64,000 nucleotides of DNA, taken from positions 1 to 64,000 of the forward strand of contig JALCMP010000006.1 in NCBI GenBank assembly GCA_022648545.1, given 5' to 3'. The translations under genes were made by a program, and so were the position numbers. Under the pieces are notes generated by a model. It was not told where the DNA came from and ran no database searches. It saw only the letters and a list, made by a program, of their open reading frames with translations. Of this stretch, positions 1-64,000 are shown piece by piece. This stretch comes from Bacteroidales bacterium. Its GTDB lineage: Bacteria; Bacteroidota; Bacteroidia; Bacteroidales; UBA932. Numbering within the stretch: position 1 is the stretch's first letter; each line of letters begins with the position of its first letter.

Positions 1-1818
1 CCCCATGTTGAAACATTTTATTTTTCCGGAACTCCTGTCGAATTGTATTATACCGTTGGTAGTTGATATCCATAAATAATTTTTATCAGGTATTATACAG
101 TACACTACCTGGCTGGGAGCGTCCTTGAGCGGATAATTAGTAAAGCTCTCTTTTTTATAATCGAACCTGCATAATCCGTTTTCTTCAGTCCCTATCCATA
201 GATTTCGGGATTCGTCGAAGCATATGTATGTTATTCTTGTAATTCTTATATTATCAGATGTCACCGGATAGTAATTTTTCCATTTCCCGGTTTTTCTGTT
301 CAGGCGGAAAATGCCGTTTCCGAGAGTAGATACCCATAAGTTTCCTCCGGTGTCTTCTTTAATATTACTTACATCTATGTTCCCCAGCTCGTTGCAATAA
401 TGAAATTTCCCTATCCTTGGATCATATGTGTTAAGACCTCCCTGTGTCCCTATCCATATTATTCCGTACATATCCTTGTACAGGGCATATATGTTAGACG
501 AAAAAGAATTTACTGAATTGCTTTGGTGGAAATTTTTTAGTTTTCCGGTTTTAGTATTATATATGTCGAGACCTCCCATGTACATGCCTATGTACAGGTT
601 GTCGCCGTCAACCAGCAATGCATGTATGTTCTGATAGGTAGGAACTTTTATGTTGCTTTTTTCCGGATTGAATGAGATTATCTTACCGGTTTTTCTATTT
701 ACATATAGTATTCCGGCATCATCTGTTCCTATCCATAAATTATCGGTACTGTCTTTTGCAAAAACACTTACTACCTTTACATTGAGTCTTTTGTCTATAT
801 TGTCTAACAATCCGAAATTCGAACTTGTCGGAGACAAATAATTTATCCCTCCAAAATAGGTTCCTACCCACAATCCGTTTTCTCTGTCGAGATACAGGGC
901 ATGCAGATAGTTGTCGTTTAATCCCGGTTGATGTAATGACTCTCCTTTTTCTATTATAATCTTACCACTATGTATGTTATAATGTATTAATCCTTCGTCA
1001 GTAGCCAAAAGCAGTTCGCCGGGCTCCGGTTCTACAATGCTTTTTATTTCGAGTATGCCGTCGGGTTTGAGAGGCATTACTTTCTGACTGAAATGTCCGG
1101 TCTTCTTATTAAACAAAAATAAGCCTCCGGCCGTTCCCATCCATATGTTAGCCTCCATATCTTCATATCCTATCCAGCCTTTATGAATTTTATCGTCCTT
1201 GAATACGGTAAATTCTTTAATTCCGGGATTATATTTTATTAAGAAACCGTTGATTGTCGTAATCCATATGTTTCCCTTTCTCCCTTCCATTGTATGTTTT
1301 ATCATATTGTCGGGGATGTCGGGAGTTGTAATTTGAGATAGAGTTCCCTTTTTTAGATCGAACAGGAATATGCCTTGCCCCATGGTGGAGATCCATGCTG
1401 TTCCCCGGCTGTCTATCATTACGTTGCGTACGGCCGATTTTATGTGTGTGTTTTCCGGTGTGCAGTAGTCGAAAGGCAGGTATTTTTCCGTTTTGAGATC
1501 GAGAATTGATAATCCTGTGTTTGTTCCTATCCATAAACGACTTTGAGAATCTTCCGTTATTGAATATATAAGCGTCCCTACGCCAAGCTCGGAATCCGGA
1601 GGGATATTTTTTATGGTATTGCCATCATAATTATACAAACCTATTATGGTTCCGAACCACATCAATCCTTTTGAATCTTGTGTTATGACATATACTGCAT
1701 TGTTCTTAAGGCCATTTTCGGTCGTTATATATCTGTAACTTCCTCCGAAAAGCAGGTACGGCAAGAGTATTAAGGTTAATGAAAAATATATGAATTTTTC
1801 GGATCTGCTAATCATCAT
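1..1818 (-). CDS. Hybrid two-component system regulator (HTCS), N-terminal part, cut by window edge
   Basis: An open frame of 606 codons starts with ATG at 1818 and runs off the left edge without a stop. After a hydrophobic N-terminus (residues about 8-22) it consists of repeats of the two-component regulator propeller type, each carrying a core like LWIGT, MWFGT, LWVGT or IWITT roughly every 40-50 residues. In HTCS proteins this periplasmic beta-propeller pair senses an oligosaccharide; a transmembrane helix, Y_Y_Y domain, histidine kinase, receiver and AraC-type DNA-binding domain follow. Those parts would lie outside the window, so the call rests on the propeller and on the position divergent from susC. 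An ATG three bases further in (1815) is an alternative start. The protein presumably controls the neighbouring susCD operon. A one-component sensor with the same propeller cannot be excluded. Confidence 0.85.
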   Translation of the reverse strand, partial: MMISRSEKFIYFSLTLILLPYLLFGGSYRYITTENGLKNNAVYVITQDSKGLMWFGTIIGLYNYDGNTIKNIPPDSELGVGTLIYSITEDSQSRLWIGTNTGLSILDLKTEKYLPFDYCTPENTHIKSAVRNVMIDSRGTAWISTMGQGIFLFDLKKGTLSQITTPDIPDNMIKHTMEGRKGNIWITTINGFLIKYNPGIKEFTVFKDDKIHKGWIGYEDMEANIWMGTAGGLFLFNKKTGHFSQKVMPLKPDGILEIKSIVEPEPGELLLATDEGLIHYNIHSGKIIIEKGESLHQPGLNDNYLHALYLDRENGLWVGTYFGGINYLSPTSSNFGLLDNIDKRLNVKVVSVFAKDSTDNLWIGTDDAGILYVNRKTGKIISFNPEKSNIKVPTYQNIHALLVDGDNLYIGMYMGGLDIYNTKTGKLKNFHQSNSVNSFSSNIYALYKDMYGIIWIGTQGGLNTYDPRIGKFHYCNELGNIDVSNIKEDTGGNLWVSTLGNGIFRLNRKTGKWKNYYPVTSDNIRITRITYICFDESRNLWIGTEENGLCRFDYKKESFTNYPLKDAPSQVVYCIIPDKNYLWISTTNGIIQFDRSSGKIKCFNMG

Positions 1819-1997
1819 GGTAAATTTTTGCAAATGTAGGGGTCGCGAAGTTTTCATTAATAGCAAGTTAATAATTCCGGCATATATCCTGTTCCCGCCG
1901 GACTATATTATCAGTTGTTCGGACGATATTACAAAAATAATGTATGAAAATATCCGATAATCGGAAAAGTTTACATTCTAAAGGTGACATATTGCTA

Positions 1998-2005
1998 TAA
2001 ATTTG
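1998..2005 (+). promoter_or_regulatory. Candidate -7 box of the susC operon
   Basis: TAAATTTG matches the Bacteroidota -7 consensus TAnnTTTG and lies 57 bases before the susC start. No clear TTG is seen 19-21 bases upstream, as is common for promoters that depend on an activator such as an HTCS. Confidence 0.45.
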
Positions 2006-2015
2006 AAACAGATAG

Positions 2016-2056
2016 TTTGATCTATAAACTGTCCATTTTAATCTATAAACTTTCAA
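2016..2056 (+). repeat. Two 20-bp direct repeats with 21-bp period before susC
   Basis: Bases 2016-2035 and 2037-2056 match at 17 of 20 positions, sharing the core ATCTATAAACT. A 21-bp period places both copies on the same DNA face, the spacing expected for AraC-type output domains such as those of HTCS regulators. The copies lie between the candidate -7 box and the susC start, so they would sit in the 5' untranslated region if that promoter is right. Confidence 0.5.
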
Positions 2057-2062
2057 TAAATT

Positions 2063-5000
2063 ATGGAAAAATTAAAGACTATTTTTTGGGGATTGTGCAT
2101 GTCTGTTCTCTCATTCCCGGTTTTTGCCCAGCAAGGCGAAATCTCAGGAGTGGTCAGAGATGCGAAGAACCAGACATTACCCGGCGTTAGTGTTATTATA
2201 AAAGGCACTACCCGGGGATGTTCTACGGATATTGACGGCCACTATGCCGTTTCTGCATCCGGAGGCGATACCTTGCAGTTTTTTCTTATAGGCATGAAAA
2301 CGGAATTCATACCCGTAGGTAGGGCTTCGGTAATAAATGTGGTTATGGAACCCGCCTCCGAAAAGCTGGATGAAATAGTAGTCGTGGGGTATGGCGTTCA
2401 AAAGAAAACTACCGTTACCGGTGCGGTTTCAACTATAAAAGGCGAGGATATAAGAAATTCCGGGAATCTTAATGTCAGCAATGATTTTGCGGGACGTGTG
2501 CCCGGGCTTATTGCCCTTAACCGTTCAGGCGAACCAGGGAACGACTATTCATCTATCTTAATAAGAGGAAAAGGGACCCTTAACGATAATTCCCCTCTTA
2601 TTGTAATCGACGGTATTTCGAGCAGCTCCGGAATAATGGAACGTATTAATCCTAACGATATCCAATCGATTTCAGTATTAAAGGATGCTTCCGCTGCTAT
2701 ATATGGCGCCAGAGCGGGGAACGGCGTTATTCTAATCACTACGAAATCCGGAATAAATGAAAAGCCTACGGTCGAATACAGGGGAACCTATACTATGTCG
2801 CAAAATACAATAACTCCTAAATTACTTAATGCGTACGACTGGATGACATATGAAGATGAAATTTATAAAGGAGAAGGCCGTACTCCTATTTATGAAAACA
2901 TAAAAGAAGGGTATAAGGACGGAACCATAAATAAGAAGAAATACGGGGATACAGACTGGATGAATGTCATATTCAGAAAATTTGCACCAGAAACCCGCCA
3001 TTCATTATCCGTCAGAGGTGGTTCAAAAGATGTTTCTTATTATTTATCGGGAGATTTTATGTATCAGGAACCCGGTTACAGAAATACGATATATAATTTC
3101 AAGACCCATCAATTCAGGGCTAATATAACAGCTAATGTAAACAAAAACCTTAAGGTCGGAGTGAATCTGTCGGAATTATCAGAGAGAAGGAATCAAAGTC
3201 CTATTTCTTCCGGCAACCTTTTCTGGGAAGCTTTTATGGCATATCCTTATTTATATGATTATTACCCCAACGGACTCCCCGGACCGGGCATAGCATGGGG
3301 CAACAATCTTGCCATATTGGCTTCGGGAAAGGAAGTCGGTTACGACAGGGTAAATGATATATTTTTAAACAATAAATATTTCTTCGATTATAAGATGGAC
3401 TATATAACAAAGGGGCTTTCTATTTACGGATATGCTGCATATATAGAACATCACAGGAATGAAAAGGAATTCGAGGATGTCTGGAATACATATAATTATG
3501 ATGAAAATACGGATTCATATATAATGCAGACGACCAATGCTGACAATAATACTATTCAACTTAGCCAGAATAATGACCGAAGCAGAGAGTCCACATATCA
3601 TATTAGGGTAAATTATAAAAGATCTTTCGGCAGACATAATGTAAATGCCTTTGCGGCATATGAACAGAGAAGTTACAAGGGAGAAAGATTTTCCGCATGG
3701 AGAGGCTATTTCCTAAGCGACAAGATAGATTATCTTAATGCCGGTGCTGATAAAAATAAGACGAACGGAGGTTACGGATATTTGTCCGCGAGACGGAATG
3801 TTTTCGGCCGTATCAATTACGATTATGCAAATAAGTATATGCTGGAATTCACCATGCGTTATGATGGTTCCATGAATTTTGCAAAGGGTCACAGATGGGG
3901 AGTCTTCCCGGGCGTTTCCGCCGGCTGGATGATAAGCCGCGAACCTTTTATGTCGTCGTTCGGCTGGATAGATAAGTTGAAATTAAGAGCTTCATGGGGG
4001 AAGCTCGGGAACGACAGCGTGGATCAGTTCCAGTACCTCAGCACATTTACCTTAGGGGACGGAGCGATTCTCGGCGAATCTCCCGAATTAAATAAGGGTT
4101 TCAGCGTAGGTCGCATAGGGAATCCTGATATTACATGGGAAAAGATAGACAGCAAGAACATAGCTTTGGACGGGAGTTTATGGAAAGGTAAACTGGATTT
4201 TACGGCCGAGTATTTTTATCAGCACAGAACGGATATACTTACGGCCAAACAGGCTTCCATCCCCGATTATACCGGATTGACCCTGCCGGACCAGAACATA
4301 GGCAAGGTTGATAATTACGGAGTTGAGCTCTCTGTAAATCATTATAATTACCATGGTGACTGGAAATATAATATTGGAGCCAATTTTACATTTACCAGAA
4401 ATAAGATCATATTTTTCGACGAAGCTGCCAATACGCCCGAATGGCAAAAACGTACCGGATATCCTATAGATTCCTGGCTGATGTATAAAACCGATGGTAT
4501 TTATCAGACCCAGGAAGAAATAGACGGGACTCCGCATTTTGCCGGAGCCAAACCCGGAGATATAAAATATGTGGATGTGGATAAAGATGGTTCAATCACT
4601 TCAAACGACAGGGTCAGAGATCACATAAGCAATGTTCCGCAAATCGTTTTCGGAATAAACATAGGAGCATCATGGAAAGGGCTGCAGCTGGATATGCTCT
4701 GGTCCGGTCAGGCTAGGGCCAAACAGATGATTATACCTATAGGTTATAATACTTATAAAAGATTTTTCGATGGCAGATGGATTTCTGCCGAAAAAACGCC
4801 TAATGCCAGATATCCAAGAGCTTTCAATAAGGATAATAACATGAATACCAGAGCATCGGATTTTTGGTTGTACAATGCCTCTTTCATAAGGCTTAAAAAT
4901 GTTCAGTTGGCTTATAATATACCGTCGGTATGGACGGATAAAATAAATATAAAGAACGTAAAGGTTTTCGTTATCGGCAATAATTTGTTAACCATCAACA

Positions 5001-5098
5001 GAATACATTTTCAGGATCCGGAATCAAACCAGAAAAATGCCGGGATGTATTATCCGCAACAAAGGACTTATACGTTCGGATTAGATATAACCTTTTAA
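2063..5098 (+). CDS. SusC/RagA-family TonB-dependent outer-membrane transporter
   Basis: A 1011-residue outer-membrane transporter that imports oligosaccharides bound by the SusD partner, powered by TonB. A signal peptide ends near the FAQQ at residues 21-24. A carboxypeptidase-regulatory-like domain covers about 27-97, followed by the SusC signature region (DEIVVVGYG, about 103-111), a plug domain with the GRVPGL motif (to about 225) and a long beta-barrel ending in an aromatic-rich tail with terminal phenylalanine, the usual BAM signal. The length is normal for the family. It is followed 27 bases later by susD and is the first gene of a four-gene operon with two putative glycosidases. The substrate cannot be read from the sequence; regulation by the divergent HTCS is inferred from position. 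Confidence 0.96.
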   Translation: MEKLKTIFWGLCMSVLSFPVFAQQGEISGVVRDAKNQTLPGVSVIIKGTTRGCSTDIDGHYAVSASGGDTLQFFLIGMKTEFIPVGRASVINVVMEPASEKLDEIVVVGYGVQKKTTVTGAVSTIKGEDIRNSGNLNVSNDFAGRVPGLIALNRSGEPGNDYSSILIRGKGTLNDNSPLIVIDGISSSSGIMERINPNDIQSISVLKDASAAIYGARAGNGVILITTKSGINEKPTVEYRGTYTMSQNTITPKLLNAYDWMTYEDEIYKGEGRTPIYENIKEGYKDGTINKKKYGDTDWMNVIFRKFAPETRHSLSVRGGSKDVSYYLSGDFMYQEPGYRNTIYNFKTHQFRANITANVNKNLKVGVNLSELSERRNQSPISSGNLFWEAFMAYPYLYDYYPNGLPGPGIAWGNNLAILASGKEVGYDRVNDIFLNNKYFFDYKMDYITKGLSIYGYAAYIEHHRNEKEFEDVWNTYNYDENTDSYIMQTTNADNNTIQLSQNNDRSRESTYHIRVNYKRSFGRHNVNAFAAYEQRSYKGERFSAWRGYFLSDKIDYLNAGADKNKTNGGYGYLSARRNVFGRINYDYANKYMLEFTMRYDGSMNFAKGHRWGVFPGVSAGWMISREPFMSSFGWIDKLKLRASWGKLGNDSVDQFQYLSTFTLGDGAILGESPELNKGFSVGRIGNPDITWEKIDSKNIALDGSLWKGKLDFTAEYFYQHRTDILTAKQASIPDYTGLTLPDQNIGKVDNYGVELSVNHYNYHGDWKYNIGANFTFTRNKIIFFDEAANTPEWQKRTGYPIDSWLMYKTDGIYQTQEEIDGTPHFAGAKPGDIKYVDVDKDGSITSNDRVRDHISNVPQIVFGINIGASWKGLQLDMLWSGQARAKQMIIPIGYNTYKRFFDGRWISAEKTPNARYPRAFNKDNNMNTRASDFWLYNASFIRLKNVQLAYNIPSVWTDKINIKNVKVFVIGNNLLTINRIHFQDPESNQKNAGMYYPQQRTYTFGLDITF

Positions 5099-5125
5099 TT
5101 TATTGAACGATAAAAACGAATTGTC

Positions 5126-6769
5126 ATGAAAAGAAATATATTGTTTATTTTATTATCCATCTTCTTATCGGCTTTCGTCGTATCTTCTTGTGAAGATGTA
5201 TTGGATGTACAACCGTTGGATGCCTACACCGAAGAAAATATATTTTCCGACATATCTCTTACGCAGGCATATGTTACAGAAATGTACACGACCCTCATAA
5301 CAGGGTTCGACGATGATGCAAGCATGTATATCAGCGATGAGGCGAGAAATAACTTCAACTGGGGTTCTTCCTACACTATTATCCGCGGCGAAATGACGGC
5401 AGACGATTGCGGGGGGTTTGGTACGTGGCAGAAATATTATTCGGATATCAAGGCCTGTAATATATTTTTCAGGAACGTTGACAAAATACCTGCACAAACG
5501 GCGGATGACAAGGTCGTTAAGAATTATCTCATAGGTGAGGTTACGTTTATGAGAGCTATGTACTATATGGATCTTACTACGCGATACGGCGGTGTTCCTC
5601 TGATAACCAAACCTTTTGATCTTAATGATAAAAATATTATGTTGGCACGCAACAGTTATGATTCATGCGCTGATTTCGTAGTGGATGAATTTGAAAAGGC
5701 GGCCGGACTTCTTCCCGTATCATGGTCGGGTTCGAATTTCGGACGTGCAACAAAAGGTGCCGCTTTGGCCATGAAGGCAAGAATGCTGTTATACATGGCC
5801 AGCCCCTTGTGGAATCCTGACAATGACAAGGCAAAATGGCAAAAAGCCGCCGATGCGGCCAAGGCCGTAATAGACCTGCGCAAATATAGCCTCGATCCGG
5901 ATTATAAAGGGCTTTTTCTGAATCCGCTAAGTCCGGAGATTATTTTTGAAAGGTTGTATACTACGGAACATTCCAATTATTTCGATTGGGAACAGACACC
6001 AAACGGACAGCACGGTTATTCAGCCTGCTGCGTCCTTCAGCAAATGGTAGATAGTTACGAAATGGAAGACGGAACGATGCCGGATACCACCATGTATACC
6101 AAAGTCACTTCAAATCCATGGGCGGGCCGCGATCCCCGCTTTTATGCATCCATAGTATGTGACGGACAGCCTATAAGAGGGGTGGAAGCTCAGTTCTGGA
6201 TAAACGAAGACGGCAAGACCGGCGGAAACGATTCCGAATTCGGCTATGACAACTGGAATGTCTCCGATACACATTATACCTTAAGGAAATTCCTGGATGA
6301 GTCTCTTACCGCTCAATGGGAAGACTGGGGCAGTCAGCCGTGGATATATGCCCGGCTTGCAGAAGTGTATCTTAATTATGCCGAGGCCGAATGCGAACTT
6401 GGAAAGGATATAGAAGCCAGAAAATATGTTAATTTAATAAGGGCCAGAGCCAGAGGAGGAAGAACCGGGATTCTTCCCGATGTTACCGAATCGGGGGAAG
6501 CTCTTATGAAGAAAATCAGGCAGGAACGCAAGGTAGAACTGGCTTTCGAAGGGTTCCGCTATTGGGATGTACGTCGCTGGAAGATAGCCGACAGTACCGA
6601 AAATTTCGAATCCAAAGGAATAAAGATAATCAGGCATCCCGACGGTACCAAGTCTTATTCCATAGTCCATGTAGACAACCGCGTTTTTAAACCTCAGCAT
6701 TATTTATTCCCTATTCCCAACAGCGAAATACGCAAGGATGACTTGTTGAAGCAAAATCCCGGATATTAA
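5126..6769 (+). CDS. SusD/RagB-family glycan-binding lipoprotein
   Basis: A 547-residue surface lipoprotein that caps the SusC transporter and binds the glycan. The signal peptide ends in a lipobox with cysteine 22 (VSSC), followed by acidic residues (EDVLD) that favour export to the outer leaflet in Bacteroidota. The SusD-like N-terminal region carries the YTEENIF and MRAMYYMDLTTRYGGVPL type segments, and the C-terminal RagB/SusD region includes RQERKVELAFEGFRYWDVRRW, a strong family signature. Length is typical. The start has no competing in-frame ATG nearby. It lies between susC and a putative glycosidase gene only four bases downstream, so all are likely co-transcribed. Ligand unknown. 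Confidence 0.96.
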   Translation: MKRNILFILLSIFLSAFVVSSCEDVLDVQPLDAYTEENIFSDISLTQAYVTEMYTTLITGFDDDASMYISDEARNNFNWGSSYTIIRGEMTADDCGGFGTWQKYYSDIKACNIFFRNVDKIPAQTADDKVVKNYLIGEVTFMRAMYYMDLTTRYGGVPLITKPFDLNDKNIMLARNSYDSCADFVVDEFEKAAGLLPVSWSGSNFGRATKGAALAMKARMLLYMASPLWNPDNDKAKWQKAADAAKAVIDLRKYSLDPDYKGLFLNPLSPEIIFERLYTTEHSNYFDWEQTPNGQHGYSACCVLQQMVDSYEMEDGTMPDTTMYTKVTSNPWAGRDPRFYASIVCDGQPIRGVEAQFWINEDGKTGGNDSEFGYDNWNVSDTHYTLRKFLDESLTAQWEDWGSQPWIYARLAEVYLNYAEAECELGKDIEARKYVNLIRARARGGRTGILPDVTESGEALMKKIRQERKVELAFEGFRYWDVRRWKIADSTENFESKGIKIIRHPDGTKSYSIVHVDNRVFKPQHYLFPIPNSEIRKDDLLKQNPGY

Positions 6770-6773
6770 TATT

Positions 6774-8789
6774 ATGATGTATAGAATAAAATGTTTGTTA
6801 TCCGTTGCATTTCTGTATCTTTTATCTTCGGCTATTCTGTTTTCGAAGGATTATTGGCATCTTAATAAAAACGGAGGGATAACGTGGACCGTATGCGATG
6901 ATTCGTATCCGCATTTCGATCATATGGAAATGAGCGGGAAACGTATTTCAGCCGTGCTGCGCTATGGCGTAAACGATAAAGGCGGATTTGAGATTGAAAA
7001 AAGCATCGTATGGCCTATGTTAAGAACCATACCCAACAATACTCGCGGTTCTCTTAACAGGCGTTTGAAATGGAATCCTTTGGAGTGCATAACCTTAAAC
7101 GGCAGATCTCCGTCGGATGAAAAAGTAAATTCGATCTCCATTAAGGGTAATCTTGAAGTCAACAGTAATTTCAATTGCGGACCCTATGGCAAGGTAGATA
7201 TCAGAAGAAGGTTTTTTCCGTCTGCGGAACTGCCTGTTTTCATAGAATCATATCTTGTGAAAAATATAGGAAGCAGGGAAGTTACGGTGGAGATACCGGA
7301 ATGCCGGATAGTAAATAAAACCGATAAAAGTAAAGGAGTCGACGGCGTTTATTCTATAATTTCCGAAATAACGGGGAGCGGAACATATTCGATTCTCCCC
7401 GGAGATTCGGTTGTTTTTGCCGCATATACGGCTGGTTACGACAAAGATCAGATAATGCGGAACCCGGATTGCGGCAAAGAATATGAAAAAAGGATGGTTT
7501 TGGTTAATACATGGATGCACGATCTTAGCTTTACATGTCCCGATTCCGCAATAACCCGGATGTTCGCTTTTTCCAAGATACGTGCATGCGAAAGCATTTT
7601 CTGGACAAAAGCGGGTCCCCTGCATTCACCCGGAGGGGAAACTTATTATGCAGCCATATGGGCGAACGACGAAGCCGAATATGTAAATCCGTTTTTCCCG
7701 TATACTGGCTACGCATATGCGGACTCGGCCGCTCTTAATTCGTATTTGCTTTTTGCAAGGTATATGAATAAGGATTGGAAGCCTATACCGAGTTCCATCA
7801 TTGCGGAAGGCGAAGATATTTGGGACGGAGCAGGAGACAGGGGAGATGCTGCGATGATTGCATACGGAGCATCGCGATATGCCCTTGCAAGAGGCTCCCG
7901 TGAAGAGGCGCAAAAATTATTTCCTCTTATAAAATGGTGTCTGGAGTATTGCCGCAGACAGTTGAATTCCTGCGGTGTAGTGAAATCCGACTGTGACGAA
8001 CTCGAACACAGGTTTCCTGCAGGACGGGCGAATTTATGTACTTCTTCATTATATTACGATGCTCTTCTTTCTGCTGCATATCTGAACGAAAGCATGAATG
8101 GAAAACATTCGGTTTCCGAATCTTATATGAAAAGAGCCCGTCTGATGAAAAAAAATATAGAAAATTATTTCGGAGATAAGATAGAAGGTTATAATACATA
8201 CAGGTACTATGAAGGTAATGAACTTTTGAGATCATGGATCTGTATACCGTTGGTTATGGGGATAAACGACAGGGCGGAAGGAACTGTCGAAGCCCTGTTC
8301 TCTTCAAAGCTGTGGACGGAAAACGGTTTGCTTATAAGGTCTGACGGAAAAACCTTCTGGGACAGGGAAACTTTATATGCATTAAGAGGCGCTTATGCTG
8401 CCGGGGCCGTGGAAAAAGCAACTGCCTTCCTTAAGAAATATTCATATAAAAGACTCCTTGGGGAACATGTTCCGTATGCAATAGAAGCCTGGCCGGAAGG
8501 AGGTCAGAGACACCTTTCCGCCGAGAGCGGGTTATATGCAAGAATAATAACCGAAGGGATTTTCGGAATCAGACCCGCAGGTTTGAGGAGTTTCGAATTG
8601 CTCCCGCGTCTTCCGGAAGAATGGGATAATATGTCGCTGGAACGTATTTTTGCATTCGGAAGCGAATTCTCCATTTATGTTAAAAGAATATGTAACGGTA
8701 AAATAAACCTGACGGTAAAAGATAAAAACGGAAAAATTCTTTATAACGAAAATTTAAAGGAAGGCGAAAAAATCAAATTGAATATATGA
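6774..8789 (+). CDS. Putative secreted six-hairpin ((alpha/alpha)6) glycoside hydrolase
   Basis: A 671-residue protein with an N-terminal signal peptide (hydrophobic residues about 7-23). The N-terminal third looks beta-rich. The middle and C-terminal parts are helical with the patterned Trp, Glu and Asp residues of six-hairpin glycosidases: an acidic AEGEDIWDGAGDRGD segment, then EAWPEGGQRHLSAESGLYARIITEG, then a closing GIRPAGLRSFELLPRLP, a phrase common near the end of the catalytic barrel before a small beta-domain. I cannot assign a CAZy family. It follows susD by four bases and overlaps the next gene by four, so it is part of the polysaccharide locus and probably acts on imported oligosaccharides in the periplasm. 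Start is ATG 6774; ATG 6777 is equally possible. Confidence 0.75.
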   Translation: MMYRIKCLLSVAFLYLLSSAILFSKDYWHLNKNGGITWTVCDDSYPHFDHMEMSGKRISAVLRYGVNDKGGFEIEKSIVWPMLRTIPNNTRGSLNRRLKWNPLECITLNGRSPSDEKVNSISIKGNLEVNSNFNCGPYGKVDIRRRFFPSAELPVFIESYLVKNIGSREVTVEIPECRIVNKTDKSKGVDGVYSIISEITGSGTYSILPGDSVVFAAYTAGYDKDQIMRNPDCGKEYEKRMVLVNTWMHDLSFTCPDSAITRMFAFSKIRACESIFWTKAGPLHSPGGETYYAAIWANDEAEYVNPFFPYTGYAYADSAALNSYLLFARYMNKDWKPIPSSIIAEGEDIWDGAGDRGDAAMIAYGASRYALARGSREEAQKLFPLIKWCLEYCRRQLNSCGVVKSDCDELEHRFPAGRANLCTSSLYYDALLSAAYLNESMNGKHSVSESYMKRARLMKKNIENYFGDKIEGYNTYRYYEGNELLRSWICIPLVMGINDRAEGTVEALFSSKLWTENGLLIRSDGKTFWDRETLYALRGAYAAGAVEKATAFLKKYSYKRLLGEHVPYAIEAWPEGGQRHLSAESGLYARIITEGIFGIRPAGLRSFELLPRLPEEWDNMSLERIFAFGSEFSIYVKRICNGKINLTVKDKNGKILYNENLKEGEKIKLNI

Positions 8790-10333
8790 TGAAATTAAGT
8801 TTCTTATTATTAATATCTGTCTCCGCCTGTCTTTTTAACACATGCGAATCCGTAAATCAAAATAGAGATTCTGAAGATACTCACAAAATAGAAATATCCA
8901 GTTCGAACGGAGAACTTGACGAGGCATTTAAATGGGCTGTAGAAAAAGCCGGGTCCTTTGTTATGACAGGTAAATCCGGCTCCGTTAATAAATCGGAAAA
9001 ATATGAGGGTGACCGGTCTTATAGATACATTCCTTGCTATTGGGCCGGATATCCTTTCCGTTCTGCATTTTATTCCAGGGACTTTTGCCATCAAATGGCC
9101 GGGGCCCATCTTCTGGGACTCGACGAAGAGAATTTCAGAATGATGAAAACTTTTGCCGCCTCCTCGAATAGTGCGAGAGGTTGGTATCCGCTTTGGTCCT
9201 TTAATTTCGACGGAAGTCCGTATATGCTCGATTACGGCAGTGACGATTCTTTCGTCCGGGAAGTCCCGGCTCCGTTCGAACTTGTGCAGAAAGCATATCA
9301 GGCATATATGTGGACTGGTGATAAAAGATATCTTAATGATAAAACCCTGTTGTATTATTATAGAAAGACGGTTTCCGATTTCATCTCCGAACATGACAAA
9401 CTTATGCCCGACGGAATAGCCGAAGGGAACGGAAGCGGAAATATATTTGCCGGAACGGCCACATACAATGAAGGAATGTATGAAAATCCCTTTATTGAGG
9501 CGGGGGACGGTATAGGGAGCCAGTATCAGGCATATCTGGGCTATGCCGGAATCCTGTATGCAAAAGGAGATTCTGCCGAAGCTGATATATGGAAAGAGAA
9601 AGCCAATTTTTTAAAAGACTATTTCGAGAAAGTATGGGCGAGTGAAAAGTATGGATCCGTTTATGTTTCCGGCTATGACACCAACAGGAAGGCCCGGACG
9701 GAATTCGGAAAAGAACCTACATGGTTTATGGCAATGAAACATATTATTAACGATGGCGAAAGAGGAAATATATTTCTGGACTTCATTCAAAAGTCGTTGG
9801 AAAATCCATCGGATCTCCCGGTCAATATTGAAGCGATTACATATCTTCCCGATACCTTTTTCCCCTACGGAAGAATAGAAGATGGCTGGAAATGGTTCGA
9901 TTATATTTTGAAAAACTATCAAAAGCCGCACAGTGTAAAAGAAGTTGGTATGAACGGCGATTATCCCGAAGTCTCTTTTGTAATAATAAGCAGTGTTGTT
10001 GAAAATCTTATGGGAATAGTTCCCGATGCACCGCACGACGCAGCTTCATCAGTTTCCCGATTGCCCGATGAAATGTCCTTTCTTACCGTAAAGAATATAA
10101 ATATAGGGACGCATAGCATATGCGTAACTCATAACGGAAGGAATTCGACTTCCGTATTTTATTCAAAAGGCAGGGGGAATTTCCATTTTACATTCCGTTT
10201 TTACGGGAACCATCCCGAGTTGCAGGTAAACGGACAGTTCCGGAAATCGACGCCCGGCAGTCTCTATGGAAAGGAAATATCTTCAATAACTCTTACCCTC
10301 AAACCGCTGGATCGCGTTACGGTAGGCATATGA
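8786..10333 (+). CDS. Putative six-hairpin glycosidase-like lipoprotein
   Basis: A 515-residue protein beginning with a lipoprotein-type signal (cysteine at 15 or 20). The body is helical and rich in aromatic and acidic residues (FYSRDFCHQMAGAHLLG, GWYPLWSFNFDGSPY, NGDYPEVSFV), the look of an (alpha/alpha)6 barrel, ending in a beta-rich C-terminal domain from about residue 430. That architecture occurs in several glycoside hydrolase families; I do not recognise which. It starts inside the stop of the preceding glycosidase gene (ATGA overlap) and is followed by a strong terminator, so it is the last gene of the susCD operon. The catalytic acid and base cannot be named with confidence. Confidence 0.7.
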   Translation: MMKLSFLLLISVSACLFNTCESVNQNRDSEDTHKIEISSSNGELDEAFKWAVEKAGSFVMTGKSGSVNKSEKYEGDRSYRYIPCYWAGYPFRSAFYSRDFCHQMAGAHLLGLDEENFRMMKTFAASSNSARGWYPLWSFNFDGSPYMLDYGSDDSFVREVPAPFELVQKAYQAYMWTGDKRYLNDKTLLYYYRKTVSDFISEHDKLMPDGIAEGNGSGNIFAGTATYNEGMYENPFIEAGDGIGSQYQAYLGYAGILYAKGDSAEADIWKEKANFLKDYFEKVWASEKYGSVYVSGYDTNRKARTEFGKEPTWFMAMKHIINDGERGNIFLDFIQKSLENPSDLPVNIEAITYLPDTFFPYGRIEDGWKWFDYILKNYQKPHSVKEVGMNGDYPEVSFVIISSVVENLMGIVPDAPHDAASSVSRLPDEMSFLTVKNINIGTHSICVTHNGRNSTSVFYSKGRGNFHFTFRFYGNHPELQVNGQFRKSTPGSLYGKEISSITLTLKPLDRVTVGI

Positions 10334-10335
10334 TA

Positions 10336-10370
10336 AAAAAGCGACCGACAATTGAGCCGGCCGCTTTTTT
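10336..10370 (+). terminator. Rho-independent terminator of the sus operon; left copy of the island repeat
   Basis: An A-run, a GC-rich hairpin (GCGACCGAC, loop AATTGA, then GCCGGCCGC, with mismatches) and six T residues follow the stop of the last glycosidase gene. Bases 10336-10366 recur at 16727-16757 with a single difference. Confidence 0.85.
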
Positions 10371-10442
10371 AATATACCCATTTAAATAAGAATATTATAA
10401 AATTCAACGGTAAAATCCTATAATAAATAAGGTCTCATAGAT

Positions 10443-10640
10443 TTATTGCTTTTCAGTACGGATTCCTTTAAATTTATTTCCGTCTTGTTTGACATCTATG
10501 AATTTGCCTGTTTCAGTATCGCGTTTGACATACTGTTGCGTTTTCGGATTAAATGTCTGACTGCGCTTTCTGACTGCACCATTACGATGTCCGTCTCCAA
10601 CTGGTGGATTTCCGAGGATTGAACCGTATTTCTTCGTTAA
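10443..10640 (-). pseudogene. 5'-truncated small conserved hypothetical gene
   Basis: The reverse strand encodes a plausible C-terminal segment of about 55-65 residues: GDGHRNGAVRKRSQTFNP, then YVKRDTETGKFIDVK and a basic FKGIRTEKQ end. It resembles a family of very small basic proteins of unknown function seen in many Bacteroidota (recalled, not searched). No ATG, GTG or TTG lies in frame close to the expected N-terminus; the frame stays open to an ATG at 10784 only through sequence without protein character. I infer that the 5' end was lost when the adjacent insertion element arrived or rearranged. Confidence 0.4.
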
Positions 10641-10799
10641 GGAAGGCTTACAAAAACGGAAGGTTTGGTGCAATGCCGGAAATAAAAGGATGATATGGCA
10701 AGAAGGGTAGGAGAAAGGCAAAAACGTAAGATAATACCCACCGTAATAGGTGCCGGTATTACAGAACAGATGTACTTCATACATCTGAGGTCATTGTTC

Positions 10800-11155
10800 G
10801 GCTATCGTGTGAAAGTGCCGGAATGGCTCTGGAAAGTTTCAGGAAGAAATGGGGATCCAAATATTCCTATGCCGTACGATCATGGAAGGATAACTGGGAA
10901 GCCCTGACGACCTTTTTCGATTACCCTGTAGAGATACGCCGTATAATATATACTACCAATATCATTGAAAATCTTAACAATAAGATCAGGAAATATACGA
11001 AAGGCCGTTTATCCTACCCAACGGATGAGGCCTGTGAAAAATCCGTATACTTGGCTATCATTGAAATAGAAAAGAGATGGAGACTTCCTATAAGGAACTG
11101 GGGATTGATATTGAATCAATTCATAGCTATATTTTATGACAGGATTTTATTATGA
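10800..11155 (+). pseudogene. IS256-family (mutator type) transposase, C-terminal fragment
   Basis: From about 10800 the frame reads AGMALESFRKKWG, then W..NWEALTTFFDYPVEIRR, IIYTTNIIENLN, RKYTKGRLSYPTDEA, YLAIIEIEKRW and NWGLILNQFIAIF, the conserved C-terminal block of mutator-type transposases. An internal ATG at 10823 gives 110 residues, whereas full-length members have about 400. The DDE catalytic part before this block is missing and upstream frames are interrupted by stops, so the gene is dead. A matching terminal inverted repeat follows at 11175-11202. Confidence 0.85.
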
Positions 11156-11174
11156 TTAAAGCTTATACAGAAAA

Positions 11175-11202
11175 CCATTTACACAAAACTTTGGACACTA
11201 CC
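11175..11202 (+). repeat. Right terminal inverted repeat of the IS256-type element
   Basis: The stretch ending ACTTTGGACACTACC, 20 bases after the transposase stop, has the form of IS256-family ends (outer GGTAGTGTC on the opposite strand). No matching left end is found between the sus operon and the fragment, so the element is 5'-deleted. Confidence 0.6.
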
Positions 11203-11241
11203 GCCTAAACTTTTGCTCAGAGATGAATGTTTGTTTTTAAG

Positions 11242-12168
11242 CTATTTAATATTATTCAGAAAGACCGTTAAATCATTAGCATATTCTCTAACCTTTTTTC
11301 TTATTTCAATACAAAAATCATCATTAAATTCAAATTGGGACTCTCCTGACCCTAACATTCTTTTCCCCTCAATATCTTTTGGCGTCTCATGCCCTAATAG
11401 ATTCCTCTTATTTATTATTTTTTCGTAACAATCAGAAAAACCATTAGATTTATATTTGTTTGCAATATCATGATCAACTTCTTCAAAGATGTATTGTGTC
11501 GCTTTTAATTTTTCTGAAGCATCAAACATAAGAGGATCTTTTATTATTTTTTCTACATCATCATTGGCTTGATAATGATTAAATTTTTTGTTTTTTTCTT
11601 TTATTTTATTCTCAACGTTTGAAATTATTTTTTCTTTTAGCTTGTCTTTTAATTTAAATGAATTATTATTTAAAGTAGTAGAAATAATCTCCATCATAGA
11701 TTTATCAATATCACTTGTCTCAGCCATAATCAGACCTCTCATATTATTCAAATCTTGAACTTTCTTAATTGTGGTATTAACGACTTGCTCAAATTTTGTT
11801 TCAATTTCTTTTCTATCTGCCGTATATACCCCTTCTAAACTATTTTTTTGCATACTATCTCGAACATTTTCGACATCACTTGAATAAAAAATTATATCGG
11901 TAAGAATAGGATTCGCATTTATGTTTCTGATAAATTGAATTATTTCTTCTCCATTGTCAGAACCTCCAAGGGTAAAATCAATAAGTAACAAATCATAATC
12001 CTTAAGTTTATTTTTTTCTATTTCAGATTTAACCTCATCAAGGGTTTCACATCTTTTTGAAATTAGATTAAACCCTAAGTCATTTAATGTATAGGTGAAG
12101 AGCTCTTTTGTTGTACTGTACCAAGATTCATTATCTTCTACCCATAAAATATTATATTCGATTGTCAT
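11242..12168 (-). CDS. Receiver (REC) domain fused to putative HEPN ribonuclease domain
   Basis: A 308-residue protein. Residues 1-125 form a response-regulator receiver: acidic pair E11-D12 (WVEDN), phospho-acceptor D64 in LLLIDF, hydroxyl residues S96-S97 (FYSSD). The usual lysine is not obvious (K120 or a shifted residue). No DNA-binding domain follows; residues 130-308 are helical and contain R255-N-L-L-G-H260, an exact RNxxxH motif, followed by one long last helix. That motif and position fit HEPN-fold RNases, common effectors in toxin and abortive-infection systems. The HEPN call rests on motif and topology only. The start overlaps the stop of the kinase gene by four bases, so the two are translationally coupled. 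Inferred role: phosphorylation by the neighbouring kinase releases or restrains RNA cleavage. AT-rich composition fits transfer. Confidence 0.75.
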   Translation of the reverse strand: MTIEYNILWVEDNESWYSTTKELFTYTLNDLGFNLISKRCETLDEVKSEIEKNKLKDYDLLLIDFTLGGSDNGEEIIQFIRNINANPILTDIIFYSSDVENVRDSMQKNSLEGVYTADRKEIETKFEQVVNTTIKKVQDLNNMRGLIMAETSDIDKSMMEIISTTLNNNSFKLKDKLKEKIISNVENKIKEKNKKFNHYQANDDVEKIIKDPLMFDASEKLKATQYIFEEVDHDIANKYKSNGFSDCYEKIINKRNLLGHETPKDIEGKRMLGSGESQFEFNDDFCIEIRKKVREYANDLTVFLNNIK

Positions 12169-14693
12169 TTTGGGAGTTTTATAATTAGTTCAAAACCTTC
12201 TTTATATTCAGGATTATATACTATAGTCCCTTTTAATCCATCCTCAATAATTCTTTTTACGTGGCTTAATCCAAGACCAGAACCTTTGGTTGTAGTGACA
12301 CCCTCTTCAAAAATCATTTTCCAATCACTAATCTCTTTAGATAATTGTTTACCTATATCTTTTATTTTTATTTGTAAATCATTTCCAATATTAGAAAACT
12401 CAAAAATAATTTTTTGTGCATTTTTTTTTCTGGAGTTGCTTAGAATATTATCGAGTGCAGTACATAATTCAATAGGTTGAAATCCGCGTACAAATTTTAT
12501 ATTATCGCCATAAAGATCAATCTTAACATCATATAGAACTTGATAAATATTTCGAATATAATCTTTAATGTAAGAAACGATATCTTCGTCTTTTTCCAAT
12601 GTCGCTTTTAAAAATCCTGATTTTGTTGTAAATCTTGTTAGAGTAGATATTTTTTCATTAGCAAGACTGATTCCTTGAATAAAATCCAACAAGGTCTTTT
12701 TATCTATGTTTTGACCTTTATCTAACTTGCGTTTTAAGAGTAAGATCTTATTAGAAATGTCGTCTGAATAAACCCCAATAATATGATTGGAGTCTCTTAA
12801 ATCTTTATATTCAATTGTTTCTCCTGCGTTGAATCTTGTTATTTGTTCTTTTTGTTTCTTAGCAACTGTTTCTGCAAGGTGTCTTGCTTTTGCTTCTTCT
12901 ACTGCTTTTTGTTCAGCTTTTATTTTGGCTAATTCCGCTAATGCCCTTTCTTTTTCTTTTCTTTCTGTGGCAAGTTCAGCATTTATGCGTGCTTCCTCGG
13001 CTTTTTTTCTTCGTTCTTTTTCTAATAATCTATTCTGTTCTGCTTCAGCAGCCTTTTGTTCAGCTTCAATTCGTTTTTGTTCTGCAAGTTCAGCTCTTTT
13101 TATTGCATCTTCTTTTTCTTGAATGAGCTTATTAAAATTATCTTCTGTTAGTTTTACTTGATTTAATAGATCTATATCATTTGTTTTTTCTGCTATCTTT
13201 GTTAAATCTGAGATAAATTTAGGTTGAACTTCATCAAGCTTTTCGTTTACTAAATCAACTAAATCCTTATTGAAGGCTACAATTTTTATATTGTTGTCAT
13301 CAGAAAGAGTTTTTATAAGATTTACAAAATCAATTTTACTACCAATGTTTTTTACTGCATCCTCATAAGTATCTTTGAATTGATCATTTTTAAGTTTATT
13401 TCTTAATAAATCCGCAACTTCATTATTAATAAAATAATTTCTTCTTTTGAAACCTTCTCCCCAAAGTACTCCAACAACGTATCGCTCCAGTCTTTTTAAA
13501 GCTTTTTCTGTAAAAATATCAAAAAGTATTTTTTTTCCGCTTGTTTCAACAAGTCCACCATCGCGGCTAGAAACTTCCTTAAATTCATCAAATTTTTCAG
13601 TTATTAAATCTACTTTTCCAAATAAATCGCGTGTCCCAAGGAATCGTTTATAACCCTGTTGCTTCTTTTTATCTATGTTCCAACTATCATCGCCAGTTTC
13701 TCCATAAGGCTGAACCCTAAAACCATTTTTGAAAAGAAAAACATTTCCATAATTTACAGGCTCTATGTCCATTATTTTCCCAAAATTAATTTTAGCACTC
13801 CTATTTAGAAAATAAAGTCCTATTTCAAGATTATCGATTAAATTAGAATATGGGTTTTTCTCTTCAATATGATAAATTAAACTTCCTCTATCAGCAATTT
13901 TTGTTGTAATTTTTTCTTTATCGACAACGACATCAATCTCTGTGGTTTTAATTTTTAGCACACTTAGAATGCTATTGGTAATTTTGCCATTTATTTGTTG
14001 AAATGGCGTTTTATTAATATCATATTCCTTATATTTTGGTGCAATGATTTCAATCGTAAATCCATTTTGCTCGCCTGAAAATGGATTTATAATTTTTTCA
14101 AGTGAGTGTTTAAGATCTCGAAGTCTTAATTCATTCCAAGATGAATTTAATTTGCTGATTTTTAGAATTGTTCCGTGTTTCTGATTATTATATAATGGAG
14201 TTTCTGTTTTCTTTTCAAAAGGAATTAATACCTTGTTAAAACTTTGCTTGGCATCTTTTTCAAACTGCCTCCAATCAACATCAATTTGATATGTAATATT
14301 TGAATCAATGTAAGTTGTAATTAATTCAAGGTTGTTTCCAAGCCTATCGCACGAAAAACGTCCAACGCCTTTTGCTCCTGCATAATATCTTCTCGATTTT
14401 AGGTTATTTAAATGTGGACTTCTTTTAATGTCATTATCTTCCGAACCATCTTTTTTGGCAGAATAGGCAACTGCAAACCATTTTTCTCTTATGTCTGTTT
14501 CTGACATACCTTTACCGTTGTCAGTTATTATGATTTCATCTTCATTAAATGTTATTGTGACATAATCAGAATAAGCATCATACGAGTTTTTAACAAGCTC
14601 ATAAATAGCAATAAAATCATCGGTAATTAAGTCTCTACCGATGATATTTTTCATACCTGTTTTTATGTCGAAAGAAATGAATTCTTTATCCAT
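12165..14693 (-). CDS. Double GHKL ATPase: N-terminal Hsp90/MORC-like plus C-terminal histidine kinase
   Basis: An 842-residue cytoplasmic protein with an ATPase module at each end. The N-terminal one has a Bergerat fold: N-box ELVKNSYDAY (32-41), G1 box DNGKGM (58-63), glycine lid GAKGVGRFS (106-114), as in Hsp90, MutL and MORC-like proteins. A mixed middle domain runs to about 500, then a charged Ala/Glu/Lys-rich coiled coil (about 510-620). A histidine-kinase-like end follows: DHp-like helix with H637 (DSNHIIG), N-box TALDNILSNSRKKNA (745-759), a degenerate G1 box DIGKQ (779-783) and a G2 box GSGLGLSHVKRI (804-815). No signal peptide or membrane helix is visible. It overlaps the methyltransferase gene by 8 bases and the REC-HEPN gene by 4. 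Inferred role: sensor whose N-terminal ATPase clamp detects DNA or another target and whose kinase end signals to the REC-HEPN partner. Confidence 0.85.
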   Translation of the reverse strand: MDKEFISFDIKTGMKNIIGRDLITDDFIAIYELVKNSYDAYSDYVTITFNEDEIIITDNGKGMSETDIREKWFAVAYSAKKDGSEDNDIKRSPHLNNLKSRRYYAGAKGVGRFSCDRLGNNLELITTYIDSNITYQIDVDWRQFEKDAKQSFNKVLIPFEKKTETPLYNNQKHGTILKISKLNSSWNELRLRDLKHSLEKIINPFSGEQNGFTIEIIAPKYKEYDINKTPFQQINGKITNSILSVLKIKTTEIDVVVDKEKITTKIADRGSLIYHIEEKNPYSNLIDNLEIGLYFLNRSAKINFGKIMDIEPVNYGNVFLFKNGFRVQPYGETGDDSWNIDKKKQQGYKRFLGTRDLFGKVDLITEKFDEFKEVSSRDGGLVETSGKKILFDIFTEKALKRLERYVVGVLWGEGFKRRNYFINNEVADLLRNKLKNDQFKDTYEDAVKNIGSKIDFVNLIKTLSDDNNIKIVAFNKDLVDLVNEKLDEVQPKFISDLTKIAEKTNDIDLLNQVKLTEDNFNKLIQEKEDAIKRAELAEQKRIEAEQKAAEAEQNRLLEKERRKKAEEARINAELATERKEKERALAELAKIKAEQKAVEEAKARHLAETVAKKQKEQITRFNAGETIEYKDLRDSNHIIGVYSDDISNKILLLKRKLDKGQNIDKKTLLDFIQGISLANEKISTLTRFTTKSGFLKATLEKDEDIVSYIKDYIRNIYQVLYDVKIDLYGDNIKFVRGFQPIELCTALDNILSNSRKKNAQKIIFEFSNIGNDLQIKIKDIGKQLSKEISDWKMIFEEGVTTTKGSGLGLSHVKRIIEDGLKGTIVYNPEYKEGFELIIKLPK

Positions 14694-15912
14694 TTATGAT
14701 TTGATTTAAAATAATTCCTGCTTGTTCTGCAAATAACGGTGGAATAGCATTCCCGATTTGGGAATAACGTGGAACTTCTTGAGTGCGGCGTTTGCCACCG
14801 GTTGTATATTTTCCCTTAAATTGATATGAATCTGGAAACGATTGTATTCGTGCATACTCTCTAACCGTTAAAATACGAGGCTCACAGAAATGAATGTAAT
14901 CATCCGGTAATGTTGTTATTGTTGGAGTTTTAGAATGCTCGTCTAAAGGAATAACAGTGTGCTTTTTTATATTATATTTCTCTCTAATTGATTTGTCAAT
15001 ATCAATATTTTTTCTAGTAGAAGTTTCAATGATATCTGAAAATTTTTGAATAATATCAGGACGATGTTTGGCAAAACGATGGCTGTCAGGAATGTCGTTT
15101 TTAATCCCTTTTCGCATCAGTTTTTGATATGGACTTAATGGCTTTTTAGTATATATACCACTTTGAAAAGTTTTACTGTCTGGGCATGGCTCTTTACCAT
15201 TTTTCATTAACAAATCGGAAATTGCATCATTTAAATTTGTGCTAATTGTTAAATGTTTTGTTTTTAAAAAAGAATATTTATTGTTTTCTACTTTTTGAAA
15301 AAAGCCGTCTGCTAATGCTTGAGAAGAATCTTTTATGTCTTTTCTAACCCCAATTAATATAAATCTTGTCCTTTTTTGTGGAATACCATAATCTCCAAAG
15401 TTTATTAATTTACCTTGAACATAGTAGCCTGCTTGATTTAAAGACTGTTCTACAAATGAAGCATAAATTTTTCCTTTATCTTTATTTTTTTTGAATTCGA
15501 GTGTAAATCCTTTTACATTTTCGAAAAAAATAATTTTTGGCTGAATTAATTTAATAAATTGTATATAAGAAAGAACTAGCTGATTACGATGGTCATCTTC
15601 TTTTCGACGTCCGGCCATAGAAAACCCCTGACAAGGAGGTCCACCTGCAATTAAGTCAACTGTTCCTTTAAGAGTTTTAAGTTGCTCAGAATAATCCTTA
15701 ATTACAGTATTTATTTCTAAAGCTTGTTTAGGCAACCATTCCGGCCAATTAAAATGATGAATGTTATCTATTAAGTTGTATTGAAGCGTTTTAAAAGCAT
15801 CGGGACTTTTTTCAACTGCAAAAAGTCCTTGCCATCCAGCATTATGTAAGCCTAATGATAATCCTCCACAACCTGCGAAAAGGTCAATATATATAGGTTT
15901 GTTATTAGTCAT
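14686..15912 (-). CDS. DNA (cytosine-5-)-methyltransferase, Dcm family
   Basis: A 408-residue enzyme transferring methyl from S-adenosylmethionine to C5 of cytosine in a specific DNA sequence. Motif I is DLFAGCGGLSLG (10-21), motif IV is GGPPCQGFSMAGRR with catalytic C94, motif VI is ENV (131-133), motif VIII is QKRTRFILIGVR (179-190); a target-recognition region precedes motif IX (REYARIQSFPDSY) and motif X (QIGNAIPPLFAEQ). All key motifs are intact, so it should be active. No restriction endonuclease gene is adjacent; a GHKL kinase and a REC-HEPN gene follow in the same operon with overlaps. It therefore looks like the self-marking part of a non-classical defence cassette rather than of an ordinary type II system. 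Target sequence unknown. Confidence 0.93.
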   Translation of the reverse strand: MTNNKPIYIDLFAGCGGLSLGLHNAGWQGLFAVEKSPDAFKTLQYNLIDNIHHFNWPEWLPKQALEINTVIKDYSEQLKTLKGTVDLIAGGPPCQGFSMAGRRKEDDHRNQLVLSYIQFIKLIQPKIIFFENVKGFTLEFKKNKDKGKIYASFVEQSLNQAGYYVQGKLINFGDYGIPQKRTRFILIGVRKDIKDSSQALADGFFQKVENNKYSFLKTKHLTISTNLNDAISDLLMKNGKEPCPDSKTFQSGIYTKKPLSPYQKLMRKGIKNDIPDSHRFAKHRPDIIQKFSDIIETSTRKNIDIDKSIREKYNIKKHTVIPLDEHSKTPTITTLPDDYIHFCEPRILTVREYARIQSFPDSYQFKGKYTTGGKRRTQEVPRYSQIGNAIPPLFAEQAGIILNQIING

Positions 15913-15913
15913 T

Positions 15914-16174
15914 TTAGAAAAATTTCGGCAATTGGTAATGTCTTGAATTTTGTATAAGAGAGAAATCTGAAAGATTCATAATAAAATTATGTTTCCAAAT
16001 ATAGCTACAAATTGATTGAAAACAAGGGTCTAGTTTATTATCAGTTATGTCCAGTCCTTTTCGATTCAGCTTGTGGCAAAGCTGATTTTTATAGGCTTCA
16101 ATCTTTGGATAGAATAATCGGTATTTTATGATTTTATTTCCACATTCCTGAGCCCTTTCACTTCGTCTTGTCAT
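15914..16174 (-). CDS. Small protein of unknown function, first gene of the island operon
   Basis: An 86-codon frame ending one base before the methyltransferase start. Its ATG is preceded by AAGGAT, a reasonable ribosome-binding site, and a candidate promoter lies about 70 bases upstream. The product is basic at the N-terminus (MTRRSER) and has four cysteines (residues 11, 33, 51 and 56); I recognise no domain. It is not a Vsr endonuclease, the usual small partner of Dcm enzymes, and shows no clear helix-turn-helix. The tight spacing argues for a real gene, but a chance frame in AT-rich DNA is possible. Confidence 0.45.
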   Translation of the reverse strand: MTRRSERAQECGNKIIKYRLFYPKIEAYKNQLCHKLNRKGLDITDNKLDPCFQSICSYIWKHNFIMNLSDFSLIQNSRHYQLPKFF

Positions 16175-16726
16175 ATCCTTTTTATAACTTTTGAGGCCAT
16201 TTTATGAACATGTACATTTTTTTTGTTTCTGTTTTGATTTATAAAGTTACTCTTTATTTCTCTTTATCAAATCATTTACATGGTTTTTTGTAGGGCGTCC
16301 ATAATTCACATTATATTATATTCTTGGGTTAATTCAAGAAAGGTTCTTTAATTACCTTTGCTGATAGTTATGTTGTATCCACTTACTTTTTTGTTGTTTT
16401 TGTGTTTATTGATGCCTTTATAATCCTGATATCTTCTTAGTGGTTGAATTTGTTGATGGCATTATTTATAAGGGAGGTATTGTGTATATTCAAGATTATC
16501 AGCAAATCAAAGTCAAGAATAGTTAATTTATTAAATACATAAAAAACGGAATACGTATGGTGAATTTTATCAGTTTTTACTGAATCTGTTAGCGTTTGCT
16601 ATTATGACCTTTTTCTTTTTTAGAAAAGCGTTTTAGTCAGGCACTATAATAATATTCGTCGAAAATAATATTGTTCCAATCAATGGTGTGTGTAACTATC
16701 CGTTACATTTATAAAGGCCTTAAATT
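16175..16726. other. 552-base gene-free stretch at the right end of the island
   Basis: Very AT-rich DNA without a convincing frame on either strand. The left part holds the candidate promoter of the methyltransferase operon (16242-16271). The rest up to the terminator at 16727 shows no recognisable gene, integrase remnant or IS end. Confidence 0.6.
16242..16271 (-). promoter_or_regulatory. Candidate promoter of the methyltransferase/kinase/REC-HEPN operon
   Basis: On the reverse strand TTTG (16268-16271), 18 bases, then TAACTTTA (16242-16249), one base off the TAnnTTTG box. It would give a leader of about 60 bases before the 86-codon ORF. Confidence 0.4.
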
Positions 16727-16757
16727 AAAAAGCGACCGGCAATTGAGCCGGCCGCTT
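16727..16757 (-). terminator. Terminator of the metX-thrA-asd operon; right copy of the island repeat
   Basis: Read leftward, a near-perfect hairpin (AAGCGGCCGGC, loop TCAATT, GCCGGTCGCTT) ends in a T-rich tail, 22 bases after the asd stop. It matches 10336-10366 at 30 of 31 positions, including the loop. Confidence 0.8.
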
Positions 16758-16778
16758 CATATGCGTCATTGACGATCT

Positions 16779-17921
16779 TTATTTTATAAATCCTTTTGCC
16801 AATAGTGCTTCGGCTATCTGCACGGCGTTTGTTGCGGCACCCTTGCGCAGGTTGTCCGAAACGCACCAGAGGTTGAGGCCGTTTTCAAGTGTGGGATCGC
16901 GACGGATTCTTCCAACAAATACTTCGTCGCGTCCTTCAGAATAAAGGGGCATAGGGTATGGCAGCTTCTCCAGCGCCGGAATCTCCTTTGCCGAAGATCC
17001 GCTTTCGTAGCCGGCTGCTTTTGCTGCCGCGCATTCGTCCTTAATGTCTTTATCGCCTATAGACGGATTCTGTTCGCCGGAAGCCGAAGGCTTGACGTTA
17101 TCCTGAACAATAACTCCGGTACTCTTCTTAAGCAGGGGAATAATATCTTCATCTTTAAAAGGCCTCTCGAATTCGAGATTAACCGATTCCGAATGGCCTC
17201 CCAGAACGGGAGCCCTAACCGTGGTAGGCGAAACCTTAATATCCTTGTCGAGAATCTTGTGCGTTTCGTTAACCATTTTCATCTCCTCCTTGGTATATCC
17301 GTTGTCGAGGAACTTGTCTATATGCGGAAGCAGGTTGAGATCTATCTGGTACGGATAAGCTTTGGTTTCATAACCGTCCACAATGTTCTTCTCCGGACCT
17401 TCCCATGCCTTTCTTTCGGCCGTAACTTCGTCCACGGCTTTCTGTCCGGTTCCGGTAATGCACTGATAGGTAGAAACCACGAGCCTCTTTATCTTGTATT
17501 TTTTGTGAAGATCGGCAATAGCAATAAGCATCTGGATGGTAGAACAATTCGGATTGGCAATAATCATATCGTTCTTCTCCAGAACATCGGCATTGATTTC
17601 CGGAATAACCAGCTTTTTGGTCGGATCCATTCTCCAGCAGGCTGAATTATCAACCACATAGCAGCCCGCGGCGGCAAATTTCGGAGCATACTCCTTTGAC
17701 GCATCCGACCCGGCCGAGAAAATGGCCAGCTGCGGCTTCATTTCAATAGCTTTGTCCGGAGTAACCACCGTATATTCCCTGCCCCTGAACGTTATTTTCT
17801 TACCGGCCGAACGCTCCGAAGCCGCCGGTATCAGTTCCGTTACGGGGAAATTCCTTTCCTCCAGAACCTTAATCATTCTCGTGCCAACCAAACCAGTGGC
17901 ACCGACAACTGCAACTTTCAT
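16779..17921 (-). CDS. asd: Aspartate-semialdehyde dehydrogenase
   Basis: Reduces aspartyl phosphate with NADPH to aspartate semialdehyde, the branch point to lysine, threonine and methionine. The N-terminal nucleotide-binding motif is GATGLVGTRM (7-16), the catalytic cysteine is C126 in NPNCST, and the substrate-binding GGHSE (241-245) and GRIRRD segments are present. At 380 residues it is longer than most members (about 330-370): residues about 276-318, rich in Ala, Lys, Ser and Glu, sit between VQDN and YPMPL, where common homologues have a much shorter link. The gene is last in metX-thrA-asd, 30 bases after thrA, and is followed by a strong terminator, so one transcript supplies three methionine/threonine-pathway enzymes. 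Confidence 0.95.
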   Translation of the reverse strand: MKVAVVGATGLVGTRMIKVLEERNFPVTELIPAASERSAGKKITFRGREYTVVTPDKAIEMKPQLAIFSAGSDASKEYAPKFAAAGCYVVDNSACWRMDPTKKLVIPEINADVLEKNDMIIANPNCSTIQMLIAIADLHKKYKIKRLVVSTYQCITGTGQKAVDEVTAERKAWEGPEKNIVDGYETKAYPYQIDLNLLPHIDKFLDNGYTKEEMKMVNETHKILDKDIKVSPTTVRAPVLGGHSESVNLEFERPFKDEDIIPLLKKSTGVIVQDNVKPSASGEQNPSIGDKDIKDECAAAKAAGYESGSSAKEIPALEKLPYPMPLYSEGRDEVFVGRIRRDPTLENGLNLWCVSDNLRKGAATNAVQIAEALLAKGFIK

Positions 17922-17951
17922 AATTTATGTTGTTTATTATTACTTGATTAT

Positions 17952-20480
17952 CTAATTTTTCAATATATCGTTCAGGAGGCCTCCGGCAGTTTGTTTTGCA
18001 CCGGCGCCGGCTCCCTTTATAACAATTCCCTGAGGATAAAAAACCGTAACTATCGATACTGCATTGTCGCTGCCTTCGAGATTATAGAAAGGATGTTCCG
18101 GCCCTATCTTCTCAAGAGCGATCTTTGCAGCAAAACCTTTATCCGTTGCAGTAGAACCTGACGCTCCGGTACGGAAAGAAGCAATAAAACGCAATTTCTT
18201 CTCCTCCTTAGCTGCCGTATTATAAAGCAACTCGATGGATTTCTCTTCCTTTTCAAGTCCGGAATAGAATTCATCTCCTTCTTCCGAAAATTTCCCACCG
18301 TGTCCCTTTATGAGTGATTCCGGAACGAACCCTTCGAATTCTATATCGGAAGCATCGATTTGTAATCCGGCTTCCCTTGCTGAAATAAGAAGCTTGCGGA
18401 ACACGTCCGTTCCGGAAAGATCTATTCTCGGATCAGGTTCGGTATATCCGAGCTCCCGTGCATCCTTAACCAGCCCGGCAAAAGACTTGCTTCCGTCGTA
18501 TTTGCTGAAAAGATAATTGAGGGTTCCGGAAAGAATTCCTTCGAAGCTCAATACGCTGTCTCCGCAGTTTACAATATTCCTTATTGTCTCAACAATAGGA
18601 AGGGCCGCGCCCACGGTGGTTTCGTAATTATATGTAACGCCCTCCTCAAGTGTGCTTTCCTTCAGCTGGCTGTAATAGTCATATGAAAGAGAATTGGCTA
18701 TCTTGTTGCATGCGACCACGGAAAACTTATGTTTGAACAAATCAGGATATGAATCTGCAATGCTCCTGTCTGCAGTGCAGTCCACAAAAATGGAATTGCC
18801 CATGTGCATTGCAGCTATTTTTTTAATGTATGAATTGTCTGCATTCTTTTCTCCGTCGGCCAGAATGAATTTAAGATAATCAGAAAGGGCTTCGGGTGTT
18901 GTTGTCACGCCGCTTTTTCCCGGAAACATTATGCCGTCTCTCGAAATAACAAAATTCCTGCTGTTGCTTATTCCGCAAAGAACCAGTTCCTTGCCGAACG
19001 TATTTTCTATGTATTCCTTCCTGCGGAAAATTATATCTATGAGGGCCTTCGAAACCGTTCCGTAGCCGGCGACGAATAAATTCAGGCGTTTATATGATTT
19101 TCCGAAGAAAGCCTTATGTATGGATCTTATGGCATTTTTTACATCTTCTGTTTTAACTACGGTAGAAACGTTTCTTTCGGAAGATCCCTGAGCGATGGCT
19201 CTTATATTTATGCCTTCGCGTCCGAGTGCTTCGAACATTTTTCCGCTCGCGCCGGACTGGTTTTTCATGTCGTCTCCTACAAGAGAGATTATGGAAAATC
19301 CTTTTTCCACTTTCAATGGTTCTACCTTGCCGAGCGATATTTCATATGCGAAAAGTTCGTCGGTCGCTTTTTTTGCCGTATCGGCATCTGCTTCAGAAAT
19401 AGCGATGCACATGGTATGGACGGAAGAAGCCTGCGTAATTAGTATTATGTTAATGTTGTTGTTTGCAAGAGCGGCGAACAGCTTGCTCGAATATCCCGGG
19501 ACTCCCACCATGCCGCTTCCAACCATCGACAATAGGGCTATCTTGTCGGAACTCGATATGCCTTTTATCTTGTTCCTTCCTTCAGGCGGATTGCGTTCGA
19601 TTAATGTTCCGGGGTCGGCCGGTTCGAACGTGTTTTTTACATAAATGGGGATTCCCTGTTTTACAACCGGCTGTATAGTTGGCGGATAAACAACCTTGGC
19701 TCCGAAATGCGACAGCTCCAGGGCCTCTGTATATGAAATGTTGCGTATGGGATAGGCCTCCTTAACTGTTCTGGGATCGGCGGTCATCATTCCGCATACG
19801 TCGGTCCATATTTCCAAAACCCTTGCGCTTATGCCTACCGCAAGCAGAGATGCGGTATAGTCGGAACCTCCGCGCCCGAGGGTTGTAGTGCGGCCTTCTA
19901 GATCCCTTGCAATAAATCCTGGCATTATGTACAGGTCATGCGAGGCATCGGAAAAGAACTTTCCTATATTTTCAAACGTAATATCCTCCAGTACGGAGTT
20001 TTTGCCGTTTACAGTTCCCGTTTTTATAAGATCTCTGGAATCTTTCCAAAGATGACTTATATTCATTGATTTAAGCTTTGCGCTTATTATCTTTGTGGAG
20101 AGAAGTTCTCCAAAGCTCTCTATATGATCCAGACTTAGCGGAGTAAGTTCTTTAAGGTAAAAAATGCCCTTGCAAATCTCCGTAAGGTTGCCGAAAAGTC
20201 TTTTGCATTCATTTGTTATGTCTTCCGAATCTTCACCCGGAATAAGTTCCTTTATCAGATCCATATGTTTCTTTTCCAGGTCCCTTATCATTTGTGCATA
20301 AAAAGGGTCCTGTGCCACGGCTTTCTTGCCTATGGCTATAAGGCTGTCGGTACAGCCGCTGATTGCCGAAGATACGGCTATGGTTCTGTCGCGTTTTACG
20401 GCTTTTCTGATGATGGAGATCACCTTGTTTATGTTGGTTGCATTAGCAACCGAGCTGCCGCCGAATTTTAGAACTTGCAT
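17952..20480 (-). CDS. thrA: Bifunctional aspartate kinase / homoserine dehydrogenase I
   Basis: An 842-residue fusion catalysing the first and third steps of the aspartate pathway. The kinase half starts with KFGGSSVAN (5-13) and includes the GRGGSDYTA segment. Two ACT-type regulatory regions lie near the middle (IALLSMVGSGMVG and ISLVGDDMKNQSG), where threonine feedback acts in the E. coli enzyme. The dehydrogenase half begins with a Rossmann motif LFVAGYGTVSKALI and carries the FEGILSGTLNY and DPRIDLSGTDVFRK segments typical of homoserine dehydrogenase. Length matches E. coli ThrA (820). It lies between metX and asd with gaps of 37 and 30 bases, so its supply of homoserine feeds directly to MetX. 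Confidence 0.96.
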   Translation of the reverse strand: MQVLKFGGSSVANATNINKVISIIRKAVKRDRTIAVSSAISGCTDSLIAIGKKAVAQDPFYAQMIRDLEKKHMDLIKELIPGEDSEDITNECKRLFGNLTEICKGIFYLKELTPLSLDHIESFGELLSTKIISAKLKSMNISHLWKDSRDLIKTGTVNGKNSVLEDITFENIGKFFSDASHDLYIMPGFIARDLEGRTTTLGRGGSDYTASLLAVGISARVLEIWTDVCGMMTADPRTVKEAYPIRNISYTEALELSHFGAKVVYPPTIQPVVKQGIPIYVKNTFEPADPGTLIERNPPEGRNKIKGISSSDKIALLSMVGSGMVGVPGYSSKLFAALANNNINIILITQASSVHTMCIAISEADADTAKKATDELFAYEISLGKVEPLKVEKGFSIISLVGDDMKNQSGASGKMFEALGREGINIRAIAQGSSERNVSTVVKTEDVKNAIRSIHKAFFGKSYKRLNLFVAGYGTVSKALIDIIFRRKEYIENTFGKELVLCGISNSRNFVISRDGIMFPGKSGVTTTPEALSDYLKFILADGEKNADNSYIKKIAAMHMGNSIFVDCTADRSIADSYPDLFKHKFSVVACNKIANSLSYDYYSQLKESTLEEGVTYNYETTVGAALPIVETIRNIVNCGDSVLSFEGILSGTLNYLFSKYDGSKSFAGLVKDARELGYTEPDPRIDLSGTDVFRKLLISAREAGLQIDASDIEFEGFVPESLIKGHGGKFSEEGDEFYSGLEKEEKSIELLYNTAAKEEKKLRFIASFRTGASGSTATDKGFAAKIALEKIGPEHPFYNLEGSDNAVSIVTVFYPQGIVIKGAGAGAKQTAGGLLNDILKN

Positions 20481-20517
20481 ATTCAGTTATTTAAAAATGA
20501 TGTTATTCTATAGTATT

Positions 20518-21591
20518 TTAAGCTTTTGTCTTTTCTAGTATTTCGTCCAGCAGGGCCGTAACCTGTTTCCATTCTATAAGGAAGCCGTCGTGGCCGTACA
20601 ACGAGTGTATCTCATAATATTTGCCGAAATCCACCTTTGAGGCTATTTCCTTTTGTTCGCTGCACGGAAAAAGTATGTCGCTGTCTATTCCTACGCAGTA
20701 AACTTTGGATTTTATCAACTTTAAGGCCGCTTGTATTCCGCCTCTTCCTCGTCCTGTATTGTGACTGTCGCAGGTGTAGAGTATGGAAAGGTAAGAATAC
20801 GGATCAAAGCGCTTTACCAGTTTTTCACCCTGATGGTGCTGATAGGAAGCTACCTTGTGTTTCCATAATACGTCTTCGTCTGTTTCCTTCTGCTTGAGGT
20901 TGTAGCATTCATACGATCTGTATGATAAAAGTGCCAGTGAGCGGGCTGCTGCCATTCCTTTTTTGCCGCCTTCCGTTATTACGTTTCCGTCGGAAATATG
21001 ATATTTCTGTTCTTCGAGAGTCTGGTCGGCAAACATGGACATGCGTTGCGCTTCGCTGAATGCGTTTCCCCACGGGGTCATCTGTGCGTTGCTTGCAATA
21101 AATGCCAGTTTCTTTATCAGATCCGGCTGCATTACACACCATTCTATGGCCTGGAATCCTCCTATGGATGCGCCTATTACCAGATCTATTTTATTTATGC
21201 CGAGATGGATCCTGAGCAGTTCGAAGGAGTTGATTATATCTCTCACCGTTATTCTGGGAAAATCGAGGAGATATGGCATGCCCGTATTCGGGTTGATATC
21301 CGTGGGACACGTGGTGCCGTAGCATGATCCGGGAATATTGGCGCAGACTATGGTGTACTCTTGCGGGTCGAGGCATTTACCTTTGCCAACCACGTCTTTC
21401 CACCATTCCAGCGGATTGGAATCCGCCGTGAGTGCATGCATTATCCAGATTACTTTTTTTCTGTTTGTTTCGGATAAATCGTTTGCCTGCTGCGGGTAGT
21501 CTTTGGAAATATGGTAGCAAATCTTAAATTCGGGGAAAACGTATCCGCTTTCGAGTTTGAAATTCTTGTGTGTATAATATCTTTTTTCCAA
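20518..21591 (-). CDS. metX: Homoserine O-acetyltransferase
   Basis: Transfers acetyl from acetyl-CoA to homoserine, the committed step of methionine synthesis by the O-acetylhomoserine route. The 357-residue alpha/beta-hydrolase carries the nucleophile elbow GASIGGFQAIEW, the aspartate in VGIDSDILFP and the histidine in YGHDGFLIEW, the complete triad. The early NPLEWW and GTTCPTDINPNTG segments are family hallmarks. Homoserine O-succinyltransferase-like specificity cannot be excluded by eye. It is the first gene of the metX-thrA-asd operon, behind a consensus promoter and a leader of about 250 bases with a possible short peptide frame, which suggests control by methionine status. Confidence 0.94.
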   Translation of the reverse strand: MEKRYYTHKNFKLESGYVFPEFKICYHISKDYPQQANDLSETNRKKVIWIMHALTADSNPLEWWKDVVGKGKCLDPQEYTIVCANIPGSCYGTTCPTDINPNTGMPYLLDFPRITVRDIINSFELLRIHLGINKIDLVIGASIGGFQAIEWCVMQPDLIKKLAFIASNAQMTPWGNAFSEAQRMSMFADQTLEEQKYHISDGNVITEGGKKGMAAARSLALLSYRSYECYNLKQKETDEDVLWKHKVASYQHHQGEKLVKRFDPYSYLSILYTCDSHNTGRGRGGIQAALKLIKSKVYCVGIDSDILFPCSEQKEIASKVDFGKYYEIHSLYGHDGFLIEWKQVTALLDEILEKTKA

Positions 21592-21847
21592 TTCGGATGA
21601 TTTTAAAAATGATTTGGAGTGTTGATGGAACGGCTTTGTGCCGTGGATGCAGCCGTAATTTTATCCGTGTCCGTTCAGGACTGGATTACATGCATGTACG
21701 CACTACGCTGGTATGGTTATATTAAAAGAGAATATTATGCATCTTGACGATGCATTCGCATTGATGCCGAAATAACGGAAAATATGTTCGATATGATTGA
21801 TCTGGTATGCATTTTCCTGCGGTTTGCGATTGAATTTTTTACAGCTA
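21592..21847 (-). promoter_or_regulatory. Long structured 5' leader of the metX operon
   Basis: About 250 bases separate the promoter from the metX start. The leader holds a 25-codon frame (21735-21812), a hairpin ATGCATC-GTCAA-GATGCAT overlapping its end, and further stems (GTCC-TGAAC-GGAC and ACGGC-ACAAA-GCCGT). No SAM-I or SAM-II riboswitch core is recognisable and no stem is followed by a T-run. Control by attenuation or by a ligand is possible but unproven. Confidence 0.4.
21735..21812 (-). CDS. Possible 25-codon leader peptide upstream of metX
   Basis: ATG at 21812 is preceded by CGCAGGAAA, a good ribosome-binding site for this group. The frame ends MRMHRQDA before TAA. Two Met codons close together near the end, the last one inside a stable 7-bp hairpin, would suit ribosome-stalling control of a methionine operon. 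Too short to judge by codon usage; it may be chance. Confidence 0.35.
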   Translation of the reverse strand: MHTRSIISNIFSVISASMRMHRQDA

Positions 21848-21877
21848 CAAAAGTATGTAATAAATTTTAATCCGCAA
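21848..21877 (-). promoter_or_regulatory. Promoter of the metX-thrA-asd operon
   Basis: On the reverse strand TTG (21875-21877), exactly 19 bases, then TACTTTTG (21848-21855): a perfect Bacteroidota -33/-7 promoter. It is back-to-back with the parE promoter; the two elements lie within 56 bases. Confidence 0.75.
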
Positions 21878-21895
21878 AAAATATCTAAAAATTCT

Positions 21896-21903
21896 TACAT
21901 TTG
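21896..21903 (+). promoter_or_regulatory. Candidate -7 box of parE
   Basis: TACATTTG fits TAnnTTTG and ends 24 bases before the ATG at 21928. It covers the TTG at 21901 that a longer reading of parE would use as start, which argues against that longer start. Confidence 0.65.
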
Positions 21904-21927
21904 TCCGTTAAAAAGGATTGGATTTAT

Positions 21928-23868
21928 ATGGAGGAATTATTGGATCTTAAAACTGACGGAACGGAAGGATACAGCGAGAAAGACTTTGAAACCCTGAGCT
22001 GGAACGACCATATAAGAAGGCGTCCTGGAATGTATATAGGCAAGCTGGGCGACGGTTCCAATCCGGACGACGGAATCTATGTGCTTCTTAAGGAAATAAT
22101 AGATAACGCAATAGACGAGTTCATTATGGGCTACGGCAAAAGCGTGGAGGTCGGCATAAGCGAAAACGTGGTTTCCGTAAGGGACTACGGACGCGGAATC
22201 CCTTTCGGAAAACTTGTTGATGCGGTGAGCAGGATGAATACCGGCGCCAAATACGGAAGTTCGGCCTTTAAGAAGTCCGTCGGTCTGAACGGGGTGGGAA
22301 CGAAGGCCGTTAATGCTACTTCGAATTATTTTTATATACAGTCTTACAGGGAAGGAGAAAGCGCGTTTGCGGAATTTTCAAAAGGAGATCTTGTTAATCA
22401 GGGCAAATGCAGGGCCGCGGAAAAGAACGGTACTCTTGTAAAATATATGGCTGATCCCCTGTTGTATGAAAATTACGAGTACAACGATGAGATAATAGAT
22501 TCCATGTTGCGGAATTATGCTTATTTGAATACGGGACTGAGCATAGTTTACAACGGAAAGGAATATAAGTCCAAGAACGGTCTTCTGGATCTTATAACCG
22601 ACAATATGAGCGAAACCTCTTTGTATCCGATAATACATCTGGTCGGCGAGGATATAGAAATAGCTTTTACACACGGAACGGGAACCGGTGAAGACATCAG
22701 TTCTTTTGTCAACGGTCAGAATACTTATAACGGAGGGACACATCTTTCCGCTTTCAGAGAGGGAATGGGCAAGACGCTCAAGGACTTTTTTAAGAAAGGA
22801 TTCGATCCCAAGGATGTCCGCCAGTCAATAGTAGGGGCGGTAAGTATTAAGGTTGAGGAGCCTTCTTTTTCAAATCAGACGAAAACCTTTCTTAATTCCA
22901 GGGAGATGACACCCGGCGGAGCTTCTATAAGAAGTTTCATTATGGATTTCATAGATAAGGAACTCGACGATTATCTGAGGAAAAATACCGCTACGGCGGA
23001 TATATTGCTGAAAAAGATACTGGAGAGCGAAAAAGAGAGGAAAGCGATATCCGGCATACAAAAAATTGCCCGGGAGCGCGCAAAAAGAGCGAATCTCAAT
23101 AACAAGAAGTTGCGCGACTGCAGAGTCCATTATGGAGATAAGGATGCCAGGAACGAAGAAACCATGCTTTTCATAACCGAGGGTGATTCTGCGAGCGGAT
23201 CAATAACCAAAAGCAGAAATGCCGACCTTCAGGCGGTTTTCAGTTTAAGGGGCAAGCCATTAAATAGTTTCGGATTGAGAAAAACTATTGTTTACGAGAA
23301 TGAAGAATTCAATTTACTGCAGGCTGCCTTAAACATAGAGGACGATATAGAAAATTTAAGATACAATAAGGTCGTTATTGCTACCGATGCCGATGTCGAC
23401 GGAATGCATATACGCATGCTGCTTTTGACTTTCTTTTTGCAGTTTTTCCCTGAACTAATAAGACAGGGACATCTGTATATATTGCAGACGCCGCTTTTCA
23501 GGGTACGGAAGAAGAAGGGGGAGAATATGAAAACTTATTATTGCTATTCGCCCGAGGAAAAAGAAAAAGCAATAGACGATTTGGGAAAGAATCCTGAAAT
23601 AACCAGATTCAAGGGACTGGGAGAAATATCCCCCGACGAATTCGTCCACTTCATAGGAAAAGCAATAAGGCTGGACAGAGTCAGGCTGAGCAAGGACGAC
23701 AAGGTGAACGACCTGCTTGAATTTTATATGGGAAGGAACAGTCAGGACAGGCAGGATTTTATAGTGGACAACCTCAGGTGTGACGATGATATTCAGGAGG
23801 AACTGCTACAGAATAATGTTCTGGAATTTGAACCGGAGAAGGAAACAAATAACGTGCAGAACTCATGA
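21928..23868 (+). CDS. parE: DNA topoisomerase IV subunit B (GyrB-type ATPase)
   Basis: ATPase subunit of a type IIA topoisomerase that decatenates chromosomes. From the chosen ATG the protein has 646 residues. GHKL motifs are visible ([18 protein letters not shown]; the [12 protein letters not shown] lid), then the transducer, and the TOPRIM segments [11 protein letters not shown] and [12 protein letters not shown], ending in a C-terminal FKGLGE..PDE segment. The short length and lack of a GyrB insertion fit ParE-like proteins of Bacteroidota. The in-frame TTG at 21901 overlaps the promoter and is rejected. The downstream acyltransferase starts inside its stop codon. No parC lies in the window. 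Confidence 0.9.
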
Positions 23869-24431
23869 AATATTTTTGCAGATTTATAATGAAATTATTG
23901 GGATGGAAAGCCGTAGGTGGAAAAGTGCCGGAAGACAAGGCCATAATCCTCGGTGTTCCCCATACTTCCGCCTGGGATTTCATAATTTCCTATTTTTTCT
24001 ATACTTCCCTGGGCGGGAAAGCGTATATAATGGTAAAGAAGGAGTTCTTCTGGGGTCCTCTTTCACCAATATTGAAGGCTTTAGGCGGTCTTCCCGTTGA
24101 CAGGAAGCACGGTGCCAGAGTTACCATGCAAGTTATAGAGGCAATGGAAAGCAGAAAGGAGCTTCATCTGGCTATAGCTCCTGAAGCCACAAGACATTTA
24201 ACGGACAGATGGAAAACCGGCTTTCATACTATCGCCCGGGCCTGCAATCTGGATCATGTTTATCTGGGATATTTCGACTGGGGCACGAAACGCATTTCAG
24301 TAGGTGAAAAATTCATGCTTTCCGATAATGCATCGGAAGATCTGAAAAAAATTATGGCCCGATACGCTGAAATGAATCTGCACGGAAAGAACAAAGGCTG
24401 TTTTTCCACCGGGAATGGCAATGTTGTTTAA
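23865..24431 (+). CDS. 1-acylglycerol-3-phosphate acyltransferase-like protein (PlsC-related)
   Basis: A 188-residue protein of the PlsC-like acyltransferase group, which moves acyl chains onto lipids at the membrane. It carries the family's first block in the form [10 protein letters not shown] (an H-x4-D motif: H, four residues, D), the second block [10 protein letters not shown] and the third [10 protein letters not shown], where common members have FPEGTRS. This variant matches small acyltransferases of Bacteroidota with unknown acceptor. It begins with ATGA overlapping the parE stop and its own TAA shares the palindromic TTAA with the stop of the convergent metallophosphatase gene. Confidence 0.8.
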
Positions 24432-25279
24432 AAAGTTACGTCGAATCTACCCACGTAGATTCCTTTTGATCCTACCTGTACTACCGGAACTTTTTGCCCG
24501 TCCTTATTCTTGAATAGATATTGCTTTTTCAGCAGTGAATGCGAGTGTCCTCCGATTATAAGATCCACGTTACGGGTATTCTTAGCAAAATAAATTTCCC
24601 CGGATTTATGTTTTACATCATCGGTGAAGCCGCAATGTGAAAGAAGTATTACAAGGTCACAGTGTTCTTTATTCTTAAGATATCCGGCATATTTGTCTAT
24701 GCAGGTAACCGGATCGAGATACTTTATCGTATTAAAATTGGCGGGAACTACTAATCCCCTGAGATTTATAAGTACACCTATTATCCCTATTTTTTTCCCG
24801 GCTCTTTCTATTATGGTATAAGGCTTTATAAGACCGGCAAGGGGGCTTTTTGAAAAATCATAATTGCAGCAAAGCAAAGGGAACCGTGTGCTCCGCGCTC
24901 TTCTTGCAAGTTCCGTTTGTCCGTTGTCGAATTCGTGATTGCCCAGACAGGCTGCGTCGTATTTCAATGTATTCATGAGAGAAGTTTCCACATCTCCCTT
25001 GAATATTGAGAAATAAGGTGAACCCTGACTGAAGTCTCCGGCATCCAGAAGCAGCACGTTGTTTTTGCCGGCTTCTTTTCTTACCTGTTTTATGTATTCT
25101 TCCCTTCTTTCATAACCGCCGAGTCCTTTATATTTTCCGCTGTTTACGGGAATAATCTGGCTGTGTGTGTCGTTGGTATGCAATATTATAAGATTCTGTC
25201 CGAATGCGTTGCCTGTAAAAGCAAGAATTAAGATAACAGATAATGTTCCTAATAATTTTTTCATTTCCAGCCTTGTCAT
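24428..25279 (-). CDS. Secreted metallophosphatase, 5'-nucleotidase N-terminal domain type
   Basis: A 283-residue periplasmic or secreted phosphoesterase with a signal peptide ending near NAFGQ. It has the calcineurin-like metal motifs: LHTNDTHSQI (D-x-H), LLDAGDFSQG (GD), CLGNHEFDNG (GNHE), LLSHCGF and GGHSHSLL. These form the two-metal centre of the 5'-nucleotidase/UshA family. The C-terminal substrate-binding domain is absent here but is encoded by the gene just upstream, overlapping by four bases, so a two-chain enzyme is likely. Substrate presumably nucleotides or other phosphomonoesters. Confidence 0.9.
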   Translation of the reverse strand: MTRLEMKKLLGTLSVILILAFTGNAFGQNLIILHTNDTHSQIIPVNSGKYKGLGGYERREEYIKQVRKEAGKNNVLLLDAGDFSQGSPYFSIFKGDVETSLMNTLKYDAACLGNHEFDNGQTELARRARSTRFPLLCCNYDFSKSPLAGLIKPYTIIERAGKKIGIIGVLINLRGLVVPANFNTIKYLDPVTCIDKYAGYLKNKEHCDLVILLSHCGFTDDVKHKSGEIYFAKNTRNVDLIIGGHSHSLLKKQYLFKNKDGQKVPVVQVGSKGIYVGRFDVTF

Positions 25280-26076
25280 TTAATTATAACGGCTCTTCCG
25301 TCGGTTTTTACTATGAGAGGTTTTCCTCCCAAACATTTTTGTTTTACTGCATCGGATATTATGTCTCTGAGCATTATTCCGGTGTCGATGCGGTCGGTTG
25401 CGTGTGAAAGAGCCTTCATGTTGTCGCCTCCGCTGAGTATGTAGTCGGTAGTTGCTATGCGGTAAGTTTTATCGTCGTCTATTGCACTGCCGCCAATAAG
25501 ACAGCCGGCGAGTTCCCTTTTTACCACCTTTATACGTACTCCGCCCATGATTTGTATCATTTCGCTTTTTGCAAAATGTTCCATAAGCGATCTTACGTAT
25601 TTTCCCTTCAGGCTTACTATGAACATCCTGTTGTTAAACGGAAATACGCATACTACGTCGTATTTTGTTATATCTCCTTTGGGAAGATTGTCCCTTATTC
25701 CCCCGTAGTTGGTGAGGGAAAAGTCAACTTTTTCATGCTTTAGAGAAGCAATGCCGTTGAGATACTTTTGTGCAGCTTCCAGCATGGCGTCGGCCGTGAA
25801 ATCGGTTAGAGGACTTTCAGGCTTGTATTTTTTAATCTCTTCAGGCGCGTAGCCGAGTTTCTCGTAGTATGGAGCTATAAGCGGAGCGTATTTTTTTATT
25901 ATTGCGTGAGTTTCGGCCCCCCCCTTTATTTTTCCATCTGGCAGATAGACGGGATTGTAGGTTGAGTCCATGGCCGTTTCATGCCATATTTCATTCTTGT
26001 AGCTTTGTCCGAACGCATTTTGCAATGATGCTGCACTAAGGACTAATGCCAGTAAATATGTTTTTCTTAATCTCAT
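25276..26076 (-). CDS. 5'-nucleotidase C-terminal domain protein
   Basis: A 266-residue secreted protein (signal peptide ending near NAFGQS) that consists of the substrate-binding domain of 5'-nucleotidases: TDFTADAMLEAA, FSLTNYGGIRDNLPKGDIT, VFPFNN, then TTDYILSGGDN near the end. It lacks the metal-binding phosphoesterase half, which is the following gene. The order is inverted relative to one-chain 5'-nucleotidases, with the C-terminal domain gene first. The shared overlap and matching signal peptides indicate co-expression and probably association in the periplasm. Confidence 0.9.
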   Translation of the reverse strand: MRLRKTYLLALVLSAASLQNAFGQSYKNEIWHETAMDSTYNPVYLPDGKIKGGAETHAIIKKYAPLIAPYYEKLGYAPEEIKKYKPESPLTDFTADAMLEAAQKYLNGIASLKHEKVDFSLTNYGGIRDNLPKGDITKYDVVCVFPFNNRMFIVSLKGKYVRSLMEHFAKSEMIQIMGGVRIKVVKRELAGCLIGGSAIDDDKTYRIATTDYILSGGDNMKALSHATDRIDTGIMLRDIISDAVKQKCLGGKPLIVKTDGRAVIIK

Positions 26077-26098
26077 TTCTGCAAAATTGTAATGGAAA

Positions 26099-27484
26099 TT
26101 AATATTTTATCCATTTCCAAAGATCTTTCCACGACGGCTTTTTTCCGTACATTAAAATACCGACCCTGAATATTTTGGAGGCGATGTAGGTGATGAAAAG
26201 GAATGTGGCTATCAGCAATCCTACGGATAATGCGAGCTGCCAGAACGGAACTCCGTATGAAATTCTGGCCATCATTACCATTGGCGACGTAAACGGTATT
26301 ATGGAACCCCAAAAGGAGAGGGAACTGTCGGGGTACTGGAATGCGTTTAGCATGATGAACAGTCCTATTATGAGCGGAGCCGTTACCGGAAGGGTAAGCT
26401 GCTGCGTATCGGCCTGATTCTCAACTGAAGCTCCTATGGCCGCAAACATGCTTGAATAAAGGAGGTATCCGAGTATGAAGAAAATGAAGAAACATATTAT
26501 GATTTCCGTAATATTTATCGACTGTATTGCGGAGAAGATCTTCTCCTTTATATCGTTGGCTTTGTCGCCCGATGTAGCCTGCTGTATTGTGGCAGTAGCC
26601 TGTGCGGAAATTTGTGATCCGGCGGGCACGTTCTGTACCATTGTCTTTTGTGCTTCGGCTAATTTTTGGGTATTGCCGCTGCCTGCAAATGATGCTATGC
26701 CTATTATCAGGCCTCCCGTAAGCAAAATCCATATCATGAACTGTGTAAGTCCTACCAGTGCTATTCCGATTATTTTGCCCAGCATGAGCTGGAACGGTTT
26801 TACGGAAGATACGAGGACTTCCACTATCCTGTTGGATTTTTCCTCCATGGAACTTTGCATTACCATTCCGCTGAACATTAGTATGAACATGTAGATAAGG
26901 AAACTGGCACCATATCCTATGATCATGTTCAGTCCCGCTTCGGAAGATGTTGCCTTTCCTGTTTCGGAATCTATTTTATAAGTATCGAAGGAACCCGAAG
27001 CATTCAGATTTTTCATTATTTTTTGCAGTCCGGGCATATTGTAGCTTTTGAGCTTGTTTTCCCTGACCGCTTTTTTTATCATGTCCGAAATATCGTTTTT
27101 CGTCTGCATGTTCATCGTCTGTATGGAATAGGCCGTTACGGAAACGTTTTTAGACGTATCCAGTGCGGATATTCCTATAACCGTTGAGGCATCTAGATTT
27201 GCAATATCGTTTTTAGCCTGCTGCAGGGTCATGTCATTAAGCTGTTCGAAATTGAGATTGTCGTTGCTTTTCAGATAAGGCATTACTATGCCCGAGTTAT
27301 CTATAACCTTTATTTTCTGAACTTCGCTGGAGCTTCCGGAAAGGGATATCAGCAAAGGAATTACTACCATGGCGGCAAGCAGAACCGGGGTAAGAAAAGT
27401 CATTAAAAGGAAAGATTTCTTTTTTACCCTTATGGAGTATTCGTGAGAGATAACTATTCCTATTTTATTATTCTTGTTTTTCAT
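26099..27484 (-). CDS. ABC-2 type transporter permease (NatB-like)
   Basis: A 461-residue inner-membrane permease. One membrane helix near the N-terminus (LLMTFLTPVLLAAMVVIPLLI), a large extracytoplasmic domain of about 130 residues, then at least five further helices (for example FLIYMFILMFSGMVMQ and IIICFFIFFILGYLLY) with the conserved EEKSNRIVEVLVSSVKPFQLMLGKI loop of this family. It forms an exporter with the ATPase gene 11 bases upstream. Relatives include the sodium exporter permease NatB and ABC-2 exporters of unknown cargo; the substrate here is not readable. Confidence 0.88.
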   Translation of the reverse strand: MKNKNNKIGIVISHEYSIRVKKKSFLLMTFLTPVLLAAMVVIPLLISLSGSSSEVQKIKVIDNSGIVMPYLKSNDNLNFEQLNDMTLQQAKNDIANLDASTVIGISALDTSKNVSVTAYSIQTMNMQTKNDISDMIKKAVRENKLKSYNMPGLQKIMKNLNASGSFDTYKIDSETGKATSSEAGLNMIIGYGASFLIYMFILMFSGMVMQSSMEEKSNRIVEVLVSSVKPFQLMLGKIIGIALVGLTQFMIWILLTGGLIIGIASFAGSGNTQKLAEAQKTMVQNVPAGSQISAQATATIQQATSGDKANDIKEKIFSAIQSINITEIIICFFIFFILGYLLYSSMFAAIGASVENQADTQQLTLPVTAPLIIGLFIMLNAFQYPDSSLSFWGSIIPFTSPMVMMARISYGVPFWQLALSVGLLIATFLFITYIASKIFRVGILMYGKKPSWKDLWKWIKY

Positions 27485-27495
27485 TGCCTTAAGTA

Positions 27496-28416
27496 TTATT
27501 CGTTCGTTACGAGCTTTATGAATATGTCGTTCATTCTCGGAAGAAGTTCGTGATATGAAACCACATCAGCCTCATTTATTATGCGGCCCAGCACCTGTGA
27601 ATTGGTAGCGGTCTTTTCCACGTCGAGGATCGCCCTCCTGCAGCTTTTCAGCTCTTCGTCCGATGCGAAGGAAAAAGGGTTCTCCGTTCCGTTAAGTGTC
27701 GCAGAAAGAGGCTCTCCGCTTTTATAGAGAAGTTCTACCTGATTTTTTCCGTAATCTTTTCTTATTTTATCAACGTTTCCGGAAAGAATAAGTTTAGATT
27801 TGTTTATAAGTGCAATATTGTCGCATAGTTCTTCAACGCTTTCCATGTTGTGTGTGGAAAGAGCTATGGTTGTGCCTTCATCCTTCAGCCTCAAAACTTC
27901 TTTTCTTATGATCTCGGCATTTACCGGATCGAAGCCGGAGAACGGCTCGTCGAGAATAAGAAGTTTGGGTTTGCTGACTACCGTCGTTATGAATTGTATT
28001 TTCTGGGCCATGCCCTTCGATAATTCCTGTATCTTTTTGTTCCACCAGCTTTGTATGCCGAATCTTTTGAACCATATTTTTAGTTCCCTTACGGCATCCT
28101 GACGGCTCATTCCCTTTAATCTTGCAAGGTATACGGCCTGTTCGCCCACCTTAAGCTTTTTGTAAAGGCCTCTTTCTTCCGGAAGATATCCTATTTTTTC
28201 CACGTCGGACATAACCGCTTTGCGTCCGTCGAATATTACTTCTCCGGAATCCGGAAGAGTGATTTGCGTGATGATCCTTATCAACGTCGTCTTTCCGGCT
28301 CCGTTGGGACCCAGCAACCCGAATATTTCACCCTGCGGAATATCTATGTTGATGGAGTCCAACGCTGTGAAATTTCCGAATTTTTTTGTAATGTTTTTGC
28401 ACGAAATGGTATTCAT
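27496..28416 (-). CDS. ABC transporter ATP-binding protein (NatA-like)
   Basis: A 306-residue ATPase energising the adjacent permease. Walker A is GPNGAGKTT, the Q-loop region ends in GYLPEERGLYKKL, the signature is ELSKGMAQK (a lysine where SGGQ-type signatures have G), Walker B is LLILDEPFSGFDP and the switch histidine is in STHNMESVEE. The C-terminal part after residue 220 is the DUF4162-like extension found in this subgroup. Transcription starts from a consensus promoter inside the end of the preceding gene. Function of the exporter unknown. Confidence 0.92.
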   Translation of the reverse strand: MNTISCKNITKKFGNFTALDSINIDIPQGEIFGLLGPNGAGKTTLIRIITQITLPDSGEVIFDGRKAVMSDVEKIGYLPEERGLYKKLKVGEQAVYLARLKGMSRQDAVRELKIWFKRFGIQSWWNKKIQELSKGMAQKIQFITTVVSKPKLLILDEPFSGFDPVNAEIIRKEVLRLKDEGTTIALSTHNMESVEELCDNIALINKSKLILSGNVDKIRKDYGKNQVELLYKSGEPLSATLNGTENPFSFASDEELKSCRRAILDVEKTATNSQVLGRIINEADVVSYHELLPRMNDIFIKLVTNE

Positions 28417-28457
28417 CGTGATTTTTAGATTGATTTCAAAATTTGTAAGATTGTCGG

Positions 28458-28487
28458 CAAAGTTAGAAAATATCGGATATTATGCAA
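28458..28487 (-). promoter_or_regulatory. Promoter of the ABC exporter operon
   Basis: Reverse-strand TTG (28485-28487), exactly 19 bases, then TAACTTTG (28458-28465). Perfect fit to the -33/-7 consensus, about 41 bases before the ATPase start. Confidence 0.7.
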
Positions 28488-29501
28488 TTATAAATCATCA
28501 ATATATCCCGACAGATTTTTCCCCTGTTCCGGAGAAAGTACTGAGGCTCTTACAAGTTTTTTTATCGTAATATCCGTAGAATCCGAATACTTTTTAAACA
28601 TTATTATTCCACGGGCTGCGTACGGCCCTATGTATGGATGGCGAGAAAGGAATTTGAAATTCGCAGTGTCTATTTTGAATTTTATAATACCGGCGGTGTC
28701 CACCTTTACGTTTTTTTTGAAATTATCGAAACATTCCTGCGTAATGCCGCTTATTTCCAACAGTTGCAGCGGCGAATAGAATGATCTCAGTTTCTTCCTG
28801 TATGCGATGATTTTTCTTGCATAGTACGGACCTATGCCCCTGAGACGTGTAAGTGTGGCGCTGTCGGCTTCGTTCAGATCAATTACAAAATCATATTTTG
28901 CCTTGTAGATGCTGTCGCGGTATCTTATCCATCTCTCTTTGTCTCCCTTCCATTTTTTATTTCTGTCTTTACTTCCGGTACTGCTATTATTGCCTTTTGT
29001 TTTCGCAGGAGCCCGGGAGGATACCTCGGACTCTTTTTGACCTTCGTATTTATGCGCCGGGCTGTTTTGCCGGGGGGTCTTTTGTCCGGCCGTCCATTCG
29101 GATGTCCTGTCCTCGGGTGCTTTCTTCTTTATTTTTATATACGGGGCAAGTTTTATATACGGAGAAAGTTCTTCGTATTTTTGCGGCGAAACGACATACA
29201 TTCTTGAGAAATCTTTCTTTTGCCTGAATTTTCCGCCTTTGTTGCGGTATTTTATTATTACTCCGGCCTGGCGTTCCGAAAATCCCAGAAGTATCAGGCT
29301 GTCGCAACCTATGGTATTGGGGTCGAATGTAAAAAGTTTTTTATTTACGGATTTTTCTGCAATCAGGCTTGTGGCTTTGTCCGCGGGTGCCGATTTTATC
29401 TTGTGATAGATAAAAGTACCGACCTGAAAGGCCAGCATGATAAGTATCAGCGTTACTATTCCGGTATATTTGCTGTTCGAAAGATCTTTCTCCTCCTTCA
29501 T
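28488..29501 (-). CDS. Helix-hairpin-helix (ComEA-like) membrane-anchored protein
   Basis: A 337-residue protein with one membrane helix at about residues 14-35 and a charged linker. Three helix-hairpin-helix regions follow: LLGFSERQAGVIIKYRNKGGKF, LRGIGPYYARKIIAYRKKLRSF and HPYIGPYAARGIIMFKKY. Such repeats bind DNA non-specifically; ComEA uses them for DNA uptake. The middle linker (about 110-185) is rich in Lys, Ser and Glu and looks disordered. Related HhH proteins are widespread in Bacteroidota without a demonstrated role. It is transcribed leftward toward the ABC exporter, whose promoter abuts its stop codon. Confidence 0.8.
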   Translation of the reverse strand: MKEEKDLSNSKYTGIVTLILIMLAFQVGTFIYHKIKSAPADKATSLIAEKSVNKKLFTFDPNTIGCDSLILLGFSERQAGVIIKYRNKGGKFRQKKDFSRMYVVSPQKYEELSPYIKLAPYIKIKKKAPEDRTSEWTAGQKTPRQNSPAHKYEGQKESEVSSRAPAKTKGNNSSTGSKDRNKKWKGDKERWIRYRDSIYKAKYDFVIDLNEADSATLTRLRGIGPYYARKIIAYRKKLRSFYSPLQLLEISGITQECFDNFKKNVKVDTAGIIKFKIDTANFKFLSRHPYIGPYAARGIIMFKKYSDSTDITIKKLVRASVLSPEQGKNLSGYIDDL

Positions 29502-29575
29502 TTTCTTCCCTCCGATCTTGTTTATGTATTGTAATTATACGGGCCGGGTATATTATATGGTCCGGCTCGTGCAGC

Positions 29576-30259
29576 TTATGTGTTTGCGAAATCTTTTCCC
29601 GCCAGTATTATTACTATTTCTCCTTTCGGCGTATGTGCTTCGTAGTAATCGTGCAGCTGAACGAGTGTGCCGCGTTTGCATTCTTCGTGGATTTTGGATA
29701 TTTCGCGGCAAACCGCTGCATAACGTTCTTGTCCGATTATTTCGGCCATTTGTGCAAGCGTCTTTACGAGTCTGTAGGGCGATTCGTATATTATGGATGT
29801 CATTTTATTTTCCGCAATTTCTTCGAGGCGTGTCTTCCTTCCTTTTTTTACAGGGAGAAATCCCTCGAAAATGAATCTGTCGCATGGCAGGCCCGATGTT
29901 ACGAGTGCGGGTACGAAGGCAGTGGGGCCGGGCAGGGTTTCGACTTCTATTCCTGCACGTATACATGTTCTGGCTAATAAGAATCCTGGGTCGGAGATGC
30001 CCGGCGTGCCTGCATCGGTGATAAGTGCGATGTCGGAACCGGCAAGTATTTTCTCACATATGCCTTCGGATGTTTTGTGCTCGTTGAATTTATGATGGGA
30101 TGCCATCGGGGTATGTATATCGAATTTTTTCAAAAGCACGGAACTGGTGCGTGTATCTTCCGCAAGTATCAAATCTGCGGCTTTTAGTCTTTCTATGGCC
30201 CTGAAGGTCATGTCTTCCATATTTCCTACCGGGGTGGGAACCAGATAAAGTTTAGACAT
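29576..30259 (-). CDS. rsmI: 16S rRNA (cytidine(1402)-2'-O)-methyltransferase
   Basis: Methylates the ribose of C1402 in the decoding centre of 16S rRNA using S-adenosylmethionine. The 227-residue sequence has the tetrapyrrole-methylase fold signatures of RsmI: YLVPTPVGNMEDMTFRAI at the N-terminus, LAEDTRTSSVLLKKF, LITDAGTPGISDPGF and FEGFLPVKKGRK. It is a little shorter than the E. coli protein, as in relatives that lack the C-terminal extension. Its start overlaps the stop of the upstream acidic protein gene by eight bases, so the two are coupled. Confidence 0.94.
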   Translation of the reverse strand: MSKLYLVPTPVGNMEDMTFRAIERLKAADLILAEDTRTSSVLLKKFDIHTPMASHHKFNEHKTSEGICEKILAGSDIALITDAGTPGISDPGFLLARTCIRAGIEVETLPGPTAFVPALVTSGLPCDRFIFEGFLPVKKGRKTRLEEIAENKMTSIIYESPYRLVKTLAQMAEIIGQERYAAVCREISKIHEECKRGTLVQLHDYYEAHTPKGEIVIILAGKDFANT

Positions 30260-30902
30260 CTTCTTCCTCTTTTTCCTTATTGAATTTTCTTCTTACTATC
30301 ATGTAAAAACGGTAAACTTCGTCGCTTTCTTCGTCCCATTCGGGGTAGTTCTTTCTCATGTAACTTACCGCCTGCTTGAAATTCTCCATTCCGTTAAGTT
30401 CTTTTATCGTTTCGTTAAAATCGTTCTCAGCCTGATCGAGATTGCCGTTTTTATTGAACAGCTCTTTTTCGAATTCAAACTTATCGTTATATGAGAATCC
30501 TTCGGAAATGTCATCAATATATGATTGGGGATAATCTATTTCCCAATCGTACCAGTCCCTCTTGTGGCTGTCGTTGACATTCAGCGAAACGGTGCCCGTA
30601 TCTTCGTCTTCCTCGTCATTTACTGTTTCGTCATGATCTTCTTCATTTTCACTTTCCGAACTTTCGTCTTTTTCCAGATATTTCCTCAGAGGTTCTCCGA
30701 ACTTGCGTTCCGCATTTCCGTTCGCTCCGTAGTCTTTTGTTACGGAAAGGGAGATGTCATTTAGCATTTTCTCCAGAACATCGGTTTTCTCTTCCAGTTC
30801 TGAAATTTTTTTATCCAGTTCACGGAATTTTTCTTCGATATAATCTATCAGGTTGTTTATTCCGGCTTTTACGATTTCGGGATCTTTTTTTAAGTTTTCC
30901 AT
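30252..30902 (-). CDS. Acidic coiled-coil protein of unknown function
   Basis: A 216-residue soluble protein with no signal peptide. Residues about 15-55 form a predicted coiled coil (IEEKFRELDKKISELEEKTDVLEK). A very acidic Glu/Asp/Ser stretch follows (about 78-105), then a more ordered, aromatic-rich C-terminal half with YPEWDEESDEVYRFYMIVRRK near the end. I recognise no family. It is the first gene before rsmI, overlapping it by eight bases, and is divergent from tdk across 72 bases holding a palindrome. Confidence 0.7.
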   Translation of the reverse strand: MENLKKDPEIVKAGINNLIDYIEEKFRELDKKISELEEKTDVLEKMLNDISLSVTKDYGANGNAERKFGEPLRKYLEKDESSESENEEDHDETVNDEEDEDTGTVSLNVNDSHKRDWYDWEIDYPQSYIDDISEGFSYNDKFEFEKELFNKNGNLDQAENDFNETIKELNGMENFKQAVSYMRKNYPEWDEESDEVYRFYMIVRRKFNKEKEEEDV

Positions 30903-30921
30903 GACTTAGATCTCTTTTGAC

Positions 30922-30957
30922 GTTAATATTAACAAAGATAAAAAATAGTTATATTTG
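30922..30957. promoter_or_regulatory. Divergent promoter region with a 12-bp palindrome (acidic protein gene / tdk)
   Basis: GTTAATATTAAC (30922-30933) is a perfect palindrome. TATATTTG (30950-30957, forward) fits a -7 box for tdk, and CAAAGATA (30933-30940, TATCTTTG on the reverse strand) fits one for the leftward gene. The palindrome touches the leftward box and lies near the -33 position of tdk, so it could be an operator. Confidence 0.4.
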
Positions 30958-30974
30958 TGAAGCATTAAACTTGT

Positions 30975-31595
30975 ATGGACGATATGTTTTTAGAAAAATC
31001 CGGCCGATCCGGATGGGTTGAGGTTATTTGCGGTTCGATGTTCTCCGGAAAGACGGAGGAACTCATAAGGAGACTGAAAAGAGCCGAGTTTGCAAATCAG
31101 GCGATAGAAATATTCAAGCCTGCCGTCGATATCCGGTATTCTAAGGAAAATGTTACTTCCCACGACTCCAGAGCTATGGAATCTACCCCGGTAGATTCGG
31201 CGGACAGTATTCTGCTGCTTGCCGGCGATGCCGATGTGGTAGGCATAGACGAAGCCCAGTTCTTCGATCATAATATTGTTGATGTATGTCAGCATCTGGC
31301 CGATAGCGGAGTGAGGGTTATTTGTGCCGGCCTTGACATGGATTATCTCGGAAATCCCTTCGGCCCTATGCCCGATCTTATGGCTGTTGCGGAGTATGTG
31401 ACTAAAGTCCATGCCATTTGTGTCAAATGCGGTGGACTGGCTCAGCATTCACATAGAAAGGTTCCGGGTGGAAATCTTGTTATGCTGGGGGAAAAGGAGG
31501 CATACGAACCTTTGTGCCGTCATTGTTTCAATTTGGAAAGGACCAGGGAAAAAGCGGAAGGATCCGATAATGCAAAAGATAAATCCTGCGGATAA
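30975..31595 (+). CDS. tdk: Thymidine kinase
   Basis: Phosphorylates thymidine with ATP in the salvage of pyrimidines. The 206-residue protein is a type II thymidine kinase: Walker [15 protein letters not shown], Walker B DEAQFFD with the catalytic glutamate, the lasso [14 protein letters not shown], and a zinc site from two pairs (CVKC and CRHC). Length is normal. A short N-terminal extension ([14 protein letters not shown]) precedes the core. A candidate -7 box ends 17 bases before the ATG. Confidence 0.95.
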
Positions 31596-31644
31596 GAGTC
31601 GAAACGAAATTGTTATAAAATATCAAAGAAACGGAACATTTATT

Positions 31645-32547
31645 ATGAAGTCATTAAAAAAAATCTTGTTGCCTTTATTTCTTTTTACAGCCTGCGCGTT
31701 AGGTTTTTCGCCTTCTGCACATGCCGGATATAATAAGGGCGGGGCGGCGGCTCCGGAAAATAGAATTGCTATCCAAAAATGCGTCACTATGGAATTCCAT
31801 AGTAATATTCTTGGCGTAACTAAAAAATATAACGTATATCTGCCAAAGGGATATTATGACAATCCCGGCAGGAAGTATCCGGTCCTCTATCTTCTTCATG
31901 GTCACGGAGGATGCTACAATGACTGGAATACGACGGGAGATGTCACAAACGTTGCAAACAGGATGATTAAGGCCAAACAGGCAAAACCAATGATAATCAT
32001 AATGCCTGATGCCGGAGAAACGTTGATGGATTATTTCAATACGGAGGGATGGAGATACGAGGATTTCTTTTTCAAGGAGTTTCTTCCCGCAATAGAAAAA
32101 ACTTACAGGATAGATGCCCGTAAATCGAAACGTGCCATTGCCGGTCTTTCCATGGGAGGGCAGGGAACTATCGTTTATGCCATGCATCATCCGGAATTGT
32201 TTTCCACGGCTTACGGAATGAGTGCATATTTATACAGTACCAAGGATATTCCCAATATAAAGGATCCCGTTGAAAAAAGGGTACAGCAGCTTGTGCAGGA
32301 TAATAATGCGGTGGTTTACGCCAAAAACGCCACTTCAAATCAGATAAATAGTTTCAAAAGCGTAAACTGGCTGTTGAACGTGGGAGATGATGATTTTACA
32401 TTCCCTGCAAATATAGAATTCTTTAATACCTTCAAAAAACGCGGCGTACCAATAGAGCTCAGAGTGAGAGACGGTTATCATTGTTGGGAGTATTGGAGGG
32501 CCTGCCTCCGTTCTGCTCTGACTTACGTCTCTGTTAATTTCGAATGA
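31645..32547 (+). CDS. Secreted esterase, esterase-D / acetyl xylan esterase-like
   Basis: A 300-residue alpha/beta-hydrolase with a signal peptide (hydrophobic residues 8-20, cleavage near AHAG). The fold is visible from VLYLLHGHGG (oxyanion region), the nucleophile elbow GLSMGGQ and a late histidine in DGYHCWEYW; an aspartate in NVGDDDF completes a likely triad. Family members hydrolyse feruloyl or acetyl esters, S-formylglutathione or trehalose mycolate; substrate cannot be set here. The frame is open from 31411, but that extension overlaps tdk and lacks a signal; ATG 31645 starts a proper signal peptide and is chosen. Confidence 0.85.
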   Translation: MKSLKKILLPLFLFTACALGFSPSAHAGYNKGGAAAPENRIAIQKCVTMEFHSNILGVTKKYNVYLPKGYYDNPGRKYPVLYLLHGHGGCYNDWNTTGDVTNVANRMIKAKQAKPMIIIMPDAGETLMDYFNTEGWRYEDFFFKEFLPAIEKTYRIDARKSKRAIAGLSMGGQGTIVYAMHHPELFSTAYGMSAYLYSTKDIPNIKDPVEKRVQQLVQDNNAVVYAKNATSNQINSFKSVNWLLNVGDDDFTFPANIEFFNTFKKRGVPIELRVRDGYHCWEYWRACLRSALTYVSVNFE

Positions 32548-32577
32548 AGGTAAATTTCGAATAACGGAAAATATTAT

Positions 32578-32585
32578 TAAATTTG
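32578..32585 (+). promoter_or_regulatory. Candidate -7 box of the tRNA-Leu gene
   Basis: TAAATTTG fits TAnnTTTG and ends 32 bases before the mature tRNA 5' end. No clear TTG at the -33 position. Confidence 0.5.
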
Positions 32586-32617
32586 CGCACGATTCTGAAG
32601 AAGGATCTTATGTTCCT

Positions 32618-32700
32618 GCCCGGGTGGCGAAATGGTAGACGCGCTAGTTTCAGGTACTAGTGTCAGAAATGATGTGCAAGTTCGAGTCTTGTCCCGGGCA
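32618..32700 (+). tRNA. tRNA-Leu (anticodon CAG)
   Basis: A complete class II tRNA of 83 bases without encoded CCA. Acceptor GCCCGGG (32618-32624) pairs with CCCGGGC (32693-32699), discriminator A. The anticodon stem CTAGT/ACTAG encloses TTCAGGT with CAG at 32651-32653. A long variable arm and a TTCGAGT T-loop are present. Confidence 0.96.
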
Positions 32701-32719
32701 CTCTAAAATATAAGATAAA

Positions 32720-32748
32720 ACAAAAGCACTTTAACCGAGCGCTTTTGT
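32720..32748 (+). terminator. Hairpin after tRNA-Leu, probable terminator
   Basis: ACAAAAGC (32720-32727) pairs perfectly with GCTTTTGT (32741-32748) around a 13-base loop. The T-run is inside the stem rather than after it, so efficiency is uncertain. Confidence 0.5.
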
Positions 32749-32910
32749 CGTTTACGATAACGATCCAAGGGAAATCTCCTATTTGTCCAAAAGACAGCAT
32801 AAGTGCATAAAATAAGACACTGAACAAATTTGTGACTGTGAATAATATTGTGATTCAATGCTGGAGGAAAAAGATTCATCCGGATTTTTCTGCATAATCG
32901 AAACTTTATA

Positions 32911-32918
32911 TACATTTG
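32911..32918 (+). promoter_or_regulatory. Candidate -7 box upstream of the structured RNA and adhesin-like gene
   Basis: TACATTTG fits TAnnTTTG. A transcript from here would include the structured element and reach the gene at 33259 with a 5' leader of about 330 bases. The -33 position has only TTTTTC. Confidence 0.4.
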
Positions 32919-32989
32919 CGTTATCAGGTGGAAACCAGAATATTTCCGCCCGATGACATATTAGAAAATTAGCGTTTTTAGCTATTGAC

Positions 32990-33158
32990 TTTGCCTTAGA
33001 AAACAACCACTTTCCGAAACATCGCAAAGCAATAAGTAATGGAAACGCCAGCGCTTGAGCGTGAGGTGTGCTTATTTGCGATGTGGGTGCGTGGTTGTAC
33101 CTCTAAGGCGAATAAATGCTTCTCACGCTCTTTTCGTGTTTTAAACTTTAAGCTTTAA
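32990..33158 (+). ncRNA. Candidate structured RNA with pseudoknot and alternative helix
   Basis: Three nested stems: GCCTTAGA (32993-33000) with TCTAAGGC (33102-33109); ACAACCAC (33003-33010) with GTGGTTGT (33091-33098); CATCGCAAA (33020-33028) with TTTGCGATG (33075-33083). The apical loop holds GAGCGTGAG (33057-33065), fully complementary to CTCACGCTC (33122-33130) outside the hairpin: a 9-bp pseudoknot. In addition TGCGTGGTT (33088-33096) is fully complementary to AACCACGCA (33150-33158), which would compete with the second stem. The orientation is set only by the downstream gene; I do not recognise a known RNA family. Confidence 0.55.
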
Positions 33159-33258
33159 AAACCACGCAGGCCTATGAAACGCATATATCTGTTTATTAAA
33201 TTATCGTTGCCTTTCTTTTTTAAAAGGTTGATTAATAATAAAAAGAATAGAAAAAGAG

Positions 33259-35280
33259 ATGAGAAGAAAACGGAAAGATTTTAAGAGGATTTTTATGGCT
33301 CTGACATTTATTGTGGGAATAATCCATTTTTCAGGATGCAAGAAGGAAGATAATGGCAATGGGACTGAAAAGAATTTGGTTCCTTTGCAGATCGGCGGTG
33401 TTTCCCTGAATATAGATGAGGGGAAGATGGTCTCCTCATGGACAAAGTCGGGAGATTGGGACTGGAGCGGTAAAAGCATAGGAGTATTCCGCCGCAGCAG
33501 CAGTGGCTATTCCGGAACAGCTGACAACATAAAATATTCTGCCGGTAATTCGGCAGGATCGAGTTGGAACCCCGCGGACAGTCGGAAACAGATATATCTG
33601 ATGAAGAGTCCCGCAAAATTGCGTGCCTATTATCCTTATGATAATTCTGTCGGTTCCGACGGAATAGTGACACTTACTTCCCAGCTTTATTCGGAGGACA
33701 AGGATATGTGCTGCCAGAAGAGCGACATCTCCTCTGCGGGAGGATTGCCGGTATCGTTTACATTGGGACATGTTTATTCTCGGTTTGTGTTCAACTTCAC
33801 CCGGGGAACTTTTTATGACGGGATATGTGCGATAAGCCGGATAAAGATTGAAAACCCCGGTATTATTTCATCCGATACTTATAATCTATTGACCGATAAA
33901 TCCGGTACACCATCGGCTGGAAATAAAGGAGAGGTGACGATAAACGATGTTGGGATCACCGGTATCTCAGCCGGAAATTCTTCTATTGTATATGTGTTGA
34001 TGGTTCCGAGCGAAACTGCATTGAGCGGAAGCCTTAAGTTTACGTTTACTGTGGACGGGGAAGATATAACCGGGACTGTTGAAGATGCTTCAACAGTGGG
34101 TTTGCTTACCGGTACTCAATATACATTTGATATAACAATAAAGATTTCGGCAGTAGAAGTTACGAATACCGCCAATTGCTATATGATCGCTCCCGGGAAC
34201 AGTCTTATTCTTCCTGTAAATGTAAAAGGCAACGGGGACGCTAATGCAGTAGCCGGAACAGGTCTTGATGTACATCATACAGCGGCATCTGTCGGGATAC
34301 TATGGGAAACTTCTCCGGATCTTATTTCGCTTAATGGATTTACAACAGCCAATCAGAAAACTGAAATTACGGCAAATGATGCTACTCAAACCGGAAATGC
34401 GGTAATTGCTGCGTATTCAGGAGCGAACCAAACTGGAGATATTCTTTGGAGTTGGCATATATGGGTAACGGATTATGATCCGGATTCGGCAAATGTCTCC
34501 AACGGGAATATATATACAATAGCCAATACAAACGGTTATTATACATGGATGGACAGGAATCTCGGAGCGACGACTGTAACTCCGGCAACAACTACAACAA
34601 TGGGGCTACTTTATCAGTGGGGGCGCAAAGATCCGTTCCCGGGAGCAAATAATTATTATATATCGGAAAATAATGTATATACAAGTTTGCCAATATATAG
34701 TGAAAACGGAACAGTTCTTACGGAAGAAAGCGGAACATCAGGAACAGGAATAAAACAGGGACAAGCCTTAGAAACCACAAGTGATAAAACGCTAAATCTT
34801 AAGAACTCGATAAAAAATCCAATGATGTTTTATTTTGGAGTTAATGGAAGTGAAATAGGAGACGATTGGTATACAGCAACAAATGACAGACAATATCAAA
34901 ATGATGCGTTATGGGGCGGAGCAGATAATACTAATCCAACTGATAAAACAATATTTGATCCGTGTCCTCCGGGATGGAGAGTTCCGGCATGGAACGGAAC
35001 TACTCCATGGAGTGCATTCACAACAAGTATTTTTATATGGACTGCATCAAATTATGGTAGAACCTATAATAACGAAATATTCTATCCGGCTGCCGGCTGT
35101 CGGCATTGCGGTTCGGGGGCGTTGTATTTCATTGGTTCCTGCGGCTACTATTGGTCAGCGTCTATTCCTAGTACGTCGCAGTACTATTCTTACCGCCTGT
35201 ACTTCACCAGCGGCATTGTGCACTTGCCTTTCAGTAGCCATCGTGCTTACGGGTTCTCTGTCCGTTGTGTCCAAGAATGA
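33259..35280 (+). CDS. Fimbrillin-like lipoprotein with C-terminal FISUMP / C-type-lectin-like variable domain
   Basis: A 673-residue surface protein. After a basic N-terminus and hydrophobic helix a lipobox cysteine (HFSGCKK, C27) marks it as a lipoprotein. Residues about 35-300 resemble fimbrillin-type beta-domains (AYYPYDNS, the LGHVYSRFVFNF segment, then LLTGTQYTFDITI). A linker domain follows. From about 415 the protein has the FISUMP pattern: TWMDRNLGATT, LLYQWGRKDPFPG, then FDPCPPGWRVP, a YYWSAS core and the terminal RAYGFSVRC. The last 64 residues look like the variable region of a diversity-generating retroelement (DGR) target. Inferred role: surface adhesin or pilus-tip-like binding protein. 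No partner pilus genes and no reverse transcriptase are nearby. It follows a structured leader. Confidence 0.8.
   Translation: MRRKRKDFKRIFMALTFIVGIIHFSGCKKEDNGNGTEKNLVPLQIGGVSLNIDEGKMVSSWTKSGDWDWSGKSIGVFRRSSSGYSGTADNIKYSAGNSAGSSWNPADSRKQIYLMKSPAKLRAYYPYDNSVGSDGIVTLTSQLYSEDKDMCCQKSDISSAGGLPVSFTLGHVYSRFVFNFTRGTFYDGICAISRIKIENPGIISSDTYNLLTDKSGTPSAGNKGEVTINDVGITGISAGNSSIVYVLMVPSETALSGSLKFTFTVDGEDITGTVEDASTVGLLTGTQYTFDITIKISAVEVTNTANCYMIAPGNSLILPVNVKGNGDANAVAGTGLDVHHTAASVGILWETSPDLISLNGFTTANQKTEITANDATQTGNAVIAAYSGANQTGDILWSWHIWVTDYDPDSANVSNGNIYTIANTNGYYTWMDRNLGATTVTPATTTTMGLLYQWGRKDPFPGANNYYISENNVYTSLPIYSENGTVLTEESGTSGTGIKQGQALETTSDKTLNLKNSIKNPMMFYFGVNGSEIGDDWYTATNDRQYQNDALWGGADNTNPTDKTIFDPCPPGWRVPAWNGTTPWSAFTTSIFIWTASNYGRTYNNEIFYPAAGCRHCGSGALYFIGSCGYYWSASIPSTSQYYSYRLYFTSGIVHLPFSSHRAYGFSVRCVQE
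35089..35280 (+). other. Candidate DGR variable region at the 3' end of the adhesin-like gene
   Basis: Bases 35101-35260 contain only 22 adenines in 160, whereas the coding sequence just upstream is A-rich. Nearly all codons at the positions that differ between FISUMP-type proteins (CAT TGC; TAT TTC ATT; TAC TAT TCT; TAC TTC ACC AGC) end in C or T, as expected when template AAC/AAT codons are randomised at adenines. The surrounding scaffold (GSGAL, GYYWS, RAYGFSVRC) is conserved. The template repeat and reverse transcriptase are not in the window. Confidence 0.5.
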
Positions 35281-35437
35281 AAGTAGTCCGAATCCGGAAA
35301 ATGAAGATCCGGGACTTTGGGAAACAGGTCAGGATGCAGATAGGCTATGTTTTGACTTTGTGGGTATCTTGCTGTATGTGAATGTTTTAATTAGGAAACC
35401 CTACGGGAATGTTTTTGCATCCTGACGGTTTTCTCGA

Positions 35438-35469
35438 AATCCTCTGTCAGAATAATCCTCCGTCAGAAT
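35438..35469. repeat. Two tandem 16-bp repeats over the 3' end of the DUF5686 gene
   Basis: AATCCTCTGTCAGAAT (35438-35453) is directly followed by AATCCTCCGTCAGAAT (35454-35469). The second copy covers the stop codon of the leftward gene. CTGACGG at 35422-35428 is complementary to CCGTCAG in the second copy, so a hairpin acting as terminator is possible. Confidence 0.6.
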
Positions 35470-37952
35470 GAGAGTTCTACCCCGAAATTGAGAGCGAAGT
35501 TGTCACCTTTGGAATTATCTTCCTTTCTGTGTGTGAGCCTCCAAGTTGCACCTACCCTGAATAATTTGAAAATATTGGTTATACCCAAACCTGTTTCTAC
35601 GTAAGGCTTCCTTACGGAAGACATTCCTTCCGGAAACTTTAGTATTGCCGTTGTATTTGCAAGGCTTCCGTTGTTTTTATTATTCAAAGTTCCGTATACC
35701 CCCTTGAGAACGAATGCACTTCTCCATTTCAATCTCTTTAAAAAAGGGATCTTTCCTAATAAGAATCCCTTGAAGTTATGTTCGTAAAACATAGAAATCC
35801 AGGTATCGGATGCGAATTCATAATAATCCATACAGGAAAAAGCCATGGGATCATATACATAGGTTCCGTTGCCCTCATGCAGTTTCAACAGTGGATAAGG
35901 AACTTTACCGAATATTTTCCCACTGTTGATTATAATATGCGATGTGCCTATTGGAGGAATTTGCAGATCGTATATTAATCCTCCTTCTACCCTGTAGTAT
36001 TCATAATCATTGGAATAGATCCCTTTTATTCCGGCCGATGCATTAAAAGTTAATATCGGATAGCTTGTGGTAAGATAGGTGCGGTCGAAAATTCCGCGGT
36101 TTACCATCTCGTTCCATGAGAATCTCATTCCTAGACCAATCTCTTCGCTGTTTACGTTTCCGAAGCCCGAAGTTCCGTCGGGAGACTCTAATTTAACATA
36201 TTTGGAAGGAAAGATACATCTGCTCAGCAACGTGACGGATGAATTTACTCCGTCCTTTAGTTCCTGCTCAAAAGTAATCTCCGCCCTGTTTACAAGACTA
36301 AGCTTCTGTCCACCCCTCGAAAGTATAGAAGAGAGGATATTGCTTTCGGTAAGGGCATTCACGCCCCTTCCGAGTTGAACTGCATCATGTGATACTTTTG
36401 CCGTTATTTTGGAGAAAGGCTGTCTGTCGAAAACGTATTCAGCTGAAGCTCCTCCCTTAAAATCCTTGTCCTTGGTTCCGTATGCGCCGTAAGCCCCCAG
36501 TCTTATCTTTTTGTTTACAACTTCGGTGGTTCTGGCTCCGAACTGGAATCGCATGCCCTCCAGATTGTTGAAGCTGAATAACTTGTAATAAGGGCCGAAA
36601 CTCAGGTATTTTGTATCGTAATATCCTCCCAATATTGTATTGACTATAGTATAAATATCATGATACAGCGGAACGTTCTTTATGGAGTCTACCATCGAAT
36701 AAATGCCCTTCTCTCTTGAACTTAGCTTATACGGTCTGGATTTTTGCCAGTATGATTCGTTGTTGTTCAGGACATTTTCGTTTATAACAACATTATTTTT
36801 CTCTTTTTCCACAGATTCGGGAATAGGACGGCCGATGTTAAAATTGCTGTAATTTACCGTCCTGTGTCCGAGGAACGAATAAATTTTCGACGAATCCTTG
36901 TTGGTTATGGAAAAATCCGCATACAATTTGTCCATTGAAGGGAACCAGAGGGTATCGTTTACATACTCGCTTTGAGTATCTATTACAAGATCCTTTATCC
37001 AGTTTACGTTAACACCCTTGGCCATTCTCACATGTGCGGAGGTTATTGCACAGGAAAGGGAATCCAAATTTATTTCTCCGTCCAGAACCGGGGTGGAGAA
37101 ACCCTTGGGATGAAATCTTATCTTGTAGTTTTTCCTGCCTTTTATATTAAGGCTGTCTACAATATAATAATTGTAAAACATAAAGCCGTGTTCATTAAGC
37201 GGCGAAGCAAGCTGAACGTTAAAAATATTTATGTAATTATCATACAGGTTGACTTTTGCATGTAGATGTCCCGTAAACTGGGCCAGGGAATAATCTTCGT
37301 TTACCCCGGATATTCTGCTCGCCTCTATTATTTCCCTGGACAGTGCGGGATTGGATCTGTGGTAGAATTTTGCATTGGATTCAGTTATCATTATAGGAAG
37401 ATAAGCCTTTCCCGACACGACCGAAGTGTCCATGTTATTGAATACGAATCCGAAATTCTTTTGTAATTTCTTATTATTGAAATATGGCTTGACATTCATT
37501 ATGTCAAGCTCCATTTTAGTATATATATTACAATCGTACAAATCGTATTTGTAGGGGTTGTTGGAATCTTTTTTGTCGGTTATGCGTTTGAACAACGCCC
37601 TAATCTTGCGGTCGTCCGGTTTTACGGTAATTGAAGAAAGATTTTCAACATCAGGAGAAAGAGCAATATTTATTTCATTATAGGCGTTTAGTCTAACCTT
37701 TACGGTCTGGGTCTTATATCCCAGCATGGATATGGTAATTTCCGGCTTTACTTTTTCTCGCGTTTCTATTTTGTAAATTCCGTCGAAGTCCGAACTTACC
37801 CCTATTGTGCTGCCCGTGAAATATATGCCGGCGAACGGAAGCGGATCACCTGTCGAGTTGTCGGTTATTTTACCTTTTATTCTGGTGCTTTGAGCATATG
37901 TTCCCGTAGATGCAAAGAGCAGTAATATTATGTAACATATAAGCTTTCTCAT
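35463..37952 (-). CDS. DUF5686 / carboxypeptidase-like regulatory domain outer-membrane protein
   Basis: An 829-residue secreted protein with a signal peptide ending near TYAQS. Residues about 23-95 form a carboxypeptidase-regulatory-like beta-sandwich (ITDNSTGDPLPFAGIYFTGS, SDFDGIYKIET), the rest is the large DUF5686 region with alternating hydrophobic strands and a barrel-like C-terminus ending in FALNFGVELSF, a terminal phenylalanine typical for BAM substrates. Members are common in Bacteroidota; their function is unknown. The gene is single, convergent with the adhesin-like gene and followed by a possible terminator within tandem repeats. Confidence 0.85.
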   Translation of the reverse strand: MRKLICYIILLLFASTGTYAQSTRIKGKITDNSTGDPLPFAGIYFTGSTIGVSSDFDGIYKIETREKVKPEITISMLGYKTQTVKVRLNAYNEINIALSPDVENLSSITVKPDDRKIRALFKRITDKKDSNNPYKYDLYDCNIYTKMELDIMNVKPYFNNKKLQKNFGFVFNNMDTSVVSGKAYLPIMITESNAKFYHRSNPALSREIIEASRISGVNEDYSLAQFTGHLHAKVNLYDNYINIFNVQLASPLNEHGFMFYNYYIVDSLNIKGRKNYKIRFHPKGFSTPVLDGEINLDSLSCAITSAHVRMAKGVNVNWIKDLVIDTQSEYVNDTLWFPSMDKLYADFSITNKDSSKIYSFLGHRTVNYSNFNIGRPIPESVEKEKNNVVINENVLNNNESYWQKSRPYKLSSREKGIYSMVDSIKNVPLYHDIYTIVNTILGGYYDTKYLSFGPYYKLFSFNNLEGMRFQFGARTTEVVNKKIRLGAYGAYGTKDKDFKGGASAEYVFDRQPFSKITAKVSHDAVQLGRGVNALTESNILSSILSRGGQKLSLVNRAEITFEQELKDGVNSSVTLLSRCIFPSKYVKLESPDGTSGFGNVNSEEIGLGMRFSWNEMVNRGIFDRTYLTTSYPILTFNASAGIKGIYSNDYEYYRVEGGLIYDLQIPPIGTSHIIINSGKIFGKVPYPLLKLHEGNGTYVYDPMAFSCMDYYEFASDTWISMFYEHNFKGFLLGKIPFLKRLKWRSAFVLKGVYGTLNNKNNGSLANTTAILKFPEGMSSVRKPYVETGLGITNIFKLFRVGATWRLTHRKEDNSKGDNFALNFGVELSF

Positions 37953-37999
37953 ATATCATATGATAAGTATTTCGCAAAATAACAATAATAATACCGAAT

Positions 38000-38878
38000 T
38001 TATTTTTTTCCGGATAATATAACTAGGTTAACGGCAAAAATGATTAGAAATATGCCAGTGAATTGAATTTTAGTAATTACCTCGTTAAAAAACAGCGTAC
38101 CTGCCAAAAGTGCGCACAGGGGTTCCATACATCCCAAAATGGAAGTTATCGTGGGACCGGCAATTTTTATGGCATAAACGAGAGCGATATCGGAAACAAG
38201 AGTAGGCAGGAGCGCAAGCAATAAAATAAATATCCAGTTTGCAGAACTTCCCGCAGGAGAAAAATTCAGGCCGTCTTCAACGAGCAGATTAATAAAGAAC
38301 AAAGCTCCCGAAAGGGCCAGCACGTAAAAGGTTATTACCGTTCCGTTTGTCTTCTTTAATGCAGGCAGTTTGTTGACGCCTACAATATAAACTGCATACG
38401 TTATTACGGTAGTTCCGACAAAGAACAACCCCGTATGATTGATGGCTTTTCCTCCGCATGCTCCGCTAAGCATATAAACACCTGCAACAGACAGCAGCAC
38501 CGCGACGGCAGTATGCCATCTTAATTTATCCCTGAAGAAAAGCGTCATTGCAATGGTAACCGCTATCGGATATGAAAAATGTATTGTTGTGGCAATTCCG
38601 CCGGGAATGTAATCGTAGGAGCGCAGGAGAAACAGTGACGTAACCGCATAAAAGAAAGAAAGCAAAAGAAGATCTGCGAATTCGCGCCGCTTTATGGAAA
38701 AGCTTATTCTTCTTATTTTCATATATATGGCCAGAGCCATGGTGGCGATTGCAAACCTGTAAAGACAAATTGAATCGGGTTTCATTCCTTCGTCGAGCAG
38801 AGGAATTGAAAAAGAAGGTATAAGTCCGAATGTCGCCGAAGAGACTATTGCCAGAACTATTCCATCATATTTTCTCAT
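38000..38878 (-). CDS. EamA-family (DMT superfamily) transporter
   Basis: A 292-residue inner-membrane protein with about ten membrane helices in two EamA repeats; the second half ends with the family phrase GCMEPLCALLAGTLFFNEVIT. Such proteins export amino acids, nucleosides or other small metabolites, but the substrate cannot be predicted. The first repeat contains YRFAIATMALAIYMK. The gene is divergent from perR, and a -7 box (TACTTTTG) lies only eight bases before its ATG, implying a very short or no leader. Confidence 0.88.
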   Translation of the reverse strand: MRKYDGIVLAIVSSATFGLIPSFSIPLLDEGMKPDSICLYRFAIATMALAIYMKIRRISFSIKRREFADLLLLSFFYAVTSLFLLRSYDYIPGGIATTIHFSYPIAVTIAMTLFFRDKLRWHTAVAVLLSVAGVYMLSGACGGKAINHTGLFFVGTTVITYAVYIVGVNKLPALKKTNGTVITFYVLALSGALFFINLLVEDGLNFSPAGSSANWIFILLLALLPTLVSDIALVYAIKIAGPTITSILGCMEPLCALLAGTLFFNEVITKIQFTGIFLIIFAVNLVILSGKK

Positions 38879-38886
38879 TGCGGCTG

Positions 38887-38894
38887 CAAAAGTA
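38887..38894 (-). promoter_or_regulatory. Candidate -7 box of the EamA gene, eight bases before its ATG
   Basis: Reverse-strand TACTTTTG. If used, the transcript would start at or next to the start codon. Confidence 0.4.
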
Positions 38895-38907
38895 AAAATA
38901 AAATTGA

Positions 38908-38927
38908 TTATAATTCTAAAATAGAAT
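38908..38927. promoter_or_regulatory. Possible PerR/Fur-type operator upstream of perR
   Basis: TTATAAT (38908-38914) runs into the perfect palindrome ATTCTA-AAA-TAGAAT (38913-38927), just upstream of the perR promoter. Another half-site, ATTATAA, lies between the -33 and -7 boxes (38948-38954). These resemble PerR box halves and suggest autoregulation. Confidence 0.4.
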
Positions 38928-38941
38928 GATTAAAAATAAAT

Positions 38942-38972
38942 TTTGCTATTATAACAGGAATCTTTAAATTTG
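38942..38972 (+). promoter_or_regulatory. Promoter of the perR operon
   Basis: TTTG (38942-38945), exactly 19 bases, then TAAATTTG (38965-38972): a consensus Bacteroidota promoter, 16 bases before the perR ATG. Confidence 0.75.
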
Positions 38973-38988
38973 CAATTATTTTGCACTC

Positions 38989-39429
38989 ATGGAAGAAATT
39001 AAAACTAAAATCCACGAATGTGGTTTAAAGGCCACCCAGCAGAGGATCGCCATATATAAGACGATGCAGAAGCTGGGGCATGCTTCTGCCGAAAACGTGG
39101 TCGATAATTTAAAAAGGAAATATCCGTCGATTACGTTCGCAACCATATACAATGTATTGGAATCATTTGTAAATTGCGGTCTGTTGGTAAGACGCTGCAG
39201 CCGCAACAATAAAATGTATTTCGACGTAAATACGTATGATCATGCGCATCTTTACAACATGTGCGATAATACATACGAAGATTATAACGATCCGGAACTT
39301 TTTAAAAAAATAAAAGCTTATCTCCAATCCATGGATTTAGGTGATTTTGATCTTAATAGCGTTGAACTATTGCTGATAGGAACTAAAAAGAAAGATGGCG
39401 ACATTGTAAATAAAAAATTAAAGAAATAA
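38989..39429 (+). CDS. perR: Fur-family regulator, PerR-like
   Basis: A 146-residue metal-dependent repressor. The N-terminal winged helix is clear ([36 protein letters not shown]). The dimerisation part carries the regulatory metal ligands in [13 protein letters not shown]. The usual structural-zinc CxxC pairs are missing: only one cysteine remains at the first site (MCDN) and none at the C-terminus. Rubrerythrin follows seven bases later and thioredoxin reductase next, a peroxide-defence set, which supports a PerR rather than an iron-uptake role. A palindrome upstream of its promoter suggests self-control. Confidence 0.85.
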
Positions 39430-39436
39430 TAACGTT

Positions 39437-40012
39437 ATGAAAAGTTTACAGGGAACGGAAACCGAAAAGAATTTGTTATTATCATTTGCCGGCGAGTCTC
39501 AGGCAAGAACGAGATATGATTTTTTTGCAAGTGTGGCGAAAAAAGAAGGATATGAACAAATTGCCGGGATCTTCAATGAGACGGCAAATCAGGAGAAGGA
39601 ACATGCAAAGGTATTTTTCAAATATCTCGAAGGCGGCGATGTGAAAATTTGCGGATCATTTCCTGCAGGCGTCATCGGAAGTACCGGTGAAAATCTTATG
39701 GCTGCCGCCGCAGGAGAAAATAGTGAATGGACCGATCTCTACCCGTCCAGGGCTGATGTTGCCGAAAAAGAGGGTTTTGGTGAGATTGCGGCTTCCTTTA
39801 GGGCTATAGCAAAGGTTGAAGAAGAACATGAAAAGAGATACCGCGCTCTTCTTAAAAGGGTGAAGGACGGTACGATATTCGAGAGGGAAGAAGTAATAGC
39901 ATGGCAGTGCAGAAATTGCGGCTATGTTTATATTGGCAGGAAAGCTCCCGTAAAATGCCCTGCATGTAAACATCCGCAGGCATATTTCGAAAGAATGAAA
40001 GTAATAGACTAA
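39437..40012 (+). CDS. rbr: Rubrerythrin
   Basis: Non-haem diiron peroxidase that reduces hydrogen peroxide in anaerobes. The 191-residue protein has a ferritin-like four-helix domain ([28 protein letters not shown], and [26 protein letters not shown] with the ExxH ligands) and a C-terminal rubredoxin-type iron site with two CxxC pairs ([21 protein letters not shown]). All ligands are present. It lies between perR and trxB in one operon, so expression should respond to peroxide through the upstream regulator. Confidence 0.97.
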
Positions 40013-40025
40013 CAGGTTTTTTTAT

Positions 40026-40033
40026 TATTTTTG
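40026..40033 (+). promoter_or_regulatory. Candidate internal -7 box seven bases before trxB
   Basis: TATTTTTG fits TAnnTTTG and would start transcription at about the trxB ATG. No -33 element is apparent. Confidence 0.3.
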
Positions 40034-40040
40034 CACCGAT

Positions 40041-40979
40041 ATGTCAGAAGAATCGGAGAGAATAAAGTGTCTTATAATAGGAAGCGGTCCTGCAGGGTAT
40101 ACTGCCGCTGTTTATGCATCGAGAGCGAACCTTTCGCCGGTGCTTTACTCCGGAATACAGCCCGGAGGACAGTTGACGATGACTACGCAGGTAGATAACT
40201 TTCCCGGATTTCCCGAAGGAGTTGAGGGTATGAATCTCATGGAAAACATGAAGAAACAGGCCGAAAGACTGGGGACGGATATCAGGGACGGTCTTGTTAC
40301 AAAAGCGGACCTTTCCCAAAGACCTTTCAGGATAGAAATAGATAAGGAAAAAAATTTGCTGGCCGATGCTCTTATAATAAGTACCGGATCATCGGCGAGA
40401 TATCTGGGTCTGGAGAGCGAAAAGAAATTCAGGGGCCAGGGAGTATCTGCATGTGCAACATGCGATGGCTTTTTTTACAGAAACCGTGATGTTGCCGTGG
40501 TTGGCGGCGGCGATACTGCTTGCGGCGATGCCCTTTATCTTGCGAATATATGCAGAAAAGTATATCTTGTCGTAAGAAGGGATGTGCTGAGAGCTTCCGC
40601 AGCAGTGCGCAAACAGGTGCTTGGGAACGATAAGATTGAAATATTGTGGAACAGCAATGTTAAGGAAATTCTTGGAGATGCTTCAGGAGTTACAGGAGCC
40701 ACGATTTACAATAATAAGAAAAATACATCGGGGAATATTAATATTTTCGGAATATTCATAGCTATAGGACACCATCCTAATTCGGAAGTATTCGCCCCGT
40801 ATCTTCATACCAATGAAGAAGGATATATAATAACCGATCCCGGATCGCAGGCGACTAACGTCCCGGGTGTATTTGCAGCAGGAGATGTGCAGGATCCGTC
40901 TTACAGGCAGGCTATAGTTGCCGCCGGTTCCGGTTGTATGGCTGCTATGGATGCGGAAAAATTTTTAAGGGGAAATTAA
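40041..40979 (+). CDS. trxB: Thioredoxin-disulfide reductase
   Basis: Transfers electrons from NADPH through FAD to thioredoxin. The 312-residue sequence has the FAD motif GSGPAGYTAAVYASRANL, the redox-active CATC disulfide (followed by DGFFYRNRDVAVVGGGDTA, which leads into the NADPH motif) and the C-terminal FAD-binding GVFAAGDVQD. Length is typical for the low-molecular-weight enzyme. In the operon it follows rubrerythrin by 28 bases and precedes bamD by 4, linking thiol and peroxide defence with outer-membrane assembly genes, although the latter may use other promoters. Confidence 0.96.
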   Translation: MSEESERIKCLIIGSGPAGYTAAVYASRANLSPVLYSGIQPGGQLTMTTQVDNFPGFPEGVEGMNLMENMKKQAERLGTDIRDGLVTKADLSQRPFRIEIDKEKNLLADALIISTGSSARYLGLESEKKFRGQGVSACATCDGFFYRNRDVAVVGGGDTACGDALYLANICRKVYLVVRRDVLRASAAVRKQVLGNDKIEILWNSNVKEILGDASGVTGATIYNNKKNTSGNINIFGIFIAIGHHPNSEVFAPYLHTNEEGYIITDPGSQATNVPGVFAAGDVQDPSYRQAIVAAGSGCMAAMDAEKFLRGN

Positions 40980-40983
40980 TTTT

Positions 40984-41784
40984 ATGCGAATTAGAAAATT
41001 CCTGTTATTGATCATTTGCAGCTCTACCGTAGCTGTATCATGTGCCAGTTACTATGAACAGTTGCTGGCGGGTAATGATGTGGATGCCAAGTATAAGGCT
41101 GCTTTCGGTTATTTCAATAAATCGAAATACATAAAATCCGCAAAACTTTTCGAAAACCTGCTTCTTGCGGTTCAGGGGACTGCGCAGGAAGATACGGTAC
41201 AATACTATATGGCGCTGAGCAATTACAGATACGGCGATTATCAAACGGCGGAGCAGGGTTTTGAAAAATTTATAGAAGTATTTCCGCGAAGCCCTTTTAC
41301 TGAAGAAGCCAAGTATCTTAGGATAAAGTGTCTGTACGATGCAACATACAGGTATGAGCTGGATCAGACGCCAACCAAAAAGGCCATGGCCATAATAAAC
41401 CAGTTCATGAACGAGAACCCTGGAAGCGAATATTACCCTATATGCAAAACCATGCTTGGGGAACTTCAGGAGAGACTCGACAAAAAGAATTATGAAGCGG
41501 CGAGATTATACTACAACATGGAAGACTACAAGGCCGCGCATTATGCTTTGAAGAACGTGTTGAAAGAAAACGCAGATAATGCATACAGGGAAGACGTTCT
41601 TTATTATACTGCGCTGGCATCTTATAAATATGCTGCCAATTCCATACCTTCCAAACAAAAAGAAAGATTCATGTCATTTATTGACGATTATTATAATTAC
41701 ATTGGCGAATACTCGAACACAAACGAGAGAAAAGCGCTAGATAATCTTTATGAAAGAGCTCAAAAATATACCAAGAAGAATTAA
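40984..41784 (+). CDS. bamD: Outer-membrane assembly lipoprotein BamD
   Basis: Component of the BAM complex that inserts beta-barrel proteins. A 266-residue lipoprotein with lipobox cysteine at about residue 20 (VAVSCASYY). The body consists of TPR-like helical repeats (YKAAFGYFNKSKYIKSAKLFENLL, ALSNYRYGDYQTAEQGFEKFIEVFPRSPFTEEA), matching the BamD/YfiO fold. In Bacteroidota bamD is usually followed by the omega-subunit gene, as here. It would work with the BamA encoded at 53.3 kb. Confidence 0.92.
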   Translation: MRIRKFLLLIICSSTVAVSCASYYEQLLAGNDVDAKYKAAFGYFNKSKYIKSAKLFENLLLAVQGTAQEDTVQYYMALSNYRYGDYQTAEQGFEKFIEVFPRSPFTEEAKYLRIKCLYDATYRYELDQTPTKKAMAIINQFMNENPGSEYYPICKTMLGELQERLDKKNYEAARLYYNMEDYKAAHYALKNVLKENADNAYREDVLYYTALASYKYAANSIPSKQKERFMSFIDDYYNYIGEYSNTNERKALDNLYERAQKYTKKN

Positions 41785-41799
41785 GAAATAAAAAATAAG

Positions 41800-42123
41800 A
41801 TGGAAGAGAAAAAATACAAGGTTCCGAACAATACTATTACCAGAGATATGGTTAATATAGCAAAGCCTACGGGCAATGTGTATGAATCCGTTATGATAAT
41901 AGCAAAGAGATCCAATCAGATTGCTGCAAATGTAAAGCAGGAATTAAGTGCCAAGTTGGAAGAATTTACTTCCTCGGCCAACGACAATCTTCTTGAAGAA
42001 GTAACCGAAAACAGGGAGCAGATAGAAATCTCCCGTTATTATGAAAAACTCCCCAAACCTACGCTGGTTGCCATTACCGAATTTCTTAACGGCGACATTT
42101 ATTATCGTAAGATGGAAAAATAA
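41800..42123 (+). CDS. rpoZ: DNA-directed RNA polymerase subunit omega, Bacteroidota type
   Basis: A 107-residue small subunit that aids assembly of beta-prime into RNA polymerase. The sequence has the Rpb6/omega-like core (RDMVNIAKPTGNVYESVMIIAKRSNQIA) and the Bacteroidota-specific C-terminal part (KPTLVAITEFLNGDIYYRK). Position directly after bamD is the standard one in the phylum. Its stop is immediately followed by the recN start, whereas many relatives have coaBC and a DUF4835 gene in between. Confidence 0.88.
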   Translation: MEEKKYKVPNNTITRDMVNIAKPTGNVYESVMIIAKRSNQIAANVKQELSAKLEEFTSSANDNLLEEVTENREQIEISRYYEKLPKPTLVAITEFLNGDIYYRKMEK

Positions 42124-43743
42124 ATGCTGAAAAAGCTGATAGTCCGAAACTATGCTTTAATAGATGATATTACTATCGAATTGCCGGAGGGGCTGGTAAT
42201 TATAACAGGAGAAACCGGAGCAGGTAAGTCGATATTGATAGGTGCCCTCTCTTTGCTTTTGGGAGCAAAAGGAGAGGCTTCTTTACTTAAAGATCCTTCT
42301 GAAAATTGTGTGGTGGAAGGGGAATTCGGCGGAGAGCATTCCATATACGTAAGAAGGCTTATATCTCCAAACGGCAGGAGCCGTGCTTTTATAGATGATG
42401 AGCCTGTAACGTTGAACAGACTTTCTGAGTTTACGGGAGAGCTTTTGGATATACATTCCCAGAATAACCAGCTTTTGCTTGCAAAGCAGGGGTACAGATT
42501 GTCCGTTGTAGATTATTTTGCATCTGACGGCGAATTATTATCGGAATATGATGAAGTTTTTGCCAAGCTTTCTTCAAAACGCACCGAGTTAAAAAAGCTG
42601 GCTGAAAAGAACGAAAGGAATCGCAGGGATCTTGAATATGACCGCTACCAATTCGAGAAGCTTTCCGCCGTGGATTTGTCGGCGTCGAAACTCGAAGAGA
42701 TGGAGGAAAGACAAAAAAAACTTGCCAATGCAGAGGATATAAAGCAGGCGGTGGCTTCCTCCTTGTCTTTGCTGAGACCCGGAGGCGAATCATTAACTTC
42801 TAATCTAAAGGAAGTCTCTTCCGTTTTGAAAAAATATGCCCGTTTCGAACAGGAATTCGAAGGGCTTGCCGAAAGACTCGAGTCCTGCCGGATAGAGTGC
42901 AGGGACATAGAAGAAGAATTGGAGCATGTTATGGAGAATATTTCGTTCTCTCCTCAGGAACTTGAAAAGCTCGACGATGATATAGGTGCTGTTTATTCTC
43001 TTTTAAGGAAGTTCGGTACGGATTCGGTTGACGGGTTGATTTCCATGCGTGACTCTCTTAAGGTTAAAATAGACGGTGCCGGAGATAACGAAGAGCATCA
43101 GAATGATTTGCAAAAAGAGATTGCCGTACTGGAAAACAGGCGTAATGAATTGGCGTCGGAACTATCCGGAAAAAGAAAAGCCTGTGCGGGTGAGCTCGGC
43201 AGAAAACTGGAAAAAGAGATAAGGGAACTGAATATGCCGCGTGCCGTTTTTGATATCGAAATAGGAGAAACGAGTGATTTTACCGAATCCGGAAAAGACG
43301 AGGCGAAATTCTTGTTCTCCGCCAACGGAAGGGGCTCGGAGACAGATATTGAAAAAGTTGCCTCCGGAGGCGAATTAAGCAGGGTTATGTTGTGCGTGAA
43401 GGCCCTTATGGCAAAATATACCGGTATGCCTACAATGGTGCTGGATGAAATAGATACCGGAGTATCCGGAAGCGTAGCAGACAGAATGGGACGTCTTATA
43501 GATGAAATGGGGAAAAGCATGCAGATGATAGTTATAACGCATCTGCCTCAGATAGCATCAAAGGGAGCGCATCATTTTCTCGTTTATAAGAATTATGAGA
43601 AAAGCAGTGCCCGAACAGGCATAAAATTGCTGGATAAAGAGGGACGGGTGATGGAAATCGCCCGCATGTTGAGCGGATCGGAATTATCAGATGCTGCAAT
43701 AAATAATGCAAGGGATTTACTTAAAAATAATATAAAGATATGA
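42124..43743 (+). CDS. recN: DNA repair protein RecN
   Basis: An SMC-like ATPase that organises broken DNA ends for recombination. The 539-residue protein has Walker A GETGAGKS near residue 31, the family N-terminal LIVRNYALIDDITIELPEGL, a central coiled coil (about 150-360), the signature SGGELSRVMLCVKAL and Walker B MVLDEIDTGVSGSVADRMG, then the VITHLPQIA segment. Complete and of normal length. The start codon abuts the rpoZ stop and the end overlaps nagB by four bases. Confidence 0.96.
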   Translation: MLKKLIVRNYALIDDITIELPEGLVIITGETGAGKSILIGALSLLLGAKGEASLLKDPSENCVVEGEFGGEHSIYVRRLISPNGRSRAFIDDEPVTLNRLSEFTGELLDIHSQNNQLLLAKQGYRLSVVDYFASDGELLSEYDEVFAKLSSKRTELKKLAEKNERNRRDLEYDRYQFEKLSAVDLSASKLEEMEERQKKLANAEDIKQAVASSLSLLRPGGESLTSNLKEVSSVLKKYARFEQEFEGLAERLESCRIECRDIEEELEHVMENISFSPQELEKLDDDIGAVYSLLRKFGTDSVDGLISMRDSLKVKIDGAGDNEEHQNDLQKEIAVLENRRNELASELSGKRKACAGELGRKLEKEIRELNMPRAVFDIEIGETSDFTESGKDEAKFLFSANGRGSETDIEKVASGGELSRVMLCVKALMAKYTGMPTMVLDEIDTGVSGSVADRMGRLIDEMGKSMQMIVITHLPQIASKGAHHFLVYKNYEKSSARTGIKLLDKEGRVMEIARMLSGSELSDAAINNARDLLKNNIKI

Positions 43744-44549
43744 GGCTTATAGTATTAGATTCGTATTCAATGCTCAGCCACTGGGCTGCTGCATATATTG
43801 TTAAGAGAATTAATGAATTCAAGCCTACTGCCGAAAGACCTTTTGTCATCGGACTTCCTTCGGGCAATACACCTCTTGGTACATACAGGCATCTTATACA
43901 GTATTATGAAAAAGGTAAAGTTTCTTTTAAGAATGTCGTTGTATTTGTAACCGATGAATATTTTGTGTTGCCGGAATCACATCCCGAAAGTCATCATTCG
44001 CTTTTGAACGATCATTTATTCAGGTTCATAGATATTCCCAAGGAAAATATAAATATATTGAACGGCAATGCTTCCGATCCCGAACGCGAATGTGCTGAAT
44101 ATGAGTGTAAAATCAAAGATTACGGTGGGATAGATATTTTTATAGGAGGTGTCGGCACCGACGGCCATTTTGCAGCGAATGAACCCGGTTCGTCGCTAAC
44201 CTCCCGTACCAGGGTTAAATGCTTTACTTCAGACTCCATAATAGAGAATTCCAAATTCTTTGGGAACGATATTAATAAAGTACCCAAGTGTGCTTTAACC
44301 ATGGGAGTAAGTACCATAATGGATTCCAGGGAAATAATAATACTTGCAAATGGGCGTCAGAAGGCCCGTGCATTACATCATGCAATAGAGGGTCCTATAA
44401 GCCAGCTCTGGCCTATAAGTGTAATACAGCTTCATAAACGGGTCATCGTGGTTTGCGACGATATAGCAGTGAGTGATCTCAAGGTGGGAACGGTAAAATA
44501 TTTTAAGGATATTGAAAAAAACAATCCCAACCCGGATATATTGCTCTGA
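43740..44549 (+). CDS. nagB: Glucosamine-6-phosphate deaminase
   Basis: Converts glucosamine 6-phosphate to fructose 6-phosphate and ammonia. The 269-residue protein has the phosphate loop GLPSGNTPLGTYRHL, the catalytic aspartate region VTDEYFVL and the ring-opening histidine segment GVGTDGHFAANEPGSSL, all in their usual places; length equals E. coli NagB (266). It overlaps recN by four bases. NagB-like 6-phosphogluconolactonases share the fold, but the DGH..NEP motif favours the deaminase. Confidence 0.92.
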   Translation: MRLIVLDSYSMLSHWAAAYIVKRINEFKPTAERPFVIGLPSGNTPLGTYRHLIQYYEKGKVSFKNVVVFVTDEYFVLPESHPESHHSLLNDHLFRFIDIPKENINILNGNASDPERECAEYECKIKDYGGIDIFIGGVGTDGHFAANEPGSSLTSRTRVKCFTSDSIIENSKFFGNDINKVPKCALTMGVSTIMDSREIIILANGRQKARALHHAIEGPISQLWPISVIQLHKRVIVVCDDIAVSDLKVGTVKYFKDIEKNNPNPDILL

Positions 44550-44572
44550 TAAATAATAATAAAAACTTTAAA

Positions 44573-46390
44573 ATGGAAAGTTCTGAAGATTTAAGAGGAA
44601 AGGCTTTGACCGTTTTAAGGGAATGGATGGAAAGAGCAGGATTCTGTTCCATGATAATACCCATGTCCGATCCTCATTTTTCAGAGTATACCCAAGAACG
44701 CTATAAGGTAATCGAATGGCTTACCGGATTTAGCGGGTCCTCCGGAACTTTGGTTATATCCGGAGAAAGAGCTGCTTTGTGGACCGATTCCAGATATTTT
44801 CTGCAGGCTTCGAACGAGCTTGATGCAAGAAGCGTGCGTCTTATGAGGACGAATATGCCGGGAACACCCGATATTTTCGAATGGCTTGCTTCCCAATATG
44901 AAAACGGGGGAAAGATAGCATTGGACGGGGCTTTGTTTTCTTATGGAGCTTTTATTAAAATGGAAAAGGATTTCATGCCATTTACCCTTGTTCCCGTAGA
45001 TGATCCTTTCGATGACATATGGAAAGAGAGACCCCCTTTGGCTTTCGGCAGGATAAGTTTCATGCCTTCAGGAATATCCGGAGAAGAAACGGCTTCAAAG
45101 GCCGAAAGGATAAAGAGAGAGGCGGGTGTAAAAGAAAGCAGGTTTCTGTACGTGTTAACCGCGCTGGATGATGTGGCCTGGCTTTGCAACATAAGGGGAT
45201 GTGATATTCCTTACAACAGAGTACCCGTGTGTTATGCTGTTGTTACTAATTCTACTGTCAATCTTTTTGCTGATCTTGATTCCATAGATGAAAATACAGC
45301 CGGGATGCTGAGAGCGCATGGAGTTGAATTGCATCCATATAACAAGTTCGAAAGCATTTTGAAGGATTTTCCCGATGATTTCATAAGAGTTGCTGATCCG
45401 TTTAAGATTTCCATAAAAATTTATCGCAACCTTTCCATACCCGGGGCTGTTTTTCATTTTACAGAGATTCCGGGCGGAATAACCGGTGCCATGAAAGCTG
45501 TAAAGAACAATTGGGAACTCGACGGGTTCGATAAATCATTTCTCAACGACGGTCTTGCGTGGTGTAAATTCCTGAAGTATCTCGAAGGTCGTTTGAACCA
45601 TACAGGAGGGGAGGACGGCTGTATTACCGAATATGAGGCAGGGGTAAAACTTATGGATTTCCGTAAGGAAAATTGCGATTATGTAGGCGAAAGTTTCGAG
45701 CCTATAATAGCATTCGGTCCTTCAGCTGCACTTCCGCATTATTCATGCAATAAAACGAATTGCCGCAAGATAGAGGGTGACGGCTTGCTTTTGATTGATA
45801 CGGGAGCGCATTATAAATATGGGACTACCGATACTACCAGAACTATTCCGGTGGGGGTATTAGATGACGAAGAGAAAAGCGATTATACGCTTGTTCTTAA
45901 GGGAATGATAGACTTGTCCATGGCAAAATTTCCGGCCGGGACACGCGGCTCCAATTTGGATATACTGGCACGTGCGCCGTTATACGGCGAGGGTAAAATG
46001 TATTATCATGGTACAGGACACGGCATAGGCCATTCGCTTTGTGTGCACGAAGGTCCGCAGAGCATACGTATGGAAGAGAATCCCGTACCGTTGGTTCCCG
46101 GAATGGTGATTTCAAACGAACCTGCAGTATATGTAGCAGGCAAATACGGAATAAGAATAGAAAATGCAATGGCGGTTGAGAATTGCACACATACCGTGTT
46201 CAATGATTTCTATTCTTTCAAAACCTTTACCAGGGTTCCAATATGTACTTCATGTATAAAGGACGGAATTCTTTCGGAAAGTGAACGGATCTGGCTTAAT
46301 ACTTTCAATAAATCGGTGTTTAGAGACCTCAAACCTCTTCTTGACGAAGAAACTTCCGAATGGCTGGAGAAATATACTTCTGATATTTGA
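44573..46390 (+). CDS. Xaa-Pro aminopeptidase (M24B, three-domain type)
   Basis: Removes N-terminal residues preceding proline. At 605 residues it has the three-domain form: two creatinase-like N-terminal domains (LTGFSGSSGTLVISGERAALWTDSRYF is a signature) and a C-terminal pita-bread catalytic domain with metal ligands in LLIDTGAHYKYGTTDTTRT, the GHGIGHSLCVHEGP histidine, SNEPAVYV and GIRIENAMAVE. No signal peptide, so cytoplasmic. Last gene of the perR-to-pepP gene run, 23 bases after nagB, and convergent with the LysM gene. Confidence 0.95.
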   Translation: MESSEDLRGKALTVLREWMERAGFCSMIIPMSDPHFSEYTQERYKVIEWLTGFSGSSGTLVISGERAALWTDSRYFLQASNELDARSVRLMRTNMPGTPDIFEWLASQYENGGKIALDGALFSYGAFIKMEKDFMPFTLVPVDDPFDDIWKERPPLAFGRISFMPSGISGEETASKAERIKREAGVKESRFLYVLTALDDVAWLCNIRGCDIPYNRVPVCYAVVTNSTVNLFADLDSIDENTAGMLRAHGVELHPYNKFESILKDFPDDFIRVADPFKISIKIYRNLSIPGAVFHFTEIPGGITGAMKAVKNNWELDGFDKSFLNDGLAWCKFLKYLEGRLNHTGGEDGCITEYEAGVKLMDFRKENCDYVGESFEPIIAFGPSAALPHYSCNKTNCRKIEGDGLLLIDTGAHYKYGTTDTTRTIPVGVLDDEEKSDYTLVLKGMIDLSMAKFPAGTRGSNLDILARAPLYGEGKMYYHGTGHGIGHSLCVHEGPQSIRMEENPVPLVPGMVISNEPAVYVAGKYGIRIENAMAVENCTHTVFNDFYSFKTFTRVPICTSCIKDGILSESERIWLNTFNKSVFRDLKPLLDEETSEWLEKYTSDI

Positions 46391-46401
46391 CCCGTGAATT
46401 G

Positions 46402-48108
46402 CTATATGCCGTCGGGTTTTACTATTGATATGGTATAATCCGGCTTATATATAATTTCAGTCGTTCCGGTGTTTTTTAGTCCGTGTCCTTCTCCCGGATT
46501 TTTAAAAAGAAAATCTGTTTGAAGCATTCTTTTCTCAGGCAGGGAGGACATTCCGGGGAAATTTATTCCATAATTATACCATTCGTATACGAAATATGAG
46601 GTAATATCATATCCCGAAAAGGAGTAGGGGGTCGGTTCCGAATGAAAAAGCGCTCTGTATTTTCTTATAAAATCCTGTGTTTTTTCACTGTTGTAATCTA
46701 CGTAGTAAGGCAGAGAAAGATGGAGATTCATCTTGTGAAAAAGCTTTATGTCTATCGTTTCAAAATTTTTCCATCGCGGCATTCCGAACAGGGTAATGTG
46801 TGATATGGCTTTATTCTCTCCGGTTTCAATGGGATTCATGCATAATGCAAGGTTCCTTACCGCATCATTGGAAAAGGCTTCGCTGTTCGAAGGCACTATT
46901 ACTATGTTGTTTCCTTTTTTAGAAAGTTTGGCAAGTATGTCGCCGTTGATGTATCTTCCTTCCAGTATTCCGTATTGTATGGTTTCGAAATTTATTCCGT
47001 TTTCGGAAAGATATCTGGCTGCAATGTTGAAATATAAGGAGTCGCGGCTGCCTTTTTCATGAATCAGCAGGATTTTTTCGGCTCCCGAAGAATAGTATTT
47101 CCTTAACGCATTTCTGCATGTGGAGAGCATTACGTCTCCGGGATCGGACGGAACCTGAATGATATTGCTGCAGTCGGCGACGTATGTCCCTACGGCATTG
47201 TCCATAGGCGAAATAAAAGGGATGCCGTTCGATCTGGAAAAATCCAGAAGTTCCGGCGTGTATGATTTATGGTCCACGGGGCCTATTATGAAGTTCCTGT
47301 CATTTAGTTTTCCGGAGGCTATTAGGTTGTTTATAGAGGAAAATTCTGTCTGATCTATTATTTCGGCATCTATGCTTATGCGATCTTTTTTAAGATCTCC
47401 GATAGCCATTAAGGCTCCGGCGTAGAAATCCATGTAATTGGCGTTCGCAGGAACGGAATCTCTGCATTCCAGGGGGAGGATGTATGCTGTCTTTATAACG
47501 GGGTTTTTGCGGAACATCCTTTTGTACAGGCTTATGGTGTCTTTTTGTGTGGCCGTTTCATTTGCATGGATGTTGTCTTCTTCCTTTTGCGTGCTTATGT
47601 TTGCTTTTTCGATATCAGTTGTACCTTTTTTGTCGGCGCCGCTTTGCTTTTCCATGTATTTTTCATCGGGGATGAGCAGAACCTGCCTTCTGGCGAGCTT
47701 GTTGGTCTTTAACTTGTTTAGGGAAACCAATGCTTCTTCAGTAACTTCGAATTTTTGGGCTATGGATTGCAGGTCGTCATACCATTTAACGGTGTATCGT
47801 TTGAATTGTGTTATGTCTTCTTCCTTTTGTTTTCCCTTTTCCTTTTTCTGGACTTTGCAAGGTATGTATATGACCATTCCTTCGGTCAGCCCGTTTTTTA
47901 TAGAAGGGTTGGCCGAAACAAGCTCGTCTACCGTTATTTCATACTTTTTGCCGAGGTTGTATGCAGTTTCGCCCTTTTTTACTATATGGGCATAAAAGAT
48001 TTTTCCCCCTATTTTTACCGTTTCCCCTTTGGGGGTGATGCCGTTTTGTGCAAAAACAAAGGTATACGAAGCAATGATAAGGAATAGTATGCCTGCTATT
48101 TTCTTCAT
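46402..48108 (-). CDS. LysM-domain protein with periplasmic-binding-like (amino acid ABC type) domain
   Basis: A 568-residue exported protein (signal peptide to about FVFAQ). Two LysM modules bind peptidoglycan: VKKGETAYNLGKKYEITVDELVSANP and a second around YTVKWYDDLQSIAQKFEVTEEALVSLN. A polar linker follows (about 155-200), then a type I periplasmic-binding-like domain (YILPLECRDSVPANANYMDFYAGALMAIG onward). Such LysM-plus-binding-protein fusions are typical of Bacteroidota and of unknown role; a cell-wall-attached sensor is possible. It is the last gene of a leftward run after purC, with an 18-base gap. Confidence 0.85.
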   Translation of the reverse strand: MKKIAGILFLIIASYTFVFAQNGITPKGETVKIGGKIFYAHIVKKGETAYNLGKKYEITVDELVSANPSIKNGLTEGMVIYIPCKVQKKEKGKQKEEDITQFKRYTVKWYDDLQSIAQKFEVTEEALVSLNKLKTNKLARRQVLLIPDEKYMEKQSGADKKGTTDIEKANISTQKEEDNIHANETATQKDTISLYKRMFRKNPVIKTAYILPLECRDSVPANANYMDFYAGALMAIGDLKKDRISIDAEIIDQTEFSSINNLIASGKLNDRNFIIGPVDHKSYTPELLDFSRSNGIPFISPMDNAVGTYVADCSNIIQVPSDPGDVMLSTCRNALRKYYSSGAEKILLIHEKGSRDSLYFNIAARYLSENGINFETIQYGILEGRYINGDILAKLSKKGNNIVIVPSNSEAFSNDAVRNLALCMNPIETGENKAISHITLFGMPRWKNFETIDIKLFHKMNLHLSLPYYVDYNSEKTQDFIRKYRALFHSEPTPYSFSGYDITSYFVYEWYNYGINFPGMSSLPEKRMLQTDFLFKNPGEGHGLKNTGTTEIIYKPDYTISIVKPDGI

Positions 48109-48126
48109 AATAAAGGAATGCCGGGA

Positions 48127-49080
48127 TTAGCGAAGCCTCGCCAGCATATTTTTTATGTTTCCTTCTATGCGATCGTAAATGCCGTCGTCATATGGGGTTC
48201 TTTGGAATTTAAGACCGGTAAGATGCTCGTATAGTTCTATATATCTGTCAGATATGCTTGCAACAACCTCGTCTGTCATGGCTGGTACCGTTTGCCCTGC
48301 TTTTCCGCTGAAATTATTGGCCATGAGCCATTCCCTTACGAATTCCTTGGATAGCTGTTTCTGTGGTTCTCCCTTTGCAAATCTTTCTTCATAGCCTTCG
48401 GCATAAAAATAGCGACTGCTGTCAGGCGTATGGATTTCATCTATCAGATAAAGTTCGCCGTCGCGTATTCCGAATTCGTATTTCGTATCTACTAGTATCA
48501 GGCCCCTTTCGGCAGCGATTTCAGATCCCCTCGCGAAAAGCTTGTATGCGTAATCTTCCATTTTTGCATATAGATCTGCCGAAACTATACCTTTTTTAAT
48601 TATGTTTTCTTTTGAAATATCTTCGTCGTGGGTTCCTATTTCCGCCTTTGTGGTAGGTGTAATTATAGGATGTTCGAATTTCTGGTGTTCACGCATTCCG
48701 TCGGGGATTTTTACTCCGCATATTTCCCTGGCTCCGGATTTATATGTCCTCCATGAGCTGCCGGTCAGATATCCTCTTACTATCATTTCTACAGGCAGAC
48801 CCTGGCATTTGTATCCGACAGTAACCATGGGATCCGGCGAGGCTATCTTCCAGTTTCTTACAATATCTGTGGTTTTATCAAGGAATGAAGATGCTATCTG
48901 GTTGAGAACCTGCCCCTTGTATGGAATGCCTTTCGGAAGGATTACGTCGAAGGCCGAAATTCTGTCGGTGGCTACCATAACGATATATTTGTCGTCGATA
49001 GTGTAAACGTCTCTTACCTTTCCTTCATATTTGGCCGTAAGGCCCTGGAAATCAAAATTTGTGTGAACTATAGATTTCAT
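48127..49080 (-). CDS. purC: Phosphoribosylaminoimidazole-succinocarboxamide synthase
   Basis: Joins aspartate to CAIR in purine synthesis. The 317-residue protein shows [38 protein letters not shown], a strong SAICAR-synthetase start, the [20 protein letters not shown] segment and [29 protein letters not shown] with the nucleotide and substrate residues. Length matches the longer Bacteroidota enzyme. It follows a glycosyltransferase gene by two bases, an unusual partner for a purine gene, probably only for reasons of operon growth. Confidence 0.97.
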
Positions 49081-49082
49081 TA

Positions 49083-50201
49083 TTATAGTGTTTTGTAAAA
49101 TTCAATTAGCTTTGAACAAAAAGTATTCCATCCGAGCCTTTCTTTCTCTTTTTTTATGGCTTCGATGTATATGCTCCTGTCCTCTCCGAAGTATTTTCTA
49201 ATGGCTCCGGCTATAGATTTTTCATTTATTTCATCAACTACGATGCCGGTTCCAGTGTCTCCTATTGCACTTTTCAGTCCTCCTACGTTGGTTGTTATCA
49301 TAGGAAGCTCATAGAAATATGAAATTGAACTTATTCCGCTTTGGGTTGCCGATCTGTACGGTAGTACACAAACATCGGCTGCGGAAAAATATTCGGAAAC
49401 TTCGTCGGTTTTTATATATCGCGGAGTTAAAAATATATTTTCCTTGCGGGGGGATTCATCGATGAGAGCCTGATATGAAGCTATGTCATCGTACGGTTCG
49501 CCGGCTATTACGAGCTGGTATGAACTGTCGAGTTGTGAAAAAGCTTTTATTAATATGTCCAGACCCTTGTATTTTCTTATGAGTCCGAAAAAAAGCAACG
49601 TTTTCTTGTCAGAATGTATGCCCAGAGATAATCTTGCTTCGGCCTTGTCTTTCTTTGCTCCGAATTGCTGGTAAAGCGGATGTGGCGTATTTATATATTT
49701 TGCATCCGGCCTGAACCTCAGAAGGTCGTTTTTTACGGCGTCGCATAATACCAAGAATCCGTCGTTGCCGTTAAGAAAATATTTTGTAAAAGGTTTGTCG
49801 AAAAATCTTTGTTCGTGTGGAATTACGTTGTCTACTATGGAAATAACCCTGCATCCCTTGTTCACGTGGCGCGCCACGTATCCTAGCGAAGGACCGAAAT
49901 AACTCATCCAGTATCTCATTATAAGCAGATCAGGATTCCATTCACGAATTTTCCTTGCGGCGGTAACATATGAAACCGGATTGGCCGTGTCCAGAACAGC
50001 TTCCGATTCTATTTTCATGGCTTTATCGTCTTCTCCGGAAACATATTGTGTTTTACCGGGGAAAAGAAAATCAGGGTATTGTTTTGTGAAGTTGAAAGCC
50101 TTTACAGTATACTTTTTGCTTAATTCGGTAAAAAGATACGAGTTGAACTGCGCTATACCTCCCCTGTAAGGATAAAAACAAGATAAAATTGCAATCCTCA
50201 C
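49083..50201 (-). CDS. Glycosyltransferase family 4 (GT-B fold)
   Basis: A 372-residue cytoplasmic enzyme that adds a sugar from a nucleotide donor. The N-terminal domain starts with [20 protein letters not shown]; the C-terminal domain carries the GT4 donor site [26 protein letters not shown], then the [20 protein letters not shown] stretch with the catalytic-type glutamate region. The acceptor is unknown; a role in lipopolysaccharide, capsule or glycoprotein synthesis is possible. It stands alone among housekeeping genes between ompH and purC. Confidence 0.9.
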
Positions 50202-50215
50202 TTATTTAACCGTTG

Positions 50216-50827
50216 TTATTTGTTCTTTTTTATTTTTATGTATTCTTCGTTCAGGCCGTTTAGTACATCGTTGGTGATATCCAGTGATTCGTCTCCTACT
50301 ATTATCGTTGGACTGTCGGACGTAGTGGTAAGGATAAGTGAATATTTATGGCTTTTGTTGTATTTTACAAGATATTTGTGAATGGCGTCCATTACCTTTC
50401 TGTAAAGCACGTTTGTTTCGTCCTGTATTTCCGCCTGCTTTTTCTGGCTCAGTGCCTGAAGTCCTTCCTGTTCTTTCATGAGTTTGTCAGATTGTTCCTT
50501 GGCATCTGAACGTGTCATTAGACCTTTGTTCAATTTATCCTGAAAAGCCGAAGTTTTTTTCTGGAAGTTGTTGCCTTTCTTGTTCAGGTCATCCTGAATA
50601 GCCGAAACCTTTGCTTCCAGCTCGGACTGCAAATCGTTGAACATGTCGTATTTTTTTACCAGAGAATCCATTCTTACATAGACTATGCTTCCTTTTGCAA
50701 TTTCCGTTTTTTGTTCTGGAGCTTGTCCTTCTTGTACGGCGCCTTTGTTACTAGCGGCAGTTTTGCAGGAGGTCATAAATGCTACGGCCACAAGAACGGC
50801 CGCCAGAGAGGAAATAGTTCTTTTCAT
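50216..50827 (-). CDS. OmpH/Skp-family lipoprotein
   Basis: A 203-residue periplasmic chaperone-like protein. Unlike the two Skp-like genes behind bamA, this one has a lipobox (MTSCKTAAS, cysteine 21), so it is membrane-anchored. A long helical coiled-coil arm (about 55-165) is rich in Lys, Gln and Glu, as in Skp tentacles, and the ends pair in a small beta-body (IVYVRMDSLVKKYDMF and YSLILTTTSDSPTIIVGDESLDIT). It follows pdxJ; a -7 box for it lies at the pdxJ stop codon. Confidence 0.85.
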   Translation of the reverse strand: MKRTISSLAAVLVAVAFMTSCKTAASNKGAVQEGQAPEQKTEIAKGSIVYVRMDSLVKKYDMFNDLQSELEAKVSAIQDDLNKKGNNFQKKTSAFQDKLNKGLMTRSDAKEQSDKLMKEQEGLQALSQKKQAEIQDETNVLYRKVMDAIHKYLVKYNKSHKYSLILTTTSDSPTIIVGDESLDITNDVLNGLNEEYIKIKKNK

Positions 50828-50857
50828 CTTAGTTTATTTTTGTTTTTTATAAGATAA

Positions 50858-50865
50858 CAAATGTA
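50858..50865 (-). promoter_or_regulatory. Candidate -7 box of the OmpH-like lipoprotein gene
   Basis: Reverse-strand TACATTTG, 30 bases before the start codon and just beyond the pdxJ stop, so the genes from ompH to the LysM gene may have their own promoter. Confidence 0.45.
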
Positions 50866-50866
50866 G

Positions 50867-51586
50867 TTAAAAATTGATTAATTCCCTACGGTATGCCTGT
50901 ATGGCGTTTTCAAGTCCCAGATAAAGAGCATCGCATATAAGGGCATGGCCTATGGAAACTTCGCTTAAGAACGGAATGTTCTCGCTGAAGTATTTAAGAT
51001 TGTCAAGGTTCAGGTCATGACCTGCATTTACTGCCAGCCCGCATTCCCTTGCTGTCTCCGCCGCTCTTATGAACGGCTCTATTGCCATTTCCCTGTTTTC
51101 AAAGTATCCTTTTGCGTAGGATTCGGTATATAGTTCAACACGATCGCATCCGGTATCGGCTGCGCCTTTTATCATATCGATATCGGGATTTACGAATATC
51201 GATACACGTATTCCCTTTTCTTTAAATCTCTTGCTGATCGTCCTTAGAAAATCGCCGTTTTTTATGGTGTCCCAGCCGTTGTTGGATGTAACGGCATCAG
51301 GGGCGTCGGGAACCAGTGTTACCTGTGCCGGAACAACTTCTAGCACAAGCTCCGTGAATTTTTCTATGGGATTCCCTTCGATGTTGAATTCCGTAGTCAG
51401 CAGGGGCTTTAATTCCCTTACGTCGGAATATCTTATGTGTCTTTCGTCCGGACGGGGATGAACCGTAATTCCCTCCGCTCCGAATCTTTCGCAGTCTGAT
51501 GCGCATTTGAGGACATCAGGCATGTTGCCGCCACGTGCATTCCGCAGGGTGGCTACCTTATTTATATTGACGCTTAATTTGGTCAT
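50867..51586 (-). CDS. pdxJ: Pyridoxine 5'-phosphate synthase
   Basis: Closes the pyridoxine ring from deoxyxylulose 5-phosphate and 1-amino-acetone-3-phosphate. The 239-residue TIM barrel begins with [17 protein letters not shown] and has [48 protein letters not shown] and [12 protein letters not shown], together a complete PdxJ signature including the catalytic Glu and His. The gene is divergent from nadK across 54 bases. A -7 box lies seven bases before its ATG. Confidence 0.97.
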
Positions 51587-51593
51587 GGCACTG

Positions 51594-51601
51594 CAAAATT
51601 A
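51594..51601 (-). promoter_or_regulatory. Candidate -7 box seven bases before pdxJ
   Basis: Reverse-strand TAATTTTG. The spacing would put the transcript start at about the ATG; the protein start is fixed by homology to other PdxJ proteins. Confidence 0.35.
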
Positions 51602-51603
51602 TG

Positions 51604-51611
51604 TATTTTTG
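51604..51611 (+). promoter_or_regulatory. Candidate -7 box of nadK
   Basis: TATTTTTG, 29 bases before the nadK ATG. TTTG lies 22 bases further upstream, slightly beyond the ideal spacing. Confidence 0.5.
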
Positions 51612-51640
51612 TTTATCTTGCATAAAATTTAAATATAAAA

Positions 51641-52531
51641 ATGAGACTCGCTTTATTCGGGCGTAAGATAGATAACGGCAATATAGGAAAAATAGCTCTT
51701 CTCATAGATAAGCTCGCGGAGGTAGGTAAGGCCGGTATCTATTATTACAGACCGTTTTACGATAATCTCAAGCAATATCTTCCGGCTATACCCGCGGGCG
51801 GACTGTTTAATTCGTTCCTGGATTTGCCGAAAGGTCTGGATCTTTTCCTTTCCCTTGGAGGCGACGGCTCATTTCTCGAAGCCGTTACGATTGTCAGAAA
51901 CAGCGGCGTACCCATTGCCGGAATTAATTTCGGACGCCTGGGTTTTCTTACCAGCGCTTCCATGGAAGAAAATAATCCCTGGATAGAAAAATTGTTTTCA
52001 GGAGATTACTTTATAACCGAGAGTCCCCTTTTGAGATTTTCCGAAATGCCGGAAGTCTCCGGAAGCGTGTATAAATATGCTTTGAACGAAGTAACCGTAC
52101 AGAGAACCAGCCCGTGTGTTCTGGAAGTAGATGTGGTAGTAAACGGAGAGATGCTGCCTACATACTATGCTGACGGAATACTTATTGCCACCCCTACCGG
52201 ATCAACCGCGTATTCTCTCAGCGTAGGAGGCCCTGTCGTTACTCCGGAAGCTAATGTTCTTGTAATTTCTCCTATTTCTCCACATAATCTGAATGTGCGT
52301 CCTCTTGTCGTTCCGCTCGATTCCAAAATAGAATTATCTTTTTCGAGCAGATCGGGGTCGGCTCTTCTTACGGCCGACAATCGTTCCCTTATTGTCCGTA
52401 ACGGCACGAAAATTCTTGTATCGGAGGCCGAATACAGGCAGAAAAGGGTTTCACTTAATGATAATTTCATTGCAGCTCTTAATGATAAGCTTTTGTGGGG
52501 CGAGGACAAAAGAAATGTTACGAAAAAATAG
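51641..52531 (+). CDS. nadK: NAD kinase
   Basis: Phosphorylates NAD to NADP with ATP. The 296-residue protein carries the two family hallmarks: LFLSLGGDGSFLEA with the GGDG motif and the glycine-rich ATPTGSTAYSLSVGGPVV. GINFGRLGFLT between them binds the substrate. Length is typical. It is the first gene of the nadK-uppS-bamA-skp-skp run, the usual Bacteroidota arrangement. Confidence 0.96.
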   Translation: MRLALFGRKIDNGNIGKIALLIDKLAEVGKAGIYYYRPFYDNLKQYLPAIPAGGLFNSFLDLPKGLDLFLSLGGDGSFLEAVTIVRNSGVPIAGINFGRLGFLTSASMEENNPWIEKLFSGDYFITESPLLRFSEMPEVSGSVYKYALNEVTVQRTSPCVLEVDVVVNGEMLPTYYADGILIATPTGSTAYSLSVGGPVVTPEANVLVISPISPHNLNVRPLVVPLDSKIELSFSSRSGSALLTADNRSLIVRNGTKILVSEAEYRQKRVSLNDNFIAALNDKLLWGEDKRNVTKK

Positions 52532-52539
52532 TATATTTG
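52532..52539 (+). promoter_or_regulatory. Candidate -7 box seven bases before uppS
   Basis: TATATTTG just after the nadK stop. The same seven-base spacing to the ATG is seen for trxB and pdxJ. Confidence 0.35.
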
Positions 52540-52546
52540 GAACTTT

Positions 52547-53269
52547 ATGAGCGAACCTAACAATTTACCCAGGCATGTTTCATTTATAATGGACGGAAAC
52601 GGCCGTTGGGCCTGCAAACGCGGGCTCGACAGGATTGACGGACATAGAGAAGGAGCCGAGAGCGTACGCGAATGCATGAAGTTCGCCGTCGAAAAAGGTA
52701 TAAGGTATATAAGCTTTTTTGCCTTTTCCGAAGAAAACTGGGAAAGGCCGGCGGAAGAAGTGGAAGGGCTGATGCACCTTATGTTTCAGGCTATTAAAAA
52801 GGAAACTCCCACAATGCTGGAATATGGAATAAGATTCAGGGTAATCGGTGATATGAACCGTCTGGGCGATTCCCTGAGGAAGGAAATAGACGAATGCTGC
52901 AAGGTCACCGATAAGGAAAACTGCGGAACCGATATGATAATTTTCCTGAGTTATAGCGGTAAATGGGACATAATACAGGCTTTCAATATGTTTATGGCCG
53001 ATAGTTTCAGGAAAGGGATTTCCGGCAATCCTCCTGTTCTGGATGCAGGTATTTTGTCGGGGTATTTAAGTACCTCCGGAATTCCCGACCCGGATCTTCT
53101 TATCCGTACCAGCGGAGAACAAAGGATCAGTAATTTCATGTTGTGGCAGACTGCATATACCGAATATTATTTTACCGAAACCCTTTGGCCCGATTTTCGC
53201 AAAAATGATTTCGCCAGAGCGCTGGAGGTTTATGCCAAAAGAGACAGGCGGTTCGGAAAACTTAAATAA
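52547..53269 (+). CDS. uppS: Undecaprenyl diphosphate synthase (isoprenyl transferase)
   Basis: Extends farnesyl diphosphate in cis to the C55 carrier lipid for cell-wall and surface-glycan synthesis. The 240-residue sequence starts with HVSFIMDGNGRWACKRG (catalytic aspartate), followed by GHREGAESVRE, SFFAFSEENWERP and a late RTSGEQRISNFMLWQ.AYTEYYFT segment with the IPP-binding residues. Complete, normal length. It lies 15 bases after nadK and 30 before bamA. Confidence 0.97.
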   Translation: MSEPNNLPRHVSFIMDGNGRWACKRGLDRIDGHREGAESVRECMKFAVEKGIRYISFFAFSEENWERPAEEVEGLMHLMFQAIKKETPTMLEYGIRFRVIGDMNRLGDSLRKEIDECCKVTDKENCGTDMIIFLSYSGKWDIIQAFNMFMADSFRKGISGNPPVLDAGILSGYLSTSGIPDPDLLIRTSGEQRISNFMLWQTAYTEYYFTETLWPDFRKNDFARALEVYAKRDRRFGKLK

Positions 53270-53299
53270 GAGACTGTAAATTAGCGGATAAGATTTTAA

Positions 53300-55834
53300 A
53301 TGAAAATATTCAGAGCATTATTATTTCTTGCTTTAGTATTCCCTGTTGCCGTTTCGGCTCAGATAGAGGGAGGGGCAAAGGGTGTTACGGTAGATTACAA
53401 TAATCCCCGCAAATATGTTATCGGAGGATTTAAGGTTTCCGGTATAAAATACCTGAGTAAGGATCAAATTCTATCCCTTACGGGGTTGAGAGTCGGTGAC
53501 GAAATAACGGTTCCGAGCGAAGAACTTTCGGATATACTTTCAAGAATATGGGCACAGCGCTATTTCTCCGATGCTGGAATTTATGTGGATTCCCTTAATT
53601 CTGCCCGGGATACATGTATCCTCGGGTTGCATTTGCAGGAAAGGCCAAGAGTCTCCCGCTGGAGCTTCAAGGGGATAAGAAGCGGAGAAAAATCCGAACT
53701 TCACGACAGGCTCAGTCTAAAAAGGGGGAGAGAACTGTCGGATTATATAATTACCTCCTCAACGGGTATAATAAAGAGATATTTTAAGGAGAAGGGATTC
53801 CTTAAAGTTGGTGTGAAAGTTATACAAAAGCAGGATACTGTAATACATAATGCTGTTCGCGTGACTTTTGTCGTAGACAGGGGGCCAAAAGTAAAAATAA
53901 AGAAGATTACGTTTTCCGGGGTCGATTCCGCACTGGTAGGCATTTCGGAAAACAAAATGGTAAGGTCCATGAAAAAGACGCGTGACAAGCGCCTTATGAA
54001 CTTCTTCAAATCCAAAAAATTCAGCGAAAAAGATTTCCCCGATGATGAGAAATCGCTTATATCAGTATTCAATGAAGCGGGATACAGGGATGCAAAAATC
54101 GTTTCCGATTCCATGTATTACATATCCGACAATCGCCTCAGGATAGATTTCAAGATAGATCAGGGTAAAAAGTATTATTTCAGGAATATTACTTGGACCG
54201 GAAATACAATCTATTCATCGCAGCAGCTTTCTCAGGTTCTCGGAATAAAGAGGGGAGATGTTTATGATGTCGTAACAATGGAAAAGCGTCTGTACGGAGA
54301 TCCCAAGCAGCAGAATATGGATATAAGGAAAATGTATACCGACAACGGTTACCTGTTCTTTAATATCCAACCGGTGGAATCCAATATAGAAAAGGATTCC
54401 GTAGATGTGGAAATGAGGATATATGAAGGCAAGCCCGCCGTTTTCAGCAATATAATAATAAACGGAAATACCATAACGAATGAAAAGATAATAAGGCGTG
54501 CTCTTTTTACGAGGCCCGGATATCTTTTCAGCCAGACTGATTTCGAAAGATCTGTAAGGGAAATTTCTTCAATGGGACATTTCGATGCCGAAAATGCTCT
54601 CTCCGACAAAGGATACAGCATAATGCCCGATCAGCAAAACAATACTGTAGATCTTGCATACAATGTAGTTGAGAAACCCGACAGTCAGGTGCAGCTCTCC
54701 GGAGGCTGGGGCGCAAATACCTTCGTGGGTTCCCTCGGTCTGTCGTTTAATAATTTTTCCATAAAAAGGATATTCGACAAGCATGCATGGAGGCCCGTTC
54801 CTCTGGGTGACGGACAAACTTTTTCTATAAAATTCCAGACAAGCGGAACGTATTATACGGCTCTTACCGCAAATTTCATGGAACCGTGGCTTACGGGGAA
54901 AAAACCTACATCTCTTAGCGTGTCCCTGTATTTTACCCGACAGACTTCCTCATACTACTATTATCAGAAGTCCGATGAATATATGGAAGTATTCGGAGCT
55001 TCGGTAGGACTAGGAAACAGACTGAAATGGCCGGATAACTACTTCGTGCTGTATAACGAATTGAGCTGGCAAACGTATAAGCTTAAGAACTGGAATTATA
55101 ATTTCCTCTTTGATACCGGACTAAGCAACAATATAAGTTACAGGATAGCTCTCGAAAGAAATTCCACGGATCAGCCTGTTTATCCAAGAACGGGTTCCGA
55201 CATGTTGATAAGCCTTCAGATGACTCCGCCCTATTCGTGGTTCAGATCCAAGAATAAGGATTATGACAATATGCCCGACAGAGAAAAATACAGGTGGATA
55301 GAGTATCACAAGTGGACTTTCAAGAGTGCTCTTTATACCAAGATAATAGGCGATCTCGTCCTTAAAACATCTGCGGATTTTGGTTATCTGGGATATTACA
55401 ACAAGGATTTGGGATATTCGCCTTTTGAAGGATATCAAGTCGGCGGCGACGGAATGAGCGGATACAACACCTACGGATCCGACATAATAGGATTGCGCGG
55501 CTATTCAAATTATTCGCTGACTCCAATACGCGGAAATGCATATGTAGGCCATGTCTATGATAAGATTACCATAGAATTGAGGCATCCTATAATAATGCAG
55601 CCGCAGTCCACCATATTCGGTTTGATCTTCCTCGAAGGCGGAAACTGCTGGGAGGACATAAAGGATTTCAATCCTTTTCAGGTAAAGAGATCTGCGGGTG
55701 TGGGCCTAAGGGTTCAGTTGCCTGTGGTGGGAATGCTTGGAATAGATTGGGGGTATGGTTTCGATCCTGTACCAAACGAAAGGAAGGACAGGGGCGGAAG
55801 TCAGATCCATTTCCTGATAGGACAGCAATTCTAA
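53300..55834 (+). CDS. bamA: Outer-membrane protein assembly factor BamA
   Basis: Omp85-family core of the BAM machine that folds beta-barrels into the outer membrane. The 844-residue protein has a signal peptide ending near VSAQ, several POTRA domains (about 40-440; for example YVIGGFKVSGIKYLSKDQILSLTGLRVGD) and a C-terminal 16-stranded barrel with a late GLRVQLPVVGMLGIDWGYGFD segment and terminal phenylalanine. It is followed by two Skp-type chaperone genes, the arrangement expected for envelope biogenesis, and would pair with BamD from 41.0 kb. Confidence 0.96.
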   Translation: MKIFRALLFLALVFPVAVSAQIEGGAKGVTVDYNNPRKYVIGGFKVSGIKYLSKDQILSLTGLRVGDEITVPSEELSDILSRIWAQRYFSDAGIYVDSLNSARDTCILGLHLQERPRVSRWSFKGIRSGEKSELHDRLSLKRGRELSDYIITSSTGIIKRYFKEKGFLKVGVKVIQKQDTVIHNAVRVTFVVDRGPKVKIKKITFSGVDSALVGISENKMVRSMKKTRDKRLMNFFKSKKFSEKDFPDDEKSLISVFNEAGYRDAKIVSDSMYYISDNRLRIDFKIDQGKKYYFRNITWTGNTIYSSQQLSQVLGIKRGDVYDVVTMEKRLYGDPKQQNMDIRKMYTDNGYLFFNIQPVESNIEKDSVDVEMRIYEGKPAVFSNIIINGNTITNEKIIRRALFTRPGYLFSQTDFERSVREISSMGHFDAENALSDKGYSIMPDQQNNTVDLAYNVVEKPDSQVQLSGGWGANTFVGSLGLSFNNFSIKRIFDKHAWRPVPLGDGQTFSIKFQTSGTYYTALTANFMEPWLTGKKPTSLSVSLYFTRQTSSYYYYQKSDEYMEVFGASVGLGNRLKWPDNYFVLYNELSWQTYKLKNWNYNFLFDTGLSNNISYRIALERNSTDQPVYPRTGSDMLISLQMTPPYSWFRSKNKDYDNMPDREKYRWIEYHKWTFKSALYTKIIGDLVLKTSADFGYLGYYNKDLGYSPFEGYQVGGDGMSGYNTYGSDIIGLRGYSNYSLTPIRGNAYVGHVYDKITIELRHPIIMQPQSTIFGLIFLEGGNCWEDIKDFNPFQVKRSAGVGLRVQLPVVGMLGIDWGYGFDPVPNERKDRGGSQIHFLIGQQF

Positions 55835-55852
55835 TAAAAAAAATATGATATC

Positions 55853-56368
55853 ATGAAAAGAATTTTACTGGTTGTTTTTACCGTTCTGTTATCGTTCACG
55901 CAAATGAACGCACAGAAAATAGGGTATGTGAATACGGACAAGATTCTTTCGCATATCGGAGAATATAATGTAGCACAGCAGAAACTCGAGACGCTGAACA
56001 AACAATACAAGGCCCGTGTCGATGCCGATTATGCCGTAATAAAGAAAATGTATGATTCATACCAAGCTTCGAAGAGTCGGATGTCTGCATCACAAAGATC
56101 GCAAAAGGAAAATGAAATAATAAATAAAGAGCAGAATGTTAAGAATCTGCAGAAAAGCTTCTTCGGTCAGGACGGGTTAATGCAGAAAAAATCCGAAGAG
56201 CTCCTTTCGCCTATAAAACAAAGGGTCCAGAATATCATAAACAAGGTTGCGGAAAAATACGGGTATTCGTTTATTTTTGATACTGCAGCATTCCATGGGC
56301 TTGTCTATGAAAATGAAAAGATGAATCTTAATGATATTGTACTGAAAGAATTAAATATTAATAAATAA
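55853..56368 (+). CDS. OmpH/Skp-family periplasmic chaperone (first copy)
   Basis: A 171-residue secreted chaperone that escorts unfolded outer-membrane proteins. Signal peptide ends near MNAQK; IGYVNTDKILSHIGEYNVAQQKLE starts the body, a helical arm rich in Lys/Gln/Ser follows (about 45-125), and the end IINKVAEKYGYSFIFDTAAFHGLVY returns to the beta-body, as in Skp. It lies 18 bases after bamA and 9 before a second copy of the same family, which is the standard Bacteroidota tandem. Confidence 0.92.
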   Translation: MKRILLVVFTVLLSFTQMNAQKIGYVNTDKILSHIGEYNVAQQKLETLNKQYKARVDADYAVIKKMYDSYQASKSRMSASQRSQKENEIINKEQNVKNLQKSFFGQDGLMQKKSEELLSPIKQRVQNIINKVAEKYGYSFIFDTAAFHGLVYENEKMNLNDIVLKELNINK

Positions 56369-56377
56369 TTATTTTTT

Positions 56378-56950
56378 ATGAAAACCATTTCGAAAATTGC
56401 AGTACTTGCTTTGGTACTGCTTTCCACACAGGCATTTGCACAAAATTACAAATTCGGGCATGTTGATATGCAGGAATTGATATCTTTGATGCCGGAAAGG
56501 GATTCCGCTGTCGTATCTTTGCAAAAATATGCAAAGGAAATGGACGAAAATATGGCATCGATGCGTCAGGAGTTTCAAAAGAAGTATGATGAATACAATG
56601 CAAAACAAAAAGACTGGTTGCCTGCCGTTCTTGAAGCCAAAACAAAAGAACTGCAAACTCTGCAGCAGAACATAACACAATTTCAGCAAAGCGCACAAAA
56701 TGATTACAGCAACATGCAGCAGAAGCTGTTTGCTCCCGTAGTAAAGAAAGCCCGCGACGCCGTAAACAAAATTGGCAAGGAAAAAGGCTTTATTTATATA
56801 ACTGATATATCCATTGGGTCGCTTATCTATATTAACGAAACACAAAGCGTGAATATAATGCCTATGGCAAAAAAGGATCTTGGTATATCCGCAGATAAGA
56901 AAGTTTTTGATCCCACGGCAGCCGCCGGAGCTTCTTCAGGAGTAAAATAG
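56378..56950 (+). CDS. OmpH/Skp-family periplasmic chaperone (second copy)
   Basis: A 190-residue homologue of the preceding gene with signal peptide ending near AFAQN, start of the mature body FGHVDMQELISLMPERDSA, long helical arm and closing YITDISIGSLIYINETQSVNIMPM. The C-terminal tail is longer and Ala/Ser-rich (PTAAAGASSGVK). Role as for the first copy; the two may form mixed oligomers. The operon ends here with a strong terminator at 56985-57013. Confidence 0.92.
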   Translation: MKTISKIAVLALVLLSTQAFAQNYKFGHVDMQELISLMPERDSAVVSLQKYAKEMDENMASMRQEFQKKYDEYNAKQKDWLPAVLEAKTKELQTLQQNITQFQQSAQNDYSNMQQKLFAPVVKKARDAVNKIGKEKGFIYITDISIGSLIYINETQSVNIMPMAKKDLGISADKKVFDPTAAAGASSGVK

Positions 56951-56984
56951 TAAAAATAATTCCGGATATTTAAAAATATATTAT

Positions 56985-57013
56985 AAGGAGGCAGTCCTAA
57001 GGACTGTCTCCTT
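56985..57013 (+). terminator. Terminator of the nadK-bamA-skp operon
   Basis: AAGGAGGCAGTCC pairs with GGACTGTCTCCTT around TAA, 13 pairs with one G-U. The downstream tail AATTAGTTAT is only weakly T-rich. Confidence 0.8.
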
Positions 57014-57127
57014 AATTAGTTATGAGAAAATGAGTACTTTCTGTTTTAATTTATAAGTGTTTTTACTTTCGTAACTTATCGTTTATAAAAATCCGGAGCT
57101 TTAAATTTATAATTAGAAACTTTTGTA

Positions 57128-57161
57128 TAAATTTGTATTAATAAAAACGCTTTTATATTTG
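57128..57161 (+). promoter_or_regulatory. Candidate promoter(s) of korAB
   Basis: TAAATTTG (57128-57135) ends 28 bases before the korA ATG and fits a -7 box. A second match, TATATTTG (57154-57161), is only two bases from the ATG, with TTTG 18 bases before it. The first gives a normal leader and is preferred. Confidence 0.45.
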
Positions 57162-57163
57162 TT

Positions 57164-59020
57164 ATGCGAAATAAGATAATTGATGTACAGGATATAGTCA
57201 TAAGATTCGCCGGGGATTCGGGAGACGGCATGCAACTTACCGGAACTCTTTTTGCCGACGCTTCCGCATTATTCGGAAACGGAATTTCCACCTTTCCTGA
57301 TTATCCCGCCGAGATCAGGGCCCCAAGAGGAACCGTTGCCGGAGTTTCCGGCTTTCAGGTACATATAGGCAACGGACGGATCAAAACCCCCGGAGATTAT
57401 TGCGATGCTCTTGTAGCTATGAATCCTGCAGCTCTTATGGCCAATGCCAAGTGGCTGAAGCCGGGTGGCAGCATAGTATTGGATATTGATGCCTTTGATG
57501 CGGCGGGGCTGGAAACGGCCGGGTTTAAAACGCTTTATCCGCTTAAGGAATTGAATCTTGAGGATCACCATGTAGTTTGGGCTCCCATAACTTCGCTCAC
57601 CAAGGAGAGTCTTAAGGACAGCGGTCTTGATAATAAGTCAATATTGAGGTGCAAGAACATATTTACTCTCGGGATGTGCTATTTTATGTTCAACAGACCT
57701 TTGGAATTTACAGAGAATTATATAGAAAGGAAATTCGGCAAAAAGAAGCCGCTTCTTGTTGAACCCAACAAGAAGGTTCTGAACGACGGTTACAATTATG
57801 CGCATAACATTCATGCAATAGCAAGTACTTACAGAGTAGCTCCTGCCGAACTTGATCCCGGAGAATACAGAAACATAAACGGAAATCAGGCCGCCGCCTG
57901 GGGATTGCTGGCTGCTTCGGAAAAATCCGGACGGCCTCTTTTTATAGGTTCATATCCTATAACCCCGGCAACCGAGATCCTGGAAGAAATAGCACTGCAT
58001 AAGGAGCTCGGTGCGAAATCCTTGCAGTGCGAAGATGAAATAGCTAGTATCTGTACGGCCATAGGTGCTTCATATGCCGGAAATCTTGCCGTTACATCTA
58101 CATCCGGCCCCGGTCTGTCTTTGAAATCCGAGGGACTCGGTCTGGCCACCATGGCCGAATTGCCACTTGTCGTAATAGATGTTCAACGTGGCGGACCTTC
58201 CACCGGATTGCCAACGAAGACTGAGCAGGCTGACCTGAATCAGGCTCTTTACGGCAGGAACGGTGAATGTCCTGTAATGGTAATGGCATCCAAAACTCCG
58301 TCGGATTGCTTCAGGGCTGCTTATTATGCAGCAAAGTTTGCAATGGAGCACATGATGCCCGTCATACTGTTGTCCGAAAGTTTTCTGGGAAAAGGATCCG
58401 AACCGTGGAAAATTCCCGATATGAAAGACTTTCCTGAAATTAAACCTCCCGTTATAAAGCATTGCGACGGTAAATTCAAACCTTATATGCGTGATCCTGA
58501 AACTTTCGTAAGAAATTGGGCGATTCCCGGTACGCCCGGTCTCGAGCATCGTATCGGTGGCCTGGAAAAAAATGAGGCTGGTGAAATTTCGTATAACCCT
58601 GCAAATCATGAAAAAATGGTTGAAAACAGGGCTGCCAAAGTTGCTAAGCTTGCCGATTATTATCCTGCGTTTACTGTGGAAGGTTCCCAAAATGGTGACG
58701 TGCTCGTAGTGGGATGGGGCGGAACTTACGGACATTTGTCTACTGCTGTAAAGGAAATGAACGACAAGGGCCTTAAGGTAGGTCTGGCTCATTTCGATTA
58801 TATTTTCCCGCTCCCTCACGAAACCGAAGCCATTTTTAGTAATTTCGGAAAAATAATAGTATGTGAACTGAACAGCGGCCAGTTTGCAAATTACCTTCGG
58901 GCTAATTTGCCGCAATTCAAATATTTGCAATTTAATAAGATACAAGGGCTTCCTTTTATGGTACATGAAATAACCGATGCCGTTGAGGCGTTGATACCCA
59001 AAAACAAGAAAGAGAAATAA
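57164..59020 (+). CDS. korA: 2-oxoacid:acceptor oxidoreductase, fused gamma-alpha subunit
   Basis: Large subunit of a ferredoxin-dependent 2-oxoacid oxidoreductase, probably 2-oxoglutarate to succinyl-CoA. The 618-residue chain begins with the gamma domain (VIRFAGDSGDGMQLTGTLFADASALFG, residues 10-36; FPDYPAEIRAPRGTVAGVSGFQVHIG) and continues with the alpha (pyrimidine-binding) domain from about 225 (GSYPITPATEILEEIA; LAVTSTSGPGLSLKSEGLGLATMAELPLV; QRGGPSTGLPTKTEQADL). This fusion is common in Bacteroidota. The beta subunit follows after five bases. Substrate choice between 2-oxoglutarate and other 2-oxoacids is inferred from the common annotation of this arrangement. Confidence 0.92.
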   Translation: MRNKIIDVQDIVIRFAGDSGDGMQLTGTLFADASALFGNGISTFPDYPAEIRAPRGTVAGVSGFQVHIGNGRIKTPGDYCDALVAMNPAALMANAKWLKPGGSIVLDIDAFDAAGLETAGFKTLYPLKELNLEDHHVVWAPITSLTKESLKDSGLDNKSILRCKNIFTLGMCYFMFNRPLEFTENYIERKFGKKKPLLVEPNKKVLNDGYNYAHNIHAIASTYRVAPAELDPGEYRNINGNQAAAWGLLAASEKSGRPLFIGSYPITPATEILEEIALHKELGAKSLQCEDEIASICTAIGASYAGNLAVTSTSGPGLSLKSEGLGLATMAELPLVVIDVQRGGPSTGLPTKTEQADLNQALYGRNGECPVMVMASKTPSDCFRAAYYAAKFAMEHMMPVILLSESFLGKGSEPWKIPDMKDFPEIKPPVIKHCDGKFKPYMRDPETFVRNWAIPGTPGLEHRIGGLEKNEAGEISYNPANHEKMVENRAAKVAKLADYYPAFTVEGSQNGDVLVVGWGGTYGHLSTAVKEMNDKGLKVGLAHFDYIFPLPHETEAIFSNFGKIIVCELNSGQFANYLRANLPQFKYLQFNKIQGLPFMVHEITDAVEALIPKNKKEK

Positions 59021-59025
59021 GGATC

Positions 59026-60042
59026 ATGAAATATACATTCAAGGATTTTAAAAATGATCAGAACGTCAAGTGGTGTCCCGGGTGCGGCAACCATTCCGTT
59101 CTGGCTTCAGTAGTACGTGCATTGCCCGAAGTTTGCGAAGACAGGCATTATGATAAGGAAAACATAGTATTCGTTTCCGGCATCGGTTGTTCGAGCCGAT
59201 TCATATATTATATGGATACCTATGCCTTCCATACGATCCATGGGCGTGCTACCGCGATTTCGACCGGAATAAAAGTAGCTAATCCTAAATTATCAGTATG
59301 GCAGGCCACCGGAGATGGAGACGCACTTGCTATAGGGGGGAATCATTTTATACATGCGATAAGAAGAAATATAGATATTAACATAATACTTTTCAACAAC
59401 CAGATATACGGACTTACCAAGGGACAGTATTCCCCTACGTCAAAACTGGGGCTCGTAACCAAGACTTCGCCATACGGAACGGTAGAACATCCGTTTAATC
59501 CGGGACACCTTGTTCTGGGAGCCAGAGGCACTTTCTTTGCAAGGAGTCTCGATTCCGAGTTACAGCTTAACAAGGAAATAATGTTAAGAGCCGCTGAACA
59601 TGACGGAACGTCTATAATGGAGATGCTTACCAACTGCGTTATTTATAATAACGGAACATACAAGGACTTTTCTGACAGAGCGGTGCGTGCTGACAGAACT
59701 ATAACCCTGCATGACGGCGAACCAATGCTTTTTGGGAAAAACAAGCAAAAAGGTATAATGTTGGACGGCCTTAAACTCAAAGTTGTTAAATTAGGAGAAA
59801 ACGGTATAACCATTAAGGATATATTGGTTGCCGATTCACACTCCGATAATATAGGTCTCCATACTCAGATTGCAGATATGAAATATCCCGATTTCCCCGT
59901 AGCTCTCGGCGTCATAAGAGATGTAAAGGATATGACTTATGATGATAATGTCCGCGATCAGGTTATTGACGTAAAGAAAAAATCGAAAATACACTCCGTG
60001 GAAGAGCTGCTTCACAGCGGCGAGACCTGGACGGTAAAATAA
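59026..60042 (+). CDS. korB: 2-oxoacid:acceptor oxidoreductase, beta subunit
   Basis: Thiamine-diphosphate-binding subunit that decarboxylates the 2-oxoacid and passes electrons to ferredoxin. The 338-residue protein shows VKWCPGCGNHSVLASV, GIGCSSRF, HGRATAISTGIKVANP and the TPP motif WQATGDGDALAIGGNHFIHAIRRN, with NIILFNNQIYGLTKGQYSPTS after it. Forms the enzyme with the fused alpha-gamma chain just upstream. gdhA follows by 29 bases, which makes sense since glutamate dehydrogenase uses or yields 2-oxoglutarate. Confidence 0.93.
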   Translation: MKYTFKDFKNDQNVKWCPGCGNHSVLASVVRALPEVCEDRHYDKENIVFVSGIGCSSRFIYYMDTYAFHTIHGRATAISTGIKVANPKLSVWQATGDGDALAIGGNHFIHAIRRNIDINIILFNNQIYGLTKGQYSPTSKLGLVTKTSPYGTVEHPFNPGHLVLGARGTFFARSLDSELQLNKEIMLRAAEHDGTSIMEMLTNCVIYNNGTYKDFSDRAVRADRTITLHDGEPMLFGKNKQKGIMLDGLKLKVVKLGENGITIKDILVADSHSDNIGLHTQIADMKYPDFPVALGVIRDVKDMTYDDNVRDQVIDVKKKSKIHSVEELLHSGETWTVK

Positions 60043-60071
60043 AACAAACAACAAACTAAACTAAAAATAAA

Positions 60072-61406
60072 ATGAAAGTAGATGACATCATGGCCAGACT
60101 TGCCAAGAAGTACGGTCAGGAAAAAGAGTACCTGCAGGCGGTAAAAGAGGTGCTCGAATCTATCGAGGGTGTCTATAACGAACATCCCGAATTCGAAAAT
60201 GCGAAAATCGTGGAAAGACTGGTCGAACCCGACAGGATTTTTACATTCAGGGTAACATGGGTCGATGATAAAGGAGAAATCCGTACCAATCTCGGCTATC
60301 GTGTTCAGTTCAACTGTGCAATAGGTCCTTATAAGGGAGGTTTGCGTTTCCATCCTTCCGTAAATCTTTCCATCCTTAAGTTCCTGGGATTCGAGCAGAT
60401 TTTCAAGAATGCGCTTACTTCTCTTCCGATGGGCGGAGGAAAAGGCGGTTCTGATTTCGATCCTAAAGGCAAGTCCGACGGAGAGATAATGCGTTTCTGC
60501 CAGGCATTCATGCTTGAATTATGGAGGAATATAGGCCCTGATACCGATGTTCCTGCCGGTGATATAGGTGTAGGCGGAAGAGAAATAGGATATTTGTTTG
60601 GTATGTATAAGAAACTTGCCCGCGAACATACAGGCGTTCTTACAGGCAAAGGTCTTGCATGGGGCGGTTCGCTCGTGCGTCCCGAAGCAACCGGTTTCGG
60701 AGCTCTGTATTTTGTCCAGCACATGCTTCACAAGGCAGAAAAAAGCATAGAGGGTAAAAGAGTTGCTATCTCCGGCTTCGGAAATGTTGCCTGGGGTGCG
60801 GCAGAAAAAGCTACCCAACTTGGAGCAAAGGTCGTTTCCCTTTCCGGGCCCGACGGAGTAGTTGAGATTCCGGACGGAATGAACCGCGAAAAGCTGGATT
60901 ATATGCTTGAACTTCGTGCTTCCAACAGGGATATCATAGCTCCGTTTGCAACGAAATTCCCTGAATGCAAGTTCGTTCCAAATAAAAAAGCATGGAGTGT
61001 TAAGTGCGATATAGCATTGCCATGCGCCTTTCAGAACGAGCTGGGCGGCGACGATGCCAGAGAACTGATAGCCAACGGAACGTGGTGCTGTGCCGAAGTC
61101 TCAAATATGGGATGTACCCCGGAGGCTATAGAAGCATTCCAGAAAGCTAAAATACTTTTTGCTCCGGGAAAGGCTGTTAATGCCGGCGGCGTTGCAACAT
61201 CGGGTCTTGAAATGACCCAGAATGCTATGCATATAAGCTGGTCGGCACAGGAAGTTGACAGCAAACTTCATGATATAATGAAGAACATTCATGAAGCATG
61301 CGTGAAATACGGCGAGCATGACGGTTACATAAATTACGTAAAGGGAGCGAATATCGCCGGATTCATGAAGGTTGCACATGCAATGCTGGAACAAGGTGTA
61401 ATATAA
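60072..61406 (+). CDS. gdhA: Glutamate dehydrogenase (hexameric, NADP type)
   Basis: Interconverts 2-oxoglutarate plus ammonia and glutamate. The 444-residue protein has the class I motifs: YKGGLRFHPSVNLSILKFLGFEQ, LPMGGGKGGSDFDPKGKSD with the catalytic lysine, PAGDIGVGGREIGYLFG, GLAWGGSLVRPEATGFG and the Rossmann GFGNVAWGAAEKA. Length and motifs match biosynthetic NADP-dependent enzymes; dual cofactor use is known in Bacteroides and cannot be excluded. Located after korAB, it may share their transcript and ends at a strong terminator. Confidence 0.95.
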   Translation: MKVDDIMARLAKKYGQEKEYLQAVKEVLESIEGVYNEHPEFENAKIVERLVEPDRIFTFRVTWVDDKGEIRTNLGYRVQFNCAIGPYKGGLRFHPSVNLSILKFLGFEQIFKNALTSLPMGGGKGGSDFDPKGKSDGEIMRFCQAFMLELWRNIGPDTDVPAGDIGVGGREIGYLFGMYKKLAREHTGVLTGKGLAWGGSLVRPEATGFGALYFVQHMLHKAEKSIEGKRVAISGFGNVAWGAAEKATQLGAKVVSLSGPDGVVEIPDGMNREKLDYMLELRASNRDIIAPFATKFPECKFVPNKKAWSVKCDIALPCAFQNELGGDDARELIANGTWCCAEVSNMGCTPEAIEAFQKAKILFAPGKAVNAGGVATSGLEMTQNAMHISWSAQEVDSKLHDIMKNIHEACVKYGEHDGYINYVKGANIAGFMKVAHAMLEQGVI

Positions 61407-61450
61407 AACAAGGATCGGAACGAGATAGAGCGATCCGGCTGAAATTGTAA

Positions 61451-61477
61451 GGGGGAATATCATATTGATATTCCCCC
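61451..61477 (+). terminator. Terminator after gdhA
   Basis: GGGGGAATATCA pairs perfectly with TGATATTCCCCC around TAT, followed by TTTTG. A 12-bp stem with T-tail, usable in both directions. Confidence 0.92.
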
Positions 61478-61520
61478 TTTTGCGTGTAAAAACAGATTTG
61501 AAAAAGGGCGAAAATAGCCT

Positions 61521-61601
61521 GTTAAGGTACTGTTTAGATTATTTTTAAAAGGTGTACTGATTATCAGTGCTTTGCAAGTCCGCCGTTAAGGTGCGGTTAA
61601 G
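61521..61601 (+). promoter_or_regulatory. Two direct-repeat pairs (OmpR/PhoB-type operator pattern) before the RiPP cassette
   Basis: GTTAAG-N5-GTTTAG at 61521-61537 and GTTAAG-N5-GTTAAG at 61585-61601. Each pair has an 11-bp period as in OmpR-family response-regulator sites, and the pairs are 64 bases apart (about six helical turns). The second pair ends ten bases before the -33 box of the radical-SAM gene, a good place for an activator. Confidence 0.5.
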
Positions 61602-61611
61602 ATTTTTTTTC

Positions 61612-61642
61612 TTGACATTCTCATGCTAACATTCTAACTTTA
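61612..61642 (+). promoter_or_regulatory. Candidate promoter of the radical-SAM maturase gene
   Basis: TTG (61612-61614), 20 bases, then TAACTTTA (61635-61642), one base off the -7 consensus, 26 bases before the ATG. The weak -7 box fits a need for an activator. Confidence 0.55.
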
Positions 61643-61668
61643 AATTAGAAACAATAAAATGGGGTATC

Positions 61669-62919
61669 ATGAGAAACTTCAGGGAAGTCACGGCATCGGA
61701 AATCAGGGACAATCTTTTAAATTTAAAGCATATTACATTTGAGGTTACCGATGCATGCAATCTTAAGTGCAAGTACTGCGGTTACGGTGATATGTATTAC
61801 GGGTATGACAAGCGGGAATCCAAATATCTTCCGGTAAATAAGGCAAAACTTATCATCGATTATCTTAACGATCTCTGGCAAAGCGATAATACCAATATAG
61901 ACAGACCTCGTACGAATATTGCTTTCTACGGCGGTGAGCCTTTGCTCAATGTCCCCTTTATAAAGGAAGTAATATCATACGTAGAGCAGCTCGGTGCCGA
62001 CAGGAATTTCGTCTTTTCAATGACCACCAATGCAATGCTGCTCCACAGGTATATGGATTATCTGGTAGAAAAGAATTTCAATTTACTAATAAGTCTCGAC
62101 GGTGACAGAAGGGGACAAAGCTATCGGGTTACAAAATCGGGAGAAAATTCATTCGATACCGTAATAAGAAACGTCAAAGCTCTGCAAAAAAAGTATCCGG
62201 AGTATTTTAAGGATCACGTGAACTTCAATTCGGTGCTGCACAACAGAAACAGCGTTGAAAGTACCTACACGTTCATAAAGAAGACATTTGACAAATCTCC
62301 TGCAATTTCGGAATTGAACAATTCCGAGATCCGCGAAGACAAGAAAGAGGAATTCGAACGGACTTATAAGAATAAAATGGAAAGTCTCCGCTCTTCGGAA
62401 AATTACGAGAAACTTTCTGAGGACCTGTTTGTAAAAGATCCGCAGACAAGGGAATTGCTTTTGTTCTTGCGTCTGTACAGCGGCAATGTTTTTACTGATT
62501 ATAATGAATTCCTGATGGATGAAAGTAAAACCGAGTACACGGTTACCGGCACATGTATTCCTTTTAGCAAGAAGATGTTTATAACCGTGAACGGAAAAAT
62601 CCTTCAATGCGAAAGGATAGACCACGTATTTTCACTGGGACACATATCGGACGACAAGGTCTTTCTCGATCCTGAAGAAGTAGCAAGAAGATTCAATTCG
62701 CTTACGGCCAAAATGCGTAGCCGGTGCAAAAGCTGTAAAAGAAGGGATTCCTGCAATCAATGTATATACTATATACCGGATATCAACGGTAGCAATCCTC
62801 AATGTAATGGATATATGGATGAAGAGGACTTCAAAAGATATTCATCCTATTGCATGGGATATCTTGCTCAGCATCCTGAATTATACAAAAAACTTATGAC
62901 GGAAGTAAAAATGGATTAG
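61669..62919 (+). CDS. Radical SAM/SPASM peptide maturase of a GG-leader RiPP system
   Basis: A 416-residue radical SAM enzyme that modifies ribosomal peptides. The cluster motif is C30-NLK-C34-KY-C37 (Cx3Cx2C) within FEVTDACNLKCKYCGYGDMY; GGEP follows in FYGGEPLLN. The C-terminal SPASM region has further cysteines for auxiliary clusters (C353, C356, C362, C365, C379, C395, with CKSCKRRDSCNQC in order). It is followed by two peptide genes with Bacteroidales GG leaders, so it fits the family of maturases known from such clusters (TIGR04148-like by recollection, not searched). It probably installs a radical-made crosslink or epimerisation on the precursors. No exporter or peptidase gene is visible in the window. 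Confidence 0.9.
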   Translation: MRNFREVTASEIRDNLLNLKHITFEVTDACNLKCKYCGYGDMYYGYDKRESKYLPVNKAKLIIDYLNDLWQSDNTNIDRPRTNIAFYGGEPLLNVPFIKEVISYVEQLGADRNFVFSMTTNAMLLHRYMDYLVEKNFNLLISLDGDRRGQSYRVTKSGENSFDTVIRNVKALQKKYPEYFKDHVNFNSVLHNRNSVESTYTFIKKTFDKSPAISELNNSEIREDKKEEFERTYKNKMESLRSSENYEKLSEDLFVKDPQTRELLLFLRLYSGNVFTDYNEFLMDESKTEYTVTGTCIPFSKKMFITVNGKILQCERIDHVFSLGHISDDKVFLDPEEVARRFNSLTAKMRSRCKSCKRRDSCNQCIYYIPDINGSNPQCNGYMDEEDFKRYSSYCMGYLAQHPELYKKLMTEVKMD

Positions 62920-63152
62920 GACTGGTTGTGAAAATACTTCATGGGAAGGACAGATTCGTGTCGGCTGCCCGGATCGGTAGAAATCTCCTTAGAATATAAA
63001 CTATAAAAAACTAAAATACCGCTTAACCTTAAAACAATTCATTTTATGTTTAAAAACATTGCAGAGGCCAATCTGTATAAATCAATTGGAGCAGAACCGA
63101 AAAGCTTTACAGAGTAGGAATTAAATTACATGGTTTTAAAACTTATCTCATT
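62920..63152. other. Leader region between the maturase and the first precursor
   Basis: 233 bases without a clear gene except a 23-codon frame (63046-63117). It contains CTTAACCTTAAAAC (63022-63035), whose reverse complement repeats TTAAG at 6-bp spacing and recalls the operator halves upstream of the maturase. No terminator hairpin is evident, so read-through from the maturase gene is possible. Confidence 0.4.
63046..63117 (+). CDS. Possible 23-residue peptide between maturase and precursors
   Basis: ATG to TAG frame encoding MFKNIAEANLYKSI... ending in KSFTE. No ribosome-binding site stands out and there is no GG leader, so it is not a third precursor of the same type. It may be a leader peptide, a decayed gene or chance. 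Confidence 0.2.
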   Translation: MFKNIAEANLYKSIGAEPKSFTE

Positions 63153-63368
63153 ATGAAAAAGTTAAAATTAACGGATCTTGAAAACAACAATCTTTCCGAA
63201 AAAGAAATGAATAATCTGAAAGGGGGAAAATTCCCTGCTTGTTCGGGTGTTTGTGTGGTTTTGGGAGAGTTTGATTTAGATCAGGATGCAACGGCAGACG
63301 AAAGCAAGGATGAGGATTTTAATCCTCCAAAATATCCAAGGCCGCATCCGCCGGTTGAGTATGAGTAA
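63153..63368 (+). CDS. GG-leader RiPP precursor 1
   Basis: A 71-residue precursor. The leader MKKLKLTDLENNNLSEKEMN.. ends in the double glycine at 24-25 (LKGG), the form known for Bacteroidales natural-product precursors modified by radical SAM enzymes (TIGR04149-like). The predicted 46-residue core has a Cx3C pair (C30, C34), an acidic middle (DLDQDATADESKDED) and a proline-rich end (PPKYPRPHPP). Cleavage after GG would be expected from a C39-type peptidase or exporter, not seen here. It lies 233 bases after the maturase and 41 before its paralogue. Confidence 0.88.
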   Translation: MKKLKLTDLENNNLSEKEMNNLKGGKFPACSGVCVVLGEFDLDQDATADESKDEDFNPPKYPRPHPPVEYE

Positions 63369-63409
63369 ATAAACGAAGTAAATTAATACGATTAAAAAAT
63401 TATTTTATT

Positions 63410-63625
63410 ATGAAAAAATTGAAATTAACAAATCTTGAAAGTGACAACCTCTCACAAAAAGAAATGAATAATCTGAAGGGAGGGGAGAATGTTGTTTGTC
63501 CTGCTGCTTGTTTGGTGTTGGAAGGAGAGGACGAGGATTATGATGCAAGCGAAGAATCGAGTAAACGGGGGGGACCTCTCACTCCTATTAAACCCATTCC
63601 ATTTCCTCCTCGTGAAGAAAGGTAA
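63410..63625 (+). CDS. GG-leader RiPP precursor 2
   Basis: A 71-residue paralogue of the preceding gene with almost the same leader (GG at 24-25) and the same length. The core keeps the Cx3C pair at the same positions (C30, C34), a similar VLxxE segment, the acidic stretch (EDEDYDASEESSK) and a proline-rich end (PIKPIPFPP), but otherwise diverges. What is kept in both cores (the cysteine pair, acidic block and proline tail) marks the likely maturation and recognition elements. A strong terminator follows 26 bases after the stop. Confidence 0.88.
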   Translation: MKKLKLTNLESDNLSQKEMNNLKGGENVVCPAACLVLEGEDEDYDASEESSKRGGPLTPIKPIPFPPREER

Positions 63626-63651
63626 TATTGATATCTCATGATGTATTAAAT

Positions 63652-63692
63652 ATTAAGAGGCTTTATTCTTTCTTGGAATAGAGCCTCTTAAT
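63652..63692. terminator. Bidirectional terminator after the RiPP precursors
   Basis: ATTAAGAGGCTTTATTC pairs with GAATAGAGCCTCTTAAT around a 7-base loop: 17 pairs with one G-U. A- and T-rich flanks on both sides allow use in both directions. Confidence 0.88.
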
Positions 63693-64000
63693 GTTTGTAT
63701 GATAACAGCTAATCTTGTTATGGTAATTTAAAAGAATTATGCCTTTATCGATTTTCTGTATATGCTGTACTCGGTCCATGATACTATTTGTGCCTGTAAT
63801 ATTATTAAATATAAGCAAATTAGGATACAAAATCTATTGAGAATATAATGTGGTATAAATGAATGATAATGAGTCTTATTAATGGTTTCCTTATATAAAT
63901 GGCGTTTTTTTTAAGAGAAATTTATGTAATGTATTGCAAATTGTAATTAAATATGCTGTTTTTGCTTTTGTTTTTTTAGTTTTTTCTCGTTTATTGTTAG
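63693..64000 (-). other. AT-rich right edge; possible 3' end of an opposing, frameshifted gene
   Basis: No complete gene. On the reverse strand a frame open from the window edge could continue, after a one-base shift in an eight-T run (63905-63912), into a second frame that ends at 63737 with a protein-like segment (SWTEYSIYRKSIKA). A bidirectional terminator lies just beyond. The composition is so AT-rich that open frames mean little; this may be nothing. Confidence 0.2.

Follow-up and report, generated by a model that had tools for sequence, protein, structure and literature searches.

A minus-strand operon of three overlapping genes in the window, the 64,000-nt stretch of Bacteroidales DNA analysed here, encodes a C5 DNA methyltransferase, a histidine kinase with two GHKL ATPase modules, and a receiver protein with a predicted HEPN-like output domain. 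We propose, with a probability of about 0.5, that the operon is a suicide (abortive-infection) system of restriction-modification type, gated by methylation and controlled by a phosphorelay. According to this proposal, the methyltransferase would mark self DNA at its recognition site, the paraMORC-type GHKL module at the kinase N-terminus would hold or scan DNA, and an encounter with unmodified (invading) DNA would lead the C-terminal kinase to autophosphorylate His637; the phosphate would move from His637 to the receiver protein's Asp64, which on being phosphorylated would release or dimerise the C-terminal HEPN domain, and the RNxxxH site of that domain would cut RNA, such that growth would stop before the phage multiplies. 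DNA sensing, the flow and direction of phosphate, RNA cleavage and the anti-phage role are the steps that we infer. The features of the operon are as follows.

11242 to 12168, minus strand: receiver-HEPN response regulator, 308 aa (Response_reg, alignment, motif check)
11245 to 11721, minus strand: output (HEPN-like) domain, about residues 150-308 (A6 alignment of 16 relatives, fold rows, weak HEPN profile matches)
11389 to 11406, minus strand: RNxxxH motif (RNLLGH, residues 255-260, comprising R255, N256 and H260; R, N and H invariant in 16/16)
11977 to 11979, minus strand: codon of the receiver phospho-acceptor Asp64 (motif check)
12165 to 14693, minus strand: double-GHKL histidine kinase, 842 aa (Pfam, alignment, motif check)
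14686 to 15912, minus strand: C5-cytosine DNA methyltransferase, 408 aa (PF00145, 4.8e-58; TIGR00675, 7.2e-49; PADLOC MTase_II, 2.3e-86)
15631 to 15633, minus strand: codon of the methyltransferase catalytic Cys94, within PPCQG (motif check)

The window's open-reading-frame list places the three genes in one operon, and the coordinates reproduce the overlaps of 8 nt (methyltransferase/kinase) and 4 nt (kinase/receiver) claimed in the original prediction. The protein assignments of that prediction are likewise borne out: the Dcm-type methyltransferase is a C5 methylase by Pfam, with C94 located; the two-ATPase kinase has a paraMORC-like HATPase_c_3 module at the N-terminus (residues 28-175; Pfam, 3.2e-18) and a HATPase_c module at the C-terminus (residues 740-841; Pfam, 2.4e-17), separated by a long charged middle and then a DHp-like region that contains His637 (codon 12783-12785); and the receiver fused to a domain with RNxxxH has D64 and R255-N256-H260 verified in the sequence. 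The upper bound of 16174 previously given for the unit does not stand, as it takes in an 86-aa open reading frame (15914-16174) that we leave out. This reading frame was considered as a controller gene and was ruled out for lack of relatives; a second copy was not found in the draft genome, and no same-strand reading frame of at least 80 aa was found at its place in two relatives (L003 and L004).

Comparison with relatives, sampled from Bacteroidota genomes, establishes gene content, gene order, invariant residues and domain exchange at the level of sequence. We find 15 full-length loci (window included) and one truncated locus, all from Bacteroidota; the truncated locus (G013, from a relatives search with a match in 3 of 61) is cut by a contig end and entered the comparison solely as a sixteenth output domain. 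The neighbourhood search called for by the original prediction places the kinase and receiver genes with the methyltransferase in all 15 full-length loci. The phylum search gave a match in 10 of 395 genomes, and G095 (25.7 bits) and G069 (19.5 bits) were dropped from it. An 11-row receiver profile HMM at E<=0.001 matched 161 of the 395 genomes at class level and 185 of the 393 at order level, with matches above 200 bits in at least 6 class genomes and at least 3 order genomes and the others among the matches listed at 42 bits or less; the low-scoring matches were discarded as ordinary receivers. Viral contigs scanned with the kinase and with the A1, L031 and L024 receiver proteins yielded no relative, and tblastn against phages with the kinase gave 3 partial matches. 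In plasmids, neither the window receiver protein nor that of L030 had a tblastn match, and tblastn with the kinase gave 92 records (7 of them inspected), all below 60% identity and none covering 80%. His637 and the residues of both GHKL motif sets are invariant in the 14 intact kinases aligned, and the HATPase_c_3 plus HATPase_c double architecture is present in 8 of 8 relatives scanned. Against PADLOC-DB 2023, the kinase had no match at E<=1.

The receiver half of the receiver protein matches Response_reg at 0.0019, under the curated Pfam cut-off. Asp64 is invariant in 15 of 15 loci, the acidic pair and the Ser/Thr are present (with Asn as the second acidic-pair residue in some relatives), and the conserved Lys at the end of beta-5 is absent, the nearest aligned position, which depends on the alignment, being Arg in 14 loci and Gly in one. 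The output half diverges extensively, with identity to the window of 26% or less in 11 of 14 relatives, and the RNxxxH motif is present in all 16 output domains of the A6 alignment, the truncated G013 included. When such a domain is shuffled, the motif arises in 1.4% of the shuffled sequences on average, with a maximum of 4.8%, so that the motif alone is weak; we take it as non-chance because it is kept in 16 of 16 relatives. Homologues without the R and the H, named in the original prediction as evidence that would count against it, were not seen among these 16. The assignment of the domain to the HEPN fold is tentative: HEPN structures and profiles are prominent among the weak matches, but the models of the output domain, which are of low confidence, match HEPN toxins in a tie with unrelated helical bundles. 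With Foldseek alone, neither model had a match at E<=0.001, and the P-loop rows in the fold comparison cover mainly the receiver part. A PDB sequence search with the output-domain profile returned only S100 proteins (E about 0.3), which we read as chance matches, and a search with the L003 output domain returned no match. The output domain has been exchanged between loci (L003; AU test).

The claim that no classical restriction nuclease is present holds for the window operon but not for the family. In the window operon a cognate endonuclease was not seen, and an HNH query found nothing in the window's own draft genome (85% complete; query run without a positive control). In contrast, three of the 15 loci (L025, L026 and L031) have an HNH-type restriction enzyme directly after the receiver gene, and their methyltransferases share 66-71% identity with that of the window. 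In L092 a related HNH protein is encoded on the opposite strand, about 1.7 kb past the receiver gene; an HNH enzyme was not found in the other 11 (phmmer over 14 loci and the own genome, with coverage in L095 ending 502 nt after the receiver gene). Two plasmid relatives (L008 and L010) combine short receivers with a separate HNH gene, and in two loci other than L025, L026 and L031 a domain resembling the N-terminus of their HNH enzyme is fused to the kinase. The HNH neighbours would suit a type II-like restriction-modification system in which kinase and receiver license a nuclease, the HNH enzyme has been lost from the window copy, and the helical output domain serves as an adaptor and not as an RNase. 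We consider this decidedly unlikely: an adaptor would not need invariant R, N and H, and the receiver-HEPN gene is kept in the 11 loci in which no HNH gene was found. Two of the same observations weigh against the reading, suggested by the association of kinases and receivers with C5 methylases in passages of PMC8011034, that a cytoplasmic two-component system controls neighbouring restriction-modification genes. RNxxxH is invariant, an HNH enzyme to regulate (the only nuclease type searched for) was not found in those 11 loci, and no DNA-binding output is assigned to the receiver protein by Pfam; we regard such a regulatory role as improbable. Under the abortive-infection proposal, the HNH enzyme probably also cuts DNA in some loci.

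The operon lies within a 6.4-kb low-GC segment, with a GC content of 29.7% in the operon vs. 42% in the window outside the island, and the low GC and patchy distribution count in support of the original prediction. The segment is flanked by a direct repeat, and also carries a transposase remnant that is not part of the system.

10324 to 10366, no strand assigned: left copy of the 43-nt direct repeat, terminator-like hairpin, at the edge of the segment
10823 to 11155, plus strand: C-terminal remnant of a Mutator-family transposase (PF00872, 6.2e-20, profile positions 292-377 of 379)
16715 to 16757, no strand assigned: right copy of the repeat (86% identical), terminator-like hairpin, behind an asd-like gene

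The core pattern of the repeat occurs in only two copies in the draft genome. In an empty-site test, 19 of 39 genus genomes had an asd match, and the 260 nt behind it, compared by eye, were unlike the window's arrangement; the repeat is therefore not proven as an insertion mark. The low GC of the segment, its patchy distribution and the direct repeat at its edges would also befit a guard or addiction module, in which the kinase on methylated self DNA keeps the receiver-HEPN protein phosphorylated and silent, phosphate flow is reversed, and HEPN acts on loss of the methyltransferase, the kinase, ATP or the host DNA (phage takeover); the two-component system would here work in the manner of toxin and antitoxin. 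Such a module would have the same anatomy, the same tight gene overlaps and the same toxin-like exchange of the output domain, and the kinase catalytic boxes, kept in 14 of 14, are compatible with phosphate flow either way. Possible DNA-reading domains speak for sensing of unmodified sites, while being compatible with a guard as well. We judge the guard arrangement unlikely.

The description of the system as undescribed is not supported. PMC8011034 (2021), in the passages concerned, already reports a two-component-like element, linked to restriction-modification, in which such kinases and receiver proteins are encoded next to C5 methylases; the kinase-and-methylase layout is thus published, and the HEPN-like toxin end is not recognised in the searched literature. 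Within that literature (subscription papers and preprints being outside its scope), a receiver-HEPN effector is not described in passages of PMC2701414, PMC11229360, PMC12839542, PMC8195603, PMC7159879, PMC3710099, PMC13092281 and PMC6563490. Several systems share parts of the architecture, as judged from passages of the respective papers. The paraMORC ATPases of restriction-modification operons (PMC2292703) have the N-terminal GHKL module in a methylase operon, whereas the window kinase has a histidine-kinase module at its C-terminus and would signal to a receiver; the passages concerned contain no such arrangement, and "receiver" has 0 occurrences in the PMC2292703 text available. The GHKL ATPase-Ymh HEPN fusions, proposed as a functional analogue of PrrC and RloC (PMC3710099), combine a paraMORC-type ATPase and a HEPN domain in a restriction-modification setting, but in one protein; here there are two, with a kinase module and a receiver between sensor and HEPN. 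A Schlafen RNase system likewise joins an RNase to a histidine-kinase-type module beside DNA-modification defence, but as a single fused protein, with Schlafen instead of HEPN and no receiver domain in the passage. In VapKSC and CapK-CapS (PMC13373217) phosphorylation by a DNA-activated GHKL kinase frees an RNase toxin or a repressor, but a serine of a STAS protein is phosphorylated, the signal is ssDNA, the toxin is VapC, and the passages contain no methyltransferase. Detocs (PMC11249213) is a defensive two-component system of three genes with a toxic enzyme at the end, but by its description the effector is an ATP-cleaving PNP, and no methyltransferase is included. The systems predicted, and not validated, by DefensePredictor, with HATPase and REC among the domains in a figure legend of PMC13092281, may overlap with the present system.

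At slightly less than even odds, we further suggest a form of restriction-modification-linked immunity in which the presence of unmodified DNA is detected and relayed by a His-Asp phosphorelay, not by a nuclease or second messenger, to a response-regulator toxin that cleaves RNA; the platform would be modular, with toxin domains swapped among loci. If true, the published, unexplained association of kinase, receiver and methylase would gain an output open to test, namely a toxin that cuts RNA and is switched when an aspartate is phosphorylated. One short operon would then combine self-marking of DNA, two-component signalling of the classical kind and HEPN toxins, and three point mutants in a laboratory strain would allow a direct test of the role of methylase-linked kinases.

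The window operon also resembles in layout the HEF_HK/Response_reg_2 elements (PF19191/PF19192; PMC8011034), which, in the passages concerned, share a soluble kinase with N-terminal HATPase_c_3 and C-terminal HATPase_c, a receiver partner, an adjoining C5 methylase, and HNH_2 and Vsr neighbours. The window proteins, in contrast, have no match to PF19191 or PF19192 at E<=1 (positive control for PF19192 only), and "HEPN" has 0 occurrences in the main text of PMC8011034. The window's own genome carries a second locus, on C8, that does match PF19192 (73.1 bits) and encodes a 561-aa protein without RNxxxH.

The methyltransferase, kinase, and receiver-HEPN operon consists of three overlapping minus-strand genes in a low-GC segment bracketed by two copies, 86% identical, of a 43-nt direct repeat:

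10324-10366: direct repeat with terminator-like hairpin, first copy
11242-12168, minus strand: receiver protein, 308 aa (receiver domain and helical C-terminus)
12165-14693, minus strand: kinase, 842 aa (two GHKL modules)
14686-15912, minus strand: C5 cytosine methyltransferase, 408 aa
16715-16757: direct repeat with terminator-like hairpin, second copy

The GC content is 29.7% for the operon vs. 42% outside the island, the repeat core has two copies in the whole draft genome, exactly those at the two flanks, and the segment interior holds the C-terminal part of a Mutator-type transposase. The low GC content, flanking repeat, and transposase piece suggest that the segment was gained by transfer. 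No empty site for the segment was demonstrable (by eye, the sequence behind asd matches in 19 of 39 genus genomes).

A pattern-based search of 84,980 species genomes with the kinase as query returned two close relatives (L003 and L004), and searches of overlapping genome samples (61 of relatives, 395 from the phylum, 395 from the class, and 393 from the order) yielded 12 further full-length receiver proteins, giving a family of 15 full-length loci, the window counted, and one cut at a contig end. The family is sparse in these samples: among the matches listed, those above 200 bits occur, own genome counted, in 3 of 393 order genomes and 6 of 395 class genomes. The window's genus is represented by 36 further genomes; one has the copy cut at a contig end, and the remaining 35 (drafts, 73-96% completeness) yield no match at E ≤ 0.001.

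The original prediction treated the three genes as one system, and the neighbourhood indeed recurs: the methyltransferase adjoins the kinase/receiver pair in 15 of 15 loci. Thirteen of these have it upstream and co-directional; in L027 and L029 it is on the opposite strand and overlaps the receiver gene 3' end by 60 nt. Half of the loci whose kinase is intact (7/14) share the 8-nt methyltransferase-kinase overlap: window, L003, L004, L024, L028, L093, and L095. In L094 the kinase gene lies in pieces (5489-7703) between a full-length methyltransferase gene and the receiver gene, which may reflect decay or assembly error; because this kinase is broken, L094 is left out of kinase counts. A dnaK-like gene (by eye) adjoins the receiver-HEPN gene or operon in two genomes (L003 1-5629 and L033 1-2721), a hint of a common insertion place. 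A DUF262-like defence protein lies downstream of the receiver-HEPN gene in L028 (10451-12184; PADLOC Orf5, 9.4e-70; HEC-06, 7.4e-52).

Invariant residues of the 15 receiver proteins are M1, L8, D59, D64, G73, R81, F94, Y95, K136, R144, and G145 and, in the output domain (the HEPN-like C-terminus, residues ~150-308), R255, N256, H260, and R290. When 16 C-terminal parts are aligned, only G145, R255, N256, H260, and R290 are invariant, and the R and H of the RNxxxH motif (RNLLGH, residues 255-260), on which the prediction of an HEPN RNase had relied, are thus kept in 16 of 16. The identity of the window output domain to 14 others is 14-69%, and at most 26% for 11 of the 14; fixed R, N, and H in so variable a domain look like a catalytic RNxxxH site. 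All 14 kinases share H637, residues E32, N36, D58, G60, G62, G106, G109, and G111 of the first GHKL module, and residues N753, D779, G781, G806, and G808 of the second.

L003 resembles the window in receiver (73% identity) and kinase (77%) but not in output domain (24%), whereas it resembles L031 more in output domain (51%) than in kinase (39%). The output-domain tree rejects a grouping of the window, L003, and L004 (p-AU 4e-45), and the receiver tree rejects a grouping of L003 and L031 (p 0.006), both trees having long branches elsewhere. Because the L003 identities conflict by domain and the trees agree, the sequences indicate that the output domain has been exchanged between loci. Domain exchange of this kind is typical of toxin and effector domains.

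Three loci (L025, L026, and L031) have a 257-259-aa protein directly 3' of the receiver gene. Those of L025 and L031 match HNH_2, the L031 protein also hits the PADLOC model of a type II HNH restriction enzyme (5.8e-43) and a further HNH model (3.8e-97), and the L026 protein matches the L031 enzyme (5e-83). The kinases of L024 (940 aa) and L092 (924 aa) are longer, with an extra N-terminus resembling the first 85 residues of the L031 HNH enzyme (8.3e-6 and 6.7e-5, respectively; 186 ORFs of 14 loci). The same search with the L031 enzyme found no HNH gene in the L024 locus; in L092, a 332-aa protein (10173-11171, minus strand), ~1.7 kb beyond the receiver gene and on the other strand from it, aligns with the HNH enzyme over the latter's C-terminal half alone (2.3e-11). 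These two loci also have the methyltransferases most distant from the window's (L024, 37%; L092, 34%). A natural inference is that a putative site-reading module can be carried by nuclease or by kinase, and the strongest hint that the kinase might inspect DNA comes from this shared module. Genes for Vsr repair proteins occur close to L026, L027, and L092.

Most likely, the operon combines self-marking by methylation, a DNA test by the kinase, a His-Asp relay, and RNA cleavage by HEPN. The methyltransferase would mark self DNA; the kinase would test DNA, and unmodified DNA would trigger phosphate relay from His637 to Asp64; the HEPN domain, freed or dimerised, would then cut RNA. The opposite sign, in which phosphate holds the toxin off, is a live alternative to relay-triggered cleavage. 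That the receiver protein instead regulates transcription is less likely, because Pfam found no DNA-binding output in it.

The system had been put forward as undescribed, which does not hold for the broader kinase platform: this is largely published, PMC8011034 having reported HEF_HK/Response_reg_2 kinase/receiver elements beside C5 methylases, and a system of that type is also present on contig 8 of the window's own genome (L097, the stretch 20000-36000 of that contig, at 3229-11598 within it; Vsr-like, Dcm-like, 958-aa kinase, and 561-aa Response_reg_2 protein, 73 bits; neighbours identified by eye, the kinase also by sequence search). The window proteins match neither of the two Pfam models, HEF_HK and Response_reg_2, and the 561-aa protein lacks RNxxxH. 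PMC3710099 describes R-M operons in which a paraMORC ATPase carries a fused HEPN domain; there it is a single protein, whereas the window encodes a relay. The receivers that accompany the kinase's plasmid relatives have a different C-terminus or none, and two of these relatives adjoin a separate HNH gene; among six annotated plasmid receivers, R[NDH]xxxH occurs once (RHTLNH, L006), and L011 lacks the His at the corresponding place (by eye). We therefore conclude that the broader platform, itself largely published, has the REC-HEPN pair as one of its outputs.

The L097 561-aa protein has an Rx4H arrangement (RSNAVH, residues 303-308), and that locus also contains a 279-aa DUF3883-like protein followed by an AbiE-like toxin-antitoxin pair (both by eye). 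The plasmid receivers of L006, L009, and L011 apparently have in common a different ~200-aa C-terminal domain, ending near YYARQG (by eye), which seems to be a further output of the platform.
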